A stretch of 64,000 bases of DNA from Desulfuromonadales bacterium (GTDB lineage: Bacteria; Desulfobacterota; Desulfuromonadia; Geobacterales; Pseudopelobacteraceae). The translations under genes and the position numbers were made by a program. Below are positions 1 through 64,000 of the stretch, in pieces. Position 1 is the first letter of the stretch. Each line of letters begins with the position of its first letter. The notes below the pieces were generated by a model, which was given only the letters and a program-made list of their open reading frames with translations, made no database searches and had not been told where the DNA came from. The stretch is from NCBI GenBank assembly GCA_013349325.1, contig DUZX01000001.1, forward strand, positions 62,001-126,000, given 5' to 3'.

Positions 1-669
1 CCGGAGCAACTGTATATATTGATCAGGTCCGGGGGGAGCACTACCCGACTCTTCCCCGGCACGCCCACACTGAACCAGCGTACCGGTAACGACCGATCCG
101 ATCCCGCGCGCTGAAGCCAACTCCAACAGCTCGGGAATTTCCGCCAGATTATGTTGCATCTCGGTAAAGAAGATCATCGTCCGGTCGCCTAAACCGGCCA
201 GCACCAACCTGTCGATACCGGCCAGCGCGCCAGCAAAGGCGCCGGCACCTCGCACCCGATCATGCGTAGCAGCAGTAGCGCCGTCCAGACTGATCTGAAT
301 TGAAAGCTTTGAACAGCCAAGCTGACTCAGCGCACGTGCGTCGCCGTCCGTCAACAGCATACCATTGGTCTGAAGCAGAATTTCCGGAATTCCCCGTTGG
401 ACGGCATAGCGCAGCAGCTCAAGCCAGGCGGGATGACAGAGAGGCTCTCCTCCGGTTATGCGCAACGCCTGCCCCTCCATGGCAGCAAAATCATCAATCA
501 TACGCAGTAACGACTGCTGCCCGACATGGCCGACGGCGGAATCTGCACCGGCGGACACCCAGCAATGACTACAGACAAGATTACATACACCGGTTATGGC
601 GATGGTAAGAGTTTTGGGAGCTCGCAGATTGAACTGCTGAAGAATTTTAAGCGGATCGGAGAAGGACAT
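1..669 (-). CDS. Radical SAM protein, C-terminus beyond the left edge
   Basis: The reading frame stays open from an ATG at 669 to the window edge, giving 223 visible residues. The protein has the 4Fe-4S/SAM motif CxxxCxxC at C29, C33 and C36 (GVCNLVCSHCW), followed by the SAM-contacting RITGGEPL stretch and a LLQTNGMLLT strand, as in the MoaA/PqqE type of radical SAM enzymes. Family knowledge says such proteins cleave S-adenosylmethionine reductively to start radical chemistry. The substrate cannot be told because the C-terminal part, where a SPASM or other auxiliary cluster domain would lie, is missing. No strong ribosome-binding site precedes the ATG, so the start is moderately certain. It is on the same strand as the regulator gene that ends at 993 but is separated from it by 323 bases. 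Confidence 0.85.
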   Translation of the reverse strand, partial: MSFSDPLKILQQFNLRAPKTLTIAITGVCNLVCSHCWVSAGADSAVGHVGQQSLLRMIDDFAAMEGQALRITGGEPLCHPAWLELLRYAVQRGIPEILLQTNGMLLTDGDARALSQLGCSKLSIQISLDGATAATHDRVRGAGAFAGALAGIDRLVLAGLGDRTMIFFTEMQHNLAEIPELLELASARGIGSVVTGTLVQCGRAGEESGSAPPGPDQYIQLLR

Positions 670-708
670 GATTGGATCTATCGTAGAGACATAAAAAATA
701 AAATCAAC

Positions 709-797
709 GTAGGGGCGACGCCGTCGGCTCGCCCTGGCCGCAATAGCCGGCTTTACTGTATTTTGCATCAGGGCGACCCACCGGGTGCGCCCCTACA
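709..797. repeat. Palindromic interspersed repeat, family R1 copy a
   Basis: About 90 bases with GTAGGGGCGACGCCG at the left and GCGCCCCTAC at the right, arms that can pair, around a less conserved centre. A second copy with the same outer arms and layout lies at 4782-4872, and a short hairpin with the same GGGGCGA/TCGCCCC core is at 60849-60872. The rest of the 670-992 gap is AT-rich, with no gene or clear terminator visible. Confidence 0.75.
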
Positions 798-992
798 ACA
801 TTCGCCAGGACATTATGTAGACATTTTCCACATCGTAGACTTTAACCACATAGACAAAATAACACTACAACAACGGGTACTTACATTTTACTTACTCAGA
901 AAACAACGCTAAGCCACCGTAAATTTTATATTTTTAGCGTGACACACAGCAACGGCACCATCCAATAGTGTAGATTTTTCCTACACCGTCCG

Positions 993-2384
993 TCACACCT
1001 CCAAACCATATCGCTCCAGCTTTGTGTAGAGCGTCTTTCGATCGATTTCGAGAAGTTTGGCGGCACGGCTTTTGTTGTTTTCAACCATCTGCAGCACCTT
1101 TACAATATGTTCGCGCTCGACCGCCCAGAGCGGCTCCGGAGTAAACGGCGCAGCCTGCTCGCCGCTCGAAACGGGAGTAGTGATGACCGGAGAATAGCTG
1201 GTCTTCGGTGGCGAAAACGGGAACAGGTCTGCGGTAATGATCGGCTCATTAGCCAGGATACAGGCCCGGCGGATGGTATTTTTCAGTTCGCGCACATTTC
1301 CGGGCCACTGATAGGCGGTCAGTGAAGCCAGCGCTTCGTCGGCAATCTCCCACTCTCGCGGGTCATTTTCTGTGCACTGCCGCATAAAAAACCAGGTTAA
1401 CGGTACAATGTCATCCGCTCGCTGGCGCAGCGGCGGCAGCTGAATCGGCAGCAGATTAATGCGGTGATAGAGATCCTCCCGGAACTCACCGCGGGCTACG
1501 CAATCACCCAGAACTTTGTTCGATGCGAAGACAAATCTGACGTTCACGCGGATGTCGTGGTTACCGCCCATACGCCGAAAGGTACTGGTTTCAATGATGC
1601 GCAGCATTTTAACCTGCACGTCGAGCGGCATTTCGGAGACCTCATCCATGAACAGGGTTCCGGTATCAGCCAGCTCAAACAGACCGGCTCTCCCCTTGTT
1701 GGCTCCGGTAAACGCCCCCTGCATATGCCCGAACAGTTCGCTCTCGGCGGTATTGGCATCAAAGCGACCACAGTTGACGGTTACAAACGGCTTATTGACC
1801 CTGCGACTGGCGTCATGGACCGCCCGGGCAACTAACTCCTTACCGGTGCCGCTTTCACCGGTAATCAGGACATGTTCATCAGTCGCCCCCCAGCGCTGAA
1901 CCGTGGCGAGAACTTTCTGGATGACCTGACTGCTGCCGACAATATGCTGATTTTCAAAACGTTTCATTTCATGACGCAGATTTATATTTTCCAGCCGTAA
2001 ACGGTTCTTTTCACAGGCTTTATCGATTACCATTTCCAGCTCATCGAGCTTGACCGGTTTGGTCAGATAATCATAGGCTCCGTTTCTGATACATTCTACC
2101 GCAGTTTCTATGGTTCCATGGCCGGTAAACATTATTATTTCCGGTATGTTAGATTCTGCCCGCATCAGCTTGAGGGCTTCAACGCCATCCATACCGGGCA
2201 TGCGCACATCCTGCAGCACCACGTTAAAAATCTCCTCGCAGTAGGCCGCCAAACCCTCCTCACCGCTGGCGGTTGCGGTTACCTTATACCCTGAGCGGGT
2301 CAATTCCATCTGCAGCAGTTCACGCAGAGAGGTATCATCTTCCACAACCAGAACCTTTGCATCACTATGGGTTATTTCTGACAT
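993..2384 (-). CDS. NtrC-family sigma-54-dependent response regulator
   Basis: This 463-residue protein has the complete three-domain NtrC layout. A receiver domain (about 1-125) has acidic residues D16 and D17, phospho-acceptor D59 (VVLQDVRMPG) and the TKP lysine. An AAA+ domain (about 148-370) has Walker A GESGTGKE and the sigma-54 contact motif GAFTGA. A C-terminal Fis-type helix-turn-helix ends in DRKTLYTKLERYG. It would activate RNA polymerase carrying sigma-54 after phosphorylation. The start overlaps the end of the kinase gene by 13 bases, so the two are translated together and are very likely partners. Two sigma-54 promoters lie in the divergent gap at 4887-4902 and 5167-5182 and are its obvious candidate targets. 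Confidence 0.95.
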   Translation of the reverse strand: MSEITHSDAKVLVVEDDTSLRELLQMELTRSGYKVTATASGEEGLAAYCEEIFNVVLQDVRMPGMDGVEALKLMRAESNIPEIIMFTGHGTIETAVECIRNGAYDYLTKPVKLDELEMVIDKACEKNRLRLENINLRHEMKRFENQHIVGSSQVIQKVLATVQRWGATDEHVLITGESGTGKELVARAVHDASRRVNKPFVTVNCGRFDANTAESELFGHMQGAFTGANKGRAGLFELADTGTLFMDEVSEMPLDVQVKMLRIIETSTFRRMGGNHDIRVNVRFVFASNKVLGDCVARGEFREDLYHRINLLPIQLPPLRQRADDIVPLTWFFMRQCTENDPREWEIADEALASLTAYQWPGNVRELKNTIRRACILANEPIITADLFPFSPPKTSYSPVITTPVSSGEQAAPFTPEPLWAVEREHIVKVLQMVENNKSRAAKLLEIDRKTLYTKLERYGLEV

Positions 2385-3589
2385 GTCGGCATCCTTACCG
2401 TAAATTTAGACCCGCTTCCACTATGACTTTCTACGCGGATATCACCGCCGTGCCGCTGTATGATGCTGTACGTAATGGCCAAGCCCAGCCCCAACCCCTG
2501 CCCGACCTCCTTCGTCGTAAAAAAGGGATCCCAGATCTGCTCGATTATTTCTTTGGATATTCCGCAGCCACTATCGCGGATTTCAAAAACCACCGACTCC
2601 GATGCAATCGATTTTGTCGTTATTTCAACTATTCCGCTCCCTTTGATCGCCTGATGGGCGTTCATCAGCAGATTAAGGCACACCTGGCGCATTCCTGACG
2701 AATCACACTGAATGTCTGGCAGGTCGCTTTGCAAATAAGTTGTAATTTCAATCTTTTCGAAGCGGGACTTGAACCTGACCAGTTCCAAGACTTCATTGAT
2801 AACATCATTAATATTAACACTGCTGATCGAACCGTCCGATTTGCGGCTAAAAGAGATCAGGCTGTCGATAATACCTTTACAGCGGTACGATTCCCGGACA
2901 ATAACCTTCAGATATTTTTGAAAATCCTCCAGCCTCGGATCGGTGGCCAGGGGCGATTGATCACTGAATCGCCGCAGCAAAGCCTCGGCATATCCTGTTA
3001 CCGATGCAAGCGGGTTATTGATTTCGTGCGCTACTCCAGCCGCAAGAACACCGATGCTTGAGAGCTTTTCAGACTGCATCAGCTGCAATTCCTGAAGACG
3101 CTTGCCGGAGACATCGCGCAGAAACAGGAGCGCACGGTTCGGCACACCATGACTATCCTCGATCGGTGTTACCGTGGCATCGAAGTAGCGTAGCTGCCCG
3201 CTGGGAAGCGGCGCCGTCAGAGAGATTTCAACCCGCTCGCCATTCAAGGCACGCTCCACCGGACAGGTGCGCGGCATAGATTCATGCCCAGGATGAAAAA
3301 GCTCCCGACAGGAACTCCCCGGCAGCGTCTCCTGTGGAAAATATTGCGGACAGACGTGGTTTCGGTGCTGCACCAGTCCACCATAATCATACACAACAAT
3401 ACCATCAACAATTGAGTCAAACACGGCCTGCAGCTCATTGCTCTTGCTGCGCAGACCGGCATTGGCTGCTTCCAACTCCTGGATTTTCTGCTTGACCTCG
3501 GCATAAAATCCGATTTTGGAACTATTCAACCCCAGCAAGCTCTCCAGAGAAGACTGACTGACTGATTTCCGAACGGCTGGTGCACTCAT
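2372..3589 (-). CDS. PAS-domain sensor histidine kinase, no membrane segments
   Basis: A 405-residue kinase with an N-terminal coiled-coil-like stretch, one PAS domain (about 50-165), a dimerisation/phospho-acceptor box GVAHEINNPLASVTG near residue 187, and a HATPase domain with N, G1 (DSGCGI) and G2 (GQGLGLGLA) boxes. No transmembrane helix or signal peptide is visible, so it should sense a cytoplasmic signal. The PAS domain has three cysteines in the contexts VCPQYF, SSCREL and RTCPVER; such a cluster could bind a metal or sense redox, which is inference. The start codon overlaps the stop of the upstream alcohol dehydrogenase (TGATG), and the end overlaps the response regulator, so the three form one operon. 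Confidence 0.95.
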   Translation of the reverse strand: MSAPAVRKSVSQSSLESLLGLNSSKIGFYAEVKQKIQELEAANAGLRSKSNELQAVFDSIVDGIVVYDYGGLVQHRNHVCPQYFPQETLPGSSCRELFHPGHESMPRTCPVERALNGERVEISLTAPLPSGQLRYFDATVTPIEDSHGVPNRALLFLRDVSGKRLQELQLMQSEKLSSIGVLAAGVAHEINNPLASVTGYAEALLRRFSDQSPLATDPRLEDFQKYLKVIVRESYRCKGIIDSLISFSRKSDGSISSVNINDVINEVLELVRFKSRFEKIEITTYLQSDLPDIQCDSSGMRQVCLNLLMNAHQAIKGSGIVEITTKSIASESVVFEIRDSGCGISKEIIEQIWDPFFTTKEVGQGLGLGLAITYSIIQRHGGDIRVESHSGSGSKFTVRMPTCQK

Positions 3590-4755
3590 CAGTAGACCTT
3601 TTCCAATATGCTCAAGAGGTCGGCATGGTCGGCATCCCGCGGAGAGGTGGTCAGCGAAATATCCTTGAGTGAGCGTTGCGCTAATTCCGGCAAATCCTTA
3701 TGCAGAACACCTATGCTTCGCAGACTGCGCGGCGCTTCGCTGGCTTCAAGCAGGGCATCGAGTGTTTCCTGGATCTTGTCACCGGCAGCATTGATATCGC
3801 CATTTGAGCGGTGCCCCAACCCCCAGGCCAGTTCCTGAAGTTTATCTGTCACAACCGGGAGCTCATAACGCACGACTTCCGGCAGCAGGACGGCATTGAT
3901 ACTTCCGTGGCTGGCATCATAGAGACCGCCGATCGGGTGTGCCAGGGCATGCACAATTCCCAGCATCGAATTGGAAAAAGCCATGCCGGAATGCAGACTG
4001 GCGCGCGCCAGATTCTCCAGATCATCCGGCCTATGCTCCTGAACGGCACGCGGCAGGCTGGCGGACAGCAGACGCAGTGCTTTAAATGCGTGGACGTCTG
4101 TCAGCGTTGTCGAAGCGATCGAAAAAACGGATTCCAGAGCGTGACTCAGCGCATCCGCAGCACTCGTACCAACGTATTCATGGGGCAGTGTCGCCAGTGT
4201 GTCGGGATCCGTCAAACTGATATCCGGGGCGATACAGCGGCTCATAAGCGTCATCTTACAGTGGTGTTCAGTATCGGTGATCATGGCAAACTGTGATACG
4301 TCCGAACCGGTTCCGCAGGTGGTCGGACAGAGCACCAGCGGTGGCAGAGGGCGGATGATCCGATCTGAGCCGCTGTAGTCACGTATGCTGCCGCCGTTGG
4401 CGGCCAGGATGGCGATGGCCTTGGCGGCATCCAGGCAGCTGCCGCCACCCAGTCCGACAATCACATCTGCGCCCAGACGCAGATATTCTCTTGCACCGAG
4501 CGCGACTTCTAAATCTTTGGGATTATTGGTTATTCCGTCAAAATAGACGAACTCGAGGCCAGCTTCCACAAGGCTGCGCATGACCAGATCCACCCAGCCG
4601 GCATTGAACAATCCCTTATCGCTGACCAGAAATATTTTCCGCCCCCCCAGTCGGCGCGCACACAGCCCCACCTGGCTCAGCATGCCGCGACCGAAGATAA
4701 TTTCCGGTACTTCGAACTTATATTTACGCAATGTTGTATCGTTATAGAAATCCAT
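3589..4755 (-). CDS. Iron-containing alcohol dehydrogenase
   Basis: A 388-residue group III (iron-dependent) alcohol dehydrogenase. The GGGSCLDAAKA dinucleotide-binding stretch is present. The metal ligands expected for the family are visible in DALSHALE, IVHALAHPIGG and ASHGSINAVLLP, so the enzyme should be active. It would oxidise or reduce an alcohol/aldehyde pair with NAD(P) in the cytoplasm; the substrate is not apparent. I prefer the ATG at 4755 to the TTG two codons upstream; an AGGA sits about 11 bases before it. It is first in an operon with the kinase and regulator and is preceded by a sigma-54 promoter at 4887-4902, so its product or substrate may be linked to the signal sensed by that pair (inference). 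Confidence 0.92.
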   Translation of the reverse strand: MDFYNDTTLRKYKFEVPEIIFGRGMLSQVGLCARRLGGRKIFLVSDKGLFNAGWVDLVMRSLVEAGLEFVYFDGITNNPKDLEVALGAREYLRLGADVIVGLGGGSCLDAAKAIAILAANGGSIRDYSGSDRIIRPLPPLVLCPTTCGTGSDVSQFAMITDTEHHCKMTLMSRCIAPDISLTDPDTLATLPHEYVGTSAADALSHALESVFSIASTTLTDVHAFKALRLLSASLPRAVQEHRPDDLENLARASLHSGMAFSNSMLGIVHALAHPIGGLYDASHGSINAVLLPEVVRYELPVVTDKLQELAWGLGHRSNGDINAAGDKIQETLDALLEASEAPRSLRSIGVLHKDLPELAQRSLKDISLTTSPRDADHADLLSILEKVY

Positions 4756-4781
4756 GCACAAAAGTTCCTGTTTTTGATTCT

Positions 4782-4872
4782 GTAGGGGCGACGCCGGCGG
4801 CTCGCCCTGTCACGATAGGCACATTCAATGATACTTTGCACCGGGGCGACCCACCGGGTGCGTCCCTGCCGT
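4782..4872. repeat. Palindromic interspersed repeat, family R1 copy b
   Basis: Second copy of the repeat at 709-797, with matching arms (GTAGGGGCGACGCCG and GGGCGACCCACCGGGTGCG) and a diverged centre. It lies between the sigma-54 promoter at 4887-4902 and the alcohol dehydrogenase start, so it would be transcribed as part of the 5' leader. Confidence 0.75.
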
Positions 4873-4886
4873 ATACGATATCTACA

Positions 4887-4902
4887 AGCAATGGTTGTGC
4901 CT
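4887..4902 (-). promoter_or_regulatory. Sigma-54 promoter for the dehydrogenase/kinase/regulator operon
   Basis: On the minus strand the bases read AGGCAC, five bases, TTGCT. This matches the sigma-54 consensus TGGCAC-N5-TTGCW at all but the first position and keeps the GG/GC spacing. The predicted transcript start is near 4876, giving a leader of about 120 bases that contains repeat R1b. Confidence 0.7.
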
Positions 4903-5166
4903 AACCCAAACCTGGTTATAAGTATTTTATTTACCCCTAACTCTCTCCGACCCCAAATTGACCACATTTTTTATACTCATGTTTTCCCCCAATAAACTTG
5001 TGACTATTCTCTACGGTGTAGAACTCTTCCTCATTAATTTAAATTTCAATTATTTCGGTATGTTATACAACGTGTCCTATTATTACACATTTACATAACC
5101 TCTCACAATCGCGGCTTTTCAAGCGTAAGCGGCTGATTTACAACATCAAAACCAATGTTTTATTTT

Positions 5167-5182
5167 TGGCACCACCGTTGCA
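5167..5182 (+). promoter_or_regulatory. Sigma-54 promoter for the porin operon
   Basis: The bases TGGCAC, CACCG, TTGCA match the sigma-54 consensus perfectly. The predicted start is near 5193, leaving a leader of about 230 bases before the porin. The 265 bases between this and the opposite promoter are AT-rich and would have to hold the enhancer sites of the regulator; I cannot define them. No gene is seen in 4903-5422 apart from a six-codon frame at 5299 that follows an AAGGAG-like site. Confidence 0.85.
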
Positions 5183-5422
5183 AGCAATGTGCGAACGTAT
5201 ATTTGCAACCGAAGTTTTATAGCGGGGTTTACAACCGGGGCACACGGCAGCTAAAACCTTGCATACACTTGGAAGTAACTATCTTACAGAAAGGAGAAAT
5301 GAGAAGGACAGGCCGATAGTTCGGCACAATCAAGTTTGTGAACGTTGAATTAAAGAATAAGAGAGTGCAGGACATACATCAGCTGAACCAGAAGTTAAAT
5401 TTAATGACAGAAGGAGAGAGCA

Positions 5423-6727
5423 ATGAAAAAGAAATTATTAGCAGCAGGACTTCTCGCAGCAGCTTCATTGGCAACCGGCAACCCCGCAAACGCAGCATTC
5501 GTAATCGGCGGAGAAAACGGCTGGCAACTCAGCACAGACGGCATTGTTGATGTGTTTGCAACCTACGCCAGCACATCACCACTACCGAGCGGAACACGTT
5601 CATTAAGCCTGCTGAGCCTCGGTGGAACTGAGTCAACATACGATCAACGCTTCGGTGTTGGCGTCGGCCTGCTGCCATCAGTGATCGCTTTCAACGTCAA
5701 GGCACCAACAACAAATGGCGTTGACTCCAACGTACGCGTTGGGATCTACCCGAACATCCAGAACAAATCCAGTCAGCGTTTCGACACCTCACCGAACATC
5801 GATTTCCGTGAATTTTTCTACACCGCCAAAGGCGCCTACGGCGAACTGCTGGCTGGTCGCGCCCTCAACCTGTTTCAAGGAAAAAACATCCTCAATGATA
5901 TGACCCTGTTGACTTCAGGTACGGTTCCCGCCTCTGCTCTTCGTGGCGGCACCACCTTGGGACACATCGGTTACGGCTATCTTTACACCAATTTTGGACC
6001 TCAGATCCGTTACACAACACCTGACATGGGTGGCGTAAAAGTTGCTCTGGAAATAGCCGAACCTTACAAGATTAGCGCTGACACAGCAAAAACTAACTCG
6101 CCACGTGTCGAGGCAGAAGTATCCTACGCTGCCAAATACGGCAGCACATCAGTGCAGTCATGGGTTTCCGGTCTGTATCAGACTGCACCTCGCAAAACTA
6201 CCGGAACGACTACTGCAGCTCACTGGGAAATAGACCAAACAACAGGCTTGAACACTCTAGTACCTGCTTCAACTACCGCGATTGCACGCGCTGGCAAAGA
6301 TAACGAATCCATCGGCGCTTCAGGTGGATTTGGTATCGGTGTTAGCAGTGTCAATCTCCTTGCTTCCGGTTACATCGGTAGAGGCTTGGGAATGGTCAGC
6401 GCTCAGGATGGGGACTTCCTTGGCTCTACCTCAACCGATGCCAATGGCAGAGAGAGACTCGCTTACGGCTACCTCGTTCAGGCAACTTTTCAGGCGACTC
6501 CGTCTATCAAGCTGGGTGCCAACTATGGCCAGACCCGCCAGGACAACAACAAGGGCGACAGCGCTGTCATCGTAACAAACCAGGAATCAGCCGTATTTAT
6601 GGTTGCCTACAACCTTAACAAGTTCACTCAGTTCGTTGGTGAGTACATCTACGCACAGAACACCTGGGCAGACCACGCCAGCCAGCACTCCAACCAGTTT
6701 GCTCTCGGCACCATGTTCTACTGGTAA
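5423..6727 (+). CDS. Outer-membrane porin
   Basis: A 434-residue protein with a Sec signal peptide of about 24 residues (basic MKKK, hydrophobic core, NANA-like end at ANA/AFV). The mature part is rich in glycine and aromatic residues in alternating patterns and ends in an aromatic residue (LGTMFYW), as usual for beta-barrel outer-membrane proteins. A good AGGAG site precedes the ATG. It should form a diffusion channel in the outer membrane. It is first in an operon with the DUF4242 protein and the AmiS/UreI-type inner-membrane channel, so the operon may move one small solute across both membranes (inference). Expression is expected from the sigma-54 promoter at 5167-5182. Confidence 0.85.
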   Translation: MKKKLLAAGLLAAASLATGNPANAAFVIGGENGWQLSTDGIVDVFATYASTSPLPSGTRSLSLLSLGGTESTYDQRFGVGVGLLPSVIAFNVKAPTTNGVDSNVRVGIYPNIQNKSSQRFDTSPNIDFREFFYTAKGAYGELLAGRALNLFQGKNILNDMTLLTSGTVPASALRGGTTLGHIGYGYLYTNFGPQIRYTTPDMGGVKVALEIAEPYKISADTAKTNSPRVEAEVSYAAKYGSTSVQSWVSGLYQTAPRKTTGTTTAAHWEIDQTTGLNTLVPASTTAIARAGKDNESIGASGGFGIGVSSVNLLASGYIGRGLGMVSAQDGDFLGSTSTDANGRERLAYGYLVQATFQATPSIKLGANYGQTRQDNNKGDSAVIVTNQESAVFMVAYNLNKFTQFVGEYIYAQNTWADHASQHSNQFALGTMFYW

Positions 6728-6764
6728 ACCGCTGTAACACACTTTACTGATAAGGAGATCGCCC

Positions 6765-7037
6765 ATGCCAAAGTATGTCATTGAACGTGAACTCGCAGGT
6801 GCAGGACAGTTGCCGGCGGATACATTGCAGGCTATTTCACAGAAATCCTGCAGCGTTCTTCAGGGTCTCGGCCCGCAGATTCAGTGGGTACAGAGCTATG
6901 TAACTGACAACAAGATTTACTGTATCTATATCGCACCAAACAAAGAGATGGTACTTGAGCACGCCGCTCAGGGCGGTTTCCCGGCCAACAGCGTTGCTGA
7001 AGTCCGCACAATGATCGACCCAACTACTGCTGAATAA
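6765..7037 (+). CDS. DUF4242 small protein (nickel-binding-like family)
   Basis: A 90-residue cytoplasmic protein beginning MPKYVIEREL with YCIYIAPN in the centre, the pattern of the DUF4242 family, a small ferredoxin-like fold. One characterised relative (SCO4226 of Streptomyces) binds nickel. Here the stretch WVQSYVTDNKIYCIY is conserved-looking, but I cannot confirm metal ligands. A strong AAGGAG site precedes the ATG. It lies 37 bases after the porin and 70 before the AmiS/UreI gene, all on one strand. Its role in the operon is unknown. Confidence 0.75.
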   Translation: MPKYVIERELAGAGQLPADTLQAISQKSCSVLQGLGPQIQWVQSYVTDNKIYCIYIAPNKEMVLEHAAQGGFPANSVAEVRTMIDPTTAE

Positions 7038-7107
7038 GCAGACACTTTTGCTCCCCTCCCGGCTCAAACCGGGAGTGGGACTGTTATGAAATTTCATGGA
7101 GGAAGTT

Positions 7108-7638
7108 ATGACAACTGCACTACTCGTATTAATCAGTATTATGTGGATTCCCGTCGGTATGTTTTTCTTAGGTTACGGCGAAGCTAAAAGCACCGGTTTT
7201 GTCAGCTCGGTTGTCGGTGTTCTGGTCGTTATCGGCGCAACACTGCAGGCAGCAGTATTTACCGATCCCTTCACCGCCGGCCTGTTGTTCGTTTTCGGTG
7301 TTCTTTACATGCAGACCGGCCATGCCCTTATGACCGGCGTTGAAGATCTGCGTACCGTCGGCAACGGCGCGCTCCTGGTCGGTATCGTCTGCGCCATTTA
7401 TGCGTTCCTGTTCGCCACCGGCGGCGGAGTGAAGCCGGATGGCAAAACTATCATCGGCGTAGCTCCTTATCTGGCTTTCATGAACGTTACCTTTGTCGTG
7501 ATCTGCTTCACCGTTACCGGCGTAACCTACGGCAAGATCAACCCCAAAGTTGCTGCCACCATGTTCATCGTCCTGACCTTCACCTGCCTGCTGGCTCCTG
7601 CCTTCGGCCTGATGGGTTACGGAAAACTGCCGTTCTAA
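7108..7638 (+). CDS. AmiS/UreI-family transporter
   Basis: A 176-residue integral membrane protein with six or seven hydrophobic helices, beginning MTTALLVLISIMW and including the YMQTGHALMTGVEDLR loop and a SSVVGVL helix, typical of the AmiS/UreI family. Known members carry short amides or urea across the inner membrane. The ATG at 7108 is preferred because GGAGG lies seven bases upstream, whereas the frame's earlier ATG at 7096 would place that site inside the gene. No urease, amidase or nickel-insertion gene is present in this window, so the solute carried here is open. A clear terminator follows. Confidence 0.88.
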   Translation: MTTALLVLISIMWIPVGMFFLGYGEAKSTGFVSSVVGVLVVIGATLQAAVFTDPFTAGLLFVFGVLYMQTGHALMTGVEDLRTVGNGALLVGIVCAIYAFLFATGGGVKPDGKTIIGVAPYLAFMNVTFVVICFTVTGVTYGKINPKVAATMFIVLTFTCLLAPAFGLMGYGKLPF

Positions 7639-7699
7639 TCGATTCTGCTGTTGGGCACACTCTGTTTGCCCAGCCTACGTAGATGTTATGCAGTCTGTG

Positions 7700-7728
7700 G
7701 CGGGGATTCTTTGGATCCCCGCTTTTTT
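7700..7728 (+). terminator. Terminator of the porin operon
   Basis: GCGGGGAT and ATCCCCGC form a perfect 8-bp stem around a 7-base loop, followed by TTTTTT. It lies 61 bases after the AmiS/UreI stop. Confidence 0.9.
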
Positions 7729-7747
7729 CATGATGGCTGAAGTAGTC

Positions 7748-7930
7748 TGTCGCCCCTTCGGGGCTATTCTTTACTGGTTTATCCGGTCCCGTGGTTTACA
7801 CCACGGGCTATAAAATATCACCCCTTCGGGGTTTACTATTAAGAGCCCTGAAAGGGCGACATGATAGAGCCTGTGGTGTAAACCACAGGAAGCCGACATG
7901 ATAGAGCCCGTGGCGTAAACCACGGGCGGG
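7748..7930. repeat. Cluster of short palindromes, family R2
   Basis: A patchwork of hairpins: two with CCCCTTCGGGG, two with a CCCGTGG/CCACGGG stem around TTTACA or CGTAAA, and one with CCTGTGG/CCACAGG. A roughly 36-base unit containing GACATGATAGAGCC plus a palindrome occurs twice in tandem (7856-7889 and 7892-7926). It fills most of the gap between the porin operon terminator and the SHOCT gene; no gene is visible. Confidence 0.7.
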
Positions 7931-7939
7931 GGCGGCTAA

Positions 7940-7955
7940 TGGCACTGTTCTTGTA
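7940..7955 (+). promoter_or_regulatory. Possible weak sigma-54 promoter
   Basis: TGGCAC, five bases, TTGTA: a perfect -24 element but GT in place of the usual GC at -12. It lies 48 bases upstream of the SHOCT gene. A sigma-70 reading through the overlapping TATAAAAT is an alternative. Confidence 0.3.
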
Positions 7956-8002
7956 TAAAATACTTTACATACTACCGACTGCGTCGAATTCCGGAGGAAA
8001 TC

Positions 8003-8878
8003 ATGAAGAAATGGTGTGAAATAAAATCGTGGTTGCACCAGCCTGTTATCATCCTGATGGCCGCATTTATCCTTATTTCAAATAGCTCAAACGCCCTCGC
8101 CGCCCGCCAGATACTCTGGGAAAGCCGCGATCAGTTCGTGGCGCTGGAACCGCAAGATCGGATACCATCTGAGCAAAAACTTCCCAACGCTCACCCCGCT
8201 GAAATTCCGGTTGAGACGTTGTCAGCTCAACTGGCATCTCTCACCGTGCGTACGGCCGAAACCAGGAAAATCACCCCGTTATTCACTGCTGCTGCAATCG
8301 AGCTGATTGCCGATAAACTGCAATTGGCGCTGAGCAAGGCAACACCCGAGCAGGATGTCACCTTTGCAGTCATCGGCCTGCACACGGCTCTGTACGGATT
8401 TGCCAAAAGCCCGAAAGTAACGACGGGTAGAATTTTTAGTCAGGGGGGCAAACTCAATCTGATCATCGGCCAGATGCAACAGGATGTTAACGAACGCGCT
8501 GACCGTCGTCTTGAACCCTTTGTTCCCGGAAGCCGCCTGCAGTCGGTGAGTGACGAATGGGCTCTGCAGCCACAACCGGAACAGGACTCTTTCAAGCTGC
8601 TGCGCAAGGACTGGGTTGCTTTTGGTGAAACCTGGAAAGTACCCGTCATTATTCCGCCGGTTGTCGCACAACCAACAGCAGTACCTGCTGCAGTACAACC
8701 GGTGACTGAAAAACAGCCTGTTCCGGCTACGAGTTCGACAACGGCACCTGTTACGAAGAGCAGCGAAGCGCAGCGTGTATCAGATCGTTTGACAACAATT
8801 AAAGAGCTGCAGGAAAAAGGGCTGATAACCATTGAAGAATACCGGGATAAACGCCGGGAAATACTGAACGGGCTGTGA
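8003..8878 (+). CDS. Secreted protein of unknown function with C-terminal SHOCT-like domain
   Basis: A 291-residue protein starting after a GGAGGA site. An N-terminal hydrophobic segment (about 14-33) ending at ALAA looks like a signal peptide, though it follows an unusually long polar start. The middle (about 35-215) is helical and not recognised. Residues about 215-250 are rich in proline, alanine and threonine, like a linker. The last 40 residues, with IKELQEKGLITIEEYRDKRR, match the SHOCT pattern, a short helical module often found at protein ends. Function is unknown. It is followed within three bases by the small gene at 8881 and probably shares its transcript. Confidence 0.7.
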   Translation: MKKWCEIKSWLHQPVIILMAAFILISNSSNALAARQILWESRDQFVALEPQDRIPSEQKLPNAHPAEIPVETLSAQLASLTVRTAETRKITPLFTAAAIELIADKLQLALSKATPEQDVTFAVIGLHTALYGFAKSPKVTTGRIFSQGGKLNLIIGQMQQDVNERADRRLEPFVPGSRLQSVSDEWALQPQPEQDSFKLLRKDWVAFGETWKVPVIIPPVVAQPTAVPAAVQPVTEKQPVPATSSTTAPVTKSSEAQRVSDRLTTIKELQEKGLITIEEYRDKRREILNGL

Positions 8879-8880
8879 TC

Positions 8881-9093
8881 ATGCAAAAAAAGAGTGCACT
8901 AAAAAAACAAAAAAGGGTAAAACGATCATCAAAATCCAAGGCGCCGACAGCACTCTCCGTTGTCTCGTTGCGTATCTCTGATGAAGAAAAGAGTCGCATC
9001 GAAGAAATCATGCGCCGAAATAACATTACGCGCTACGCCGATGTGCTGCGCGAAGCGATCAAGATGGTTATCGTTCCGCAACAGGCGGCGTGA
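8881..9093 (+). CDS. Small ribbon-helix-helix-like protein
   Basis: A 70-residue basic protein. After a lysine-rich start (about 1-25) comes SVVSLRISDEEKSRIEEIMRR and a helix, ITRYADVLREAIKM. This strand-helix-helix order resembles CopG/Arc-type DNA-binding antitoxins and repressors. The ATG at 8881 is preferred to the GTG at 8875, which overlaps the previous stop. No toxin gene is adjacent. DNA binding is inferred from pattern only. Confidence 0.6.
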   Translation: MQKKSALKKQKRVKRSSKSKAPTALSVVSLRISDEEKSRIEEIMRRNNITRYADVLREAIKMVIVPQQAA

Positions 9094-9130
9094 GACGGCT
9101 TGTCACTTCGTAAAAATACTTTTCAGCCTC

Positions 9131-9195
9131 GGGATTACTCAGGATTTTAAGGCCACAAGCTTTAATCCTGAGAAATCCTGAAGTAATCCTGAAGC
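9131..9195. repeat. Short inverted and direct repeats, family R5
   Basis: CTCAGGATT pairs with AATCCTGAG about 16 bases later, and AATCCTGA then occurs twice more with 11-base spacing. The block lies in the 123-base gap before the radical SAM/SPASM gene and looks like a decayed interspersed palindrome. Confidence 0.5.
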
Positions 9196-9216
9196 TTAAA
9201 AAGGTGTTAGAGAACC

Positions 9217-10554
9217 ATGAGCACCAATAACCAAAATAGTTCCAATCACATTACCGCCCGGTCTGCCGCAGTGCGCCCCTATCCCACCAAACTGTTTGTC
9301 GAAACCAGCAGTCGCTGCAATCTGAACTGTGCCATGTGCGTCAAGCAGCACCAGGCGAGCCACATCATTGACGGCGACTTGTCGCCGGAGGTGTTTATGG
9401 CACTGCTGCCCGCACTGCCGACACTGGAGTCACTGATTCTGAATGGCGTCGGAGAACCGCTTCTGAATCCGCATATGGAAACGTTTATCCGGACAGCAAA
9501 AGAGCTGATGCCACCCCACGGGTGGATCGGCTTTCAGACAAACGGTCTCCTCATGACTGAGCAGCGCGCTGTAACACTTGTAAAGGCCGGCCTTGACCGG
9601 GTATGCGTTTCTGTTGATGCTATTGTGCCGGAGACCTTTACGGCCGTGCGGGAGGGGGGCTCCGTTGAAGGAGTTGAACGAGCGCTTGCAGCGCTGGTGC
9701 AGGCCAGAAGCCAGTGTGAGCGTCCGGATGTGAGAATCGGTATAGAATTCGTTGCCATGCGCAGCACTATCACACAGCTGCCGGGCACCCTTGAATGGGC
9801 ATCCCGACGCGGCGTGGACTTTGCCATCGTCACGCATATGCTGCCGTACGATCAAAAAAATGCCGATGAAGCACTCTATTCGACAATTTCAGACAAGGCG
9901 TACGAAATTTTCCGTACCTGGCTCGAAAAGGCAACTCAGGCCGGACTTGACCTGAACGACTATATCGCCACACTGAAAAAATACACCCGAACTCCGGAAG
10001 AGCTGGCCGTTGTGGCAATGATCAAAGCCATGAAGACAGAGGCGGCCGAGCAGAACGTCATGCTGGACGTTCTCAAACTGATCCAGCACGACCGGATGCA
10101 GTCAGATCATATCAGGGAGATTTTTGAGGAGGCTCAAGAAGTCGCCGCCCGGACCGGGCTGGAACTGCGCCTGCCGGAGATTGCCCTTAAAGAGCATCGC
10201 TCCTGCAGCTTTGTTGAGGAAGGGAGCGCCTTTGTTTCCTGGAACGGCGATATTTCGCCCTGTTATTTTCTCTGGCATAGCTATGAATGCTTTGCCAGCG
10301 GTTGGCAGCAGCAGGTTAAGCCGACAACATTCGGCAATCTGGCCGACAACGATATACGAGAGATCTGGAATAGTCCGCAATTTATCGAGTTTCGCCGCAA
10401 CGTTCTGGACTATGATTATCCCTCCTGCGCCAGTTGCGGCCTCGCCCCCTGCGATTACGTCCAAACCGATCAGTTTGAACAGGATTGCCACGTCAGAACG
10501 GTCCCCTGCGGCGCCTGCCTCTGGTGCACCGGCGTATTTCAATGCTTGCGGTGA
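9217..10554 (+). CDS. Radical SAM/SPASM protein, putative maturase
   Basis: A 445-residue radical SAM enzyme with CxxxCxxC at C34, C38 and C41 (RCNLNCAMC), then LNGVGEPLLNPH and QTNGLLMT. The C-terminal region (from about 330) is cysteine-rich: SCSFVEEG, SPCYFLW, SCASCGLAPC, and a final PCGACLWC, fitting a SPASM domain that holds further iron-sulphur clusters. The closest family I recall is the Geobacter-type putative metalloenzyme maturase, which modifies or matures another protein. A LarA-like gene is encoded convergently ten bases beyond it. The substrate protein is not identified; the small neighbours at 8003-9093 are possible but unproven. Confidence 0.85.
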   Translation: MSTNNQNSSNHITARSAAVRPYPTKLFVETSSRCNLNCAMCVKQHQASHIIDGDLSPEVFMALLPALPTLESLILNGVGEPLLNPHMETFIRTAKELMPPHGWIGFQTNGLLMTEQRAVTLVKAGLDRVCVSVDAIVPETFTAVREGGSVEGVERALAALVQARSQCERPDVRIGIEFVAMRSTITQLPGTLEWASRRGVDFAIVTHMLPYDQKNADEALYSTISDKAYEIFRTWLEKATQAGLDLNDYIATLKKYTRTPEELAVVAMIKAMKTEAAEQNVMLDVLKLIQHDRMQSDHIREIFEEAQEVAARTGLELRLPEIALKEHRSCSFVEEGSAFVSWNGDISPCYFLWHSYECFASGWQQQVKPTTFGNLADNDIREIWNSPQFIEFRRNVLDYDYPSCASCGLAPCDYVQTDQFEQDCHVRTVPCGACLWCTGVFQCLR

Positions 10555-10564
10555 GTGCCGGTCA

Positions 10565-11872
10565 TTATTTCACTGGCGTCGGAAGTACACTTCCCGCCTC
10601 CGGCATCAGATAACAGCGCCACCTCTCCGGTAGCGTTTCTTGAGCCAGATCCATCGCCTGATCGAGTGACTGCGCCGGAACCATCCCCATCTGTTCGACC
10701 TGCTGATCCGGGAATTGTGACACCAGAATAATCCGGAAGCGTTGCGCCTTTTGCAGCAGCGAGTAGGCGGTCTGGCCATTGATCTCGTAGCGGGCACGCA
10801 GCGCCGCCTCAAACTCCTGCAGCGACCTGTACCGAAACCAGCTGAAGAAACTGCCATTGCCGAAACCGTCGCGACACTCCGCCAGCAGGATCATGACACC
10901 GCCATCTTTGATCGCCTGTGAAGCGTACTCCATCGATTTGTGAGCCTGAATCAGATTGATATCCTTGGGGTAGCCACCGCAGGAAGCGATCACCAGATCC
11001 GCTTTCTCCACCAGCGGCCAGGCAAACTGCTCACGATAATAGTCGCAGCCGGCCTCGTGCGCCCCACGCCACGGGCCGGCAAAAGCGGCCATAATGCGCT
11101 TGTCAGCCGACAGCACCGTATTCAGTATAAATGCCGGCTTGGCCAGAGCGCAGGCTTCCAGCATGGCCTGATGAACCGGATTCCCTTCCAGATTGGCGGT
11201 GACCGCCAACCGGTTTTTTCCGTTCCCCTCCCCCGGATTTAATACGGCAAAATGGCTGGCCAGACAGGACTGACGACTGGCGATGCCAGGCAGGACGCTC
11301 TTGCGCCCACCGCTGAAACCGGCAAAGTAATGAAAGCCGATCGTACCGGTCAGAATCAGATGATCGGCTTCAACAGCACGGCGATTGATACTGACCGCAA
11401 TGCCGTTGGAGGTCGTGCCGATCTGTGTCAGGCCATCGGCATCATCACAGTCATGATCGATAACGCGAATTCGACCGAACAGTGATCCCGCGATTTTCTG
11501 ATGCTCATGTTCCGTCTGTGTGCGGTGGATACCGAGTGCGATCAGAATCTCGATGTCACCATCAGGGATTCCCTGGCGATTGAGACGTTCGACCAGCAGC
11601 GGCAGATAGATTTCACTGCCGGTATAGCGGGTGATGTCAGAGGTGACGATAACGATTTTGTCGCCAGGCGCACAGCGGGAGATCTCTGCATTGCAGACAT
11701 CAAGCGCCCGGCAGATAATTTCTTCAGGCGTGTCCGAGGGGGGAGCAAGGAATGGGAGTAGTGCTCCCGCCAGATGTTCGGGCGGGAGCTGGAGGTCACA
11801 GACGGTTGAACCGTATTTCAACTGCACGGGATTGTGTTCGTTAGATCCAGGCATCTCCGCCGTCATATTCAT
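10565..11872 (-). CDS. LarA-like nickel-dependent racemase family protein
   Basis: A 435-residue protein of the LarA (DUF2088) family, with the N-terminal LKYGSTVCDLQLP strand, IVTSDITRYTGSEIYLP, and the signature region GFHYFAGFSGGRKSVLPGI that includes the lysine to which the nickel-pincer cofactor binds in LarA, followed by ASHFAVLNPGEGNGKN. Known members racemise lactate or epimerise other 2-hydroxyacids. The cofactor-making genes larB, larC and larE are not in this window, so the function is a family-level call. The start overlaps the end of the YtxH gene by up to 32 bases; ATGs at 11872, 11866 and 11854 are all possible. Confidence 0.85.
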   Translation of the reverse strand: MNMTAEMPGSNEHNPVQLKYGSTVCDLQLPPEHLAGALLPFLAPPSDTPEEIICRALDVCNAEISRCAPGDKIVIVTSDITRYTGSEIYLPLLVERLNRQGIPDGDIEILIALGIHRTQTEHEHQKIAGSLFGRIRVIDHDCDDADGLTQIGTTSNGIAVSINRRAVEADHLILTGTIGFHYFAGFSGGRKSVLPGIASRQSCLASHFAVLNPGEGNGKNRLAVTANLEGNPVHQAMLEACALAKPAFILNTVLSADKRIMAAFAGPWRGAHEAGCDYYREQFAWPLVEKADLVIASCGGYPKDINLIQAHKSMEYASQAIKDGGVMILLAECRDGFGNGSFFSWFRYRSLQEFEAALRARYEINGQTAYSLLQKAQRFRIILVSQFPDQQVEQMGMVPAQSLDQAMDLAQETLPERWRCYLMPEAGSVLPTPVK

Positions 11873-12086
11873 AGTTGCCGCCTTTCGTCCGGGTAGAAAC
11901 CTTGAACCTGGCTTCGCGGGCCAGATGCTTTACCTTGCCGCTGGCAGATTCTCTAAGGCCGGATATTTTTTCACGCACTTCGCGACCCGGTGCCGGAGCC
12001 AGGAGGAGAGCGGCGACGGTGCCGATTACGGCACCGGAAACAAAGGCAATCACGGCAGCTGTAGCATTATCGTTGTTGGTGGACAT
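11841..12086 (-). CDS. YtxH-domain protein
   Basis: An 81-residue protein with one glycine/alanine-rich membrane segment (about 9-31, ending LLLAPAPGREVREK) followed by a basic helical tail. This is the YtxH pattern: a membrane helix, the APxxGxE turn and an amphipathic tail. The ATG at 12086 is chosen because AGGAG lies ten bases upstream; earlier in-frame codons lack such a site. YtxH proteins are general stress-associated, with no defined activity. Its 3' end overlaps the LarA start. Confidence 0.8.
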   Translation of the reverse strand: MSTNNDNATAAVIAFVSGAVIGTVAALLLAPAPGREVREKISGLRESASGKVKHLAREARFKVSTRTKGGNYEYDGGDAWI

Positions 12087-12170
12087 GGCTGACTCCTTGT
12101 ATACGTATGGCATGAGATCATACAGACAGGCTGTCTTTCTAGCACAGCGGTCGAACGGAATCAAAGAAAA

Positions 12171-15146
12171 TCAGAGTACCCGCGCCAGATGCCGCCGGAT
12201 CATATCCTCGAAATCGGCATCACGATTACTGCTGTAGACCAGCGATGAACCGATTTCTGCGGCCAGGATCGCGCAAAGGTATTTGATCGGCAATAAACCG
12301 ATCCGTCGGCGATAGGCCGCTGTATCCTGAATCACCTGCGGAAGATGCTTCAGAACCGCCTGTCGGAAGGGTGGCTGCAGGCAGAGTTCCGATCTGGTTA
12401 CAAAGAAATCAAACAGCCGTGAGTAAAAGGTATTGATATTCTGGCTGATCGTTTCAGAAACCTCACTGTAGAGCAGCGTGCCGCCGGATTCTACCCGCCG
12501 ACGCAGGATCAACCTGGCTTCGTCGGCTGCCCGCTTTTTGAGAATCGTCAGCACGTCATTGGCGTAGCGCTCTTTCTGCTCCAGAAACTCGCGCTCAGAC
12601 AGCAGCAGATTGGCGATAATTTCGTAGGAGGAAGAAATAACTCCGCATTTGTTGGCCGATGCGTCGCGCATCAGCGCAACACCGCTCTTTTGCAGATTAA
12701 TTCTGGCTTCCGGGGTAATGAAAGAGTTGGCGCCTTCAATAATAATCCGCGAGCTGGGTTTGCCGTTTTGATCCAGGAATTTACGCCAGTTTTGGGCGTC
12801 AATCGATTCGGGGCGACCGCCGGCCGGTATAAAAAGGTCCGCCGACACGCTAAAGACCAGACTATCGTACTCACGGTGGAAGTCATCAATATCCAGCCAC
12901 TCCTCGGTGAGACCGGAAACTGAGCGGCTTACGCGGCGATGAGTCTCTTTCAGCCCTTCCAGGCGCCGCCCGGTACGGTACAGAATGAAGCCCCCCTCCC
13001 CCAGCGCATCGGTATCAAAAGCATCCAGATCATGCGCCAGCACCAGACAGCTCAGCGCATCGCGATTGATTCCGCTCGGGTCATAGAGCGCAGCCGTACC
13101 ATCCAGAATCAGACGCACCCGCAGCCCGGGACAGCATTCCAACATGATGCGCAGACTGTTGCCGGCCACGTCGCCGTTGGGTCCGCCGGTCATCTTCATC
13201 GAAAAAGTGTCCGTGTGGATGTCGATTCCGGCAACTTCAGCCATGGTTATTTCGGCAAATGTCACTACACCGGTCGAGGTAACGCCATACTCCTTGTGGT
13301 TGATGCCGAAGCGCTTGCTGGACATGATGCCGACACCCAGAATATAGCCACGTCGTTTTGAAAGCGCGGCAATCGCCTCGACCATACCATCATGCATGTT
13401 CTCGTCAGGCCCGATCTCGATCGGCTCATCATCCCCGTAGAAATCCACCACGCGCGGATCTTTGACACGCCCCTTTTCGGTCACAAAGATATCCAGAAAA
13501 GCATTGATAACCGCGTACTGCAGCTTGTAGAGCCGACAGTTTTCGGCTTCGCTGCCGACCTGATCAAGATCGGAGGCATCCAGCACCAGCACCAGCTTTG
13601 AACCGCCTTCGTAGATATCCTTGTTCTTCAGATGCTGCGTGTAGGCCAAAACGTAGACCTCGCGGAAGAGTGTATTTGCAGAGGTAATATAATCATCGGC
13701 GCTGCGGGCGATGACGGTGCGCCACCCGCCACGGGCGATATCCGAAAAGCCGACATGATAGCCGGCCCCGAAACGACTGAAAAAGAAGGTCACCCGAAAG
13801 GGGAGCGCTTCCGGGAGATCTGCCGTAAACTCATCTCCCAAAAGCCGCAGATAGCCCGGATCAAGCCGGAAGGCCAGGGCCTGTTTTTCCACGACAAAGA
13901 AGTTGGTTTTGAGGGTATGCGTAACCAACAGCAGACCACACAGATAGACCGCCCGGCGGATATCATCAAGCCAGCGATGTCCGGTATTGTAGCCGGCCAC
14001 GGCCGCCTGTGCCTCAGCCAGCAGAACTGAATACTGCTGCTCCCGGTCGCCACGGTCAGGGTCAAAGCGGGTGCGGAACAGGCGGATCAACAGCTGGGCC
14101 ATTTCGGGATGGTCATAAAAGGCGCTCTGCACATCTTCCTGTCCGAAACGTTCCGGCTGTCCATGCGCCAGACTGGTGTGACAGAAAGCAATAAACGCAT
14201 TGACTAAGGCTGCATCTTCACCGGAAAGGCGTCCCGGCACCACATAGTCGCGATAGACGGCCGAGGTGGTCGCCAGAATCTGGGTCGTACAGAGTTCACG
14301 CTCCAGTCGGGCGGCCAGATCACCACCGGGCGATATATCCTGCCCCTGGCGGCTGATCACGAAAAAAGATCCCAGAAAATAGGGGTGGATACCGTTGGAT
14401 ATCGTCTGACAATAGGCCCGCCGGATACCGACGTCCAGGCGGTTAAAGACCTCCAGCAACTGTAGTAGAAACTCCCCCTGCGGAGGATTACCGACCGCCA
14501 GCAGCACCTGCGTCTCAGTACGCCCGTCCCGCTCGACCTGGATCATATCAAGAAACAGCCCTCCCGAGGCGTTGCCCCGTTCAAAGAGCCGGACCAGTGC
14601 GGCGATCCGCGACGGCGAAGACATACGCAGATAATTTTCATTATTCAGCCAGAGTATTTTCAGGAAACGATCCAGCCTGGTCAGATCGAATTCCGGGTAT
14701 GTGCAGCGCATGTCCTTGCGTACGGCGCGTACGAGTCCGACCGGGATATCAATCTGCCGCTTCAGGTCGATCTCATGATTCCGGCGCCGGTCAAATTCGA
14801 AACGCTGTATCTCCAGCTCATGCCTGCCCCCCGGCATATCAGCGTTAGAATGTGAAAACATGGCGTACGAAATCTCACGGTCCCCCAGTCGGCGCAAGGT
14901 TCCGTACAGAGAGCCGGGACGGTTATCACAGGCGATCACCATGCGCTTCTCCTGATCAGTCAGGATCAGATGGCGATTATGCTGAAGCCGTTCCATTTCA
15001 CGGGCCAGCATGGTCAGGGCGCCCTGTTCATCAGCCATAGCCTGAAAGAAAAAAGGGCTCATATGCTGCTGGAGCCAGGCGGCGTTCTGTTCAGCACTCG
15101 TTTGGGATTCACGGGCGCTTCGGCGGACAATAGCAGGCAGGTTCAT
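12171..15146 (-). CDS. Large NAD-dependent glutamate dehydrogenase
   Basis: A 991-residue enzyme of the large (about 115 kDa) glutamate dehydrogenase class. It has an N-terminal regulatory half and a catalytic half with GGWRTVIAR, the substrate-lysine region IYEGGSKLVLVLD, GPDENMHDGM, GINHKEYGVTSTGV, MTGGPNGDVAGN in the nucleotide-binding part, and EGANSFITPEAR. It would convert glutamate and NAD to 2-oxoglutarate, ammonium and NADH. I place the start at ATG 15146, which has GGGAGT upstream; the frame extends 21 codons further without a good site. The gene stands alone between YtxH and a divergent crotonase gene. Confidence 0.9.
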   Translation of the reverse strand: MNLPAIVRRSARESQTSAEQNAAWLQQHMSPFFFQAMADEQGALTMLAREMERLQHNRHLILTDQEKRMVIACDNRPGSLYGTLRRLGDREISYAMFSHSNADMPGGRHELEIQRFEFDRRRNHEIDLKRQIDIPVGLVRAVRKDMRCTYPEFDLTRLDRFLKILWLNNENYLRMSSPSRIAALVRLFERGNASGGLFLDMIQVERDGRTETQVLLAVGNPPQGEFLLQLLEVFNRLDVGIRRAYCQTISNGIHPYFLGSFFVISRQGQDISPGGDLAARLERELCTTQILATTSAVYRDYVVPGRLSGEDAALVNAFIAFCHTSLAHGQPERFGQEDVQSAFYDHPEMAQLLIRLFRTRFDPDRGDREQQYSVLLAEAQAAVAGYNTGHRWLDDIRRAVYLCGLLLVTHTLKTNFFVVEKQALAFRLDPGYLRLLGDEFTADLPEALPFRVTFFFSRFGAGYHVGFSDIARGGWRTVIARSADDYITSANTLFREVYVLAYTQHLKNKDIYEGGSKLVLVLDASDLDQVGSEAENCRLYKLQYAVINAFLDIFVTEKGRVKDPRVVDFYGDDEPIEIGPDENMHDGMVEAIAALSKRRGYILGVGIMSSKRFGINHKEYGVTSTGVVTFAEITMAEVAGIDIHTDTFSMKMTGGPNGDVAGNSLRIMLECCPGLRVRLILDGTAALYDPSGINRDALSCLVLAHDLDAFDTDALGEGGFILYRTGRRLEGLKETHRRVSRSVSGLTEEWLDIDDFHREYDSLVFSVSADLFIPAGGRPESIDAQNWRKFLDQNGKPSSRIIIEGANSFITPEARINLQKSGVALMRDASANKCGVISSSYEIIANLLLSEREFLEQKERYANDVLTILKKRAADEARLILRRRVESGGTLLYSEVSETISQNINTFYSRLFDFFVTRSELCLQPPFRQAVLKHLPQVIQDTAAYRRRIGLLPIKYLCAILAAEIGSSLVYSSNRDADFEDMIRRHLARVL

Positions 15147-15320
15147 GTGGGCACTCCCGGAGATAGGGTACAAGAGTGGCCAGTATAGCTTCAATTCTGA
15201 TTTCATCAAGGTGTTTTACTATAAGTAAAAACCTGCAAAAGCTTTTCTTGACCGTATACGGTTGAATTGATATAGTCGCCGCGCTCAATTTTTATTCCAC
15301 CTGTAAACAGGACGACCACC

Positions 15321-16088
15321 GTGCCGGAAACCTTTAGCACTCTTCAGATCAGTCCGGATGGCCTGGCCATTCTTTCGATCCCCGGTTCTCAGGGCGCTTC
15401 CGAGCGGCAACTGCTGGAGGCGATTCACAAACGGATAACTGCTCTGGCAGCCAGACACGACATTAACGCGATTATTCTTACCGCAGCTGAGCGCGAATTC
15501 TGCCGCTGCTCTCCGGTTAAGAGCGGCACACTTTATGACATGGCCGCCCTCTCCGGCTTCGGCCAGCAGGTCATGTTCAACCTGGAAAAATGTACCAAAC
15601 CATGTATCGCTGTTATTGAAGGGACCTGTGCCGGTATCGGACTGGAACTTGCTCTGGCCGCTGATTTTATCGTCGCATCCCAATCGGCATGTTTCGGTTT
15701 TCCGGCCATAGCCGAGGGACGCATCCCCTTTTGTGGAGGCAGCCAGAGATTGTCACGCCTGGTTGGCAAATCAAAGGCCAAGGAGATGATCTACAGCGGT
15801 GAGATGATATCTGCTGAAGAGGCCCACCGGATCGGCCTGATTAACCGCCTCTACCCGGTCGGTGAAGCACTGCCGCGCTCACAGGAACTTTTGCAACTGA
15901 TCTGCACGCGCAGCCCGAACGCTATTCGTGTCGGTGGTGAAGTCGTCAATGCCGGCTATGATATAGATCTGCAGACCGCTTGCCTGCTGGAACGGGATGC
16001 TTTTGCGCTCTGTTTTTCAAGCTTTGATCAGCATGAAGGCATGCAGGCTTTTCTCGACAAACGCCCGCCGCAGTTCAAGGGGGAATAA
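15321..16088 (+). CDS. Crotonase-family (enoyl-CoA hydratase/isomerase) protein, first copy
   Basis: A 255-residue crotonase-fold protein. The oxyanion-hole region IEGTCAGIGLELALAADF is present, and the C-terminal LLERDAFALCF...EGMQAF...KRPPQFKG is typical of complete hydratases. The first catalytic glutamate position (usually in GxPE) reads FPAIAEG, while the second, after the VGK motif (KEMIY), is kept. It starts at GTG with AGGA upstream. The stop overlaps the start of the adenosyltransferase gene (TAATG). With the B12-dependent mutase subunit downstream, a role in branched or dicarboxylic acyl-CoA metabolism is likely; the exact reaction is open. Confidence 0.85.
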   Translation: MPETFSTLQISPDGLAILSIPGSQGASERQLLEAIHKRITALAARHDINAIILTAAEREFCRCSPVKSGTLYDMAALSGFGQQVMFNLEKCTKPCIAVIEGTCAGIGLELALAADFIVASQSACFGFPAIAEGRIPFCGGSQRLSRLVGKSKAKEMIYSGEMISAEEAHRIGLINRLYPVGEALPRSQELLQLICTRSPNAIRVGGEVVNAGYDIDLQTACLLERDAFALCFSSFDQHEGMQAFLDKRPPQFKGE

Positions 16089-16615
16089 TGCCGCTGGAAC
16101 GGGGCTATATTCAGGTGTATACCGGCAACGGCAAAGGCAAGACAACGGCCTCGCTGGGACTTGCGTTGCGGGCAGTCGGACGGGGACTGCGGGTCTGCTT
16201 CTTTCAATTTATCAAAGGTGGTGGTCGCTACGGTGAACACCTGGCCGCCGAAAAGCTGGCGCCGCTCCTTACCATCATCCAGACCGGCCGTCCGGGATGG
16301 GTCAACACCAAAGACATCACTGAAGATCGACGCGTCGCGCAGGAAGCGCTGACACAAGCTCGGCAGCTTCTGACCTCCGGTGACTATGATCTTTTTATCT
16401 GCGATGAAATCAACGGAGCCGTCGGCTTTGGCCTGATTGATGTCGAGCAGGTACTGGAGCTGATCAGTGCAAAGCCGGCCCAGGTCGAACTGGTTCTGAC
16501 CGGTCGCAACGCGCATGAACAGGTGATAGCAGCCGCTGATCTGGTGACAGAGATGCGTGATATCAAGCATTACTATGCGGCAGGAGTTCCGGCGCGTACC
16601 GGCATCGAGATGTAG
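16088..16615 (+). CDS. cobO: Cob(I)alamin adenosyltransferase, CobO/BtuR type
   Basis: A 175-residue protein with an N-terminal P-loop GNGKGKTT (residues 13-20) in the context GYIQVYTGNGKGKTTASLGL, then FFQFIKGG, LFICDEIN and ELVLTGRNAHE, which together define the CobO/BtuR family. It transfers adenosyl from ATP to the cobalt of cobalamin or its precursor, making the coenzyme form. It overlaps the preceding crotonase stop and lies just before a B12-binding mutase subunit, which would use the product. It is the local-supply type of arrangement; no other cobalamin synthesis gene is in the window. Confidence 0.93.
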   Translation: MPLERGYIQVYTGNGKGKTTASLGLALRAVGRGLRVCFFQFIKGGGRYGEHLAAEKLAPLLTIIQTGRPGWVNTKDITEDRRVAQEALTQARQLLTSGDYDLFICDEINGAVGFGLIDVEQVLELISAKPAQVELVLTGRNAHEQVIAAADLVTEMRDIKHYYAAGVPARTGIEM

Positions 16616-16628
16616 AGCAGACACATCC

Positions 16629-16692
16629 ACCACAGAGCCACTGAGATCACAGAGAACTTGAATTTTCTCCGTGCCCTCTGTGACTCTGTGGT
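16629..16692. repeat. Palindromic interspersed repeat, family R3 copy a
   Basis: ACCACAGAGCCACTGAGATC at the left and CTCTGTGACTCTGTGGT at the right can pair. A second copy is at 52066-52126. It fills the gap between cobO and the B12-binding subunit. Confidence 0.75.
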
Positions 16693-16764
16693 AAGACTTT
16701 AGAATATTTTATGCTGCAAATACGGTATCTTTTTAACTACCTGATTTAAAGGAGGGTGTACATC

Positions 16765-17169
16765 ATGGCTGAAAGAACATTACGCGTACTTGTCGGAAAA
16801 CCGGGGCTGGATGGCCACGACCGGGGAGCCAAGATCATTGCCCGCGCCTTTCGCGACGCCGGCTTCGAAGTCATCTATACCGGCCTGCACCAGACGCCTG
16901 ACCAGATTGTCGCTGCAGCCATCCAGGAAGATGTTGACTGCGTCGGCCTCTCTATCCTGTCCGGCGCCCATAACACCCTGCTCCCCCGCATCACTGCGCT
17001 TCTGAAAGAGAAGGGCGCTGAAGATATCATGGTCTTCGGCGGCGGCGTCATTCCCGAAGATGATATTCCGGCTCTGAAAGCAACCGGTATCAGCGAAATT
17101 TTTACTCCCGGCACCTCGACCGAAAACATCGTCACGTGGGTCCAGACCAACGTTAAGCCACGAGCCTGA
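16765..17169 (+). CDS. B12-binding subunit of a methylmalonyl-CoA-mutase-type enzyme
   Basis: A 134-residue stand-alone cobalamin-binding domain. It has the base-off/His-on motif DxHxxG (D16, H18, G21 in GLDGHDRG), the second motif LSILSG and the third FGGGVIP. Length and sequence match the small or C-terminal subunit of methylmalonyl-CoA mutase and relatives. It needs a separate catalytic large subunit, which is not in this window. The ATG at 16765 follows a strong GGAGGG; the frame's earlier GTG at 16756 is inside that site. Neighbours (cobO upstream, a crotonase on each side) fit an acyl-CoA carbon-skeleton rearrangement pathway. Confidence 0.9.
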
Positions 17170-17176
17170 CGGCGAA

Positions 17177-17245
17177 GGAGTCAGAATTCAGAATGCAGGA
17201 GTCAGTTTTGTAGTTTGGCTCTTGATCCTGAATTCCGACTCCTGC
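17177..17245. repeat. Palindromic interspersed repeat, family R4
   Basis: AGGAGTCAGAATTCAG on the left is matched by CTGAATTCCGACTCCT on the right, with a second internal AGGAGTCAG. The element fills the gap before the second crotonase and leaves that gene without a clear ribosome-binding site. Confidence 0.65.
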
Positions 17246-17255
17246 CTCTCCTGCC

Positions 17256-17975
17256 ATGCCCTACAAAAAACTCCACATAGAGACTCATAATCGCGTCGGC
17301 TACCTCCTGATGGAGAGCGGTTCCCGCTTTAACAAGCTCTCGATTACAACCATCCGCGAACTGAAACGTGCCTTGAGCCAGCTTGAAGACGATGCTGCGG
17401 TCAACGTAATCGTTCTTTCGGGCCATCCGGGCGAATCATTTGCCGCCGGGGCCGATATCGGCCAAATGCTGAACTTCACTCCGGCAGAGGCGCTCCATTT
17501 CGCAGATCTGGGACAATCGCTGTTCGAGCAGATCGAAGCTTGCAGCAAGCCGGTTATCGGGGCTTTGAATGGCATTACCATGGGTGGCGGCTGCGATCTC
17601 TCCATGGCCTGCGACATCCGCATCGGCCGGGAAAGCCTCAAAATAGGTCACTCCGGCGCTAAACTGGGCATCATCACCGGTTTCTGCGGCACCCGTAAAC
17701 TGCCCCGCATCGTCGGCAAAAACTTCGCCCGCGAGATTTTTATGACCTCGGATATCTACAGCGCCGCTGAAGCTCTGCATATGGGGCTGGTGGACCGCAT
17801 ATTCAACGATGACACCTTCTGGAATGAAGTGGTCGTCTTCGCCGAGCGAATTGCCGGACACCCCCTGAATGCCCTCTCGGCTGCCAAACGCCTGCTGAAT
17901 GCCAGCGAAGATATCGACCTGCGCAGCGGCTGCCTGCTGGAACGCGAAACGGCCACCCACGTCAACTCACCCTGA
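17256..17975 (+). CDS. Crotonase-family protein, second copy, short C-terminus
   Basis: A 239-residue crotonase-fold protein with FAAGADIGQM, the oxyanion-hole region LNGITMGGGCDLSMACD, and LGIITGFCGTRKLPRIVGK. The position of the first catalytic glutamate reads HSGAKLG, without glutamate; the second (AREIFM) is kept. The C-terminus stops shortly after SGCLLERETA, some 20 residues before the usual end, and no matching continuation is seen in the other frames downstream. It may be an isomerase or decarboxylase rather than a hydratase, or partly degenerate. It lies after repeat R4 in the same direction as cobO and the B12 subunit. Confidence 0.8.
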   Translation: MPYKKLHIETHNRVGYLLMESGSRFNKLSITTIRELKRALSQLEDDAAVNVIVLSGHPGESFAAGADIGQMLNFTPAEALHFADLGQSLFEQIEACSKPVIGALNGITMGGGCDLSMACDIRIGRESLKIGHSGAKLGIITGFCGTRKLPRIVGKNFAREIFMTSDIYSAAEALHMGLVDRIFNDDTFWNEVVVFAERIAGHPLNALSAAKRLLNASEDIDLRSGCLLERETATHVNSP

Positions 17976-18055
17976 ACCTTATCTATTCATTCACTTCACG
18001 CTCCAAACTGAAATACAACAAGCACTTACAAGAGTAATCCGAAAGGAGACTTTAC

Positions 18056-18352
18056 ATGGGCATTGAAATCTATGTCGGACAAATCTCCGGACACGTTACA
18101 GAAGCTGAAGTGCGCAACCTCTTCTCTGTGGCCGGTACGGTTACATCGGTGCATCTGGTCATCGATCCCGCTTCACGCGAATTCAGAGGCTGCGGCTATG
18201 TGAGGATGTCGACCGAAGAGGAAGCTGAAGAGGCGCTTACGCTTCTGAATGGCGCCCTGCTGGGTGATCGTCAGATCGTTGTAAAAGCAGCCCCACCCAA
18301 AAACATCAAAAAACAGGAAAAGAGGGGGACACCATGCCGGAAAACCTGTTGA
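18056..18352 (+). CDS. RRM-type RNA-binding protein
   Basis: A 98-residue protein with one RNA recognition motif: RNP2 IYVGQI at the N-terminus, RNP1 RGCGYVRM near the middle, then the EEAEEALTLLNG helix and a lysine-rich tail. Usual bacterial RRM proteins have phenylalanine in RNP1 (GFAFV); here GCGYV keeps only one aromatic. The protein probably binds RNA in the cytoplasm. An AAAGGAG site precedes the ATG. Its 3' end overlaps the next gene by 19 bases, so the two are co-translated. Confidence 0.85.
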   Translation: MGIEIYVGQISGHVTEAEVRNLFSVAGTVTSVHLVIDPASREFRGCGYVRMSTEEEAEEALTLLNGALLGDRQIVVKAAPPKNIKKQEKRGTPCRKTC

Positions 18353-19053
18353 TACCATCGGTAGATCTGAGAATCGGTTCGCTGGAGGAGTACAATCGCA
18401 GACAGAAGGAAAAAGCCGCACTCCACCATCGAAAAGCAAAACCGCGTCCCTGCATTACGATTTCGCGGGAGTACGGCTGCGAAGGGTATCCGGTAGCCGA
18501 GCGGTTGTGTGAGCTCATGAAACAGAGGAGCGGTGATGAATGGGTGTTGATCGACAAGGCCGTCCTGGAAGAGGTTGCCCGTCACCATAATATTTCAGAG
18601 GGAATTCTCCATACGCTGGGAGAAAGCAATCAGATATTGAATGAAGTGCTGGCCACCTTCTCGCCACGCTGGCAGAGCGACCATGAATATTTCAAGCTGC
18701 TCTGCCGTCATGTTGTCGCACTTGCAGAACAGGGGAATGTAATTATCTCCGAGTTGGGAGGATCGATCATCACCCGGCACTTCGACCATTCCTGTCATTT
18801 CAGGATCTACGGTTCCTCTGCCTTCAAAACCGCTTCGCTTGCGAGTCGATTACAACTTGAGCCTGATCAGGCTGAAAAGCTGATGCACCGCCAGCAGAAA
18901 GCCCGCGACAACTTCACGCGGAATTTCCTCAACCAGAACGACCACGATCCGGCGCTCTACGATCTGCTCTTCAACAATGATCGCAGCGCAGCAGACGGCA
19001 TCGCCCGTACAATCGCCGATTTTGTCTGTGCCCGGCATGAAGAAAAATCCTGA
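18334..19053 (+). CDS. Cytidylate-kinase-like protein
   Basis: A 239-residue protein of the cytidylate-kinase-like (Cytidylate_kin2) family. The nucleotide-binding stretch ITISREYGCEGYPVAERL is a variant P-loop lacking the standard GKST; VLIDKAVLEEVARHHNIS and ISELGGSIITRHF follow. The N-terminal 40 residues are basic. The family is annotated by similarity to CMP kinase, but its substrate is not well established. The start lies within the end of the RRM gene, with GAAAAGAGGGG upstream. It is convergent with the SNF2 helicase, one base between the two stops. Confidence 0.8.
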   Translation: MPENLLIPSVDLRIGSLEEYNRRQKEKAALHHRKAKPRPCITISREYGCEGYPVAERLCELMKQRSGDEWVLIDKAVLEEVARHHNISEGILHTLGESNQILNEVLATFSPRWQSDHEYFKLLCRHVVALAEQGNVIISELGGSIITRHFDHSCHFRIYGSSAFKTASLASRLQLEPDQAEKLMHRQQKARDNFTRNFLNQNDHDPALYDLLFNNDRSAADGIARTIADFVCARHEEKS

Positions 19054-19054
19054 G

Positions 19055-22000
19055 CTACCTATCCCCGGCTTCCCGCAAAAGATCCATCAGATCGTCCGCC
19101 GACACACGGGCAGCGGTGTCGGTGCCCTCCAGCAATGAATCTGCCAGATCGCGCTTCTGATGATGCAGAGCGACTATTTTTTCTTCAATCGTGTTGGCAG
19201 CCACGAGACGGTAGACCGTTACCGGACGCAGCTGACCGATGCGGTGGGCGCGGTCCGAGGCCTGATCTTCCACAGCCGGATTCCACCAGGGATCGAGATG
19301 AATGACATAATCGGCGGCGGTCAGATTAAGCCCGACCCCACCCGCCTTGAGGCTGATCAAAAACAGTTCCCCTTCACCGCGCTGGAAGGCGGCCACCTGC
19401 TCCTGCCTGGCTTTTTGCGGCGTGGAGCCATCCAGATATTGATAACTGATACCGTCGCCATCAAGGCTCTGACGCACCAGCGTCAGATGATCCACAAACT
19501 GGCTGAAGACCAGCGCCCTGTGACCGTTTGCCCGTAATTCATCCACTATTTCACGAAAAGCGGCCAGCTTGGCACTTGGAATACCGCTGCCCGGCATAAC
19601 CAACTGCGGATTGCAGCAGGCACGCCGCAGGCGCATGATCTCGGCCAGAATCCTGATCTGGCGTTCGCCGGGGCCCTGTTCAGCGCTGTCGTGCAGCTTC
19701 TCGACCGCCGTCCGGCGCAACGCCTCATACAGAGCAAGCTCCTCACCGGAAAGCTCGACCCGCTGCAGGATATCCGTGCGTGGTGGCAACTCCTGCAGCA
19801 CCTGATTTTTCGTGCGGCGCAGGATAAACGGACGGATCAGCTTTTTGAGCAGCGTCCGCGCCGCTTTGTCATTATCCCGTTCAATCGGCGTGGCATAGCG
19901 CTCAGTGAAGCTTTTATGGGAACCGAGCAGACCGGGATTCAGAAAGCGGAACAGGTTCCAGAGCTCATCAAGACGATTCTCCACAGGTGTACCGGTCGTG
20001 GCGATTCTGAAATGAGCCTTCAGCTGCATGGCTGCCTGTGAACGTTTGGTGGCCATGTTTTTGATCGCCTGCGCCTCATCAAGAATCACCGTTTCCCAGG
20101 TGACCGAATTCAGCAGTTCGGCCCCCTGCTGAAAAAGAGTGTAGCTGCAGATCACCAAATCGAACGGCTGCAGCGAGGCAATAAACTCGCTGCGATTACC
20201 GGGGCCGAAGATACGCGGCTCCAGAGTCGGAGCAAAACGCCGGCACTCGCTTTCCCAGTTGAGACAGACCGAGGTGGGTGCCAATACCAGAGCGGCACCC
20301 TGCGGCGCACGATTAATCAGGAGCGCCAGAGCCTGAATGGTTTTTCCGAGCCCCATATCATCAGCAAGACAGGCCCCGACACCCCAGTGTGCCAAACGCT
20401 CAAGCCAGTTGAACCCTTCCAGCTGATAATCGCGCAGCGTCGCCTGAAACGTTACCGGCAGAGTCGGCTGTAGCGCTTCGGCGCTCCGAAAGCGTTCCAG
20501 GGTATTCTTCCAGAGTTTGTCCCCCTTGACAGCAGCGGCACCATACAGCGCCTCTTCAACCAACGTGGCACTCAACGGGTGGAAGCGATTCTCCTTACCA
20601 TGCTGCTCCACCACTCGGCGCAGTTCATCCAGCCGACGGCGGAATTCCTCCGTCAGCGCCAGATACTGACCATCCGCCAGCGGTATAAAGCGCCCGCTGC
20701 TGCCGGCAGACAGCTCCAACAGCTGCTGCAACGAAAACACTTCGTCATCGGATATGGCAACGCTGCCTTCCAGCGCAAACCACTCTTTGCTGGAACGGAC
20801 AGATGCTCTCATTCCGCTCCAGGAGGCGGAGCCGCGCAACTTGAGCCGTTCACCTTCAGGCCATTCAACAACACAGATATTTTTTTTCTGCTTCCCCAGA
20901 TCATGCAACTCTGCCAGGAGCTCCAGACTGCCGCCTGGATCATCAATGCGCCAGAAATCATCGCCTGACGGGTAGAGATCAAGCGTACTACAGGTGGATA
21001 GCAGCAGCTCAAGACGGCTTTTTTCCAGTTTCAGATTGCGCATTGTCTGTAGCCGCTTTTTGTTGAATGCCGCGATGACGGTGGCTGCTCCCCGACCCGG
21101 ATAAAAACCAGGGCCGCCTTCGCCAAGTGGCCGTACCAACACTTCCACGATGATTCCGGCGCCGAACGGCCTCAGCAGAATGTGCAGCGTACTGTCGCTA
21201 TCAACGCTTTCAGCTGCCGAATCTTCACCGGCAACATCGGAATGCACCGTCACATGCGGCGCCAGGGCTGTAATGGCAGCAGCAATCTGCTGTTCACCAC
21301 TACTCGGGACGTTCAGACCCTGCCCCAGAATCGTGGCGATCCGCAGTTGTTCCCGGCTGGGCTGATAGACGGTCAGACGCGACGTTCCCTCCCAGATGTA
21401 GAAGATATCATCGTCGGAGGGGGGCAACGGTGAAAGAGAAAGCGTGAGGCTCCCCTTGCTGCGATCAACATTAAGGGTAAATTCACCGCGCGTAACGATC
21501 ACCTGCGCTTCATCCCTCGCATTGAAGACCAAAGGGTGACCGATCATCGCAACCAGAGCTTTCGGAATGTCGATATCGTAGGATGTCTGGCTGCCGTAGT
21601 AGGCGTAGTTATAATTTTTATGGATGCAGGCAACAATCTTTCTATCTTGCGAAGTCAGAAAATCAAGCGTTGAACTCCCCTCCAAGAGCCTCTTTAACGC
21701 AATATTGCGACCGCCCGTCCAACCGTTTTTGGTCTGTTTCTGCTCAATCGGCTGGATAAAGAGGATCTGCTTCGCGTCACCTGACACGAGCCAGACCAAT
21801 CGTGTCGCCTTTTGTGAAGTGCTGCTTTTGGAAGAATCTTCGGCGCCAAGCGAGAGCAGCGCCTTGAGAGAACGCTCCCAATCATGTTCCAGCGATCTTG
21901 AAGCGAAAAGCGGTATGATTCCCTGCTCGGCGTACAGTTTTTCAGCAGCCCCGCTCTGCTTAAACGCATCAGGGTTAATCGCTTTTCTCAGTGAGACCGC

Positions 22001-23239
22001 CTCTGCAGCGATCCAGTAAAAACCGGACGCTTCAGCTTTCTTCTGAACAGCTGCCAGATTTTTGCTGTGCAGAGCCAGTAACGGCTTTTTGATCCAGAGG
22101 GCAACCAGCGTCTGAATTATCTGCCCAATCGCTCCGTTCTGATCGTCAGCATTGCTGATCTGTTCCAACGTATTAAGATGCTTTGCATTACCCTTTCTGT
22201 ACTCTGTCAGGTAGTGCAAAAGCCAGATGGAGCTGTTCCGGGAATGTGCATCCTGCTTCAGCACATAGGCAGAAAGCTCACCGGCAGACGTCAGATGGTG
22301 CGGTAAGCCGCTTCGTATGAGTGATAAAAGATGGAAAATCCCCATGATCCCCGATAGAAAAAATTTCCGTTTGCCGGTCAGTTTCTTGATCCGTGCGATT
22401 TCCGCATCAAACAAGGCTATTGCCGCATCGTTGTCCCCTTGTAAAAGTGCCAGTAACGCATGCAGATCAAGGAAATGATCCGCGCCTGCCGCCGTCAGTG
22501 CCGCTTCGGCATCCCGTATTCTGCCCCGCAGGATCAGATAAAGCAGATACAGATAGCAGGCCGACGCCGGGGCATCTGCTCTGCCGGTGACAAATTTTTC
22601 CAACACCATAAAAGATTGAGACGGTTCCAGGCTGACGAAAGCATGGTTGCAGAGTTCATCCAGAACCGCTAGCAACAGCCCGGGAGGTAAGCTGCCAAGC
22701 CACTCCGTATCAAGCGGTTCGGGCAACAGCGTGACAAGGGGGTGTTGTTTCTGCATATCCCAGGAGTGATAGCGGTAACTGAACCTTATGATTCGAAACA
22801 CTTCCTCTTCATCTTTGCAATACAGTGCGAATCGAATGTGCTGCAGACAGTGCTGATAACTGCGATAGCTGTAATGTTCACCATATTTCTGGTGTTTGCC
22901 TATAAAGGGACGAACGGCTTCGGCATACGACTGAAAATCACCCTGCCGCTCAAGCTCCTTCATCAGTGGCTGCTGCAGGTGCGGCTGGCAGTTGAAACCT
23001 TCTTTTTGTTCCAAAACCAGCTGACGCGCACGCAGCGCGGACAAAACCGGCGCAAGCTCCTGAACTGTAATCTGCCGGGAGGGGTTCAACCTGATATTCA
23101 GCGTTTTGAGGATTTCCGCAATGTTGGTCCGCGAAAGCGGCGCCATAAAAAAGGCCAGCAATTGCAGGACTTTTTGTTCAAAAAATGAGGGGCGGTACTC
23201 GGAGATCAGGTCAATAGCGTTTTTTTCTGCACTCTGCAT
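19055..23239 (-). CDS. Large SNF2-family helicase
   Basis: A 1394-residue protein. The last 500 residues hold a complete SNF2/Swi2 motor: motif I ADDMGLGKTIQA, motif II LDEAQAIKN, motif III TTGTPVENRLDELW, then the second lobe with LVFSQFVDHL, LDGSTPQKARQ, LISLKAGGVGLNLTAAD, HLDPWWNPAVEDQASDRAHR and IGQ. The first 900 residues are helical and repetitive-looking, without a recognised domain. It is an ATP-driven double-stranded DNA translocase of the HepA/RapA-like bacterial group. A second SNF2 gene is encoded at 25274. It stands alone on its strand between the kinase-like gene and the divergent amidase. Confidence 0.92.
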   Translation of the reverse strand: MQSAEKNAIDLISEYRPSFFEQKVLQLLAFFMAPLSRTNIAEILKTLNIRLNPSRQITVQELAPVLSALRARQLVLEQKEGFNCQPHLQQPLMKELERQGDFQSYAEAVRPFIGKHQKYGEHYSYRSYQHCLQHIRFALYCKDEEEVFRIIRFSYRYHSWDMQKQHPLVTLLPEPLDTEWLGSLPPGLLLAVLDELCNHAFVSLEPSQSFMVLEKFVTGRADAPASACYLYLLYLILRGRIRDAEAALTAAGADHFLDLHALLALLQGDNDAAIALFDAEIARIKKLTGKRKFFLSGIMGIFHLLSLIRSGLPHHLTSAGELSAYVLKQDAHSRNSSIWLLHYLTEYRKGNAKHLNTLEQISNADDQNGAIGQIIQTLVALWIKKPLLALHSKNLAAVQKKAEASGFYWIAAEAVSLRKAINPDAFKQSGAAEKLYAEQGIIPLFASRSLEHDWERSLKALLSLGAEDSSKSSTSQKATRLVWLVSGDAKQILFIQPIEQKQTKNGWTGGRNIALKRLLEGSSTLDFLTSQDRKIVACIHKNYNYAYYGSQTSYDIDIPKALVAMIGHPLVFNARDEAQVIVTRGEFTLNVDRSKGSLTLSLSPLPPSDDDIFYIWEGTSRLTVYQPSREQLRIATILGQGLNVPSSGEQQIAAAITALAPHVTVHSDVAGEDSAAESVDSDSTLHILLRPFGAGIIVEVLVRPLGEGGPGFYPGRGAATVIAAFNKKRLQTMRNLKLEKSRLELLLSTCSTLDLYPSGDDFWRIDDPGGSLELLAELHDLGKQKKNICVVEWPEGERLKLRGSASWSGMRASVRSSKEWFALEGSVAISDDEVFSLQQLLELSAGSSGRFIPLADGQYLALTEEFRRRLDELRRVVEQHGKENRFHPLSATLVEEALYGAAAVKGDKLWKNTLERFRSAEALQPTLPVTFQATLRDYQLEGFNWLERLAHWGVGACLADDMGLGKTIQALALLINRAPQGAALVLAPTSVCLNWESECRRFAPTLEPRIFGPGNRSEFIASLQPFDLVICSYTLFQQGAELLNSVTWETVILDEAQAIKNMATKRSQAAMQLKAHFRIATTGTPVENRLDELWNLFRFLNPGLLGSHKSFTERYATPIERDNDKAARTLLKKLIRPFILRRTKNQVLQELPPRTDILQRVELSGEELALYEALRRTAVEKLHDSAEQGPGERQIRILAEIMRLRRACCNPQLVMPGSGIPSAKLAAFREIVDELRANGHRALVFSQFVDHLTLVRQSLDGDGISYQYLDGSTPQKARQEQVAAFQRGEGELFLISLKAGGVGLNLTAADYVIHLDPWWNPAVEDQASDRAHRIGQLRPVTVYRLVAANTIEEKIVALHHQKRDLADSLLEGTDTAARVSADDLMDLLREAGDR

Positions 23240-23415
23240 ACACAGCGCTCCTTGGACGAAATAGCGGCAGATAGTATCATCGACAGCCGCAGATTGTCTA
23301 TCAACAGATAAAATCGGGACAATCCAGCCGCTATCTGTTGAAAGATACAGATATTTCTGTTAAAAGAACTGGTTACCTATTCACAGAGATCTGATGAGAC
23401 AGGCAAAGTGAGCCT

Positions 23416-24675
23416 ATGAATCGTTACCTTTACCTATTCTACTGCCTGCTTATTACTGCGCTGCTGGTGCCATATCCGGCTCCGGCTGCTCAGAAAAAAA
23501 AGGGCACCTTCACGGCACCGACCTCTGTCGGCATTCGTCCTCCGGCACTGCTCAGTGATATGAGACATTGGTCAAATCCGGACTACACCCGCATCTCACT
23601 ACAGCTCGACCGGGATATTACCTGGGAAACACATGAGCTGGGCAAAGGCGTTCCCGGTCAAGCGGGTAGAGTCTATATTGATCTGAAGCGAACCCGATTA
23701 GGCGCGGGGGTCAATGACATTACTATCGGGGATGGCCTCCTGAAGGGAGCCCGGGTAGCCCAGTACAAGCCTGATGTGGTCCGGGTCGTGCTGGACACTG
23801 AAAACATCCGTGAGTACAAGGTCTTCCCCATTTCTGAACCGTCGCGCCTGATCATCGATGTCCGGGGAGACCGGCGCACTGAAATATCACGCCTGGAAAG
23901 TTCAATCAGTAACATTCCGGAGCGAATCGTCGTACCAAAACTGGAAGCTGCGGCACCACCGGCCGAAAGAAAGATACGTCTGCAGCGCAAGCATATTATC
24001 ACCAAGATCCGCCGGATTGTAGTCGACCCCGGCCATGGTGGCCATGATCCGGGCGCGGTCGGGCCGAACGGCATTCAGGAAAAGGACGTGGTGCTGGCGA
24101 TCGGACTCAAGTTACGAGATTTATTCAAGGAGGAGATGGGGCTGGATGTAGTCATGACCCGCTCGACGGACGTCTTCATCCCGCTTGAGGAACGTACCGC
24201 CATCGCCAATAAGGTGGGCGCCGACCTGTTTCTGTCGGTGCATGCCAATGCCGCCAATAACCGCTCTGCGTCCGGGATCGAGACCTATTATCTGAATCTG
24301 GCCAAAACCGAGAAGGCCGCCCAGCTGGCGGCCAAAGAGAACGGTACCTCCCTTGAAAAGGTCAGTGTACTACAGGCAATTTTATTTGATCTAATGGCAA
24401 ATTACAAACTGAACGACTCGGCGCATCTGGCCGATGAAGTTCAAAAGTCACTGCATAAAAAAATCCGCAGCAGCTACAACGATGTTAAAAATCTGGGTGT
24501 CAAACAGGGTCCGTTCTACGTCCTGGTGGGAGCGTCAATGCCCAGCATCCTGGTTGAAGCCGCCTTCCTCTCGAACAACGTCGAGGAATCCCGGCTGAAA
24601 GAGGATTACTATCAGGATATGACGGCAGAAGGTATTCTGGAAGGGGTTCGCAGTTATTGTACCAGCCTGAAATAG
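23416..24675 (+). CDS. N-acetylmuramoyl-L-alanine amidase with AMIN domain
   Basis: A 419-residue exported protein. An N-terminal hydrophobic segment (about 4-24) ending PAPAA is a signal peptide. An AMIN domain (about 45-155, with TRISLQLDRDITWE and LIIDVRGDR) targets the septum or peptidoglycan. The Amidase_3 domain (about 200-415) has the zinc motif VVDPGHGGHDPGAVG, HANAANN and VEAAFLSN with the catalytic glutamate. It cuts the bond between muramic acid and the stem peptide during cell separation, like AmiC. It is divergent from the SNF2 gene and convergent with YkgJ. Confidence 0.93.
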   Translation: MNRYLYLFYCLLITALLVPYPAPAAQKKKGTFTAPTSVGIRPPALLSDMRHWSNPDYTRISLQLDRDITWETHELGKGVPGQAGRVYIDLKRTRLGAGVNDITIGDGLLKGARVAQYKPDVVRVVLDTENIREYKVFPISEPSRLIIDVRGDRRTEISRLESSISNIPERIVVPKLEAAAPPAERKIRLQRKHIITKIRRIVVDPGHGGHDPGAVGPNGIQEKDVVLAIGLKLRDLFKEEMGLDVVMTRSTDVFIPLEERTAIANKVGADLFLSVHANAANNRSASGIETYYLNLAKTEKAAQLAAKENGTSLEKVSVLQAILFDLMANYKLNDSAHLADEVQKSLHKKIRSSYNDVKNLGVKQGPFYVLVGASMPSILVEAAFLSNNVEESRLKEDYYQDMTAEGILEGVRSYCTSLK

Positions 24676-24691
24676 CTATTGTTTATGGTAT

Positions 24692-25213
24692 TTACTGTCC
24701 GCTTACCGCGTGGGTGATGCTCACGCGTTCTTGTGAATTCTCAAGTCCGGCCTGTGAAAGATAGAGCGCGTTGACCGCTACCAGCAGTGTGTTGAGTTTG
24801 TCCAGATCAACTGCTTTAGAGCCGACAACAGATCCGTTCTCGACCAGATTGAGAGGACAGCAGTCGCTTTTTCGTTGTCCCTCTTCGCTGTACACAATCG
24901 GCAAACCGTGGGTACGGCAGATAATCGGGCGGGCACTGTACAGCAGGCAACGCTGATTTAACAGTAGCGGGCACCCTGCTCCTGAAGCCTGCTGCCTGAC
25001 GTGCTGACGAATCGACTCTGCCTCTTGAGCTGGCAGGGTATCAAGCGCATCCTGCAGTGCAGCGGCCTCAACCGGAAAGAGAGTGATCGCGGTACAACAG
25101 CCGCTGCAACCGGCTGAACAGGTAATCTGTTCCCCCAGTTCTGCGGAAATTGACTGGCAGAGCTGATCGATTTTGGCAACCAGCCGCCGGTAATTGTCGA
25201 GTAAAGAGTTCAT
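24692..25213 (-). CDS. YkgJ-family cysteine-cluster protein
   Basis: A 173-residue protein beginning MNSLLDNYRRLVAK. A cysteine cluster CSAGCSGCC is followed about 60 residues later by GCPLLLNQRCLLYSARPIICRTHG. This pattern defines the YkgJ (CxxCxxCC) family, thought to bind a zinc or iron-sulphur centre; activity unknown. I chose the ATG at 25213 because it matches the family N-terminus, although the ribosome-binding site is weak; the frame extends upstream into the neighbour's start region. Confidence 0.8.
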   Translation of the reverse strand: MNSLLDNYRRLVAKIDQLCQSISAELGEQITCSAGCSGCCTAITLFPVEAAALQDALDTLPAQEAESIRQHVRQQASGAGCPLLLNQRCLLYSARPIICRTHGLPIVYSEEGQRKSDCCPLNLVENGSVVGSKAVDLDKLNTLLVAVNALYLSQAGLENSQERVSITHAVSGQ

Positions 25214-25273
25214 GCTGCTGATGTACCATACCTGCCGATAAATAAAAAGTAGTTCAACTGATACGGACATTGC

Positions 25274-28200
25274 ATGAATCCTGACAATCCACCGCCCGAA
25301 CTTCCAGCGCCACTCAAGCAGCTTCAGAACACGCCGCCCGGAATGCTCTATATGCTGGCGGGTAAAGCCCATATCCTCGACGCGACCCGTCTCTGCGACC
25401 GGACTATCGCCGCCGCCGCAGAGTGGAACAGAGATAAAACCATTCTGACCCTGATCTGTGTTGATGGCGCCGAGTTAGAAATACGCTCTGATAGCCAGAT
25501 GCAGTACGGCTGCAGTTGCCGCCATTGGACGAAGAACTCGCAGTGCCCGCATCTGGCTGTTCTCTGGATCCAGCTGAAACGGCTGGTTTCACCCTCTTCA
25601 TTCCCGCATTTGCAGATTCGAAGCCAGATTCTGCAGAGTCTGGCCGGCCTGATAGATTTTCCACTCCCCCCATTGATGACAGATCAGGAATTACTGCACC
25701 AAAAGCCGAAGATAGCAGCGCTGATAAACAAATATAGTGTGACCAGCGCCGATGCACTGGCGACGCTTGATACGCCTCGTCAGGTTGAGTCGCACGTGAA
25801 GCGGAAACAGGCCCGCCTTGTGCTTGAGGAGAGTTATGGCCGTTTACGCGGCGCGATCTATTTCGGTTCTGAACCGGTCAATCGCTGGTCGATGGGAGTT
25901 CCTCCGCAGATTCTCGGCTATGTCCAGCGGCTCCCGTATTTCGAATCGACGATCCGCTATCTCACCAACTTCATTTCACTGACGTCCAACCGCTGTCCCA
26001 TCGTCTTTCGCAACGAATCCGGCACAGAAACAATCCTGAAACTGTGCGCCGATGTCCCCCGTCGGGCCTGCCTGACCTTTGCACTTGATGCCGGGCAGGT
26101 GTCCATATATCGTACCGTCGATGGCACTCATCCGCTATCGGACGACACCCTGCACTCATACGAACTGCTGCTCGATCTGCAGAGCGCCACGATTCATCCG
26201 CTGACTGACCGGGCTGTATGGGCTATATGGGATACCATCGAGGATAAACTGCTCAATGCGGAAGGGTATGACGGCGAGGACCTGGATGAAGAGGGTCCTG
26301 ACGACGAAGAAGAGTGGGATGATGAATGGGAGGAGGATGATGAGGAGGAGGAAGATGAATATAACGGCGATGATGCTGCGGACCTGCGTTGCGGCGAAAG
26401 CAGGATCAGCACCTCGATAGAACGGTTCAATGCTCTGGCACTGCGACTTGACCCGGATGCGATCCCCGCTTTTCGCGATACCGTCAACTTTCTCATCAAT
26501 GGCCAGGCCGTCACATCAACCGCACGACTAACGCCAACCTACGTGCTTGAATTACCGGCCACTCTCGATACCGCTCTGATCGGTATGACTCCCGGCATCG
26601 TGTTCCACCAGCAGACCTACCCCTTTTCAGCAGATCTCTTTCGCTTCTTTGACTCCGGCAGCCGTTGCCTGCTGCCCGGACCTCTACGGGCTAAAAAGCG
26701 GGTGCGCGGTATCATGGAATGCTGCCTGGCATTATCAGGTGCTGCGACCGCCACTGCCCGCAGAACCATCATCAAGGAAGCGCTCAGCGGACCGGATTAT
26801 CTGAAACGCTCCGTTAAAAGCGATGCCCGCAAGGTACTGAACGCATTTGCAGAGGAATGTAGCCGCAGACCCGTTATGATCCAGGCAGCACCAGACGCCT
26901 GGCATTTTGCCGACGATGATCGATCAAGCCAGATGCGACTTGTGCGGATCCTGTTTGAACTGTTTGGTCACTCTGTCTTTGATACGGGACTGAGCCCGGC
27001 AGAAGCGGTTGTCAGTCAGGCGGATCTGGTGGCGAGCCTGCCGCAGTTGGCGGGACGGCTCCAGCACGAAGGCTTTGCCCTGCGACTGGGAAGCCAGCCA
27101 CTGGCAAGTGCCGTCTGGGATTTCACCCTGGACGCCACTTCCAGCACACTGGACTGGTTTGAGCTGCGCCCCGAAATCCGCTGCGACGGTGAGCTTCTGA
27201 ACGCGGAAGAACTTCAACGCCTGGCAACCGGTGGGATCCTGCAGCGTGATGGCCGCATGATTCTGATTGACGATATCAGTGCCCGGATTCTGGCGATGCT
27301 GGTCGGCAGCTCCGGAAACACGACGCGTAAAAAAAAGGGGGAACTGCGGGTTGTGCGCATCCCGCGCCTGCAGATTCTGGACTGGCTGCAGCTGCGCAGC
27401 CACGGCGTCACGGTGAAACTGGCTCCGGAAGAGGCCCGCATACTGGAAAGCCTGCTTAACTTCGCCGCCATCGACAAACGCCCGCTTCCACCCGCGCTGA
27501 CCGCGACGTTACGCCCCTACCAGCATGACGGCTATCAGTGGCTCGGTTTTCTGTACGAGCATCGTTTTGGAGCCTGCCTGGCGGATGATATGGGACTGGG
27601 GAAAACCGTCCAGGCCATATCCCTGCTGGCCGGCATTGCCAGTGGGATAATTCCCTCAGCAGCGGCTGCCGAGTCTCCGCACCTGATCGTCGTGCCGCCA
27701 TCGCTCATCTTTAACTGGGAAAGCGAGATAGCCCGTTTTTTCCCCACCGCAACAGTATTGATCTACAGCGGCCAGAAACGTTCCAGCGTAGATTTCATTC
27801 GCTTCGACATTATCCTGACCAGCTACGGCATCATCCAGCGAGACATAGACCAGTTGGCCACCCTCCGGTTCAACGTGGTCATCTTCGACGAAGCCCAGAC
27901 CGTTAAAAACCTGCAGGCCGCCACCACCGGCGCTGCCCGCAAACTCAACGGATCCTTCAAACTGGCGCTAACCGGAACGCCGGTCGAAAACCGGATTGAA
28001 GAGTACTACGCCATCATGGATCTCTGTCTGCCCGGTCTGCTCGGAACACCCGAGGAGTTCAGCCGTTCGATCGGTAACCGCGCCCAGGATGGCATCGAGA
28101 CCCTGCTGCGCCGCACGCGCCCCTTTATCCTGCGCCGCAACAAACAGCTGATTGCCGACGATCTGCCGGACAAAATCGAGTGCGATATCCATCTGGAGCT

Positions 28201-28894
28201 GTCGTCCAAACAGCGGGTGCTCTATCAGCGCACCGTTGAGGAGGTACGTAGTCAGGTAGAAGAGGCCTACGCCAACCGCGCCGCCGGTCAGGCCCGCATC
28301 ATCGCCCTGACCGCCATCCTGCGGCTGCGCCAGATCTGCCTGGCGCCTTCACTGGCTCTGCCAGGCGCTTCCGATGTGTCCCCCAAGCTGGAGTTTCTGG
28401 TCGAGCAACTGCAGGAATTGCACGATGAAGGACATAGCGTGCTGGTTTTCTCGCAGTTCACTTCCTATCTTGATATTGTCGAAGCCGGACTCACACATCA
28501 CAAGCTGGCCTACCTGCGTCTGGACGGCTCCACTCCGGTGCCGCAGCGCAAAGCGCTGGTGCAGAATTTTCAAAGTTCCAAAGAACCGGCTGTCTTTCTG
28601 ATCAGCCTCAAAGCTGGCGGCAAAGGGCTCAACCTGACCCGCGCCACCTACGTCTACCACCTTGATCCCTGGTGGAATCCGGCCGTAGAAAACCAGGCCT
28701 CCGACCGAGCCCACCGCATCGGTCAGACCAGACAGGTCACAATTACGCGCCTGATCATGCGTCATACGATTGAAGAAAAGATGATGGTCCTGAAGGAGCA
28801 GAAGCTGAAATTGTACAAGGCTATACTGGATGAAGGTTCTGCTGGTGGCGGAGCAAGCCTGAGCCGGGAGGATTTTGATTTTCTGCTGGGGTGA
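25274..28894 (+). CDS. SNF2-family helicase with SWIM zinc finger and acidic insert
   Basis: A 1206-residue protein. A SWIM-type zinc finger, CSCRHW...CPHLAVLW (about 77-98), opens the protein. A strongly acidic stretch of about 40 Asp/Glu-rich residues lies near 330-372. The C-terminal motor has ADDMGLGKTVQA, IFDEAQTVKN, LTGTPVENRIEEYY, LVFSQFTSYL, LDGSTPVPQRK, LISLKAGGKGLNLT and DPWWNPAVENQASDRAHRIG. This is the SWIM/SNF2 architecture common in bacteria; it should be an ATP-driven DNA translocase. The motor resembles that of the gene at 19055 (VENR, DPWWNPAVE, ASDRAHRIGQ), so both are from one broad family but differ in the N-terminal halves. Confidence 0.92.
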   Translation: MNPDNPPPELPAPLKQLQNTPPGMLYMLAGKAHILDATRLCDRTIAAAAEWNRDKTILTLICVDGAELEIRSDSQMQYGCSCRHWTKNSQCPHLAVLWIQLKRLVSPSSFPHLQIRSQILQSLAGLIDFPLPPLMTDQELLHQKPKIAALINKYSVTSADALATLDTPRQVESHVKRKQARLVLEESYGRLRGAIYFGSEPVNRWSMGVPPQILGYVQRLPYFESTIRYLTNFISLTSNRCPIVFRNESGTETILKLCADVPRRACLTFALDAGQVSIYRTVDGTHPLSDDTLHSYELLLDLQSATIHPLTDRAVWAIWDTIEDKLLNAEGYDGEDLDEEGPDDEEEWDDEWEEDDEEEEDEYNGDDAADLRCGESRISTSIERFNALALRLDPDAIPAFRDTVNFLINGQAVTSTARLTPTYVLELPATLDTALIGMTPGIVFHQQTYPFSADLFRFFDSGSRCLLPGPLRAKKRVRGIMECCLALSGAATATARRTIIKEALSGPDYLKRSVKSDARKVLNAFAEECSRRPVMIQAAPDAWHFADDDRSSQMRLVRILFELFGHSVFDTGLSPAEAVVSQADLVASLPQLAGRLQHEGFALRLGSQPLASAVWDFTLDATSSTLDWFELRPEIRCDGELLNAEELQRLATGGILQRDGRMILIDDISARILAMLVGSSGNTTRKKKGELRVVRIPRLQILDWLQLRSHGVTVKLAPEEARILESLLNFAAIDKRPLPPALTATLRPYQHDGYQWLGFLYEHRFGACLADDMGLGKTVQAISLLAGIASGIIPSAAAAESPHLIVVPPSLIFNWESEIARFFPTATVLIYSGQKRSSVDFIRFDIILTSYGIIQRDIDQLATLRFNVVIFDEAQTVKNLQAATTGAARKLNGSFKLALTGTPVENRIEEYYAIMDLCLPGLLGTPEEFSRSIGNRAQDGIETLLRRTRPFILRRNKQLIADDLPDKIECDIHLELSSKQRVLYQRTVEEVRSQVEEAYANRAAGQARIIALTAILRLRQICLAPSLALPGASDVSPKLEFLVEQLQELHDEGHSVLVFSQFTSYLDIVEAGLTHHKLAYLRLDGSTPVPQRKALVQNFQSSKEPAVFLISLKAGGKGLNLTRATYVYHLDPWWNPAVENQASDRAHRIGQTRQVTITRLIMRHTIEEKMMVLKEQKLKLYKAILDEGSAGGGASLSREDFDFLLG

Positions 28895-28967
28895 GGAGTA
28901 CGTAGTCCCCCCACAGACGTTCTAGCACTATAACATTAAAATTAAAAAGGTAATATTCAGCAAAAAA

Positions 28968-30605
28968 ATGACTAGCACCGATATCGTCAACATCTCCCGC
29001 CCTTTGACAGAAATGGCGCGACTTCAGCCGAATACGCCTGCCATTATCTTTCCGCAGGAAAAGCGTTCCCTGACCTTTTTGGAACTCAATCAGGAGAGTG
29101 ACCGGATCGCTGACGGATTGGGACGGATCGGCATCGGTCGCGGCACCAGGGTAGCACTGTTGGTGCCCCCCTCTCCGGAACTGTTTGCCATTACGTTCGC
29201 CCTGTTCAAAGCCGGGGCCGTGCCGGTCTTCATCGATCCCGGCATCGGGGCGCGCAATATGAAGGGGTGCCTGGCCGAGGCGGAACCGGAGGCGTTCATC
29301 GGGATTCCCAAGGCGCACATGGCGCGGCGCTTTCTCGGTTGGGGCCGCACCAGCATTCGTATCACCGTTGTTGTCGGTGGCGGATCAATCTGGGGCGGCA
29401 TACCGCTTGATAAACTGCGCAGTTCGGAACAGGCTGCGCCATTTGTGGCCGCCGAAACGTCTCGTGACGATCTGGCCGCCATCCTGTTTACCAGCGGCAG
29501 CACCGGCCCCCCCAAGGGCGCCATCTACAGCCATGGTACGTTTGCGGCCCAGGTTGATGCCTTGCGGGAGCTGTACGATATCCGCCCCGGCGAAATCGAT
29601 CTGCCGACCTTTCCGCTCTTTGCCCTGTTCGCCCCGGCCCTCGGCATGACCGCTCTGATCCCGCAGATGGATTTCACACGTCCCGGCTCGGTTGATCCCC
29701 GCAAAATTCTCGGACCGGCAACCGAATATTCCGCCACGACCATGTTCGGCTCCCCGGCCCTGCTGAACGCTGTCGGACGCTACGGTGAATCTCACGGCAG
29801 CAGGCTCCCTCATATCAAACGGGTGATTTCCGCAGGAGCCCCGGTCCCGGCATCGGTATTGAAACGCGTCGCCGCACTGCTGCCTGCTGATGCCGAAATA
29901 TTCACCCCCTACGGCGCCACCGAGGCGCTGCCGGTCAGCTCAATCGGCAGCCGCGAGATACTGGCCGAAACCGGAGCAATGACCGGTCAAGGGCATGGCG
30001 TCTGTGTCGGTCGCCCGGTTGCGAGCATCTCACTCGCCATTATCCCGGTCAGTGACTCACCGATACCCGTATGGAATGATGATGTGACGCTTCCCCCCCT
30101 GGAGGTAGGCGAGATTACCGTGCGCGGCCCACAGGTCAGCCGTGCCTACCTGAACCGCCCTGAAGCGACTAAACAGGCAAAAATTCCAGATGCCGACGGC
30201 GGCGTCTGGCATCGCATGGGTGATGTCGGTTATCTTGATAAGAGTGGCAGGATCTGGTTCTGCGGACGTAAGTCACATCGGGTCGTGACATCCGGGGAGA
30301 CCCTCTACACTATTCCGGTCGAAGGTGTGTTCAACTGCCACCCGGCGGTTTTCAGGACCGCGCTGGTCGGCGTAGGCACGCCGGGCAGCCAGCAGCCGGT
30401 ACTTTGCGTGGAGCTGGAAAAGAAAAACGGGAAAACGGAGCAGGAACAGATCCGCACGGAACTTCTTGAACTCGGCAGCCGATATCCCCACACCCGCACC
30501 ATCCGCACGATCCTCTTTCACCCCGCCTTTCCGGTCGATATCCGGCACAATGCCAAGATCTTCCGTGAAAAGCTGGCGCTCTGGGCACAGCAGGACCGGC
30601 CATGA
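28968..30605 (+). CDS. oleC: OleC-like acyl-activating enzyme
   Basis: A 545-residue adenylate-forming enzyme: TSGSTGPPKGAIYSHG (ATP-binding A3 motif), PYGATEALPVSS (A5), GDVGYLDKSGRIWFCGRKSH (A7/A8). The LPTFPLFALFAPALG segment and overall length resemble OleC proteins. In the olefin pathway OleC turns a beta-hydroxy acid into a beta-lactone, which OleB decarboxylates to an alkene. The following gene is an OleD match and overlaps it by ATGA, which supports the assignment. OleA and OleB are not in the window. A generic fatty acyl-CoA ligase is the alternative. The start ATG has only an AAGGT-like site well upstream. Confidence 0.82.
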   Translation: MTSTDIVNISRPLTEMARLQPNTPAIIFPQEKRSLTFLELNQESDRIADGLGRIGIGRGTRVALLVPPSPELFAITFALFKAGAVPVFIDPGIGARNMKGCLAEAEPEAFIGIPKAHMARRFLGWGRTSIRITVVVGGGSIWGGIPLDKLRSSEQAAPFVAAETSRDDLAAILFTSGSTGPPKGAIYSHGTFAAQVDALRELYDIRPGEIDLPTFPLFALFAPALGMTALIPQMDFTRPGSVDPRKILGPATEYSATTMFGSPALLNAVGRYGESHGSRLPHIKRVISAGAPVPASVLKRVAALLPADAEIFTPYGATEALPVSSIGSREILAETGAMTGQGHGVCVGRPVASISLAIIPVSDSPIPVWNDDVTLPPLEVGEITVRGPQVSRAYLNRPEATKQAKIPDADGGVWHRMGDVGYLDKSGRIWFCGRKSHRVVTSGETLYTIPVEGVFNCHPAVFRTALVGVGTPGSQQPVLCVELEKKNGKTEQEQIRTELLELGSRYPHTRTIRTILFHPAFPVDIRHNAKIFREKLALWAQQDRP

Positions 30606-31597
30606 AAGCTTTGGTTACCGGTGGAGGCGGTTTTCTTGGCGGAGTGATCGTACGAATGCTGCGTGAGCGCGGTGACGAGGTGCGCAGTTTGGCACGAGGA
30701 GAATATCCGACCCTGACTGCACTCGGCGCGGAACAGGTCAGAGGCCGCCTGGAAGATCGTGATGCAGTTATCGCGGCTGCCGCAGGGTGTGATCTGGTAT
30801 TTCATGTCGCCGCCAAAGCCGGCATCTGGGGGAGTTACCACGATTTTTACCAGGCCAATGTAGTCGGCACCGAACATGTCATCGCTGCCTGCCAGGAACA
30901 TGGCATCAACAGACTGATCTACACCAGTTCCCCAAGTGTCGTCTTCGACGGCAACGATATCGAGGGTGGCAACGAATCGCTCCCCTACCCGGATTTCTAC
31001 GAGGCGAACTACCCGGCCAGCAAAGCGCTGGCCGAGCAGCTGGTGCTGGCGGCAAATTCGTCAAAACTGGCGGTGACGGCCCTACGTCCGCATCTGATCT
31101 GGGGTCCGGGCGACAACCACCTGGTACCGCGCATCATCACGAAAGGGCGCGCCGGAAAACTGCGCCGGATCGGCGCCCGACCGAACCTGGTGGATACGGT
31201 ATATGTGGACAATGCCGCCCGAGCCCATCTGCAGGCCGCAGACAGGCTTTTCCCCGGCAGCAGTGTCGCGGGTAACTGCTATTTCATCAGCAACGGCGAA
31301 CCGCTGCCACTCTGGGAGATGGTTAACCGCATCCTCGCCGCCGCCGACGTCCCGCCGGTTACGCGCAGCATTCCGCCGAAACGTGCGTTTGCTCTTGGCT
31401 GCATCTGTGAAGCTCTCTGGAGCCTGTTCCGGATCAGTGGCGAACCGCCCATGACCCGTTTTGTCGCCCACGAACTTGCCACAGCCCACTGGTTCGATAT
31501 CAGCGCCGCCCGCCGCGATTTCGGCTACACTCCCGAAGTTTCCATCGATGAAGGCTTAGAGCGTCTACAGCACTGGCTGCGGCATCAGCCGTCATGA
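30602..31597 (+). CDS. oleD: OleD-like NAD(P)-dependent reductase
   Basis: A 331-residue short-chain dehydrogenase of the 3-beta-hydroxysteroid dehydrogenase type. It has the Rossmann motif TGGGGFLGG, VFHVAAKAGIWG, a serine in IYTSSPSVVFDG and the YPASK catalytic pair, plus DTVYVDNAARAH. OleD reduces the 2-alkyl-3-ketoacid from OleA to the beta-hydroxy acid used by OleC. The start overlaps oleC and the end overlaps the phosphopantetheinyl transferase, both as ATGA, so the three are one translational unit. Name and role rest on this pairing. Confidence 0.85.
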   Translation: MKALVTGGGGFLGGVIVRMLRERGDEVRSLARGEYPTLTALGAEQVRGRLEDRDAVIAAAAGCDLVFHVAAKAGIWGSYHDFYQANVVGTEHVIAACQEHGINRLIYTSSPSVVFDGNDIEGGNESLPYPDFYEANYPASKALAEQLVLAANSSKLAVTALRPHLIWGPGDNHLVPRIITKGRAGKLRRIGARPNLVDTVYVDNAARAHLQAADRLFPGSSVAGNCYFISNGEPLPLWEMVNRILAAADVPPVTRSIPPKRAFALGCICEALWSLFRISGEPPMTRFVAHELATAHWFDISAARRDFGYTPEVSIDEGLERLQHWLRHQPS

Positions 31598-32343
31598 TCA
31601 CGACTTCGCAACCCGGTATCGATGAGGTTCATGTGTACCGGATCGTGCTGTCGCAGCAGTTTCATGCGCTGCCGCGCCTGCGCCACTATTTGTCACAGCC
31701 TGAAACCGACCGGGCTGTCCTGTTACAAGATGACCTGGCAAAAAAGCGCTTTAGTGCGGGACGGGGAGTACTGCGGGAAATTCTTGGCGGTTACATCGGC
31801 ATAGAAGCGGAGCAGGTTCGGATAGCGACCGGAGAGTATGGCAAGCCGTACCTTGCGGAATATGCGGGGAATATTCGTTTCAATCTTTCGCACTCGGAAG
31901 ATGTCATGATTCTCGCCGTAACTACCGGTCGGGATGTAGGAGTCGATATTGAAACGCTACAAGCGGATAAACCTGTGCATTCCATGGCAAGGCTCGCTTT
32001 CTCGCCGCACGAGCAGGAAGAGCTGTTGACCCTTCCCTCTTCCCAGCTTCAGGCTTCGGCGTTCTACCGATGCTGGGTCCGCAAAGAGGCCTGCCTGAAA
32101 GCCTGCGGCAGAGGGTTTTCTCTGCCCGGCAGCAGCTTTGACGTTCCGGTCTGTGTAGAAAAGCTGCCGCAGCAGACCCTCATAACATGCGCTCAGTCTC
32201 TCTGCTATGTCCAGGACATTGACGTTCCCGAAAACTACTGTGCTGCACTGGCTATTGCAGCAGGCGCGGATCTTCGTACCCACCTGAAACTGTTAAGCTG
32301 CAACCTCAATCAAGCCAAGCTAAAATGGCCGTATTTTGAATAG
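31594..32343 (+). CDS. Sfp-type 4'-phosphopantetheinyl transferase
   Basis: A 249-residue protein with the Mg-binding GVDIET motif and the WVRKEACLKACGRG motif that mark Sfp/AcpT-type transferases, plus FNLSHSEDVMILAV before them. It would move the phosphopantetheine arm from CoA onto a carrier protein. It overlaps the oleD stop (ATGA). The Ole pathway as known uses acyl-CoAs, so a carrier-protein partner is not expected; the coupling here may point to a carrier or a second biosynthetic system elsewhere. It is convergent with hisG, 38 bases away. Confidence 0.9.
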   Translation: MITTSQPGIDEVHVYRIVLSQQFHALPRLRHYLSQPETDRAVLLQDDLAKKRFSAGRGVLREILGGYIGIEAEQVRIATGEYGKPYLAEYAGNIRFNLSHSEDVMILAVTTGRDVGVDIETLQADKPVHSMARLAFSPHEQEELLTLPSSQLQASAFYRCWVRKEACLKACGRGFSLPGSSFDVPVCVEKLPQQTLITCAQSLCYVQDIDVPENYCAALAIAAGADLRTHLKLLSCNLNQAKLKWPYFE

Positions 32344-32381
32344 TTCCTTACAATGTGCGATCGTTTTAATGAGCCTCGGCA

Positions 32382-33257
32382 TCAGATAATCTTGTTGAGC
32401 GGATACTCGATGATCCCCTCGGCACCCAGCTTGAGCAGTTCCGGCACCACCCTGCGAACATCTTTTTCCGACAGGACGCTCTCAATCGAAAGCCAATCTG
32501 AGTTGTACAGGTTCGATACGGTCGGATTCTTGAGACTCGGAAGCAGACCGGTAATCGCATCGATTTTGTCTGCCGGAGCGTTCATTTTAAGTCCGACCAT
32601 CCCTTCAGCCGCCAGCGACGATTTCAGCAAGGTCGCGATCTGTTCAATCTTGGCCCGTTTCCAGGGATCTGCCCAGGCGGCCTTGCTGGCCAGCAGGACC
32701 GGCACCGATTCCATCAGTTCACACACGATGCGCAAGCCGTTGGCCTTGATGGTCGAACCGGTTTCGGTCACTTCCACAATGGCATCGCACAAGCCGTCCA
32801 CCACTTTGGCTTCGGTGGCACCCCAGGAGAACTCTACGGTGACCGGAATATTCCGTTCGGCAAAATAGCGACGCGTGAATCCGACCAACTCGGTTGAAAT
32901 GGTGGCACCGTGCAGATCTTCCGGTCCCTGCACCTTGGAATCGCCGTTGACGACCAATACCCAGCGGGCCGGGCGGCGCGATACTTTTGAGTAGACCATT
33001 TCACAGACTTCAACCACATCCGAATCATTTTCGCGCACCCAATCACGACCGGCGATCCCGGCATCGATGGTCTCACGCTCGACATAGCGGGCCATCTCCT
33101 GCGGGCGGATCAGTTTACAGTTCATCTCGGCATCATCAACGCCGGGAAAATAGCTGCGCGACGAGATGCTGATCTGCCAGCCGGCTTTTTTGAACAGACC
33201 GACGGTTGCCTCTTCAAGGCTTCCTTTGGGGATGCCGAAATTCAGTATGCTGGACAT
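32382..33257 (-). CDS. hisG: ATP phosphoribosyltransferase, long form
   Basis: A 291-residue HisG of the long type: catalytic domains with [23 protein letters not shown] and [21 protein letters not shown], then a C-terminal regulatory domain (about 215-291) which in long HisG binds histidine for feedback inhibition. It makes phosphoribosyl-ATP from ATP and PRPP, the first step of histidine synthesis. It follows hisI by 18 bases on the same strand. hisZ is not needed for this form. Confidence 0.94.
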
Positions 33258-33275
33258 GGAAAAACCTCCGGATAG

Positions 33276-33659
33276 TTATGCTTTTTTATAGACTTCGTTC
33301 GGATCAAATAACGGATTGCTGTGTTCCACCCACTGATCGTTTTCCCATTTGACGTAGAAACAGCTGCGATTGCCGGTGTGACAGGCGGCCGGGCCGTTCT
33401 GCCTGACCTTGATGACGACCGTATCAGCATCGCAGTCGGTCAACACTTCCATTACATCCTGGGTATTGCCGGACTCTTCACCCTTCATCCAGTACTTGTT
33501 GCGGGTACGGCTGAAAAACCAGGTTTTACCGTCCTTCAAAGTCAAATCGAGGGTTTTTTTGTCCATGAACGCAACCATCAGGACTTCACCGTTCTCATAG
33601 TCCTGGATGACGGCCGGGATAAGCCCCCCCATTTTGTCAAAATCGATCTGAATCATCAC
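33276..33659 (-). CDS. hisI: Phosphoribosyl-AMP cyclohydrolase
   Basis: A 127-residue HisI with GEVLMVAFMD, TWFFSRTRNKYWMKGEESGN, DCDADTVVIKVRQ and the zinc-site CHTGNRSCFY, which is complete for the stand-alone cyclohydrolase; no HisE pyrophosphohydrolase domain is fused. It carries out the third step of histidine synthesis. GGAGGAT precedes the ATG. It is co-directional with hisG and lies just downstream of a tRNA and its terminator. Confidence 0.94.
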   Translation of the reverse strand: MMIQIDFDKMGGLIPAVIQDYENGEVLMVAFMDKKTLDLTLKDGKTWFFSRTRNKYWMKGEESGNTQDVMEVLTDCDADTVVIKVRQNGPAACHTGNRSCFYVKWENDQWVEHSNPLFDPNEVYKKA

Positions 33660-33680
33660 ATATCCTCCATGTCGGGTTCT

Positions 33681-33710
33681 AACAAAAAACGCCCTGAAAA
33701 AACAGGGCGT
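33681..33710 (-). terminator. Terminator of the tRNA gene, upstream of hisI
   Basis: ACGCCCTG and CAGGGCGT form an 8-bp stem around six bases; on the minus strand it is followed by TTTTTTG. It lies between the tRNA 3' end and hisI, so hisI-hisG must either have their own start here or be read through it. Confidence 0.85.
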
Positions 33711-33719
33711 TTTGGTTAA

Positions 33720-33796
33720 TGGTGGCGGTGCAGGGATTCGAACCCCGGACCTAGCGAATATGAGTCGCTTGCTCTAGCCAACTGAGCTACACCGCC
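33720..33796 (-). tRNA. tRNA with anticodon CAT (elongator Met, or Ile2)
   Basis: A complete 77-base cloverleaf with encoded CCA. Acceptor GGCGGTG pairs with CACCGCC; D-arm GCTC/GAGC; anticodon stem AGCGA/TCGCT around loop CTCATAT, giving anticodon CAT; T-arm CGGGG/CCCTG around TTCGAAT. Initiator features (three G:C pairs in the anticodon stem, unpaired acceptor end) are absent. Elongator methionine is the default call, but the stem resembles that of lysidine-modified Ile2 tRNAs, so isoleucine is possible. Confidence 0.9.
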
Positions 33797-33831
33797 GTTG
33801 TTTCAGTATGAGTTCAAAAAAACAGACGATT

Positions 33832-33860
33832 CGTATACTATAATAGGCTACTCATGTCAA
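33832..33860 (-). promoter_or_regulatory. Sigma-70 promoter of the tRNA
   Basis: On the minus strand TTGACA, 17 bases, TATACG, with the expected start near 33825, about 30 bases before the tRNA. Confidence 0.6.
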
Positions 33861-33995
33861 CACAAAATAAAGAATCTGCAACAAAGGCCTTGAAACGTTG
33901 CAACGTGTCCCGTAGAGTCACATCTCGCCAACTCAATTTTCATGCTCATGCATGCAGTGGCATGAGTGCCGCATTCAAGGAGATCATATAAAAAC

Positions 33996-34199
33996 ATGCA
34001 GATTTCAACGCCCTATATCAAGCTGGACAGCTTCCTGAAAGCTGAAAATGCCGTTTCTTCCGGCGGTGAGGCAAAAATCATTATCGCGGAAGGGTACGTT
34101 TCGGTGAATGGCGAGATTGAGATGCGACGCGGCCGCAAGCTTTATCCGGGAGATCAGGTGATCTATGGCCGCAGGAAATTCATGGTGGAGTCGGAATGA
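33996..34199 (+). CDS. S4-domain RNA-binding protein (RlbA/YaaA type)
   Basis: A 67-residue protein that is essentially one S4 domain: IKLDSFLKAENAVSSGGEAK, EGYVSVNGEIEMRRGRKLYPGD and VIYG. It matches the small stand-alone RlbA/YbcJ-type proteins, which bind structured RNA and are linked with ribosome work. The ATG at 33996 is preferred over an upstream in-frame codon because the N-terminus fits the family; GGAG is rather far (13 bases). It precedes hemE in the same direction but hemE has its own promoter. Confidence 0.85.
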   Translation: MQISTPYIKLDSFLKAENAVSSGGEAKIIIAEGYVSVNGEIEMRRGRKLYPGDQVIYGRRKFMVESE

Positions 34200-34240
34200 G
34201 AGTTTATACGGAGATCTCCAACCCGCCCTGCTCAAATGAT

Positions 34241-34270
34241 TTGACATAGCGGGTTGTTTAAAATTAGTAT
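34241..34270 (+). promoter_or_regulatory. Sigma-70 promoter upstream of hemE
   Basis: TTGACA, 18 bases, TAGTAT. The predicted start near 34277 gives a leader of about 50 bases before hemE. Confidence 0.55.
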
Positions 34271-34327
34271 GTCGAGCTTGTGAGTCCAAATTCATCGCTT
34301 TCGGGCGCAGTTACAGGAGACAAAAAC

Positions 34328-35350
34328 ATGAACATGAGATTTCTCGACGCCTGTTGGGGCAAACCGGTAGACCGCACACCGGTATGGTTGATGCGACAGG
34401 CTGGCCGCTATCTTCCTGAGTACATGAAAGTTCGCTCCAAAGTCACCTTTCTGGAGTTGTGCAAGAGCGCAGAACTGGCTGCCGAAGTATCAATTCAGCC
34501 GATTGATGCGCTGGGAGTAGATGCCGCCATCATGTTTTCCGATATTCTGACGCCGGTTGAGCCGATGGGAATGAAGCTGGACTTCGTACCGGGCCCGGTC
34601 TTCGAAAGTCCGATCCGCTGCATGGCTGACGTCGAAAAACTGCGTATTCCGCAGATGGAACAGGATGTCCCCTACGTACTGGATACCATCAAGATACTGC
34701 GCCGCGAATTGGCCGGCAAAGTGCCTTTAATCGGTTTCGGTGGAGCACCGTTCACGCTGGCCTGTTATATGGTTGAGGGGAAAGGCTCCAAGGATTTTGC
34801 CGAAATCAAGCGCATGATGTATGCCGCTCCCGATGTCTATGCCGCTCTGATGGAAAAAGTAACCACCATGGACATGGAATACCTGAACGCCCAGATTAAA
34901 GCCGGGGCCCAGGCCATCCAGATTTTTGACACCTGGGGCGGCGTGCTGTCTCCATCCGATTACGTCAAGTACGTACTCCCTTACACAACCCGGCTGATCA
35001 ACGGACTTGATCGCCAGAACACCCCCATCATCCACTTCGTTAAAGGCTCCGGCAGCATGCTGGACAGCGTCAAACTGGCCGGTGGAGATGTAATGGGCCT
35101 TGATTGGCATGTCAACCTCGGCCATGCACGTGACATCCTGGGACCACAGATGGCGGTTCAGGGCAACCTTGACCCGACGGTACTCTTTGCTCCGCATGCA
35201 GTGATCGAGTCTGAAGTTGCTCGCGTGTTGGCTGAAAATGCCGGTCGTCCCGGCCACATCTTCAACCTTGGCCACGGCATCATGCCGTCAGCGAAACCGG
35301 AAAATGCAAAGTTCATGGTCGACTGTGTCCATCGCCTGTCGCAAAAATAG
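34328..35350 (+). CDS. hemE: Uroporphyrinogen decarboxylase
   Basis: A 340-residue HemE: RTPVWLMRQAGRYLPEY (substrate-binding signature near the N-terminus), MFSDILTPVEPMG, GFGGAPFTLACYMVEGKG, IFDTWGGVLSP and GHGIMPS. It removes four carboxyl groups from uroporphyrinogen III to give coproporphyrinogen III in haem synthesis. The ATG at 34328 follows AGGAG by eight bases; the frame's earlier start lacks such a site. Two small genes follow closely and may be co-transcribed. Confidence 0.96.
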   Translation: MNMRFLDACWGKPVDRTPVWLMRQAGRYLPEYMKVRSKVTFLELCKSAELAAEVSIQPIDALGVDAAIMFSDILTPVEPMGMKLDFVPGPVFESPIRCMADVEKLRIPQMEQDVPYVLDTIKILRRELAGKVPLIGFGGAPFTLACYMVEGKGSKDFAEIKRMMYAAPDVYAALMEKVTTMDMEYLNAQIKAGAQAIQIFDTWGGVLSPSDYVKYVLPYTTRLINGLDRQNTPIIHFVKGSGSMLDSVKLAGGDVMGLDWHVNLGHARDILGPQMAVQGNLDPTVLFAPHAVIESEVARVLAENAGRPGHIFNLGHGIMPSAKPENAKFMVDCVHRLSQK

Positions 35351-35378
35351 GTGCTATAAAATTTTCAGGGGTTAAATC

Positions 35379-35732
35379 GTGTCTGTTACGATGAAAAATT
35401 GTGTTGTATTTGTCAGCGACCTCGCAAAAGCAAAGACGTTCTATGCTGATCTGCTTGGCCTTCCGATAGCCAACCAGAGTGAAATGAGCATCGAGTTTTT
35501 CCCCGGCGCCGCCACGACGCTGGGGGTTTCGCTGGCACTGCACGACGACGTCCGTCCCCTGGTCGGTCGTCATACCGGTATTAGCCTTAAGGTCGAAAAG
35601 ATCGCCTCCTTGTGTGACACCCTCAGGCAGGGGGGGGTAACCTTCGTTGAACCGCTTGAATCCTCCCCGTGGGGTAAAATGGCCGTTGTACAGGACTTTG
35701 ACGGCAATATGTTTGCGCTGGTAGATCGCTAG
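35379..35732 (+). CDS. VOC-superfamily (glyoxalase/dioxygenase fold) protein
   Basis: A 117-residue protein with two beta-alpha-beta-beta-beta modules: VVFVSDLAKAKTFYADLLGL at the start and GVTFVEPLESSPWGKMAVVQDFDGNMFALVD at the end, typical of VOC proteins. The usual metal glutamate near the C-terminus (NxxE) is replaced by alanine in GNMFALVD, so metal binding is uncertain. A GTG start at 35379 has AGGGG upstream; an ATG five codons later is possible. The next gene begins at the base after the stop. Confidence 0.8.
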   Translation: MSVTMKNCVVFVSDLAKAKTFYADLLGLPIANQSEMSIEFFPGAATTLGVSLALHDDVRPLVGRHTGISLKVEKIASLCDTLRQGGVTFVEPLESSPWGKMAVVQDFDGNMFALVDR

Positions 35733-36200
35733 ATGCAGATTGTCACGCATGAATTAATCGAAAAGGTGATTGCCGCAGCACAAGCTTCGCCACGCCTGCG
35801 CATGAATCACAACCTCCACCCGTCCGATCACTCCCGCTGTCATCGTCTGTTGAACGCCATCGAACCGGCCTCTTATATCCGGCCTCATCGTCATCTTGAC
35901 CCGGAAAAAGACGAGGCTTTCATTCTGCTGAGCGGGAAGCTGGGAATCATGACATTTGATGAGAACGGTACGGTTACCGACAAAGTGCTGCTCTCGCACG
36001 CCAGCGGCGTTGTTGCGGTTGATATTCCCTCCGGGATCTATCACACGGCGGTCAGCCTTGAATCGGGTACCGTTTTTTATGAGACCAAGGCCGGACCGTA
36101 TCTGCCGCTCACGTCAGATGAAACGGCCGCCTGGGCACCACAGGACACCGAAGCGCACTGCCGGGATTATCTGCAGCAGCTGCGGGGACTGTTTGCGTAA
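35733..36200 (+). CDS. WbuC-family cupin protein
   Basis: A 155-residue cupin. PASYIRPHRHLDPEKDEAFI contains the HxH and later E of a metal site, and IPSGIYHTAVSL the final histidine. Together with the N-terminal RLRMNHNLHPSDHSRCHRLLN it matches the WbuC family, often found with lipopolysaccharide gene clusters, activity unknown. It begins immediately after the VOC stop, so the pair is likely co-translated. Confidence 0.85.
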   Translation: MQIVTHELIEKVIAAAQASPRLRMNHNLHPSDHSRCHRLLNAIEPASYIRPHRHLDPEKDEAFILLSGKLGIMTFDENGTVTDKVLLSHASGVVAVDIPSGIYHTAVSLESGTVFYETKAGPYLPLTSDETAAWAPQDTEAHCRDYLQQLRGLFA

Positions 36201-36201
36201 A

Positions 36202-36804
36202 ATGGTTGGGTGCAGAAAATTTGTTATACGTGCACTTCTGGTGACAGTCGTAGCGCTTGCCATATCTGAAAGTTTTGCCGCCACCCCTCGAATGCGCCCC
36301 TATAGCGGAATAGGGGTACTCTTTCTGCCGCTTTTGGCAGCTGCGTCAGATCAGGAACAACCGCTGTATCTCTATCAGGAACCGGGTGTCACCCGGATCG
36401 GAGCCATATCCGCTTCGATTCAGACCGGCTACCAATGGCTCTTCGAAAAACAGGACGGACGAAGTCCGCTGATAGTCATGGCCCGCAAAGGGAACTGGCT
36501 GCGGGTCTGTTACGACGAAGCCGGCCGCGAGGCATGGCTTGACCCCGGCCGACGTGCGACCTTCCAGCCGTGGGATCCCTACCTGAAGCGAACGGTGATT
36601 CACCTGCTGGCGGGACTTCGGCCCCAGTATTATCAGCTGTACCGTCAACCGGGAGTGGATCCGGGTAGCATGCTGACTCCCCGGCAGCAGCTCCGAATCG
36701 TAAACCTGGATGATGACTGGGCCATGGTGCTGGCTGACCAGGCGACGATCGGCTGGTTGCGCTGGCGCGACGAGGATGGCCGCCTGACGATCAGCCTGCA
36801 ATAG
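36202..36804 (+). CDS. Exported protein of unknown function, SH3-like
   Basis: A 200-residue protein starting one base after the WbuC stop (ATG 36202). Residues 1-26 form a signal peptide (VIRALLVTVVALAISESFA). The mature part has two similar segments, LYLYQEPGVTRIGAI...GNWLRVCYDEAGREAWLDPG and YQLYRQPGVDPGSML...DDWAMVLADQATIGWLRW, in the style of bacterial SH3 domains. Its periplasmic partner, perhaps peptidoglycan, is inferred only. The frame extends far upstream inside WbuC, which is a shadow. Confidence 0.7.
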   Translation: MVGCRKFVIRALLVTVVALAISESFAATPRMRPYSGIGVLFLPLLAAASDQEQPLYLYQEPGVTRIGAISASIQTGYQWLFEKQDGRSPLIVMARKGNWLRVCYDEAGREAWLDPGRRATFQPWDPYLKRTVIHLLAGLRPQYYQLYRQPGVDPGSMLTPRQQLRIVNLDDDWAMVLADQATIGWLRWRDEDGRLTISLQ

Positions 36805-36879
36805 CCTGCACATTCAGTGTACCGGCGGGCGCTTTACCACAAGAAAATGGAAAACCATATAATTGCTATGAGGTGACAG

Positions 36880-38184
36880 ATGAGAATTGAGCTGATACCG
36901 CCGGGAACCGGTGAGTTGACCTATGAAATCAGAAATATTGTCAACGTGGCTGAAAAACTCCAGAAACATGGCGTCAAGATCAACTGGGAAAATATCGGTG
37001 ATCCGATTGTCAAAGGGGAAATTATACCCGAGTGGATGAAGGAGATTGTGGCCGAAGCGGTCATGGACAACAGTACCTGGGGCTACTGCCATACCCGTGG
37101 TGTACTGGAAACGCGTGAATTTATCTGCCAGACGACCAACAGTCGCGGCGGTGCCCAGATTACTCCTGATGACATTATCTTCTTTAACGGACTTGGAGAC
37201 GCAATCGCTAAGATTTACGGTTGTCTGCGCCCCGAGGCGCGTGTGCTGATGCCGTCGCCATCCTACACAACGCACACACTGGGTGAAATCGGTCACGCCC
37301 ATTCGGCGCCGTCGCTCTATGCGCTCAAGCCGGACGATAAATGGTACCCGGATATGGAAGATTTGAAAAACCACGTCCGCTATAACCCCAACATCTGCGC
37401 CATCATGCTGATTAACCCGGATAATCCGACCGGCATGGTCTACACCCGAGAACTGCTGCAGGAGATTGTAACGGTAGCGCGCGAAAACGATCTGTTCATC
37501 ATTGCGGATGAGGTCTACATCAACGTGGTCTATAACGGCGAGAGTACTGTTCCGATCAGCGATGTAATCGGTGACGTCCCGGCCATCTCCCTGAAGGGCA
37601 TATCCAAGGAATTCCCCTGGCCCGGCTCGCGCTGCGGCTGGATCGAAGTGTATAATGGCCAGAAAGATGAACGCTTCCGCAAATATATCAATTTGATCCT
37701 GACCGGCAAAATGAACGAGGTCTGCTCGACAACCCTGCCGCAGACGGTCATCCCGGCCATCGTTCAACACCCCGAATACCAGCACTACCTGGCAGAGCGC
37801 ATCGCCAGCTATGAACGTATGAGCAACATCACCTATGATTGCCTCAGTCAGGTTCCGGCACTGCAGGTCAACCGCACGAACGGTGCCTTCTACATGGCGG
37901 TGGCATTTAAAGACGGACTGCTGAACAACCGTCAGTCAATTCCGATCGCCAACACAGAGGTACGGGAGCTGGTGGAAGGACTGATTAACCAGCCGGGAGT
38001 ATCTCCCGACAAGCGTTTTGTGTACCAGATCCTGGCGACAACCGGCATCTGTATTGTGCCGCTCTCTTCATTTTCGACGCCGCTGCAGGGTTTCCGCGTA
38101 ACACTGTTGGAGAAAGACGAAAAAGAATGCCGCCGTATTTACCGGACACTGGCAGAGAAGATTGAAGAATACCTGGCATCATAA
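36880..38184 (+). CDS. Class I/II PLP-dependent aminotransferase
   Basis: A 434-residue fold-type I aminotransferase. The cofactor region has NPDNPTGMVYT and IIADEVYINVVYNG, the Schiff-base lysine is in SLKGISKEFPWPGSRCGW, and the C-terminal region ends FSTPLQGFRVTLLE with the substrate arginine. It probably exchanges an amino group between an amino acid and 2-oxoglutarate; the amino acid is not apparent (alanine or aspartate types are possible). AGGTG precedes the ATG. A long bidirectional terminator follows. Confidence 0.9.
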   Translation: MRIELIPPGTGELTYEIRNIVNVAEKLQKHGVKINWENIGDPIVKGEIIPEWMKEIVAEAVMDNSTWGYCHTRGVLETREFICQTTNSRGGAQITPDDIIFFNGLGDAIAKIYGCLRPEARVLMPSPSYTTHTLGEIGHAHSAPSLYALKPDDKWYPDMEDLKNHVRYNPNICAIMLINPDNPTGMVYTRELLQEIVTVARENDLFIIADEVYINVVYNGESTVPISDVIGDVPAISLKGISKEFPWPGSRCGWIEVYNGQKDERFRKYINLILTGKMNEVCSTTLPQTVIPAIVQHPEYQHYLAERIASYERMSNITYDCLSQVPALQVNRTNGAFYMAVAFKDGLLNNRQSIPIANTEVRELVEGLINQPGVSPDKRFVYQILATTGICIVPLSSFSTPLQGFRVTLLEKDEKECRRIYRTLAEKIEEYLAS

Positions 38185-38256
38185 CTTCAGCAGCAGGGGC
38201 GCACGCATTGCGCCTCTGCGAAAAACTGATCAAACAACGTCACATCAATAAACGCA

Positions 38257-38310
38257 CAAACAGAACGGGGGGCAGAGCTAAAAGCTCTGCCCCCCGTTCT
38301 GTTTGTTTTA
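38257..38310. terminator. Long perfect bidirectional terminator
   Basis: A perfect 23-bp stem (38257-38279 with 38283-38305) around a three-base loop, with T-rich sequence on the plus strand and GTTTG/CAAAC ends. It sits between the convergent aminotransferase and pta genes and could serve both. Confidence 0.9.
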
Positions 38311-38375
38311 TCCTGAATGCATTTTTGCTTTTTCTCAGTTGCTCCGTTGCTCTGTGTTTCAAATTATTTTCAGGT

Positions 38376-39380
38376 TTACCCCTGTGCCGCCTGCACCGCC
38401 GTAATCGCAACGACATTAACGACATCTTCAACCGAGCAGCCGCGCGAGAGGTCGTTGACCGGCTTGGCCAATCCCTGAATGATCGGTCCGACCGCTTCGG
38501 CACCGGCAACGCGTTCAACAAGCTTGTAAGCGATGTTGCCGGCATCAAGATCCGGGAAGATCAGGACGTTGGCTTTACCGGCCACGCTGCTGCCGGGCGC
38601 CTTCTTGCCCCCCACATTGGGTAGCAGTGCTGCATCAGCCTGCAGTTCACCGTCAATCTGCAGCTCCGGCTTGAGCTGTCTGGCAATTTCCAGCGCCTTC
38701 AGAACCTTGTCACAGTCAGCATGGCTGGCACTCCCCTTCGTGGAGAAGGAGAGCAGCGCAACACGCGCTTCAACATCCAGGAAAGCCTTGCAGTTTCCGG
38801 CGGTGGCAATCGCGATTTCGGCCAGTGCCTGGGCATCCGGGTTGGGATTGACGGCACAGTCGGCAAACAGGATGATGCCGTTTTCGCCGAAACTGGGAGT
38901 CTTGGTAACCATCAGGAAAAATGAGGAAACCGTTTTAATTCCGGCGGCTGGGCCGACGGTCTGGAAGGCGGCCTTCAGAACATTGCCGGTCGTACCGGTC
39001 GCACCAGCCACTTCGCCCCCGGCATCCCCGCACCGCACCATCATGCCGGCATAATAGAGGTTGTCATCTGCTGTCAGCAACTTTCTGGCCTCATCGGCAC
39101 TCAAGCCTTTGCTCTTGCGCAACTCTACCAGCTCGGCAATATACTGGTCCAGCTTTGGAGAAGCGGCCGGACTGAGCAATTCAACGCCTGTCAGTTTGAT
39201 TCCCTTGGCGGCAGCTTCAGCCTGAATTTTGGCGGGATCTCCCAACATAACTATTCGGGCCAGACCTTCCGTTACAATCTTCTCAGCAGCATATAACATC
39301 CGCTCATCGTAGCTTTCCGGCAATACAACCGTCTGCAGTTTCTTTCTGGCCTTCTCCTTGATCTGATCAACAAGATGCAT
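38376..39380 (-). CDS. pta: Phosphate acetyltransferase
   Basis: A 334-residue phosphotransacetylase of the short type (PTA/PTB domain only): VVLPESYDERMLYAAEKI, SADEARKLL, YAGMMVRCGDAGGEVAGATG, SFGENGIILFADCAVNPNP, and KANVLIFPDLDAGNIAYKLV. It interconverts acetyl-CoA and acetyl phosphate. GGAGG lies upstream of the ATG at 39380; the frame starts earlier without a site. No acetate kinase gene is next to it in this window. Confidence 0.95.
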   Translation of the reverse strand: MHLVDQIKEKARKKLQTVVLPESYDERMLYAAEKIVTEGLARIVMLGDPAKIQAEAAAKGIKLTGVELLSPAASPKLDQYIAELVELRKSKGLSADEARKLLTADDNLYYAGMMVRCGDAGGEVAGATGTTGNVLKAAFQTVGPAAGIKTVSSFFLMVTKTPSFGENGIILFADCAVNPNPDAQALAEIAIATAGNCKAFLDVEARVALLSFSTKGSASHADCDKVLKALEIARQLKPELQIDGELQADAALLPNVGGKKAPGSSVAGKANVLIFPDLDAGNIAYKLVERVAGAEAVGPIIQGLAKPVNDLSRGCSVEDVVNVVAITAVQAAQG

Positions 39381-39440
39381 ACATGAGCCTCCTTCGGGGA
39401 AATAGAACAGGTTTATGCTTATAGCTGAAACGACCCGCAC

Positions 39441-39475
39441 GGTCAATAAAAATAGCCTGATTTCTCAGGCTATTT
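39441..39475 (-). terminator. Terminator after trpB
   Basis: AAATAGCCTGA pairs with TCAGGCTATTT around four bases; on the minus strand it is followed by a T-rich run. It lies downstream of trpB. Confidence 0.85.
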
Positions 39476-39521
39476 GCTTTTATAACTCTTTGTATACGGC
39501 AACGCTTCAGCACCAGACTCT

Positions 39522-40712
39522 TTAAAATTTTTCTCCCATGGCAGCGGCAACCGTATGCATATCCTTGTCGCCACGCCCCGACAGACAGACGACAATGCTC
39601 GCATCTTTACTGAGTGTGGGGGCCAGTTTCATGACATGAGCGATCGCGTGAGAGGATTCCAATGCCGGAATAATTCCCTCTTCACGGGTCAGAAAACTGA
39701 ACCCCTCCAGCGCCTCATCATCAGTAACAGAGACATATTCAGCTCGTCCGCTGTCCTTCAGCCAGGAATGTTCCGGACCGACGCCGGGATAATCAAGGCC
39801 GGCAGATATCGAGTGGGCATGATTGATCTGACCGTTCTGATCCTGCAACAGATAGGTTTTATTGCCATGCAGAATGCCGGGCGTACCGGCGCAGAGCGGA
39901 GCGGCATGTCTGCCGGTCTCGATGCCGAATCCGGATGCCTCGACACCGATAATGCGCACCGATGAATCTTTAAGAAACGGATAAAACAGCCCCATGGCAT
40001 TACTGCCACCTCCGACACAAGCCACCAGCACATCCGGCAGCCGTCCGTGAACCTTGAAATGCTGACGCCGCACTTCTGCTCCGATCACGGACTGGAAGTC
40101 GCGCACCATCATCGGATACGGGTGCGGACCTGCGACCGTACCGATGACGTAAAACGTTTCATGAATGGTAGAGACCCAGTTCCGCATCGCTTCATTCATG
40201 GCATCTTTCAACGTGGCGGTACCGGCCGTTACCGGCGTTACCTTTGCACCCAGAAGCTTCATACGAAAAACATTCTGGGACTGGCGATGAGTATCCTCCT
40301 CCCCCATGAAGACTTCACACTCCATACCGAACAGCGCCGCAATCGTGGCCGTTGCAACGCCATGCATGCCGGCGCCGGTCTCGGCAATCACGCGCCGCTT
40401 GCCCATTCGTTTCGCCAGAAGCCCCTGACCGATGGTGTTGTTGACCTTGTGAGCACCGGTGTGATTCAAATCTTCCCGCTTCAGATAGATTCTGGCCCCG
40501 CCCAGTTTGCTGGTCAGCTTCTCGGCAAAATAGAGCGGGTTGGGCCGACCGACATACTGGCGCAGGTAATACTGAAATTCCTGTTTGAATTCACGATCGT
40601 TCCGGTAGTGCGCGTAGGCCTGCTCCAGCTCCAGCAGCGCCGGCATCAAGGTTTCGGGCACATAGCGCCCGCCGAATTGGCCAAAGTGGCCGTTTTTATC
40701 TGGCTGTTTCAT
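39522..40712 (-). CDS. trpB: Tryptophan synthase beta subunit
   Basis: A 396-residue TrpB with [33 protein letters not shown] (the PLP lysine), [22 protein letters not shown] and [15 protein letters not shown], complete for the TrpB1 type. It joins indole and serine to tryptophan. trpA, its usual partner and neighbour, does not follow; a terminator does. It is 54 bases downstream of the methyltransferase gene on the same strand, ending the run that includes trpF. Confidence 0.96.
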
Positions 40713-40766
40713 AGGTTCCCTGCTCTCTTTTTTCAGATGTTGTACGTGCGCACACGAGAATATTTT

Positions 40767-41729
40767 TCATGTAGCAGTTTTGTGACGAGCCGTAAAGCGG
40801 ATAACTCCCCCGGTTTGGAACAGCCGCTCGAGAAGCAGGCCGAGCAACGAGGCCGGAACAAGCACACTACACGCTAAAAGCGATAAGATTACGGCACCTG
40901 AAAAACCAGCGCGACCCTTTTTTCTCATTCTGAGAAAGTCATACAGTGCGTTATGATCTACGCCGGCACGGTTCAGCATCGTCTGGAGCCAGCCATAAAA
41001 ATTTTGCGCCCAGTCGGCGTGAGATTTTTCAATAATGGTATATCCGCTTTTAACAAGCAGTTCCGCCAGCCCCTGTTCCGTAAAGTGATACAGGTGGATC
41101 GGCAGGTCTGTATGAAACCAGCATTCCCGGCCAAAGCGTGACTGCAATGAGCTGTAATTCGGGACTGCAACAACCAGCCTGCCACCATCAGAAAGAAGCC
41201 GGTCACATTCATGCAGCAGCTGTTCAGGGTCGAAACAATGTTCGAGGACATGATTGACCAGAATCAGGTCAAACGGTCCCTGCAGTTCGGATATTGATGT
41301 CACCACCTCAATAGCGTAGGTCTCCCGCGCATGACAGGCGGTTTCATTGTTGAACCCGACTCCGGTAACGCTCCATCCATTCTGCTGAAACAGGGAGGCG
41401 GTATACCCGCTTCCGCAGCCGATATCCAGCATGCTGCCGGCTTTCACCGTACCGGCAACTCTGCGTACTGAACGTTTCTTCTGCCACTCAAAAAGCCATT
41501 CCACCGGCGCGATAAAGCGTTTACCCTCTTCATAGCGATACTCCCCCGGTGAGTAGAATCGTTCCAGGGTCGCAAGATCCGGCTGCGGCCAGGTCATGCC
41601 GATTCCACACTGATGACAGTATAAAACTGCGTAGACATCCTCTACATAGTGCGCGATTCCCGTACATCTCTGCATACTGGTCGTACCGCAAAAGCTGCAG
41701 CAGGGGGTATCCGTTGAGTTCCTGTTCAC
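40767..41729 (-). CDS. SAM-dependent methyltransferase with zinc-ribbon start
   Basis: About 320 residues. CCSFCGTT...YCHQCGIG near the N-terminus forms two CxxC pairs, a likely zinc ribbon. A class I methyltransferase core follows (MLDIGCGSGYTASLFQ; LVNHVLEHCFDPEQLL). One hydrophobic stretch (GAVILSLLACSVLVPASLLGLL) near the C-terminus suggests membrane attachment. I prefer the GTG at 41729, four bases after the glycosyltransferase stop. Such proteins often modify glycans or lipids. The acceptor is unknown. Confidence 0.8.
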   Translation of the reverse strand: MNRNSTDTPCCSFCGTTSMQRCTGIAHYVEDVYAVLYCHQCGIGMTWPQPDLATLERFYSPGEYRYEEGKRFIAPVEWLFEWQKKRSVRRVAGTVKAGSMLDIGCGSGYTASLFQQNGWSVTGVGFNNETACHARETYAIEVVTSISELQGPFDLILVNHVLEHCFDPEQLLHECDRLLSDGGRLVVAVPNYSSLQSRFGRECWFHTDLPIHLYHFTEQGLAELLVKSGYTIIEKSHADWAQNFYGWLQTMLNRAGVDHNALYDFLRMRKKGRAGFSGAVILSLLACSVLVPASLLGLLLERLFQTGGVIRFTARHKTAT

Positions 41730-41733
41730 GGTT

Positions 41734-43374
41734 TCAGCGCACGATCCGGTAAAAAACAACCGTGTAGTCTATGCGCGGAGAACGATACACACCGGCAACC
41801 TTGAGCCCGGGCGGAACGTTAATCAAATCGGCAGGACTCATTTCCGATGTTGCGTTTTCACTGACGATATATTCAACCTTGTTACGTTCAGCAAATTGCA
41901 TCAGGGTAGTGAAGTCCGTAATCGGTTGCGATACCCATAGTCCGTCAAGGTAGTAGATCATCTTGTTCCAGGGAAGCATATAGGTACGTCCGGGCCCAAA
42001 ACGCTGTCGGGCCATCTCGCCCGCTTTTTTCGCTTCCTCTGCAAACATCTGCCGTGCGGGACTCGCCCCGGAAACGGCTGGCGCCTGTTGTACGATCCTG
42101 AGCGACAGATAATAGCCCGCCAGCAGAAAAACAAGCAGTAATGATACCGCTTGTGCCGTTCGCTCGCCCTTCGATCTGCTGAATCGTTGCGTGATGAAGT
42201 GTATCACCTGAAACAATCCGGCTGTTCCGACGATAAACAGCAGGGGCGAATAGGGGACCAGATACTTCCACCACCCTTCGGTAAATACCGGCAGAATAAA
42301 AAGGAGTAGAAACGGAGCGAACAGAATTGGTTTACCGTATTCGGATCCGGTTCCCCAGCGCCTGAAGGCCATAAAAAGCGCAAGTACGGCAAAATAGACC
42401 GGATATACCTGCGGATAATGCAGACAGCCGCTGTTATTGGGAATTCGTCCCGGAATTTCCAGTAAAAGATTTGAAAGGTATACCCGCAGACTCTTTTCCG
42501 GATGCGTCATCAGATATGCGACGAGATCCCGGATTCCACTGGGATGCTGCCACATATACGTTCCGTCAGGCGCAAGGCCCCACAACTCTTCATTTGAATT
42601 TTCACCCTTATCGTTGTCGTGATAGATGCGAGACTTCATCCAGATCAGGACATACGTCGATTTGGGGCTGATGACAAAAGCGTTGTAATGTTTTTGCAGA
42701 AACAACAGATACGGGGTCGAGCTTAAAAAGAACGCCAACAGCACTACTGCACAACATTTTGTCAGTATCGATTTGTAAAAATGCCACCCTTCCACCGTAC
42801 ACACAACGACCAGGGTGAACAGCATTACCAAAAACCCTTCCGAGCGGGTCTGGTAGGCCAACGAGAAGAAAACACCCGCGATTACGGCCAGCAGGTATGA
42901 ACGGCGAACGGCGGTTGCATGCAGGAGTGCCAGCGCCGTGATCAGAAAAAACGTATAGGTGATGTCAGCATCGGTACTAAAACTCAGAAACAGAAACTGA
43001 GGGAATACCGCCGTAATAACAGCGGCACCAACAGCCACTGAACGGGAGAAGATACCGGCCGCCAGAAAATAGACGGCAACAGGCAGAAGCACGCCCATAA
43101 GCGGCGCAACGATCCCGGCTGCCGTATGGATATCAGGCACGCCCGGCAACCAGCTCACAAGCGCGATTAAAATAGAATGCATTGGCGGGCACCAGAGCGC
43201 CTGCCAGCCGAGACCGATACCATAGCGGATATTCCGGGCTATCTGCAGATAAATGTGACCATCTGCCGTAATTCCGGGAAGACTGTAGGAATACGTAATG
43301 ACAACGGCAGAGACAATGAGCGGAAGTAAAAAGGTAAACTTTTGATAGGCGTGCCCCATGTTTTCACGCTTCAT
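41734..43374 (-). CDS. Membrane glycosyltransferase, GT39/ArnT-like
   Basis: A 546-residue protein with about 10-12 hydrophobic helices. The first lumenal loop has SLPGITADGHIYLQIARNIRYGIG, with the acidic residue typical of GT-C enzymes, and STDADITYTFFL follows. It resembles ArnT/PMT-family enzymes that move a sugar from a polyprenyl phosphate to an acceptor outside the cytoplasm. Its ATG overlaps the trpF stop (ATGA) and the methyltransferase follows at once, so it appears locked into the trp run. The sugar and acceptor are unknown. Confidence 0.82.
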   Translation of the reverse strand: MKRENMGHAYQKFTFLLPLIVSAVVITYSYSLPGITADGHIYLQIARNIRYGIGLGWQALWCPPMHSILIALVSWLPGVPDIHTAAGIVAPLMGVLLPVAVYFLAAGIFSRSVAVGAAVITAVFPQFLFLSFSTDADITYTFFLITALALLHATAVRRSYLLAVIAGVFFSLAYQTRSEGFLVMLFTLVVVCTVEGWHFYKSILTKCCAVVLLAFFLSSTPYLLFLQKHYNAFVISPKSTYVLIWMKSRIYHDNDKGENSNEELWGLAPDGTYMWQHPSGIRDLVAYLMTHPEKSLRVYLSNLLLEIPGRIPNNSGCLHYPQVYPVYFAVLALFMAFRRWGTGSEYGKPILFAPFLLLFILPVFTEGWWKYLVPYSPLLFIVGTAGLFQVIHFITQRFSRSKGERTAQAVSLLLVFLLAGYYLSLRIVQQAPAVSGASPARQMFAEEAKKAGEMARQRFGPGRTYMLPWNKMIYYLDGLWVSQPITDFTTLMQFAERNKVEYIVSENATSEMSPADLINVPPGLKVAGVYRSPRIDYTVVFYRIVR

Positions 43375-44039
43375 AGCTGTACCGATGATTCAGACCGGCG
43401 AACGGCCTGAACAAAATCGAAGAGCTTTGTGCTGTCTTTGATCCCCGGCACACGCTCAACTCCACTGGAGACATCAACCGCGTAGGGTGTGACCGCTGCA
43501 ATCGCCCCGGCAACATTTTCCGGAGTTAATCCACCGGCCAGTATGATGCGGCGTGATACGGCAGTTCGGGAGGCAATATCCCAGTTGAAGGTCGTACCGG
43601 TGCCGCCATGCGCAACAGGAGACCACGCGTCCAGCAGATAGCCGGCCACCTGATAGGCAGCCATCTCATCCAGCACTGTAGAGTCCTTTACCCGGAACGC
43701 CTTGATGACTCTGCGTTGGACGGCATCACAAAAAGCGGGTGACTCTTCACCATGCAGCTGGATCAGATCAAGACCGCAGCCATCGGCAACTGAGTTGACC
43801 ACTGGCAGCTCTTCATTGACAAACAGCCCGACCGTCTGAATAAAAGGTGGCAGCGCACGGATAATGGCTGCCGCCGTTTCCGGAGCGACACTACGAGACG
43901 AGCCTTTAAAAAAGACGAAGCCGAGAGCATCGGCTCCGGCTTCGACCGCCATCAGGGCATCTTCCAGATTGGTTATGCCGCAGATTTTTATTTTAACCGT
44001 GGGAATCGAGCAGAAGTTATCGCGCACCACTACTCTCAC
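43371..44039 (-). CDS. trpF: Phosphoribosylanthranilate isomerase
   Basis: A 222-residue TrpF: KIKICGITNLEDALMAVEAGADALGFVFF, DLIQLHGEE, LDAWSPVAHGGTGTTFNW and ILAGGLTPENV, then VDVSSGVERVPGIKDSTK. It isomerises phosphoribosylanthranilate in tryptophan synthesis. Family members usually begin directly before KIKICGIT; here that codon is GTT and translation must start further up, at the GTG at 44039 or one of the next GTGs, adding about 10-15 residues. That region overlaps the end of the HEPN toxin gene by up to 23 bases. Confidence 0.93.
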   Translation of the reverse strand: MRVVVRDNFCSIPTVKIKICGITNLEDALMAVEAGADALGFVFFKGSSRSVAPETAAAIIRALPPFIQTVGLFVNEELPVVNSVADGCGLDLIQLHGEESPAFCDAVQRRVIKAFRVKDSTVLDEMAAYQVAGYLLDAWSPVAHGGTGTTFNWDIASRTAVSRRIILAGGLTPENVAGAIAAVTPYAVDVSSGVERVPGIKDSTKLFDFVQAVRRSESSVQL

Positions 44040-44451
44040 TTTTTTGTGTTACCTCAAAGATAAACTTTGCCCACACCAGAGAAATATTCTGCACCAAAGG
44101 TTCCAAAGGTGTTTCTTCAATCATAAAGCCGTATGCGTGAACAAAAAAATGTCTGAATGCCAAATAATCGTAAAGTTCATCTGACAGCTCACAACTGATA
44201 ATTCCATGCACAACAGAAAGATTAATCAGCTCTTTATGCCAATTGTTTCCGGCTGATATCTCAATATTATTCCGCTTCAGCATCTGCTTGAGAATATTTT
44301 CGATACCATTGTAAATATTATGTAAAAAGGTGGCCATCGCTGCTAGCTCTACTACTGTTTTTGTCTGCCGCCCCGTAGCTTCGCCAAGATTACGAAGGGC
44401 TGTCTCGACACTTTCCACTTCCGCAGCTATCTGTTTCGGAAGACTAGCCAT
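44017..44451 (-). CDS. HEPN-domain toxin (HepT-like)
   Basis: A 144-residue helical protein with the HEPN ribonuclease motif RX4HXY at R100, H105 and Y107 (RHFFVHAY). HepT-type toxins of HEPN/MNT modules carry exactly this motif and cut or modify tRNA. The start at ATG 44451 overlaps the nucleotidyltransferase stop by eight bases and has GGAG ten bases upstream; the frame's earlier start is inside the neighbour. The base composition is more AT-rich than the surrounding trp genes, a sign of transfer. Confidence 0.85.
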   Translation of the reverse strand: MASLPKQIAAEVESVETALRNLGEATGRQTKTVVELAAMATFLHNIYNGIENILKQMLKRNNIEISAGNNWHKELINLSVVHGIISCELSDELYDYLAFRHFFVHAYGFMIEETPLEPLVQNISLVWAKFIFEVTQKSESSGAR

Positions 44452-44713
44452 AAATCCGCACTCCGGATTCTTCCACAAGATCGTTAAAAAGGGTTTTATT
44501 GCTCATATCAATGAGATCAACCGGTTTTGACAAACACTTGATCAATTCGGCATAAAACTTAAAAAAAAGTCGCGGATCAAGACCTTTGACTCCCACATCA
44601 ATATCACGCGCCGGCCTGCTTTCATCCAGAGAAGAACCGAACACAACTATAGACGAGACGCTGTACTTTTTTGCACAACCGATCAATGTCAGCCTGTCAC
44701 ATTCAGAAATCAT
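44444..44713 (-). CDS. MNT-type nucleotidyltransferase antitoxin
   Basis: An 89-residue minimal nucleotidyltransferase. GS (26-27) followed by nine residues and DID (37-39) gives the active-site pattern GSx9DxD seen in MntA antitoxins, which neutralise HEPN toxins, in studied cases by adding AMP to the toxin tyrosine. A third acidic position may be the D in PVDLID. It starts four bases after the trpB2 stop and overlaps the toxin gene. The longer reading frame upstream is a shadow of trpB2. Confidence 0.85.
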   Translation of the reverse strand: MISECDRLTLIGCAKKYSVSSIVVFGSSLDESRPARDIDVGVKGLDPRLFFKFYAELIKCLSKPVDLIDMSNKTLFNDLVEESGVRIYG

Positions 44714-44717
44714 ACTA

Positions 44718-46073
44718 TTAAAGACTGATTTTCGGCAGGCGCTCCAGCGCCGCTTTGACCATCGCATCCGGATATTCGTAATCCTCCAGATAGCCGGAAA
44801 GGTACGAATCGTAGGCGCCCATATCCAGCTGACCATGTCCGGAAAGTCCGAACAGGATCGTCTTTTCTTTGCCCTCTTCCTTGGCCAGTACCGCTTCATC
44901 AATGGCCGCGCGCACGGCGTGTGACGATTCCGGAGCCGGAATAATTCCTTCACTGCGAGCAAACAGCAGTGCGCCTTCAAAGCAGGAGTTCTGTTTATAG
45001 GATTTGGCTTCGATCTGTCCGGCGTGATAGAGCTGCGAAACCAGTGGCGACTCACCATGATAGCGCAGTCCACCGGCGTGGATACCGGGCGGCATGAAAT
45101 CATGCCCCAGCGTGTACATCATTGAGATCGGCGCCAGTTTGGCGGTATCGCCATAATCGAAAGCGTAGACCCCTTTGGTTAGAGTCGGACAGGAGGCCGG
45201 TTCAACCGCCAGACAACGGACCTGCTTGCCGGAAGCGCGATCGGCAATAAAGGGGAACGCCAACCCGGCAAAGTTGGAACCACCACCGCAGCAGGCGATA
45301 ACGATATCCGGATAATCGTCGACGATCTTGAGCTGGGCCTGGGCTTCCTGACCGATTATTGTCTGATGCAGACATACGTGATTGAGTACACTTCCCAGGG
45401 CGTAGTTGGTATCGGCATGCGTGGCGGCATCTTCGACCGCTTCCGAGATGGCGATACCGAGTGAACCGAGGCAATCCGGATCATGGGCCAGGATCGTCCG
45501 GCCGGCATTGGTAAATTCAGACGGCGATGGATGCACCTGGGCACCCCACAGCTGCATCATGCTTTTGCGGTACGGTTTCTGGGTACAGGAAACTTTAACC
45601 ATATAAATGGTGCATTCCAGACCGAACATCGAACAGGCCAGGGCCAGCGAGCTGCCCCACTGACCGGCACCGGTCTCGGTTGCCAGACGACGGATACCGG
45701 CCTGCTTGTTGTAGTAGGCCTGCGGAATCGCCGAGTTCGGCTTATGCGAGCCGGCCGGTGAAACACCTTCGTATTTATAATAGATTTTAGCCGGCGTACC
45801 GAGCGCCTGCTCCAGCCGACGTGCCCGAAACAGCGGCGATGGACGCCACAATTTATAAATCTCTCGGACTTCATCGGGGATGTCGATCCAACGCTGCGGC
45901 GACATCTCCTGCTCAATCAGTGCCATAGGAAAGATGGCCAGCATATCATCCGGAGTAACCGGTTTCAGGGTTTGCGGATTGATAACCGGAAAGAGCGGAC
46001 CGGGCATATCCGGGATGATGTTGTACCACTGACGCGGAATCTGGTCTTCTGGTAGTAGAATTTTGGTAATCAT
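44718..46073 (-). CDS. trpB2: TrpB2-type tryptophan synthase beta-like enzyme
   Basis: A 451-residue PLP enzyme of the TrpB2 group: [17 protein letters not shown]-like start (RPSPLFRAR), [17 protein letters not shown] with the cofactor lysine, [32 protein letters not shown] and the characteristic N-terminal extension of about 60 residues. TrpB2 enzymes make tryptophan from serine or phosphoserine-derived intermediates and indole, often without TrpA. It is 18 bases downstream of hom and directly upstream of the MNT gene. Confidence 0.93.
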
Positions 46074-46091
46074 CGTTTCCTCCAGATAGAA

Positions 46092-47408
46092 TTATTCTAA
46101 ATTATCCTCAATGCGAATAAAACGGGTCGCTTCACAAATAAAATCACAGCGGTCTGTCTCGGCCAGTGCCGCCAGAACAGCACCTTCACGGGCTTCGTGG
46201 GTCATGATGACAATCGGCACCGCAGCGGCATCGGCTGACTCACGGGCGGTCTGCACCATCGATTCGATACTGATGCCGTGAGTGCCCAGAGAACCGGTAA
46301 TGGCTGCCAGCACCCCCGGTTTGTCGAGCGCGCTGAAGCGTAACAGGTACTTGCTGACCATCTCAGACATCGGTTTGACCGGCAGGGTTGTGATCTGATC
46401 ATCAAGAAAGCCGAGCGGCGCCATTCTGCGGCCGGCTCCAGCCTTCATACTGCGCGACAGACCGATCAGATCACCAACGATGGCGCTGGCGGTCGGGTTC
46501 TGCCCCGCTCCGCGACCGGAAAACATGACAGGACCGACAAAATCGCCACTCAGACGAATGGCGTTGAACACGCCGTTGATATCCGCCAGGGGGCTGTCGA
46601 GCGGGATCATGGTCGGGTGCACACGAGCCTCTATGACGCCGTCAACGCATTTTCCGATCGCCAGCAGTTTGATTCGATAGCCGAATTGCGCGGCAAATTT
46701 GACATCCAGAGCCGAGATGCGCGAGATACCTTCCGTATAAATATCCTTAAAATCAATGCGTGTTCCGAAACAGAGTGAGATCAGCACCGCCAGCTTGTGG
46801 GCGGTATCAACCCCTTCAACGTCGAAGGTCGGATCCGGCTCGGCATAGCCCAATTGCTGGGCGACCTGTAGCATGGCCGTAAAATCGGCCCCTTCCTGAG
46901 TCATGCGGGTCAGGATGTAGTTGCAGGTACCATTCATGATACCGAAAACACTGGTAACGTTATTGGCAGCCAGATTCCCCTTGATGGCCGTCAACACCGG
47001 AATTCCGCCGCCGACAGCCGCCTCAAACTGCACTTCAACGCCTTTACGATCAGCAGCAGCGTAGATTTCAGTACCGTGCAGCGCCAGGAGCGCCTTGTTG
47101 GCCGTAACGATATGTTTCCCTTTTTCAATCGCCTTCAGAACGAAGCTCTTGGCCGGTTCATAGCCACCCACCAGTTCGATGACCACTGAAATATCGGGAT
47201 CATTAAAAATATCGTCGACACTGGTCGTCAGGACACCGGCATCTACCGGAACGCCTCGATCGGTGGTGATATCAAGGTCAGCGATGCGCTTCAGCACGAT
47301 ACCGACCCCGACCTTGCCACGAATAACATCGGCATTTTCACGCAGCAATTTGACCACCCCTGCCCCGATATTGCCGAATCCAATCAAACCAATCTGTATG
47401 TCGTTCAT
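46092..47408 (-). CDS. hom: Homoserine dehydrogenase
   Basis: A 438-residue monofunctional homoserine dehydrogenase: [49 protein letters not shown]-like catalytic stretch ([11 protein letters not shown]), [32 protein letters not shown] and a C-terminal ACT domain (about 355-438) for feedback regulation. It reduces aspartate semialdehyde to homoserine. Its ATG overlaps the nusB stop (ATGA). Confidence 0.96.
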
Positions 47409-47839
47409 TGTTCCTCGCTTGTTATTTCAGTTTTTGGACAGGCCTCGATTTCGTCGAGGATGCCGTTAACAAAGGCCGGCGATTCCTTGTCGCCATAGCG
47501 GCGGACGATTTCGATCGCCTCGTTGATGGTAACTTTTTTGGGAATATCAGACCGGAACATCAGCTCGTAGGCGGCCAGACGCATGACGTTCAGATCAACA
47601 CGCGGCATGCGGGTCAGTGACCAGTTTTTGGAACGGGCCTTGATGGCCTGGTCAATCAGGTCACGCTGGCCATAGACTCCCTGGACAAGGCCTTCGGCAA
47701 ACGCGCGGACCCGGCTGTTCACCTCAGGCTGTTCTTCACGAAAGGTCTGCAAGGTCTGCTGTAGACCGGAGGCGCTATTTGAATCCAGAGCGTACAATAT
47801 CTGCAGCGCCAACTCGCGTGATTCGCGACGCAGCCCCAT
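47405..47839 (-). CDS. nusB: Transcription antitermination factor NusB
   Basis: A 144-residue helical protein with [17 protein letters not shown] at the N-terminus, [21 protein letters not shown] and [30 protein letters not shown], all standard for NusB. It binds boxA RNA with NusE in rRNA antitermination. Its start overlaps the ribH stop (TAATG), the common ribH-nusB pair. Confidence 0.96.
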
Positions 47840-48306
47840 TAATTGATCGCCTTCATAAGGTTAACGGACTCAATCGCCGTAACCGCCGCGTCAAAGCCCT
47901 TGTTACCGGCCTTGGTTCCGGCCCGCTCAACCGCCTGTTCAATGGTATCAGTCGTCAGAACGCCGAACGCGATCGGCACACCACTGGCCATCGCCACCTG
48001 AGCAACCCCTTTGGACACTTCGGAAGCAACATAGTCAAAATGCGGCGTGGAGCCACGGATAACCGCTCCAAGACAGATCAGCGCATCATAGGTGCCACTC
48101 TCGGCCATTTTTTTGGCAAACAGTGGAATTTCAAACGCCCCCGGCACCCGGGCAACGTAAATATCCTTATCATCGGCACCGTGACGGAGCAACGCATCAA
48201 CGGCGCCCTCCAGCAGACGTTCACAGATAAAGCTGTTAAAGCGGCTGACAACAATACCGAACTTCTGCCCGGCGGCATTGAGATTTCCTTCAAAATACTG
48301 CGGCAT
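47839..48306 (-). CDS. ribH: 6,7-dimethyl-8-ribityllumazine synthase
   Basis: A 155-residue lumazine synthase: [58 protein letters not shown] and [27 protein letters not shown]. It makes the riboflavin precursor from 5-amino-6-ribitylaminouracil and dihydroxybutanone phosphate. It is first in the ribH-nusB-hom-trpB2 run. Confidence 0.97.
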
Positions 48307-48405
48307 GACAACCTCCAGGATCTAACGTAAAAAGAAGCGGGATAGTAGCATATTTTTTGCGGCTGGGTAGAGAAAATATCAGCTGTAGCACCGGATTTAC
48401 TACGT

Positions 48406-49401
48406 CTACCCCAGCTTCAGCGCCGAGAAATACATCTTCCAGACCGTTATCAGCGTAAAGAGCAGGTTACAGATCAATGAAATCAGCGTGAGACGGCGCT
48501 GGAGGAGCGGGATAATGGCGGCCAGACTGGTGACCTTTCTGAACGGCATCAGCACGCCGACTCCAATGCCGGATACTCCGCCGCTGAAGAGCGAGGCATA
48601 GAGCAGATAGCCGATGTAGTGATACTCCTTCTGCAGCAGGCAAAAAGGGCAATGATGCGTGGGGAGTTCGTAGAAGTAGAGACAGATGAATGAGATCAAC
48701 GAGGCCAGCGAGACTGCGAAGGTAGCGGTCGCGGCAAGCGAGAAGAGATATCCGCCGCTCCGTTTGAGATAAAACCGGAGACCGCTGATGAGTGTGGCGG
48801 CCATGCTGCCGAAAAAGAGAGCCATCATCGTAACCGGCGGCAGCGCGGCCAGATCGCCGCTCAGCCCCTTGGATTCATTGCTGAAGAGACTGCCGCAGCA
48901 GGAGGTGATGATATCCGGCTTGACACCGGCAAAATAGGCAAACAGCAGACAACTTTCCAGCACCAAAAGCGGAACAACCAGATTGAGCAGCTCATATTTA
49001 ATGCGGATCAGCGGATAGTCATACCCCCGGTTATCGGTCAGATTGACGATCAGCCAGACGCCGGCCAGCACAAAATTGACTACTTTGAGGATTAAAACCG
49101 GATAGCCGAAGGAGTTGACCGCCAGCGTGCCGGCCGCGCACATGGCGCCCGTGAAGAGCGTATGCAGACTGTCTGCGGTATAAACATACAGAAACAGCGA
49201 CATCAGCTCGAACACCAGAATGCAGCTCATGATCGTGGATATCAGATAGGTACGCCGCTCCAGCTCCAGCTGTTCTTCGCTGCCGCTCCCCAGATCCCAC
49301 TTTGCGAGGATCCGAATGCCGTAGTAGCCGGCGTACATCCCCATGGCAGCTACCAGCAGAGCGGTTATCTGCAGTGCCAGCGTGGCCGGATTCAGAATCA
49401 T
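48406..49401 (-). CDS. Multi-helix membrane protein with CPFC motif
   Basis: A 331-residue integral membrane protein with about eight hydrophobic helices. A Cys-Cys pair (SCCGSLFSNES) and, later, ELPTHHCPFCLLQKEYHYIG lie in loops; CPFCLLQ recalls the membrane disulphide-exchange site of DsbB/VKOR, although the protein as a whole does not match them well. It overlaps the ATPase gene (ATGA) and is last in the NosL/ABC operon. A part in metal or thiol handling at the membrane is inferred from this context only. Confidence 0.65.
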   Translation of the reverse strand: MILNPATLALQITALLVAAMGMYAGYYGIRILAKWDLGSGSEEQLELERRTYLISTIMSCILVFELMSLFLYVYTADSLHTLFTGAMCAAGTLAVNSFGYPVLILKVVNFVLAGVWLIVNLTDNRGYDYPLIRIKYELLNLVVPLLVLESCLLFAYFAGVKPDIITSCCGSLFSNESKGLSGDLAALPPVTMMALFFGSMAATLISGLRFYLKRSGGYLFSLAATATFAVSLASLISFICLYFYELPTHHCPFCLLQKEYHYIGYLLYASLFSGGVSGIGVGVLMPFRKVTSLAAIIPLLQRRLTLISLICNLLFTLITVWKMYFSALKLG

Positions 49402-50126
49402 CGTTTTCTTCCACTATCAACGATTGCGCCGTCGCGCATTTCAACCAACCGGTCAATCAGCGGTGCATCATACACAATCGGGTCATGGCTGGCGATCAGG
49501 ATCGTGCGCCCCTCCCCCTTCAGGCGGGCAACGTTCTCCATGAACTCGTGCGAAAGCTTTGAATCCAGATGAGCGGTCGGTTCGTCAGCAATGATGATCG
49601 ATGGATTATTGATCAGAGCCCGGGCGATGGCAACCCGCTGCAGCTCACCCCCCGAAAGATCGTCAACCCGCTTGGCGGCGTGACGACTGATATTGAACAG
49701 CTCCAGCAGTTCCTCAGCCCGCGTGCGGAAATCAGCCCGTCTTTCACCGGTCGGATAGGCTGGCAGCATGACGTTCTCCAGCACGCTGATGCCCTTGATC
49801 AGATTGAACTGCTGAAAGATGAAGCCAAAGGTTGCGCGGCGGATCTCATTTAAAAAGCGTTCCGGCAGGCTGGTAATTTCGATTGCCTCGCTGCCACTCT
49901 GCTGATACGGAAGCGCAGCCGCCACACCCTGCAGGAAGATCCGGCCGGAGGTTGGGCGGGCCATACAGCCGATCATGGTCATCAGCGACGTTTTGCCGGA
50001 ACCGCTCGGACCTTTAAGAATCGTAATCTGGTGGGGATCGATGTTGAGACTGACGTTATCCACGGCGGTAAACTGGTTCGGCTTGCCGCTGTTGAAACTT
50101 TTGGTAATGGAGACAAGTTCGATCAC
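49398..50126 (-). CDS. ABC transporter ATP-binding protein (LolD/MacB type)
   Basis: A 242-residue ATPase with Walker A GPSGSGKTS, Q-loop FQQFNLI, signature DLSGGELQRVAIARAL, Walker B IIIADEPTAHLD and the H-loop LIASHD. The sequence suits the ATPase that partners FtsX-like permeases, and that permease lies two bases upstream. Together they would act on a substrate held in the outer membrane or periplasm, possibly with NosL. Confidence 0.93.
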   Translation of the reverse strand: MIELVSITKSFNSGKPNQFTAVDNVSLNIDPHQITILKGPSGSGKTSLMTMIGCMARPTSGRIFLQGVAAALPYQQSGSEAIEITSLPERFLNEIRRATFGFIFQQFNLIKGISVLENVMLPAYPTGERRADFRTRAEELLELFNISRHAAKRVDDLSGGELQRVAIARALINNPSIIIADEPTAHLDSKLSHEFMENVARLKGEGRTILIASHDPIVYDAPLIDRLVEMRDGAIVDSGRKR

Positions 50127-50127
50127 G

Positions 50128-51261
50128 TCAGGACCTCATGGCAGCATCGGGATCGGTTGTTGCCGCTCGCCAGCAGGGGATTACGGTGGCGGTCGTATAG
50201 GGCACCACCGTCAAAAAGAAGAGTACCGACAACTGCAGGGCATCTACGACCGGTATCAGCTGAAAGCGGGGGTAAATAACCGACCACCCTTTGAGCGCCT
50301 GGGCAAAAATCGGCGCTGACAGAAAGAAAACGTGCCCGTAAGCCAGCACAACACCCATCAGGAAAGCGGTCAATGAGATAACGATTCCTTCCCAGAACTT
50401 GAGCAGCAGCACATCTCCTGTTTCCCAGCCGATCGATTTAAGAATGCCGATTTCCCGACGCTCTTCAGCCGATAAGCCGGTGGCTTTGTCCCAGGCAAAT
50501 ATAATGAACGAGAGCATCGCCGACGCCAGAATAACAACCGTCATGCCGCCACGCCAGTCAAAGAGCGACTGATAGGTACGCTGGATCTCACTTTTTAAAA
50601 CCGGACGCGCCTCGGGAAAAAGCTCTACAATTTTAGCGGCAATAGTTCCAATCTCTTTGGGGTTTCGCACGCTGATCGCCAGATCAGTAGCCATATTGAC
50701 CGGAAAGTTGAACAGCGCACGGAAGTCATCGGGCGCGATCACGATCAGGTCGGCAGCCATCAGATCTGCTCCCGCAGGAAGAACAGATTTTATCTCCAGC
50801 ATCAGCGGATTTTTTTGATACGTTATCAGCGGCAGCAGGTCACCAACGGCCAGATTACGGGCCTTGGATATGCCGGCACCGATGACCGCCTGTCCCACTG
50901 CTGCAGTGGCATCATCTGCCATTACCGTATAGTTGGCCCCGATCAGTCCATCGTAATAATAGCCCCACAATCGCGATCGAACCGCAGTGACACCTCTGAT
51001 TGCGGCGATCTCAGCTACAGAGGTGGCAGGAACCAGATCCTGACGTCCGGCAACCAGACGCTGGACAACAATGTCGGGCGCATCCTGCAGGATCATACCC
51101 GCTTCACGTTTCAGGGCGGTCACAAAAAACACCAGCGACGCCAGGATAAAAACCACCAGCAGATAGATCGCCAGCAGCGAAAGATTTTTTCCTTTTCTGC
51201 GTGAGAGCGATGACAGCGTAAAATCAAGGATATTCAGATGACGTTCAAGTGAGCGGTTCAT
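50128..51261 (-). CDS. FtsX-like ABC permease
   Basis: A 377-residue permease: one helix near the N-terminus (LSLLAIYLLVVFILASLVFFV), a periplasmic domain of about 180 residues (MacB-PCD type), then three helices near the C-terminus with EERREIGILKSIGWETGDVL between them, the usual FtsX/MacB plan. Its start overlaps the upstream small gene (ATGA). It pairs with the ATPase at 49398-50126. Confidence 0.9.
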   Translation of the reverse strand: MNRSLERHLNILDFTLSSLSRRKGKNLSLLAIYLLVVFILASLVFFVTALKREAGMILQDAPDIVVQRLVAGRQDLVPATSVAEIAAIRGVTAVRSRLWGYYYDGLIGANYTVMADDATAAVGQAVIGAGISKARNLAVGDLLPLITYQKNPLMLEIKSVLPAGADLMAADLIVIAPDDFRALFNFPVNMATDLAISVRNPKEIGTIAAKIVELFPEARPVLKSEIQRTYQSLFDWRGGMTVVILASAMLSFIIFAWDKATGLSAEERREIGILKSIGWETGDVLLLKFWEGIVISLTAFLMGVVLAYGHVFFLSAPIFAQALKGWSVIYPRFQLIPVVDALQLSVLFFLTVVPYTTATVIPCWRAATTDPDAAMRS

Positions 51262-51554
51262 TGCACCTCTCGTAGATGTGGGGGGGGCATAATCAGTGAT
51301 CCGGAGGGGAAATGCTCCAGCGACAGCGGATGATCCTGATACGCTGCGTGGCGATCAGCCAGCGATGGGTGGCGAGTGTAACGTGCTTCCGTTGTGAGAC
51401 ACAGATCCGTCAGCTGCAAGCTCTTCACTAGAGCCGACTGCCGATTTAACCCGGCATCTGCATGCGCTCGAACCGATCGGGCATGCAGTGCAAGTGACAT
51501 CAGGAGCACCAGACTGAAGGCGGTGAAACCCAAATATTGAAGTGATCGCCGCAT
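51258..51554 (-). CDS. Small exported or anchored protein, unknown
   Basis: A 98-residue protein with one hydrophobic helix (about 8-24, GFTAFSLVLLMSLALHA) that could be a signal peptide or anchor, then a polar, histidine-containing tail with proline-rich end (SLIMPPPHLREV). No family is recognised. It lies seven bases after nosL and overlaps the permease start, so it belongs to the operon. Confidence 0.6.
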   Translation of the reverse strand: MRRSLQYLGFTAFSLVLLMSLALHARSVRAHADAGLNRQSALVKSLQLTDLCLTTEARYTRHPSLADRHAAYQDHPLSLEHFPSGSLIMPPPHLREVQ

Positions 51555-51561
51555 GGCTGCC

Positions 51562-52038
51562 CTAGTTGAGAGATTTTATCGTCTGACGGTTTACATCTTT
51601 AAAACGCAGAATGCTTTTACCTTTATGATCAAGCTTGAAAGCCTGGGCGTCTTTCTCGGTCTTAAAAGGGATCAGCTCGCTCCCCATGGGGCCATACACA
51701 TCGCTGCCGGTCACAAAAAAAGCGGCACGCGCATCCATCATTGCCAACGAATAATACTCTTTCACCGACAGTGCAACGATATCGGCCTGGCTCTTTCCCG
51801 GTGAGTAACGCGCGGTATCGAGAAAATGACTGAACATATCCTTGGGTCCGTCGTAATAGGAACTGCTGCCGTCCTTGAAACGGACACTGGCCGTCCAATC
51901 GGGATACTTGGCCACAAACATGCCACAGACCGGACATTTGGCAGCCGCAGGGACAGATAACGCTCCTTTTTCAGCTGCACAGACGGCAGATATCGACAGT
52001 ACGCTGATCAGAAGAATCGTTGTGATAATTTTTTTCAT
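51562..52038 (-). CDS. NosL-family protein
   Basis: A 158-residue exported protein: signal peptide 1-21 (MKKIITTILLISVLSISAVCA), then AAKCPVCGMFVAKYPDW with the CxxCGM metal site, followed by FKDGSSSYYDGPKDMFSHFL and FVTGSDVYGPMGSELIPF, as in NosL. NosL binds Cu(I) and helps copper delivery to nitrous oxide reductase; no nos reductase gene is here, so another copper or haem target is likely. It is first in a five-gene operon with an ABC transporter. The shared element at 52160-52208 lies upstream. Confidence 0.88.
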   Translation of the reverse strand: MKKIITTILLISVLSISAVCAAEKGALSVPAAAKCPVCGMFVAKYPDWTASVRFKDGSSSYYDGPKDMFSHFLDTARYSPGKSQADIVALSVKEYYSLAMMDARAAFFVTGSDVYGPMGSELIPFKTEKDAQAFKLDHKGKSILRFKDVNRQTIKSLN

Positions 52039-52065
52039 GGGATCTCACCTGATTGAGTCAATCTC

Positions 52066-52126
52066 ACCACAGAGTCACTGGGAGCACAGAGAAGCATGCA
52101 ATTACGCTCAGTGTACTCTGTGATAA
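52066..52126. repeat. Palindromic interspersed repeat, family R3 copy b
   Basis: ACCACAGAGTCACTGGGAGC at one end and GTACTCTGTGAT at the other, matching the copy at 16629-16692. It lies between the shared upstream element and the nosL start, within the predicted leader. Confidence 0.7.
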
Positions 52127-52159
52127 CATATTGTGGCATTCCGTTTTTATGTGTTCGAA

Positions 52160-52208
52160 ATACTAGCAGGCAACTGAGTAAATTTCCAGAACAGATTGTG
52201 GAGCAGGA
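52160..52208 (-). promoter_or_regulatory. Conserved upstream element of nosL, copy 1
   Basis: About 40 of 49 bases match 61458-61505, upstream of the other NosL-family gene. On the plus strand shared blocks are TAGCAGGC, CTGAGTA, ATTTCCAGAA and AGATTGT. On the minus strand it contains TAGTAT as a possible -10 element, so it may be a promoter with an operator. It is 122 bases from the nosL start. Confidence 0.6.
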
Positions 52209-52340
52209 AGGTTGAAATAATCCCTTATCAGTTCAAATGGCTAAATATATTGACAACTACAACTTATCATTATTAGTAGATATACCTTCATTACATCCAG
52301 ATGATACTAGTACCATGGAACATTTATTATTTCGGAAAGT

Positions 52341-52452
52341 TTCCCCCTCCCCTTGCGGGAGGGGGGCAGGGTGTGGGGGAAGCTGCAACGGAGTACTTTC
52401 ATGGCAACCTCCCCCCCACCCTAACCCTCCCCCGCCAGGGGGGAGGGAGCTT
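52341..52452. repeat. Large GC-rich imperfect palindrome, family R6
   Basis: CCCCCTCCCC, GCGGGAGGGG and GTGTGGGGGA at the left mirror CCCCCCCACC, CCTCCCCC and GGGGGGAGGG at the right over 112 bases, ending in TTTTTG. It lies in the 500-base gap between the divergent nosL and cysteine-rich genes and could fold into a long hairpin. Nothing else is seen in 52209-52545. Confidence 0.65.
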
Positions 52453-52545
52453 TTTGTACGATTATTTAAGTGTTACTTGATACTAGATTCGATAGTTAGA
52501 TCTGATTTAAAAACGTAGTTGACAAGAATCCGTGAAATGTAAATA

Positions 52546-53205
52546 ATGCCGACAATGAAAAACAGACCTGCACATACGAAACGCCCGTTTCGAAAGCTGA
52601 CCGCCATTGTCATGATGACGGTGTACCTGCTGATTGTGCTCAGTCCGCTAGCCCCTCTGGCCATGTATTCCAAGAGTGTCGCTCATGCGGTAACCGGAGA
52701 GTGTTCCGGAGATTGCAACATCTGCGGCTGTTCAGTGGAAAGCCGGGCCAATCAGACCTGCTGCTGTGCGAAGAAGAAACAGCAGAGCAAGCTGTCAAAT
52801 GGAGAGATTTCTGAGCAACAGCCTGTTTCAAAAAAGCGCAGTTGCTGTGCAGATTCAAAACCGGTCGCTCCCAAGAAAGAGTGCTGCGCTACATCCCAGC
52901 CGGTTGCTCCCAAAAATGATTGTTGTGCAAAGAACAAAAAACATCCGCACGATGAAAATGCGCAAGAGTTGCAACAGAAGCAGCCGCCTCCGAAAAATGA
53001 AACCGTTTTGAAGTGTGGCTGCCCCTGCGGTAAGAGTACCGTGTTCGCCCTGGCTACCGGATCATCTGATTCAATGCCGTTTTTTTATGCTGATACACTA
53101 CCCCATCCCCACGCAGCATACCTCAGTTTTTCCCACGTAAATCGCCTGACATCCCGTCATGCCGAGCCGCCCGATCCACCACCAAAACTCACCGTCGTTG
53201 CCTGA
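52546..53205 (+). CDS. Cysteine-rich exported protein with tandem CC motifs
   Basis: A 219-residue protein (216 if the ATG at 52555 is used). After a basic start, a hydrophobic stretch (about 19-45) acts as signal or anchor. The mature part has SGDCNICGCS, TCCCAKKK, and a run of units RSCCADSKPVAPKKE, ECCATSQPVAPKND, DCCAKNKKHPHDE, ending with KCGCPCGKS and a histidine-containing tail (LPHPHAAYLSFSH). The repeated CC spaced by about 13-14 residues suggests thiol-based metal binding outside the cytoplasm. No family is recognised. Its start region lacks a strong ribosome-binding site. It is divergent from the nosL operon. Confidence 0.7.
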   Translation: MPTMKNRPAHTKRPFRKLTAIVMMTVYLLIVLSPLAPLAMYSKSVAHAVTGECSGDCNICGCSVESRANQTCCCAKKKQQSKLSNGEISEQQPVSKKRSCCADSKPVAPKKECCATSQPVAPKNDCCAKNKKHPHDENAQELQQKQPPPKNETVLKCGCPCGKSTVFALATGSSDSMPFFYADTLPHPHAAYLSFSHVNRLTSRHAEPPDPPPKLTVVA

Positions 53206-53303
53206 TCAATCGAATACTACTACCTACCAATTAATTCTTGAGAGCGGGACGATTTCCGCAATCTGAAACGGTGCGGAATTCAGTCGCGATAGGAGCAACG
53301 CGT

Positions 53304-53489
53304 ATGAATTTGTCCGAGTTTAAGGTGCCGACGAGCACGCAACCGCCACGAAAAACGCTGACGATGGATCGCAGCGATTTTCCATTGACGGTCCAGTATG
53401 GTGAGACCACCTACGTCCTGATAGCAACAAAAAGTAAAAAGCTGCTGCTCCAGAAACCGTTGGAGCTCACGAGCCAGCAAGCCCGCTGA
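53304..53489 (+). CDS. HemP-like small protein
   Basis: A 61-residue protein. The C-terminal half, FPLTVQYGETTYVLIATKSKKLLLQKP, has the strand pattern of the hemin-uptake HemP family (a short protein with VxHxGxxYxLRxTRxGKLILTK). The ATG at 53304 follows AGGAG. HemP proteins are linked with haem or siderophore uptake, but their mechanism is unclear, and no receptor gene is adjacent. Confidence 0.65.
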   Translation: MNLSEFKVPTSTQPPRKTLTMDRSDFPLTVQYGETTYVLIATKSKKLLLQKPLELTSQQAR

Positions 53490-53629
53490 CGCTGTAATTT
53501 TAAAGTGCCTCGTCGTGAGTTAGCTGAATAATTCTCCATGCAAAGCAAGGTGTTATTCGGCTCTCGAGCACGCCCGGTATCAATCAGAAAAACTATCAGG
53601 TTATTTATACTGATGGAAAGGATACTTCA

Positions 53630-53878
53630 ATGAAAAGAACATATAACACTCTGCGCAGAGCGATTGCAGACCGCCTCACGGCTGCACGAAAAAAAGCGCG
53701 CCTAAGCCAGAATAATGTAGCAGAGACACTCAATATCCCGCGTCCGTCCGTATCAGAAATCGAATGTGGAAAGCGAAAAGTTACGGCGGAGGAATTTGTA
53801 CTTTTTGCAAAGCTGTATAACGTGAGCCTCGACTGGCTGGCGGAGCGCGAAAATGTCATGAGTCAGGGTACGGTGTAA
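53630..53878 (+). CDS. Small XRE-family regulator
   Basis: An 82-residue protein that is almost entirely one helix-turn-helix domain: LTAARKKARLSQNNVAETLN, IPRPSVSEIECGKRKVTAEE and FAKLYNVSLDWLAE. This fits the HTH_3 (XRE/Cro) group, which represses nearby genes or phage-like functions. No toxin or ImmA-type protease gene is next to it. It is followed by its own terminator. Targets are unknown; the tandem repeats at 54031-54080 are one candidate. Confidence 0.85.
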   Translation: MKRTYNTLRRAIADRLTAARKKARLSQNNVAETLNIPRPSVSEIECGKRKVTAEEFVLFAKLYNVSLDWLAERENVMSQGTV

Positions 53879-53940
53879 CATTACACCGCAAGAATAACCA
53901 AGCAGTAAACGATCAGTACGAATCATCCCGACTGATCAGC

Positions 53941-53974
53941 AGCCCCGCTACAGTGAATGTAGCGGGGCTTTTTT
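53941..53974 (+). terminator. Terminator of the XRE gene
   Basis: AGCCCCGCTACA pairs perfectly with TGTAGCGGGGCT around five bases, followed by TTTTT. Confidence 0.92.
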
Positions 53975-54030
53975 ATTCCCGCATCTTCAGTTTTCATACC
54001 GTTTTTCAATACGGTACGAGAACAAATTCA

Positions 54031-54080
54031 CGGTTGTTTTAAAATAGTGTCGGTTGTTTTAAAATAATGTCGGTTTTTTT
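54031..54080 (+). repeat. Tandem 20-base direct repeats
   Basis: CGGTTGTTTTAAAATA then GTGT or ATGT occurs twice head to tail (54031-54050, 54051-54070; 19 of 20 bases equal), and a third partial copy starts at 54071. They could be regulator sites or the remnant end of an IS21-type element, whose ends carry such multiples. The rest of 53975-54492 is AT-rich; no gene is visible. Confidence 0.6.
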
Positions 54081-54492
54081 TACACATTTTTGCAGCCAAA
54101 TCCTCTCATGAAGATACTAAATTCGACAATTCTCGTTATTTTATAGTGTCTACAGAGATCTTTTTAGTCAACAATGCGGAAATCATTGAACATGCTCTTT
54201 GAGGGCACATCAAGTTAATTGTCATCCACTTATAATTCAGAAGTGTCGATAAACTTTACAATCAGACCATTTCCGCACAAAATATACGGGAAAATAAATC
54301 AGATAACATCCATAAATTTAGCTACTTATACTATTGTTTTCGATCGAGCACAAATTGTGCTTTAAATTATGCAAGAGCAGTATTTTTTGTAAAAGTATGG
54401 CTCGAATCAGTGCATATACAACACAACCGAATTTATAGCCTCTTGACGGAAACAAGCAAGTAAGCAACTCTGCACAATGCAGACAGCCAACC

Positions 54493-54546
54493 AGCCGATA
54501 AGCTCTCACTCTTCTTCATGTGTGAGAGCTTATCGGCTTTTATTTT
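54493..54546 (+). terminator. Strong terminator in the leader of the cytochrome operon
   Basis: A perfect 17-bp stem (AGCCGATAAGCTCTCAC and its complement) around a 12-base loop, followed by TTTATTTT. It ends 44 bases before the parvulin ATG, while the preceding XRE gene already has its own terminator, so it looks like part of a regulated leader. A small TCTGC/GCAGA hairpin lies just upstream. Confidence 0.85.
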
Positions 54547-54589
54547 ACCAGAAGCGGAATCAACTCGAAAAACCAGAAAAAGGAGAAAC

Positions 54590-55609
54590 ATGATGCAGAT
54601 GCGAAAAATGATACCCACCCTGTTACTTTTCACGGTAGCCATTTCAATGCCCTGTAGCCCGGTCCGGGCCGAAGTGGGCAAGGAGTCAGACAAGGAAACC
54701 GTGAAGGAATCTTCCAAAATAGATCCGCTTGTCCTGACGGTTAACGGCATTCCGGTAACCCGCAGTGATGTCGACCGCATCATAGCCCTGATGGTCACGC
54801 AGCTGCCGAAACATATGGAAACAGAGAAGCTGAAAGCCAAAACGGAAGAATCGGCCCGCGATAAAATGGTTGAGATTACGCTGCTCTTTCAGGCCGGGTC
54901 AAAGTCTCTGCCGGCTGATTTTGACAAACAACTGGAGGAGCTGTTTCAAGAAAAACGGAGCAAGTTCACCACCGTGGCCGGTTTTGAGTTCAACCTTAAA
55001 AAACTCGGCATGACCGAGGCGGAATATCGCAATTTCCTGCGCAGGGAACTTATCGTCAACAACTTCATCAAGACCACCTACATCGACAAAATCACCATTA
55101 CGGACCAGGAAATCGCCGATTTTTATAAAGAGAAAAAGGATGGTTTCAAGATCCGCGAGGAGAGCCGCAAGGTCAGCCATATCCTGGTCCCTGTAGATGC
55201 CAAGGCGACTGATGATCAGAAAAAAGCGGCCCGTGCAAAAGCTGACAGACTGCATGATCGGGTTGTCAAGGGTGAGGACTTTGCCGAGGTTGCCCGCAAG
55301 GAATCAAGCGACGTCACCGCCCGTCTGGGCGGCAGCCTCGATTTTATCAGCAAGGGACAGATGCCGCCCCCCTTTGAAAAGGCCGCCTACGCTCTCAAAA
55401 AGGGAGAAATCAGCGGAGTTGTTGAAACGCCGCTCGGTCTGCACATCATCCAGCTGAACGACATCTCGGCAGCTGAGTTCGAAACGTTAGCCAATGTAAA
55501 AGAAAAGATCAAGGATCACCTGAAGAACATTGAAGCCAAAAAAAGATTGAACAGCTACCTGGCGACCGCCAAGAAAAGTGCCGTGATTACCGTCGCAGAC
55601 AATAAATAG
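54590..55609 (+). CDS. Exported parvulin-type peptidyl-prolyl isomerase
   Basis: About 339 residues. A signal peptide (about 1-26, ending PVRA) is followed by a SurA-like N-terminal helical region and a parvulin domain (about 200-300): VSHILVPVDAKATDDQKKAA, ARKESSDVTARLGGSLDFIS, GEISGVVETPLGLHIIQL. It would help fold exported proteins by turning proline bonds. The ATG at 54590 follows AGGAG; the frame extends upstream into the terminator. It is first in an operon with a pentahaem cytochrome, which may be its client (inference). Confidence 0.9.
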   Translation: MMQMRKMIPTLLLFTVAISMPCSPVRAEVGKESDKETVKESSKIDPLVLTVNGIPVTRSDVDRIIALMVTQLPKHMETEKLKAKTEESARDKMVEITLLFQAGSKSLPADFDKQLEELFQEKRSKFTTVAGFEFNLKKLGMTEAEYRNFLRRELIVNNFIKTTYIDKITITDQEIADFYKEKKDGFKIREESRKVSHILVPVDAKATDDQKKAARAKADRLHDRVVKGEDFAEVARKESSDVTARLGGSLDFISKGQMPPPFEKAAYALKKGEISGVVETPLGLHIIQLNDISAAEFETLANVKEKIKDHLKNIEAKKRLNSYLATAKKSAVITVADNK

Positions 55610-55744
55610 GTACCTGCAATGTCGCAGATTATACAGATGAAAGGTGGCGATGACAGGAGTAGCAAGGTTAGTGGAATAATGGCGCGTGGATTGCGAGATG
55701 AATGTTTTCACGCTGAGGATCAACACTAAAAAGGAGCATGGAAC

Positions 55745-56359
55745 ATGATGCAAAAGACATGGAACCTTCTCGTATCAGTGCTGCTGTTAGCTGCAGTCAC
55801 CTGTTCTGTCGTCCAGGCGGAAGTCAGCAAAAAAAAGGAACTGATTACGCAATCCGAAGCAGGCTGGCAGATTACCAATACCACCGTTGTCAAGGCAAGT
55901 CAGGCCGTCACCTTCCGTCAGGGAGTTATTGTGGATGACTATATTGTCAGCGGAGATGCAGCAGCCCTCAGCACGGCAACACCGATCCAGAAAGGCAAGG
56001 TCCGTTTTACGGTCAACCTGTTTTCCCCGATCAGAGACATGCCCGGCCAGCGTGCCGGACTCTGGTATCTTCAAGGGACCTGGACAATCACTGCCGACGA
56101 TGCCAAACCCGAATTGCTCAAAATCAGGCACAACCCGTATGTCATTGAAGGCGACATAAAAGCCGAACTGGCCAACAACCCGGTTGACCAGCCATCTGCA
56201 GAACTAGCAGCCAAGGTATACATACTCAATTCCATGGCTGCCGGGCGCTGGACAAACGGATACGGAACATACGCGGGAAACGGTAGTTTTGAAGGTTCCA
56301 TAACGCTGAACATTGATTCACACCCAGATCTGACACAACCCAACGAAGCAAAAAAGTAG
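55745..56359 (+). CDS. Exported protein of unknown function in the cytochrome operon
   Basis: A 204-residue protein. Residues 1-24 are a signal peptide (LLVSVLLLAAVTCSVVQA). The mature part is rich in beta-strand-like stretches (TFRQGVIVDDYIVSG, GKVRFTVNLFSPIRDMPGQRAGLWYLQGTWTI) and ends GSFEGSITLNID. No cysteine or haem site is seen apart from the signal. No family is recognised. GGAG precedes the ATG. It lies between the isomerase and the cytochrome with short gaps, so it is probably part of the same export or assembly unit. Confidence 0.75.
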   Translation: MMQKTWNLLVSVLLLAAVTCSVVQAEVSKKKELITQSEAGWQITNTTVVKASQAVTFRQGVIVDDYIVSGDAAALSTATPIQKGKVRFTVNLFSPIRDMPGQRAGLWYLQGTWTITADDAKPELLKIRHNPYVIEGDIKAELANNPVDQPSAELAAKVYILNSMAAGRWTNGYGTYAGNGSFEGSITLNIDSHPDLTQPNEAKK

Positions 56360-56389
56360 CATTAATTAATTGAAAAAGGAGAACACCGC

Positions 56390-59300
56390 ATGAAACGAAT
56401 ACTGTTAATGGCGACGATGACTATGGTCGGTCTGTACGCCGGCTCTGTTATGGCGGACGTACCGGGAAGAAAAGCGCCATCAGGGATTGTCCCGAATCCG
56501 GGAACTCAGCAGCAGGAACTGACCAACATCACTGCTCCCGGTACCTACAATGTGTTTGAATTTCCGAACTTCTGCGCCGGTTGTCACGGCGGCACGCTGG
56601 ACCAGAATATGTCTCACTACGGAAACTGGGCCGGCTCCAACATGGCCAACTCCGGTCGTGACCCGTTCTTTAGAACCAACAATCTGATCGTCAATGCAGA
56701 TGCCTATTACGGTACTAACGGCGCAATAAACGGTGTCGGCAATATCTGCTGGCGTTGCCATAGCCCCAACGGCTGGTACTCGTCACGCCTGGATGAAAGC
56801 CAGGGGGGCAAGATCGACGGCAGCACCATCGAGCAGAGTCTGGTAAAATCAACCGACATGCAGGGTATTTCCTGCGAATTCTGCCACCGTACCATCGGCA
56901 ACGTCACCTTCAAACGTGCCGACCTGGTCGCTAACCCTGCCATTGGCAATAATGATCCTGCCTGGCTGCTGCTGGCCGGCGCAACTGACTGGCCGCATAT
57001 CGGCAACCCCTATCCGGAAGGCCCGCTGGCCGGCAACCCTTACGGAGACACAACCTTCCAGTTCAACGATGGCAAGGTCTATCAGGCTGACCTGCCCGGC
57101 AACCAATTACTCTTCTGGAGTGACATTCCGACCTCCGGTGGCTACACCGGCCAGACCTACGGCATCTACCCCCCCGGATTTGCAGGTGCAAACCTCGTAG
57201 CTCAGACCCCGTTAGGTCAACCGGTAACCAATCTGCTGGGGGATACAATTGCCTATCTGCCGAACGGTCAATCCAAACTCCACTTTGAACAGAGCGTCAG
57301 TCCTCCGAAAATCTTGGACCCGGTAACCGGCCAGCTTGTTGCCGATTACGAGGAAAGCTCTATTTCACCGCGTCACGCCACTCATATGGGTGGAATCGGA
57401 GCCGGTGGTGTGCCGGTCGTTCAGGACGGCCTGACCGCTTCCGGAAACCGCTACCTGCCGACTGCAGAAATGTGCGGCACCTGCCACGACCTGACCGTTC
57501 CGACGCTCAACAGCGGTATGCCGGAACAACGTACCTACACCGAATGGAAATACAGCCGCTTCGGTCGCACCAACTTTATCTGCCAGGATTGTCACATGGG
57601 CGAAGCCCAGCATGAATCCAAAGACGGCATGGCCGGTACCTTCAAGGCTGATCCGGAAAAAGCTGGTTATTTCCCGTATGCCAAACCGCGTCCCGCCTCA
57701 GCCATCCACAAATTCAGCCCTGCCAACCGCGATCTTGGTTCCATGCTCGCCTGGTTGAACCCGGAAGTTGACCTGGAAGTCACCGGCAAACCGAGTGGTG
57801 AAGATACCCGCACCAGCAACGGCGTCCTTTCCAGCCGTACTGAAACCTATGCCCGTCAGACTCGTAACGGCGAGCTGAAACTGCGCGACGCTGCCCGTCT
57901 TGAGATCGTTAAGCAGCCGACCCTCGTTACAGGTACTACCAATACGTATGAAGTGCAGGTCAAAGTAACCAACCTGACCGGCCACTCCTTCCCATCCGGC
58001 TATCCGGACGGACGCCGCGCATTTGTCACCCTCAATGTATCTGATGCCAATAATGCCCTGGTCTATCAGAGCGGATTTTATGACAATGCCACAGCGGAAC
58101 TGAAAACAACCGCCCTGGATCCCTTCAAACGGGCTCAGTCACCAACCATCGATGCCGCAGCCGGCAACAATGCCGTAATGGTCTATGAAAAGAAGACCGG
58201 TTCGCCAAACGGTGACGGTACGTTTAAAATGGGCGAAAGCCTCTTGAACCCTGTTATCGTATTTGACAACCGCCTTCATCCGGCCGGCTGGACCGCTGAA
58301 TTTGAAAACGCCGGCGTCAGACTTGTCAACTACACCGGCACCGAAGCCGCTGCTATACCATTTAATGAGCCAACCCGTTTCGGTGCTCTGACCAATCCGA
58401 GACTCGATGGCCTCATCGTCCCTGACCCGGCTGATGCCGGCGCCCACTGGGATGTCATCACGTATCGTTTTACCTCTGCAACTACTCCGACCAACGCCCG
58501 TGCTGAAATTTTCTATCAGAGCCATGCCCGTGATTTTGTAGAATACCTGAAAGACCGCAACAACCAGGAAACAGTGAAGGATCTCACTGGAGATCCTGCC
58601 TTCCCTGCACGCCCGGCAACCCTGGGCGGTCCGAAACCGGAAGGAACTCCAAGTATCAACGAAGTTAACTATCCCTTCACCCCTAACTATCTGGGTGACA
58701 ATATCAACGTAACCGCCATAAACGACCTTAATGGCCAGCCACTGATGAACAACTGGGGTGGCGTTATGTATGCTTCCTGGCTTGCCACCGGCAAAGGCGC
58801 ACCATTCTCGATTGACGTTGCCGACACAACCCAGCTTGCAGCCCCTGCTGTACCAACCGTAACGGCAGTATCACTGACCCCATTCAAAAACCAGATCAGC
58901 TGGGGAGCTGTTGCCGGTGCCGAAAAATATGTCGTTCTGGTACGCTTTGGTACTGCCGGCACCAATGACATGTGGGGTGTTGGCCTCCCCAATGCATCCT
59001 GGGACCGTCTTGCCATAGTCGACAAAGCCCAGACCAGCTTTGACCATGTTGTTAAACCGGGCAAAACCTACGGTTATATGGTCTATGCCGTCAACGATGC
59101 AACCTTCAGCGACCCGCTGAACGATCAGATTCTTGAATTCAACTTCGGTCTCGGCGGTGGCGATGCCATCACCGGTACCCTGGAGACCGTCGCATTCAGT
59201 GCAATTGCTGAAGTTACTACCCCCGGTGCAACCCCGACTGAACCGAAAAACCTGCAGGTAGCCGCAGTTACTACCGGCAGCGTAACACTCAAATGGTACG

Positions 59301-59827
59301 ACCAGGCCATCGACGAAACCGGCTTCATCGTCGAGCGTCAGCTTGTCAACCCCAACGGCAGCAGAGGTGCTTTTGTTGCGCTGCCGGTTATTGCGTCGCA
59401 GACAACAGGTGCAACCGGGATCGGTTACAATACCTGGACTGACACCACCGTCGCTGCCGGAACAACCTATAATTACCGTGTTAAAGCGGTCAACGGTACT
59501 GTTTCATCTATCTACAGCGATATCAAGTCGGCACGTACATCACTTGCAGCACCAACCGCCCCGTCAGCTCTGCGGGCATCGGCAATCACAGCCACCTACG
59601 TGATTCTGAACTGGACCGACACATCCACGATTGAAACCGGATTCTATGTAGAGCGCAGTGCCAACAACGGCGCAACCTGGACCCGGGTCGCCACAACAGC
59701 TGCAAATACGGCAACATTCCGTAACACGGCGCTCATTACAAAAACTGCATACCAGTACCGTGTGCAGGCCTTCAATACCAACGGCGTTTCACCGCTTTCG
59801 AACACGCTGCTGGTAACCACGAAATAA
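56390..59827 (+). CDS. Pentahaem c-type cytochrome with fibronectin III domains
   Basis: A 1145-residue exported protein. Signal peptide 1-22. Five CXXCH haem sites: CAGCH (C62), CWRCH (C120), CEFCH (C162), CGTCH (C362) and CQDCH (C398). A large beta-rich region (about 430-800) contains GHSFPSGYPDGRRAF. A segment from about 808 resembles a fibronectin III domain, and two clearer ones follow: PKNLQVAAVTTGSVTLKW... and APSALRASAITATYVILNW.... It is likely at the cell surface or outside and may carry electrons to an outside acceptor. The haem spacing is uneven: the first three are grouped and the last two lie 200 residues later. AGGAG lies upstream. Confidence 0.9.
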   Translation: MKRILLMATMTMVGLYAGSVMADVPGRKAPSGIVPNPGTQQQELTNITAPGTYNVFEFPNFCAGCHGGTLDQNMSHYGNWAGSNMANSGRDPFFRTNNLIVNADAYYGTNGAINGVGNICWRCHSPNGWYSSRLDESQGGKIDGSTIEQSLVKSTDMQGISCEFCHRTIGNVTFKRADLVANPAIGNNDPAWLLLAGATDWPHIGNPYPEGPLAGNPYGDTTFQFNDGKVYQADLPGNQLLFWSDIPTSGGYTGQTYGIYPPGFAGANLVAQTPLGQPVTNLLGDTIAYLPNGQSKLHFEQSVSPPKILDPVTGQLVADYEESSISPRHATHMGGIGAGGVPVVQDGLTASGNRYLPTAEMCGTCHDLTVPTLNSGMPEQRTYTEWKYSRFGRTNFICQDCHMGEAQHESKDGMAGTFKADPEKAGYFPYAKPRPASAIHKFSPANRDLGSMLAWLNPEVDLEVTGKPSGEDTRTSNGVLSSRTETYARQTRNGELKLRDAARLEIVKQPTLVTGTTNTYEVQVKVTNLTGHSFPSGYPDGRRAFVTLNVSDANNALVYQSGFYDNATAELKTTALDPFKRAQSPTIDAAAGNNAVMVYEKKTGSPNGDGTFKMGESLLNPVIVFDNRLHPAGWTAEFENAGVRLVNYTGTEAAAIPFNEPTRFGALTNPRLDGLIVPDPADAGAHWDVITYRFTSATTPTNARAEIFYQSHARDFVEYLKDRNNQETVKDLTGDPAFPARPATLGGPKPEGTPSINEVNYPFTPNYLGDNINVTAINDLNGQPLMNNWGGVMYASWLATGKGAPFSIDVADTTQLAAPAVPTVTAVSLTPFKNQISWGAVAGAEKYVVLVRFGTAGTNDMWGVGLPNASWDRLAIVDKAQTSFDHVVKPGKTYGYMVYAVNDATFSDPLNDQILEFNFGLGGGDAITGTLETVAFSAIAEVTTPGATPTEPKNLQVAAVTTGSVTLKWYDQAIDETGFIVERQLVNPNGSRGAFVALPVIASQTTGATGIGYNTWTDTTVAAGTTYNYRVKAVNGTVSSIYSDIKSARTSLAAPTAPSALRASAITATYVILNWTDTSTIETGFYVERSANNGATWTRVATTAANTATFRNTALITKTAYQYRVQAFNTNGVSPLSNTLLVTTK

Positions 59828-59885
59828 CGGCGTTACCCTGGGGAGGGACACCCCTTCCCAGGGACTTTCACAAGGAGCTCATATC

Positions 59886-60509
59886 ATGAAGAAATATGTA
59901 TTGATTTTATCCATCATTATTCAGATGCTTGTTGCAAGCTCGGCACTGGCGTTTACCGTAGATTTTTCCGGCGTACCCTACACGGATATTACTGCGACAC
60001 CCTATACCCTTGGCGACGTTACCTTTGCCTATGATAATTTCGGTACCCCAGCCTCCGCTTCGATTGATGAACTTGGGGTGTACGGCAACACGGATGGCGT
60101 CCTGAAACTCAGTTTTTTATCTTCCGTATCATCCATTACCCTCGGCTATAACCTGTTCAATGTATACAGCAGCGACCTCGTTGACGGATCCCTGCTTGCA
60201 ACGACCAAGTTGGCTGGTGGTGGAGACGTTGATCTGACTTCATTTGCTCTGTTTACAGCAGCTGGAACTGATCCAACTTTTGGTGCTTTCGGTGATGCCG
60301 TCGGAACACTTACCTATTCAGGAGCTTTCTTTGACGAGATTTCTCTCTATTTTGCCTACAGTGACCTTGGAGCAAACTTTACGGTAGACAGCATTTCCTA
60401 TGCTTCCGGCCCCGCACCGGTTCCGGAACCGGCTACCGTTGTTCTGCTGGGTGCCGGCCTATTCGGCCTGGCCGTCTACGGTAAACGCCGCATGAACCTC
60501 AACACTTGA
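59886..60509 (+). CDS. PEP-CTERM protein
   Basis: A 207-residue exported protein. Signal peptide 1-23 (LILSIIIQMLVASSALA). The middle is glycine/serine/aromatic-rich beta-type sequence with DFSGVPYTDITATPY and FDEISLYFAYSDLG. The C-terminus is a full PEP-CTERM tag: VPEPATVVLLGAGLFGLAV then YGKRR, the signal recognised by exosortase. No exosortase gene is in this window. A good GGAG site precedes the ATG. It is last in the operon, before a terminator. Confidence 0.92.
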   Translation: MKKYVLILSIIIQMLVASSALAFTVDFSGVPYTDITATPYTLGDVTFAYDNFGTPASASIDELGVYGNTDGVLKLSFLSSVSSITLGYNLFNVYSSDLVDGSLLATTKLAGGGDVDLTSFALFTAAGTDPTFGAFGDAVGTLTYSGAFFDEISLYFAYSDLGANFTVDSISYASGPAPVPEPATVVLLGAGLFGLAVYGKRRMNLNT

Positions 60510-60558
60510 AACAGCTGCCATCGCACCGCTTGACGTTCGTTATACGTGACACTTCACA

Positions 60559-60585
60559 AGCACCTCTCCGGAGGTGCTCTTTTTT
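60559..60585 (+). terminator. Terminator of the cytochrome operon
   Basis: AGCACCTC and GAGGTGCT form an 8-bp stem around TCCG, followed by CTTTTTT. Confidence 0.9.
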
Positions 60586-60618
60586 CATCGGTTTTCCATT
60601 CAACCGCATGGGTATTTA

Positions 60619-60756
60619 TGGAGCGGGAGCGAACATCTGGATCCAGGTTACCAGCCGGTCAGCACGGCAGTACCGGCCCTGGGACCGTGGGGAGTACTGG
60701 CAGGTATCGGGGCATTGGGTATGCTCCTGCAACGTCGCCAGATGGCACAATCATAA
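60619..60756 (+). pseudogene. Remnant with IPTL-CTERM-like tail
   Basis: A short open frame encodes AVPALGPWGVLAGIGALGM and then LLQRRQ, which has the order of IPTL-CTERM sorting tails (Ile/Val-Pro-x-Leu-xx-Trp-Gly, hydrophobic helix, Arg pair). It lies downstream of a terminator, has no ribosome-binding site or signal peptide, and its upstream part matches nothing, so it is best read as the end of a lost gene. Confidence 0.45.
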
Positions 60757-60848
60757 AATCAGATTCAACACAAACGCACTGCAACGAATGTTAGCATGGC
60801 AGGCCCTGCCTCATATTCCGGATCATGTTCCAGTCTTGAAAATACGAA

Positions 60849-60872
60849 GGGGCGAACCACCCGGTTCGCCCC
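60849..60872. repeat. Short hairpin related to family R1
   Basis: GGGGCGAACC pairs perfectly with GGTTCGCCCC across four bases. The core equals the arms of repeat R1 (709-797, 4782-4872). The 60757-60916 gap holds nothing else recognisable. Confidence 0.6.
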
Positions 60873-60916
60873 TGAAGAAAATCTGTTAAAGTCCATACCT
60901 ATGGGTAATCTACGGT

Positions 60917-61414
60917 TTATTCCTTCTCCGCCAGAGCCAACGCCTCCTTGTATGTCCCCAACTTGCCGCCGTTTTTCTTTATGAATGCCTCGGCATCACC
61001 TTTTGCTGCAAAGGCCCATTTCGCATTGCGCGTCATAACTCCCTTTTTGCTGCCGCCGATCACCCAGGTTGCTTTCTCAGCATCGATCAGTTTTTTGCTA
61101 TTGTAATCACCAACCTGAATCGATTTAAGTACCTTACCCTTACTGGCCTTCAATTCGGTAGCGGTGCAGTTGAGACTGCATACACCGACCGTAGTGCCGT
61201 CAGCATAGGTGAGCAGCATGCGGGAATGGGAAAACTTTTCGCGATCCATACCGCAGTGTGCGCAGGACTGTATTTTTTTGACATCTGCGTGGCTTGCTTC
61301 GGCTGCGCTACCTTGTTTGTGACCTTCATGCCCTTCCATCTGTCCGGCCAATACTGCACCGCCGCTCAGGGTGAGCGCAGCAGCGGCGAATAATGCGATA
61401 ATTTGTTTTTTCAT
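60917..61414 (-). CDS. NosL-family-like exported protein
   Basis: About 165 residues. A signal peptide (about 1-23, ALTLSGGAVLAG) precedes a His-rich stretch, MEGHEGHKQGSAAEASHADV, then IQSCAHCGMDREKFSHSRML with a CxxCGM site, and GVCSLNCTATEL. The last part (KWAFAAKGDAEAFIKKNGGKLGTYKEAL) resembles the NosL C-terminus. It probably binds copper or another soft metal in the periplasm. The ATG at 61414 follows AGGAGT. The element at 61458-61505 lies 44 bases upstream and is shared with the nosL operon at 52038. Confidence 0.82.
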   Translation of the reverse strand: MKKQIIALFAAAALTLSGGAVLAGQMEGHEGHKQGSAAEASHADVKKIQSCAHCGMDREKFSHSRMLLTYADGTTVGVCSLNCTATELKASKGKVLKSIQVGDYNSKKLIDAEKATWVIGGSKKGVMTRNAKWAFAAKGDAEAFIKKNGGKLGTYKEALALAEKE

Positions 61415-61457
61415 AGTGATACTCCTCAAATGTGATCGGTGAAAAAATGTGATTGGG

Positions 61458-61505
61458 ATAATAGCAGGCTGCTGAGTATATTTCCAGAAAGATTGTCAGT
61501 CAGGA
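61458..61505 (-). promoter_or_regulatory. Conserved upstream element, copy 2
   Basis: Matches 52160-52208 in about 40 of 49 positions with one single-base gap. On the minus strand TATTAT at the gene-proximal end fits a -10 element. Confidence 0.6.
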
Positions 61506-61513
61506 AATGGGGC

Positions 61514-61556
61514 GCATTCACCTGAGCGCGCAACATCAGCGCACTCATGTGAATGC
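61514..61556. terminator. Long imperfect hairpin between lipoprotein and NosL-like genes
   Basis: An 18-bp stem with two mismatches (GCATTCAC... with ...GTGAATGC) around AACATCA. There is no T-run, so it may be a factor-assisted terminator or an RNA stabiliser for the lipoprotein transcript. Confidence 0.4.
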
Positions 61557-61564
61557 CGAGACAG

Positions 61565-62077
61565 TTACTGCAAGGTTACTGCAGAAACTGTAGCCGACGT
61601 AATGCCCGCAATGGGTGCCCCGAGAGTGTCGGTAGCGTTGACAGCGGTCAGGGGATTAAAATCAGCAGCCACGGGAGCCGCGCCGTTAGCCAGTTGCAGC
61701 GTTATTGTCGCTACTTCACCGACAGTATTCACACCTGCAGCTTCTGAACTGGCCAGCACTATCTGGAGTGTTCCTTTGGTTGTACCAGCTGCTACAGTAT
61801 AGGTAACTACCGGCGCAATTGTGTTTCCGGTAAACGTACCGGACGAAGTGACAACAGTGGTTGCAACGGCACCGTTAACCTGGGCCGGTGTCACATCGGC
61901 CGGTAGAGTTACGGTAAAACCGGTACCGGCTATGGTTTGTGTACCGAGGTCGCCACTCAAATTAACCTTGAGAGTTGCTGTTGTATTCGTAGGTGTACTA
62001 CTTCCGCCCCCCCCACACGCTGCAAACATTAAACAAACTGATAAAAAGATACTGGACCGCAAAATATTTTTAATCAT
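61565..62077 (-). CDS. Lipoprotein with cohesin-like pattern
   Basis: A 170-residue protein with a lipoprotein signal peptide: SIFLSVCLMFAACGGGG with lipobox cysteine at about residue 21, followed by a glycine/serine/threonine linker. The mature part (about 33-170) is all beta-like: ATLKVNLSGDLG, GFTVTLPADVTPAQV, VVTYTVAAGTTKGTLQIVLAS, GEVATITLQLANGAAPVAADF and DTLGAPIAGITS. This order of strands and the GEVATITL/AAPVAADF section resemble cohesin domains, though the match is by eye. It lies 67 bases downstream of a gene ending in a dockerin-like module. AAGGAG precedes the ATG. Confidence 0.6.
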   Translation of the reverse strand: MIKNILRSSIFLSVCLMFAACGGGGSSTPTNTTATLKVNLSGDLGTQTIAGTGFTVTLPADVTPAQVNGAVATTVVTSSGTFTGNTIAPVVTYTVAAGTTKGTLQIVLASSEAAGVNTVGEVATITLQLANGAAPVAADFNPLTAVNATDTLGAPIAGITSATVSAVTLQ

Positions 62078-62104
62078 AGAAGTGAATCTCCTTATTGGTA
62101 AGAT

Positions 62105-62127
62105 CCGCCTGCTCAGAGAGCAGGCGG
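62105..62127. other. Perfect hairpin between the dockerin-ended and lipoprotein genes
   Basis: CCGCCTGCTC and GAGCAGGCGG form a 10-bp stem around three bases, with no T-run. It may adjust the relative amounts of the two proteins by blocking RNA decay (inference). Confidence 0.5.
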
Positions 62128-62144
62128 GGTTGATGTACCTCTTA

Positions 62145-64000
62145 CTACCAGCTGCCGATACCGATACTTCTTCTCAAAATCAAAATAACATCAGCAATAT
62201 CGATGACATCATTACCTTGCGGAGCACCGGAAACAGCAAGCGGCGCTACATCATAACGTATCTTTTCCGCCGGAGTCAGTTTTGTGGGATCAAAGAATCC
62301 CTGCAGAGTCTTGAGTGCATCGGCAATGGAAGGTGCTGCACCTGTTCCGCTGGAACCATTCCTCTTGACTGCAGTGACGCTGAAAATTCCAGGGATAGTT
62401 CCGATAGTCAACGTAGTGTTGGAAGTGGCTCCCGGCATGGACGAAGAAGTTTGGCGAACTTTTACCTGATTGCCGGCACTTACCGTTGCCGCACTTTTTG
62501 AGTATACGCTCCAATTGGCACCGCTGTCGGTGGAAACAGCATATTCGCCTCCAATTACAGAGATCGAAGCCGGAGCGGCAATCCCGGCAACCGTTATGGT
62601 ATTCGATTCAATTGAAGTACTGGTGGGTACATCGGCTTGACCAGTAAAACTAAAGATAAAAGGCGATGCCGGCCCCTTCCAGCTCCAAATTTCAGTGGTG
62701 CTGGTGGAGCTTCCGTCCGTATTTAATATCTCGGTACCAGTGGCATCGCCTACATAGACCTTATAGGTGGCGGTGAAGACCTGGTTCGGCTCGGTGATGG
62801 AGGCTGCCGGAACTGCATAGACATTGTGGATCATGGTGCCGTCCCACTTCCACTTGGTTGAGCTGCCACCTGTACCGAATATGCCGGTATAGTTGTTGGC
62901 GTAAACGATCGGCAGGCCAGTCATCATGTTTGAATAGGGCTGAGGCGTACCTGTTAATGCACCACTACTGGTCCCGCCGACTCCGAACATACCGTCAGCA
63001 AAATAGGTTTCAAGACCGTGTGACTGTGAAACGCGCTCGATCCAGATGCTGCCTCCCGGATACATGGCCTGAACCTGATAGGGAAGACTGCCGGGCAGTG
63101 TCAACCCGGATCCGTGAAGCGCGGAACTGTCATCCCAGCCGAGTTGACGGCTGATAGCCACCCCGCCATTGATAGCGCTCCAGGGTTTAGTCGGGTCATA
63201 CGTTCCGGCCGGAATATATGTCAGGGCCGGCATGGTCGTTCCAGGGAACGAGGGATGAGAGTTTATATCCTGAACCATTAGTTTTTTGGTGTCGGAGTCA
63301 TATTCCACATTCAGCATGGCCATCGGCATCCAGGAAGGCGGATTTGCATAACCGGTGGTTACGCTGAAGCTGGCGACAAAACTACCCAGATTCAGGTTGG
63401 TGACCGATGTCGTGAATGGTGTTGTTGCAGGAACCACACGCACCCTTACCAGATTTCCCGTCGCAACAGTGGCCGGAGTAGTAGTAGACGCAGCACTCCA
63501 GCTAACTCCGTTGTCTGTTGAGACCTGGTAGTCCGGATTTATGCCACCGGCTACGCTGATGGTAGAGTCAGCGGTAACAGTGATGGCATTGGAGGTAACA
63601 GAAAATGGCATGCCGGAAACGGAGGTATTGGCAGGAGCATTGGTTACCGGTGTGAAGGAGAGCGAAGGCGTAACAGAGGTGCCTGTGGTCACGACAAACT
63701 TGCCGGAGACACCGCCGATGGTCAGAGTTGTCGAAGAGGTGACACCCTCGTTGGCTGAAGAGGTCAGATGCACCTTAACCTTGTTGGTGTTTGCTATGGT
63801 ACCGGCTACGGAAGTCCAGCTACCCCAATTGGTTCCACCATCTGTTGAAATTGCATATTCTCCTCCAGCGCTTATGGAGATGCTGGCCGGTGCATTGATG
63901 CCGGAAACTGTTGCATTACTGGATGTTATGGGAGTGCTGATGGCAACACCGGTCTGGCTGGTGAAGCTGAATGCTGCAGGAGTTGTTATCGAACCAACCG
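62145..64000 (-). CDS. Repeat-containing surface protein with dockerin-like C-terminus, N-terminus beyond right edge
   Basis: The frame is open from the right edge to the stop at 62145, giving 617 visible residues; the GTG at 63773 is internal, since the sequence upstream continues the repeat. Three beta-rich repeats of about 95-100 residues are visible (63998-63684, about 63659-63351 and about 62656-62372), each with a core like GGEYAISTDGGTNW and ending TTLTIG...G.FSVTT. Between the second and third lies a non-repeat region of about 230 residues (PSWMPMAMLNVEYDSDTKKL...). The C-terminal 65 residues, IADALKTLQGFF...YDVAPLAVSGAPQGNDVIDIADVILILRR, look like a dockerin type I-style pair of calcium-loop helices. 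Likely secreted; function unknown. Confidence 0.8.
   Translation of the reverse strand, partial: VGSITTPAAFSFTSQTGVAISTPITSSNATVSGINAPASISISAGGEYAISTDGGTNWGSWTSVAGTIANTNKVKVHLTSSANEGVTSSTTLTIGGVSGKFVVTTGTSVTPSLSFTPVTNAPANTSVSGMPFSVTSNAITVTADSTISVAGGINPDYQVSTDNGVSWSAASTTTPATVATGNLVRVRVVPATTPFTTSVTNLNLGSFVASFSVTTGYANPPSWMPMAMLNVEYDSDTKKLMVQDINSHPSFPGTTMPALTYIPAGTYDPTKPWSAINGGVAISRQLGWDDSSALHGSGLTLPGSLPYQVQAMYPGGSIWIERVSQSHGLETYFADGMFGVGGTSSGALTGTPQPYSNMMTGLPIVYANNYTGIFGTGGSSTKWKWDGTMIHNVYAVPAASITEPNQVFTATYKVYVGDATGTEILNTDGSSTSTTEIWSWKGPASPFIFSFTGQADVPTSTSIESNTITVAGIAAPASISVIGGEYAVSTDSGANWSVYSKSAATVSAGNQVKVRQTSSSMPGATSNTTLTIGTIPGIFSVTAVKRNGSSGTGAAPSIADALKTLQGFFDPTKLTPAEKIRYDVAPLAVSGAPQGNDVIDIADVILILRRSIGIGSW

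Follow-up and report, generated by a model that had tools for sequence, protein, structure and literature searches.

According to PMC6530538, NosL is a Cu(I) chaperone that in denitrifiers serves the CuZ site of nitrous oxide reductase. The window analysed here, a stretch of 64,000 nucleotides, carries two NosL-family genes, nosL1 and nosL2, about 9 kb apart, and each of them is preceded on its own strand by a copy of one short sequence element. This locus raises the question of what the element is, and by which route it came to stand before these two genes.

Extent of the shared element

The two genes and the two copies of the element are located as follows.
51562-52038, minus strand: nosL1, a NosL-family gene (PF05573, E 4.2e-28), first gene of the series nosL1-p98-FtsX-ABC-TM331, an order that is kept in relatives
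52149-52212, minus strand: copy 1 of the element, upstream of nosL1; in the alignment 48 of 65 columns are identical to copy 2
60917-61414, minus strand: nosL2, the second NosL-family gene (PF05573, E 1.1e-13), now standing alone; by its place in the tree the ortholog of the relatives' operon leader
61448-61510, minus strand: copy 2 of the element, upstream of nosL2, located by the same alignment

Bases 52160-52208 and 61458-61505 are identical in 40 of 49 aligned columns, with 8 mismatches and one gap of 1 nt, in exact agreement with the coordinates and the match of about 40 in 49 given by the original prediction. Aligned locally, the two upstream regions match best from ACAATCT to CACAT, with 42 identical columns out of 51 and one gap; the score of 53 was not reached by any of 5000 dinucleotide-shuffled pairs (mean 16.8, maximum 29). 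The wider block listed above includes 3 gaps. The similarity covers about 65 bp and stops at both ends, beyond which ungapped 10-bp bins contain 1-4 identities, with one bin of 6. A repeat search of 51500-64000 returned the element pair as the longest direct repeat found.

Both copies lie upstream of a minus-strand gene that matches PF05573, as had been predicted. The accompanying claim that neither gene is a close copy of the other holds as well (DNA alignment score 20 against a shuffled mean of 18.7). The conclusion drawn from it, that this is not simply a duplicated segment, stands for the genes; the element itself, however, is most likely duplicated. The open reading frame of nosL2 extends over 60917-61429, with its ATG likely at 61414, and a terminator-like hairpin follows the gene at 60848-60873.

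Copy number and distribution

The element was searched for in the genome and in relatives, as had been proposed. In the 3.58-Mb genome (72 contigs, 99.96% complete) there are 2 copies at up to 3 mismatches, again 2 with a shorter core, and again 2 in a profile search (E<=10). Genes matching PF05573 also number exactly two in this genome, both preceded by the element. The wider regulon envisaged by the original prediction is not supported, since the profile at E<=10 reports only the two nosL sites.

With 3 mismatches allowed, the element was absent from the 276 other genomes of the class (277 in total) and from the 75 other genomes of the family. Other loci yielded no match when 8 mismatches were allowed, nor did 586,951 bases of such loci when the limit was raised to 10. 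At 11 mismatches, 17 matches appear in these bases, and the reversed pattern gives 18 at 11 and 3 at 10. The profile, run over the 76 family genomes, produces matches at E<=1 in 25 of them, the genome of the window included. The best foreign match (genome G045, E 0.016) is about at chance level for 75 other genomes; it sits between open reading frames which, by eye, we take to encode a flavodiiron protein and RadA. Proteins of the window had no match in nine foreign loci examined (L117-L125), the element had none in a plasmid collection, and a literature search by general words found no papers on it.

Promoter layout

Within the two copies, a core can be delimited.
52160-52188, minus strand: core of copy 1, TGGAAA, 17-bp spacer and extended -10 TGC-TAGTAT, as read from the sequence
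61458-61486, minus strand: core of copy 2, TGGAAA, 17-bp spacer and extended -10 TGC-TATTAT, as listed by a promoter scan

Read on the minus strand, the block consists of TTCCTG, 4 bp, ACAATCT, 0 or 1 bp, TTCTGGAAATWTACTCAGNNGCCTGCTAKTAT, and a start-site region that ends in CACAT. Both copies have the same strand and the same layout, TGGAAA-17-TAKTAT with TGC ahead of the -10 hexamer, so that the TAGTAT or TATTAT predicted at the gene-proximal end is seen in both. Conservation extends beyond the hexamers to the 17-bp spacer and the upstream ACAATCT. In each case TG lies one base before a TATAAT-like hexamer, the -35-like hexamer falls within the expected distance of 16-18 bp, and a gene follows downstream on the same strand, which is the layout of a sigma-70 extended -10 promoter (TGnTATAAT). 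From such a promoter, transcription would start 5-9 bp downstream of the -10. The TGC before TATTAT or TAGTAT, the 17-bp spacer and the A/T-rich start region are shared with such promoters. On the other hand, the -35-like TGGAAA is weak, and the spacer is conserved well past the needs of RNA polymerase.

The promoter scan picked out copy 2, which has 9 of 12 hexamer matches and TG before the -10. With 8 of 12, copy 1 is under the scan threshold of 9 of 12 and absent from the list. Around copy 2 the scan gave two further candidates, one per strand, making a total of 3 against 1.3 in shuffles; the scan alone is therefore no proof. The distance from -10 to ATG amounts to 121 bp for nosL1 and 43 bp for nosL2.

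Taken together, the promoter layout, the conservation beyond what a bare promoter needs and the position before both NosL genes and nowhere else make a promoter plus operator, as originally suggested, the best reading of the element. Transcription from it, its role as an operator and a regulator that binds it would, on this sequence evidence, be expected.

Operon ancestry of the two genes

The arrangement in the window can be compared with that in relatives, which, where named, are Geobacter-like (Desulfuromonadaceae, Geobacteraceae, Oryzomonas, Pelobacter sp.). Two further features are needed for this comparison.
48406-51554, minus strand: rest of the ancestral operon, namely p98, an FtsX-type permease, an ABC ATPase and a 331-aa membrane protein, in the same order as in relatives
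52213-60916, all open reading frames on the plus strand: separating stretch with a Cys-rich ORF, an HTH ORF, a PPIase, a 204-aa ORF, a 1145-aa cytochrome-like ORF and a PEP-CTERM-like ORF

In 14 of 18 loci examined in the genus, nosL2 immediately precedes nosL1, and p98, FtsX, ABC and the 331-aa membrane protein come next where the contigs extend that far; in the other four (L039, L042, L048, L051) it is missing from that place. A tree of 53 NosL2-like proteins places the window's nosL2 in an operon-leader group of 27 rows (21 from operons, 5 standing alone, and the window) with support 93/94. A group of 7 rows (5 standalone, 2 from operons) is separated from it by branches of 96/91 and 100/95. 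The labels operon and alone require 12 changes on this tree, and gene position is thus not a clean marker. The window's nosL2 and nosL1 are orthologous to genes that are adjacent in relatives. By gene order and phylogeny, they are to be read as the separated halves of one ancestral operon, which would explain why the element is shared by these two genes and no others.

Apart from the Cys-rich ORF, the open reading frames of the separating stretch have no homologue in 43 nosL loci (L034-L076). On its other side nosL2 adjoins open reading frames at 61565-62077 and 62145-63998. In genomes G023 and G057, homologues of these stand ahead of another NosL gene, a standalone one. At the window's nosL2, two neighbourhoods have apparently come together, and since one of them is that of a different NosL gene, the region would be more rearranged than a single insertion implies. 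The gene divergent from the nosL operon in eight relatives' loci (L036, L038, L039, L041-L043, L045, L138) is presumably RNase R, as judged by eye. Such a gene was looked for in the window and in locus L128 and not found, which suggests that the nosL genes left that neighbourhood here. Three genes like nosL2 are gathered in about 10 kb of one relative's contig stretch (L085, G020:C163). In the window, two inverted-repeat pairs of equal offset (about 2388 bp) and 83% complementarity link 60620-60821 with 63036-63231; the former, past the 3' end of nosL2, is likely a decayed inverted fragment of the big open reading frame at 62145-63998.

The nosL promoter of relatives

Upstream of nosL2, relatives have a different recurring promoter-like motif of 29 bp, GTTGCRYRG-N7-ATTTNCGNTATAT. 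A search at 2 mismatches gave 12 matches in 12 of 39 genomes of the genus, against 1 for the reversed control (G015). Eight of them stand before nosL2, three directly before nosL1 where nosL2 is absent (G016, G018, G057), and one (G021) inside a long open reading frame. At the same tolerance the motif has no match in the genome of the window or in 26 other genomes of the genus, and it is therefore common but not universal. Its spacer is conserved in 11 nosL sites, a conservation inflated by the choice of these sites by pattern.

The relatives' promoter resembles the element in the genes it serves, in the 17-bp spacing of its hexamers, in a conserved spacer by the -10, and in being nearly always found at nosL, with at most one match per genome. 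It differs in sequence, and in having one copy per genome as opposed to two. Descent of the element from it was considered and rejected: against the nosL promoters and upstream regions of 26 relatives the best scores were 20 and 19, while the 95% point of the null distribution is 22. In the genome of the window, the sequence of the relatives' promoter has been lost.

Proposed history of the element

Based on these data, we hypothesize that this element works as a promoter overlapped by an operator, that it serves the nosL genes alone, and that a duplication brought it before both halves of the operon split in this lineage. We consider this account probable, with some reservation. In the state preserved by relatives, nosL2 would lead nosL2-nosL1-p98-FtsX-ABC-TM331 under one promoter. 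In the lineage of the window, nosL2 and nosL1 would have been parted by about 9 kb, with the sequence of the relatives' promoter gone, and a promoter of new sequence would have come to stand before each half, both being copies of one ancestor. Two routes appear most likely. The promoter may have been duplicated when the operon broke. Otherwise, nosL2 together with its promoter may have been copied to a place near the open reading frame at 61565-62077, and the original nosL2 may later have been lost, leaving its promoter before nosL1. The three genomes G016, G018 and G057, in which the promoter stands directly before nosL1 and nosL2 is absent, indicate that such a loss of nosL2 occurs in nature. 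Several observations speak against this account: copy 1 falls short of the scan threshold, no remnant of nosL2 was found between the element and nosL1, the element does not resemble the relatives' promoters, and the surroundings of nosL2 are those of another NosL gene in G023 and G057. Selection for joint expression may have kept about 65 bp alike as the flanks decayed, and a palindromic repeat may later have entered the leader of nosL1 and lengthened it.

A similarity far above that of shuffled sequences would fit common descent of the two promoters. The 276 other class genomes searched include no relative in an intermediate state, and we therefore infer the duplication, its order and its route from the two sequences themselves.

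Operons have a life cycle in which the pieces of a broken operon end up with separate promoters. The present case is alike in that genes of one operon stand apart, each with its own promoter; it differs in that both pieces seem to have a copy of one promoter and not unrelated new ones. A second split case, locus L057 of Oryzomonas with nosL2 and nosL1 about 2.5 kb apart, has dissimilar upstream regions (score 19), and these halves without a common promoter argue against promoter copying as a general rule.

A more far-reaching version is put forward tentatively, and we regard it as possible but rather doubtful: the whole nosL promoter would have been replaced by unrelated sequence and then duplicated, both halves would be under one dedicated regulator, and the nosL operons of the genus would each have a dedicated promoter and operator of their own. 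If the proposed history is true, co-expression can outlive an operon, its halves copying a shared promoter rather than evolving new ones. The locus would then point to a regulator dedicated to the NosL-ABC system of Geobacter-like bacteria. In the more far-reaching version it would also be a case from nature in which a promoter turned over and was then copied, with co-regulation preserved. The scope, with two sites in a single genome, is narrow. The two sites and the relatives' 29-bp promoter constitute defined DNA baits for finding the regulator.

Alternative readings and regulator motifs

The two copies could be the leftover of a segment duplication comprising the promoter and the nosL2 region, alike because the event was recent and serving no shared function at present. 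Two copies of one ancestor would suffice for the similarity, the element is found in one species only, and the degenerate inverted repeat 60624-60821 / 63036-63231 indicates that the region has been rearranged. A recent event should however have left similar flanks, and only 65 bp are alike, with both flanks at chance level. In addition, what has been kept is a promoter layout, in which the differences spare the -35-like hexamer, TACTCAG, GCCTGC and most of the -10. A mere leftover thus appears unlikely.

Control by copper or another metal through a promoter of the CueR/MerR, CsoR or CopY class would suit the role of NosL as a Cu(I) chaperone (PMC6530538), and a Cys-rich ORF is located beside copy 1. 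The metal responsiveness suggested by the original prediction is, however, not supported. The same site was not found at several copper genes, the genome containing only the two nosL sites. MerR-family promoters have a spacer of 19-20 bp with a dyad inside. The spacer of the element measures 17 bp, and a CueR-like dyad has 6 mismatches in copy 1 and does not occur within 6 mismatches in copy 2. Compared with the 10-bp pattern of the CopY operator, TACANNTGTA, each copy has 3 mismatches. The CsoR operator is a G-tract pseudo-palindrome. Given the spacer and the ill-fitting CueR-like and CopY patterns, we regard this reading as quite improbable.

As for regulators at large, no consensus of CueR, CopY, FNR, Crp, Fur, ArsR/SmtB, sigma-54 or sigma-32, as generally given, fits both copies; that of Crp has 2 mismatches in copy 2 and 4 in copy 1. 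The nearest motif is the E. coli LexA box, CTGT-N8-ACAG. Both copies have CTGG-N8-TCAG over the -35 and the spacer, with 2 mismatches. The element is wrong at the two inner symmetric positions of this box, nothing ties the genes to DNA damage, and the likeness is treated as chance.

Two promoters that independently gained sites for one regulator, with no common descent, might be conceived of for genes that had been functionally linked beforehand. Yet the alignment of 42 in 51 columns includes the spacer and the start region, which goes beyond the need of a regulator site, and the genome has no other sites; we give such convergence very little credence. An interspersed repeat or mobile promoter cassette is next to inconceivable despite the presence of another repeat in the same leader, since the many unrelated copies named in the original prediction as speaking for it were not seen: the element has exactly two copies, both before NosL genes, as compared with 25 for the other repeat. 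It is this duplicated promoter with an overlapping operator that we retain as the preferred reading.

Repeats and minor features

The other repeat in the leader of nosL1 has its arm between the element and the gene.
52065-52091, plus strand: arm of an interspersed palindromic repeat of the CACAGAG type, found by genome search

The 25 genome matches of this arm were obtained at up to 3 mismatches, the reversed control giving 0. For the repeat as a whole (52041-52137), genome matches are often pairs on opposite strands, tens to hundreds of bases apart. A hairpin predicted in the nosL1 leader is weak (z -1.71, with 10 of 200 shuffles as stable), and no structured RNA of Rfam reached its gathering score in 48000-64000. 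The repeat could account for the longer distance from -10 to ATG at nosL1.

The 219-aa Cys-rich ORF (52546-53205) looks secreted and is without a Pfam or NCBIfam match. Its homologues, 32-57% identical, are found a few kb or less from nosL genes in genomes G006, G010, G018, G020, G021, G023 and G024, which suggests a functional link to the nosL genes. The HTH ORF (53630-53878, 82 aa), about 1.4 kb from copy 1, matches RstR-family phage repressors weakly, with a score under the curated cut-off. At 54031-54070 there are two tandem 20-bp copies, 95% alike. A G+C-rich inverted repeat occupies 52340-52455 (CCCTCCCC.../...GGGGAGGG); its 3' end, at 52425-52447, resembles a terminator. A stretch similar to this repeat by eye is located near a standalone NosL gene of a relative (L059, about 3730-3810).
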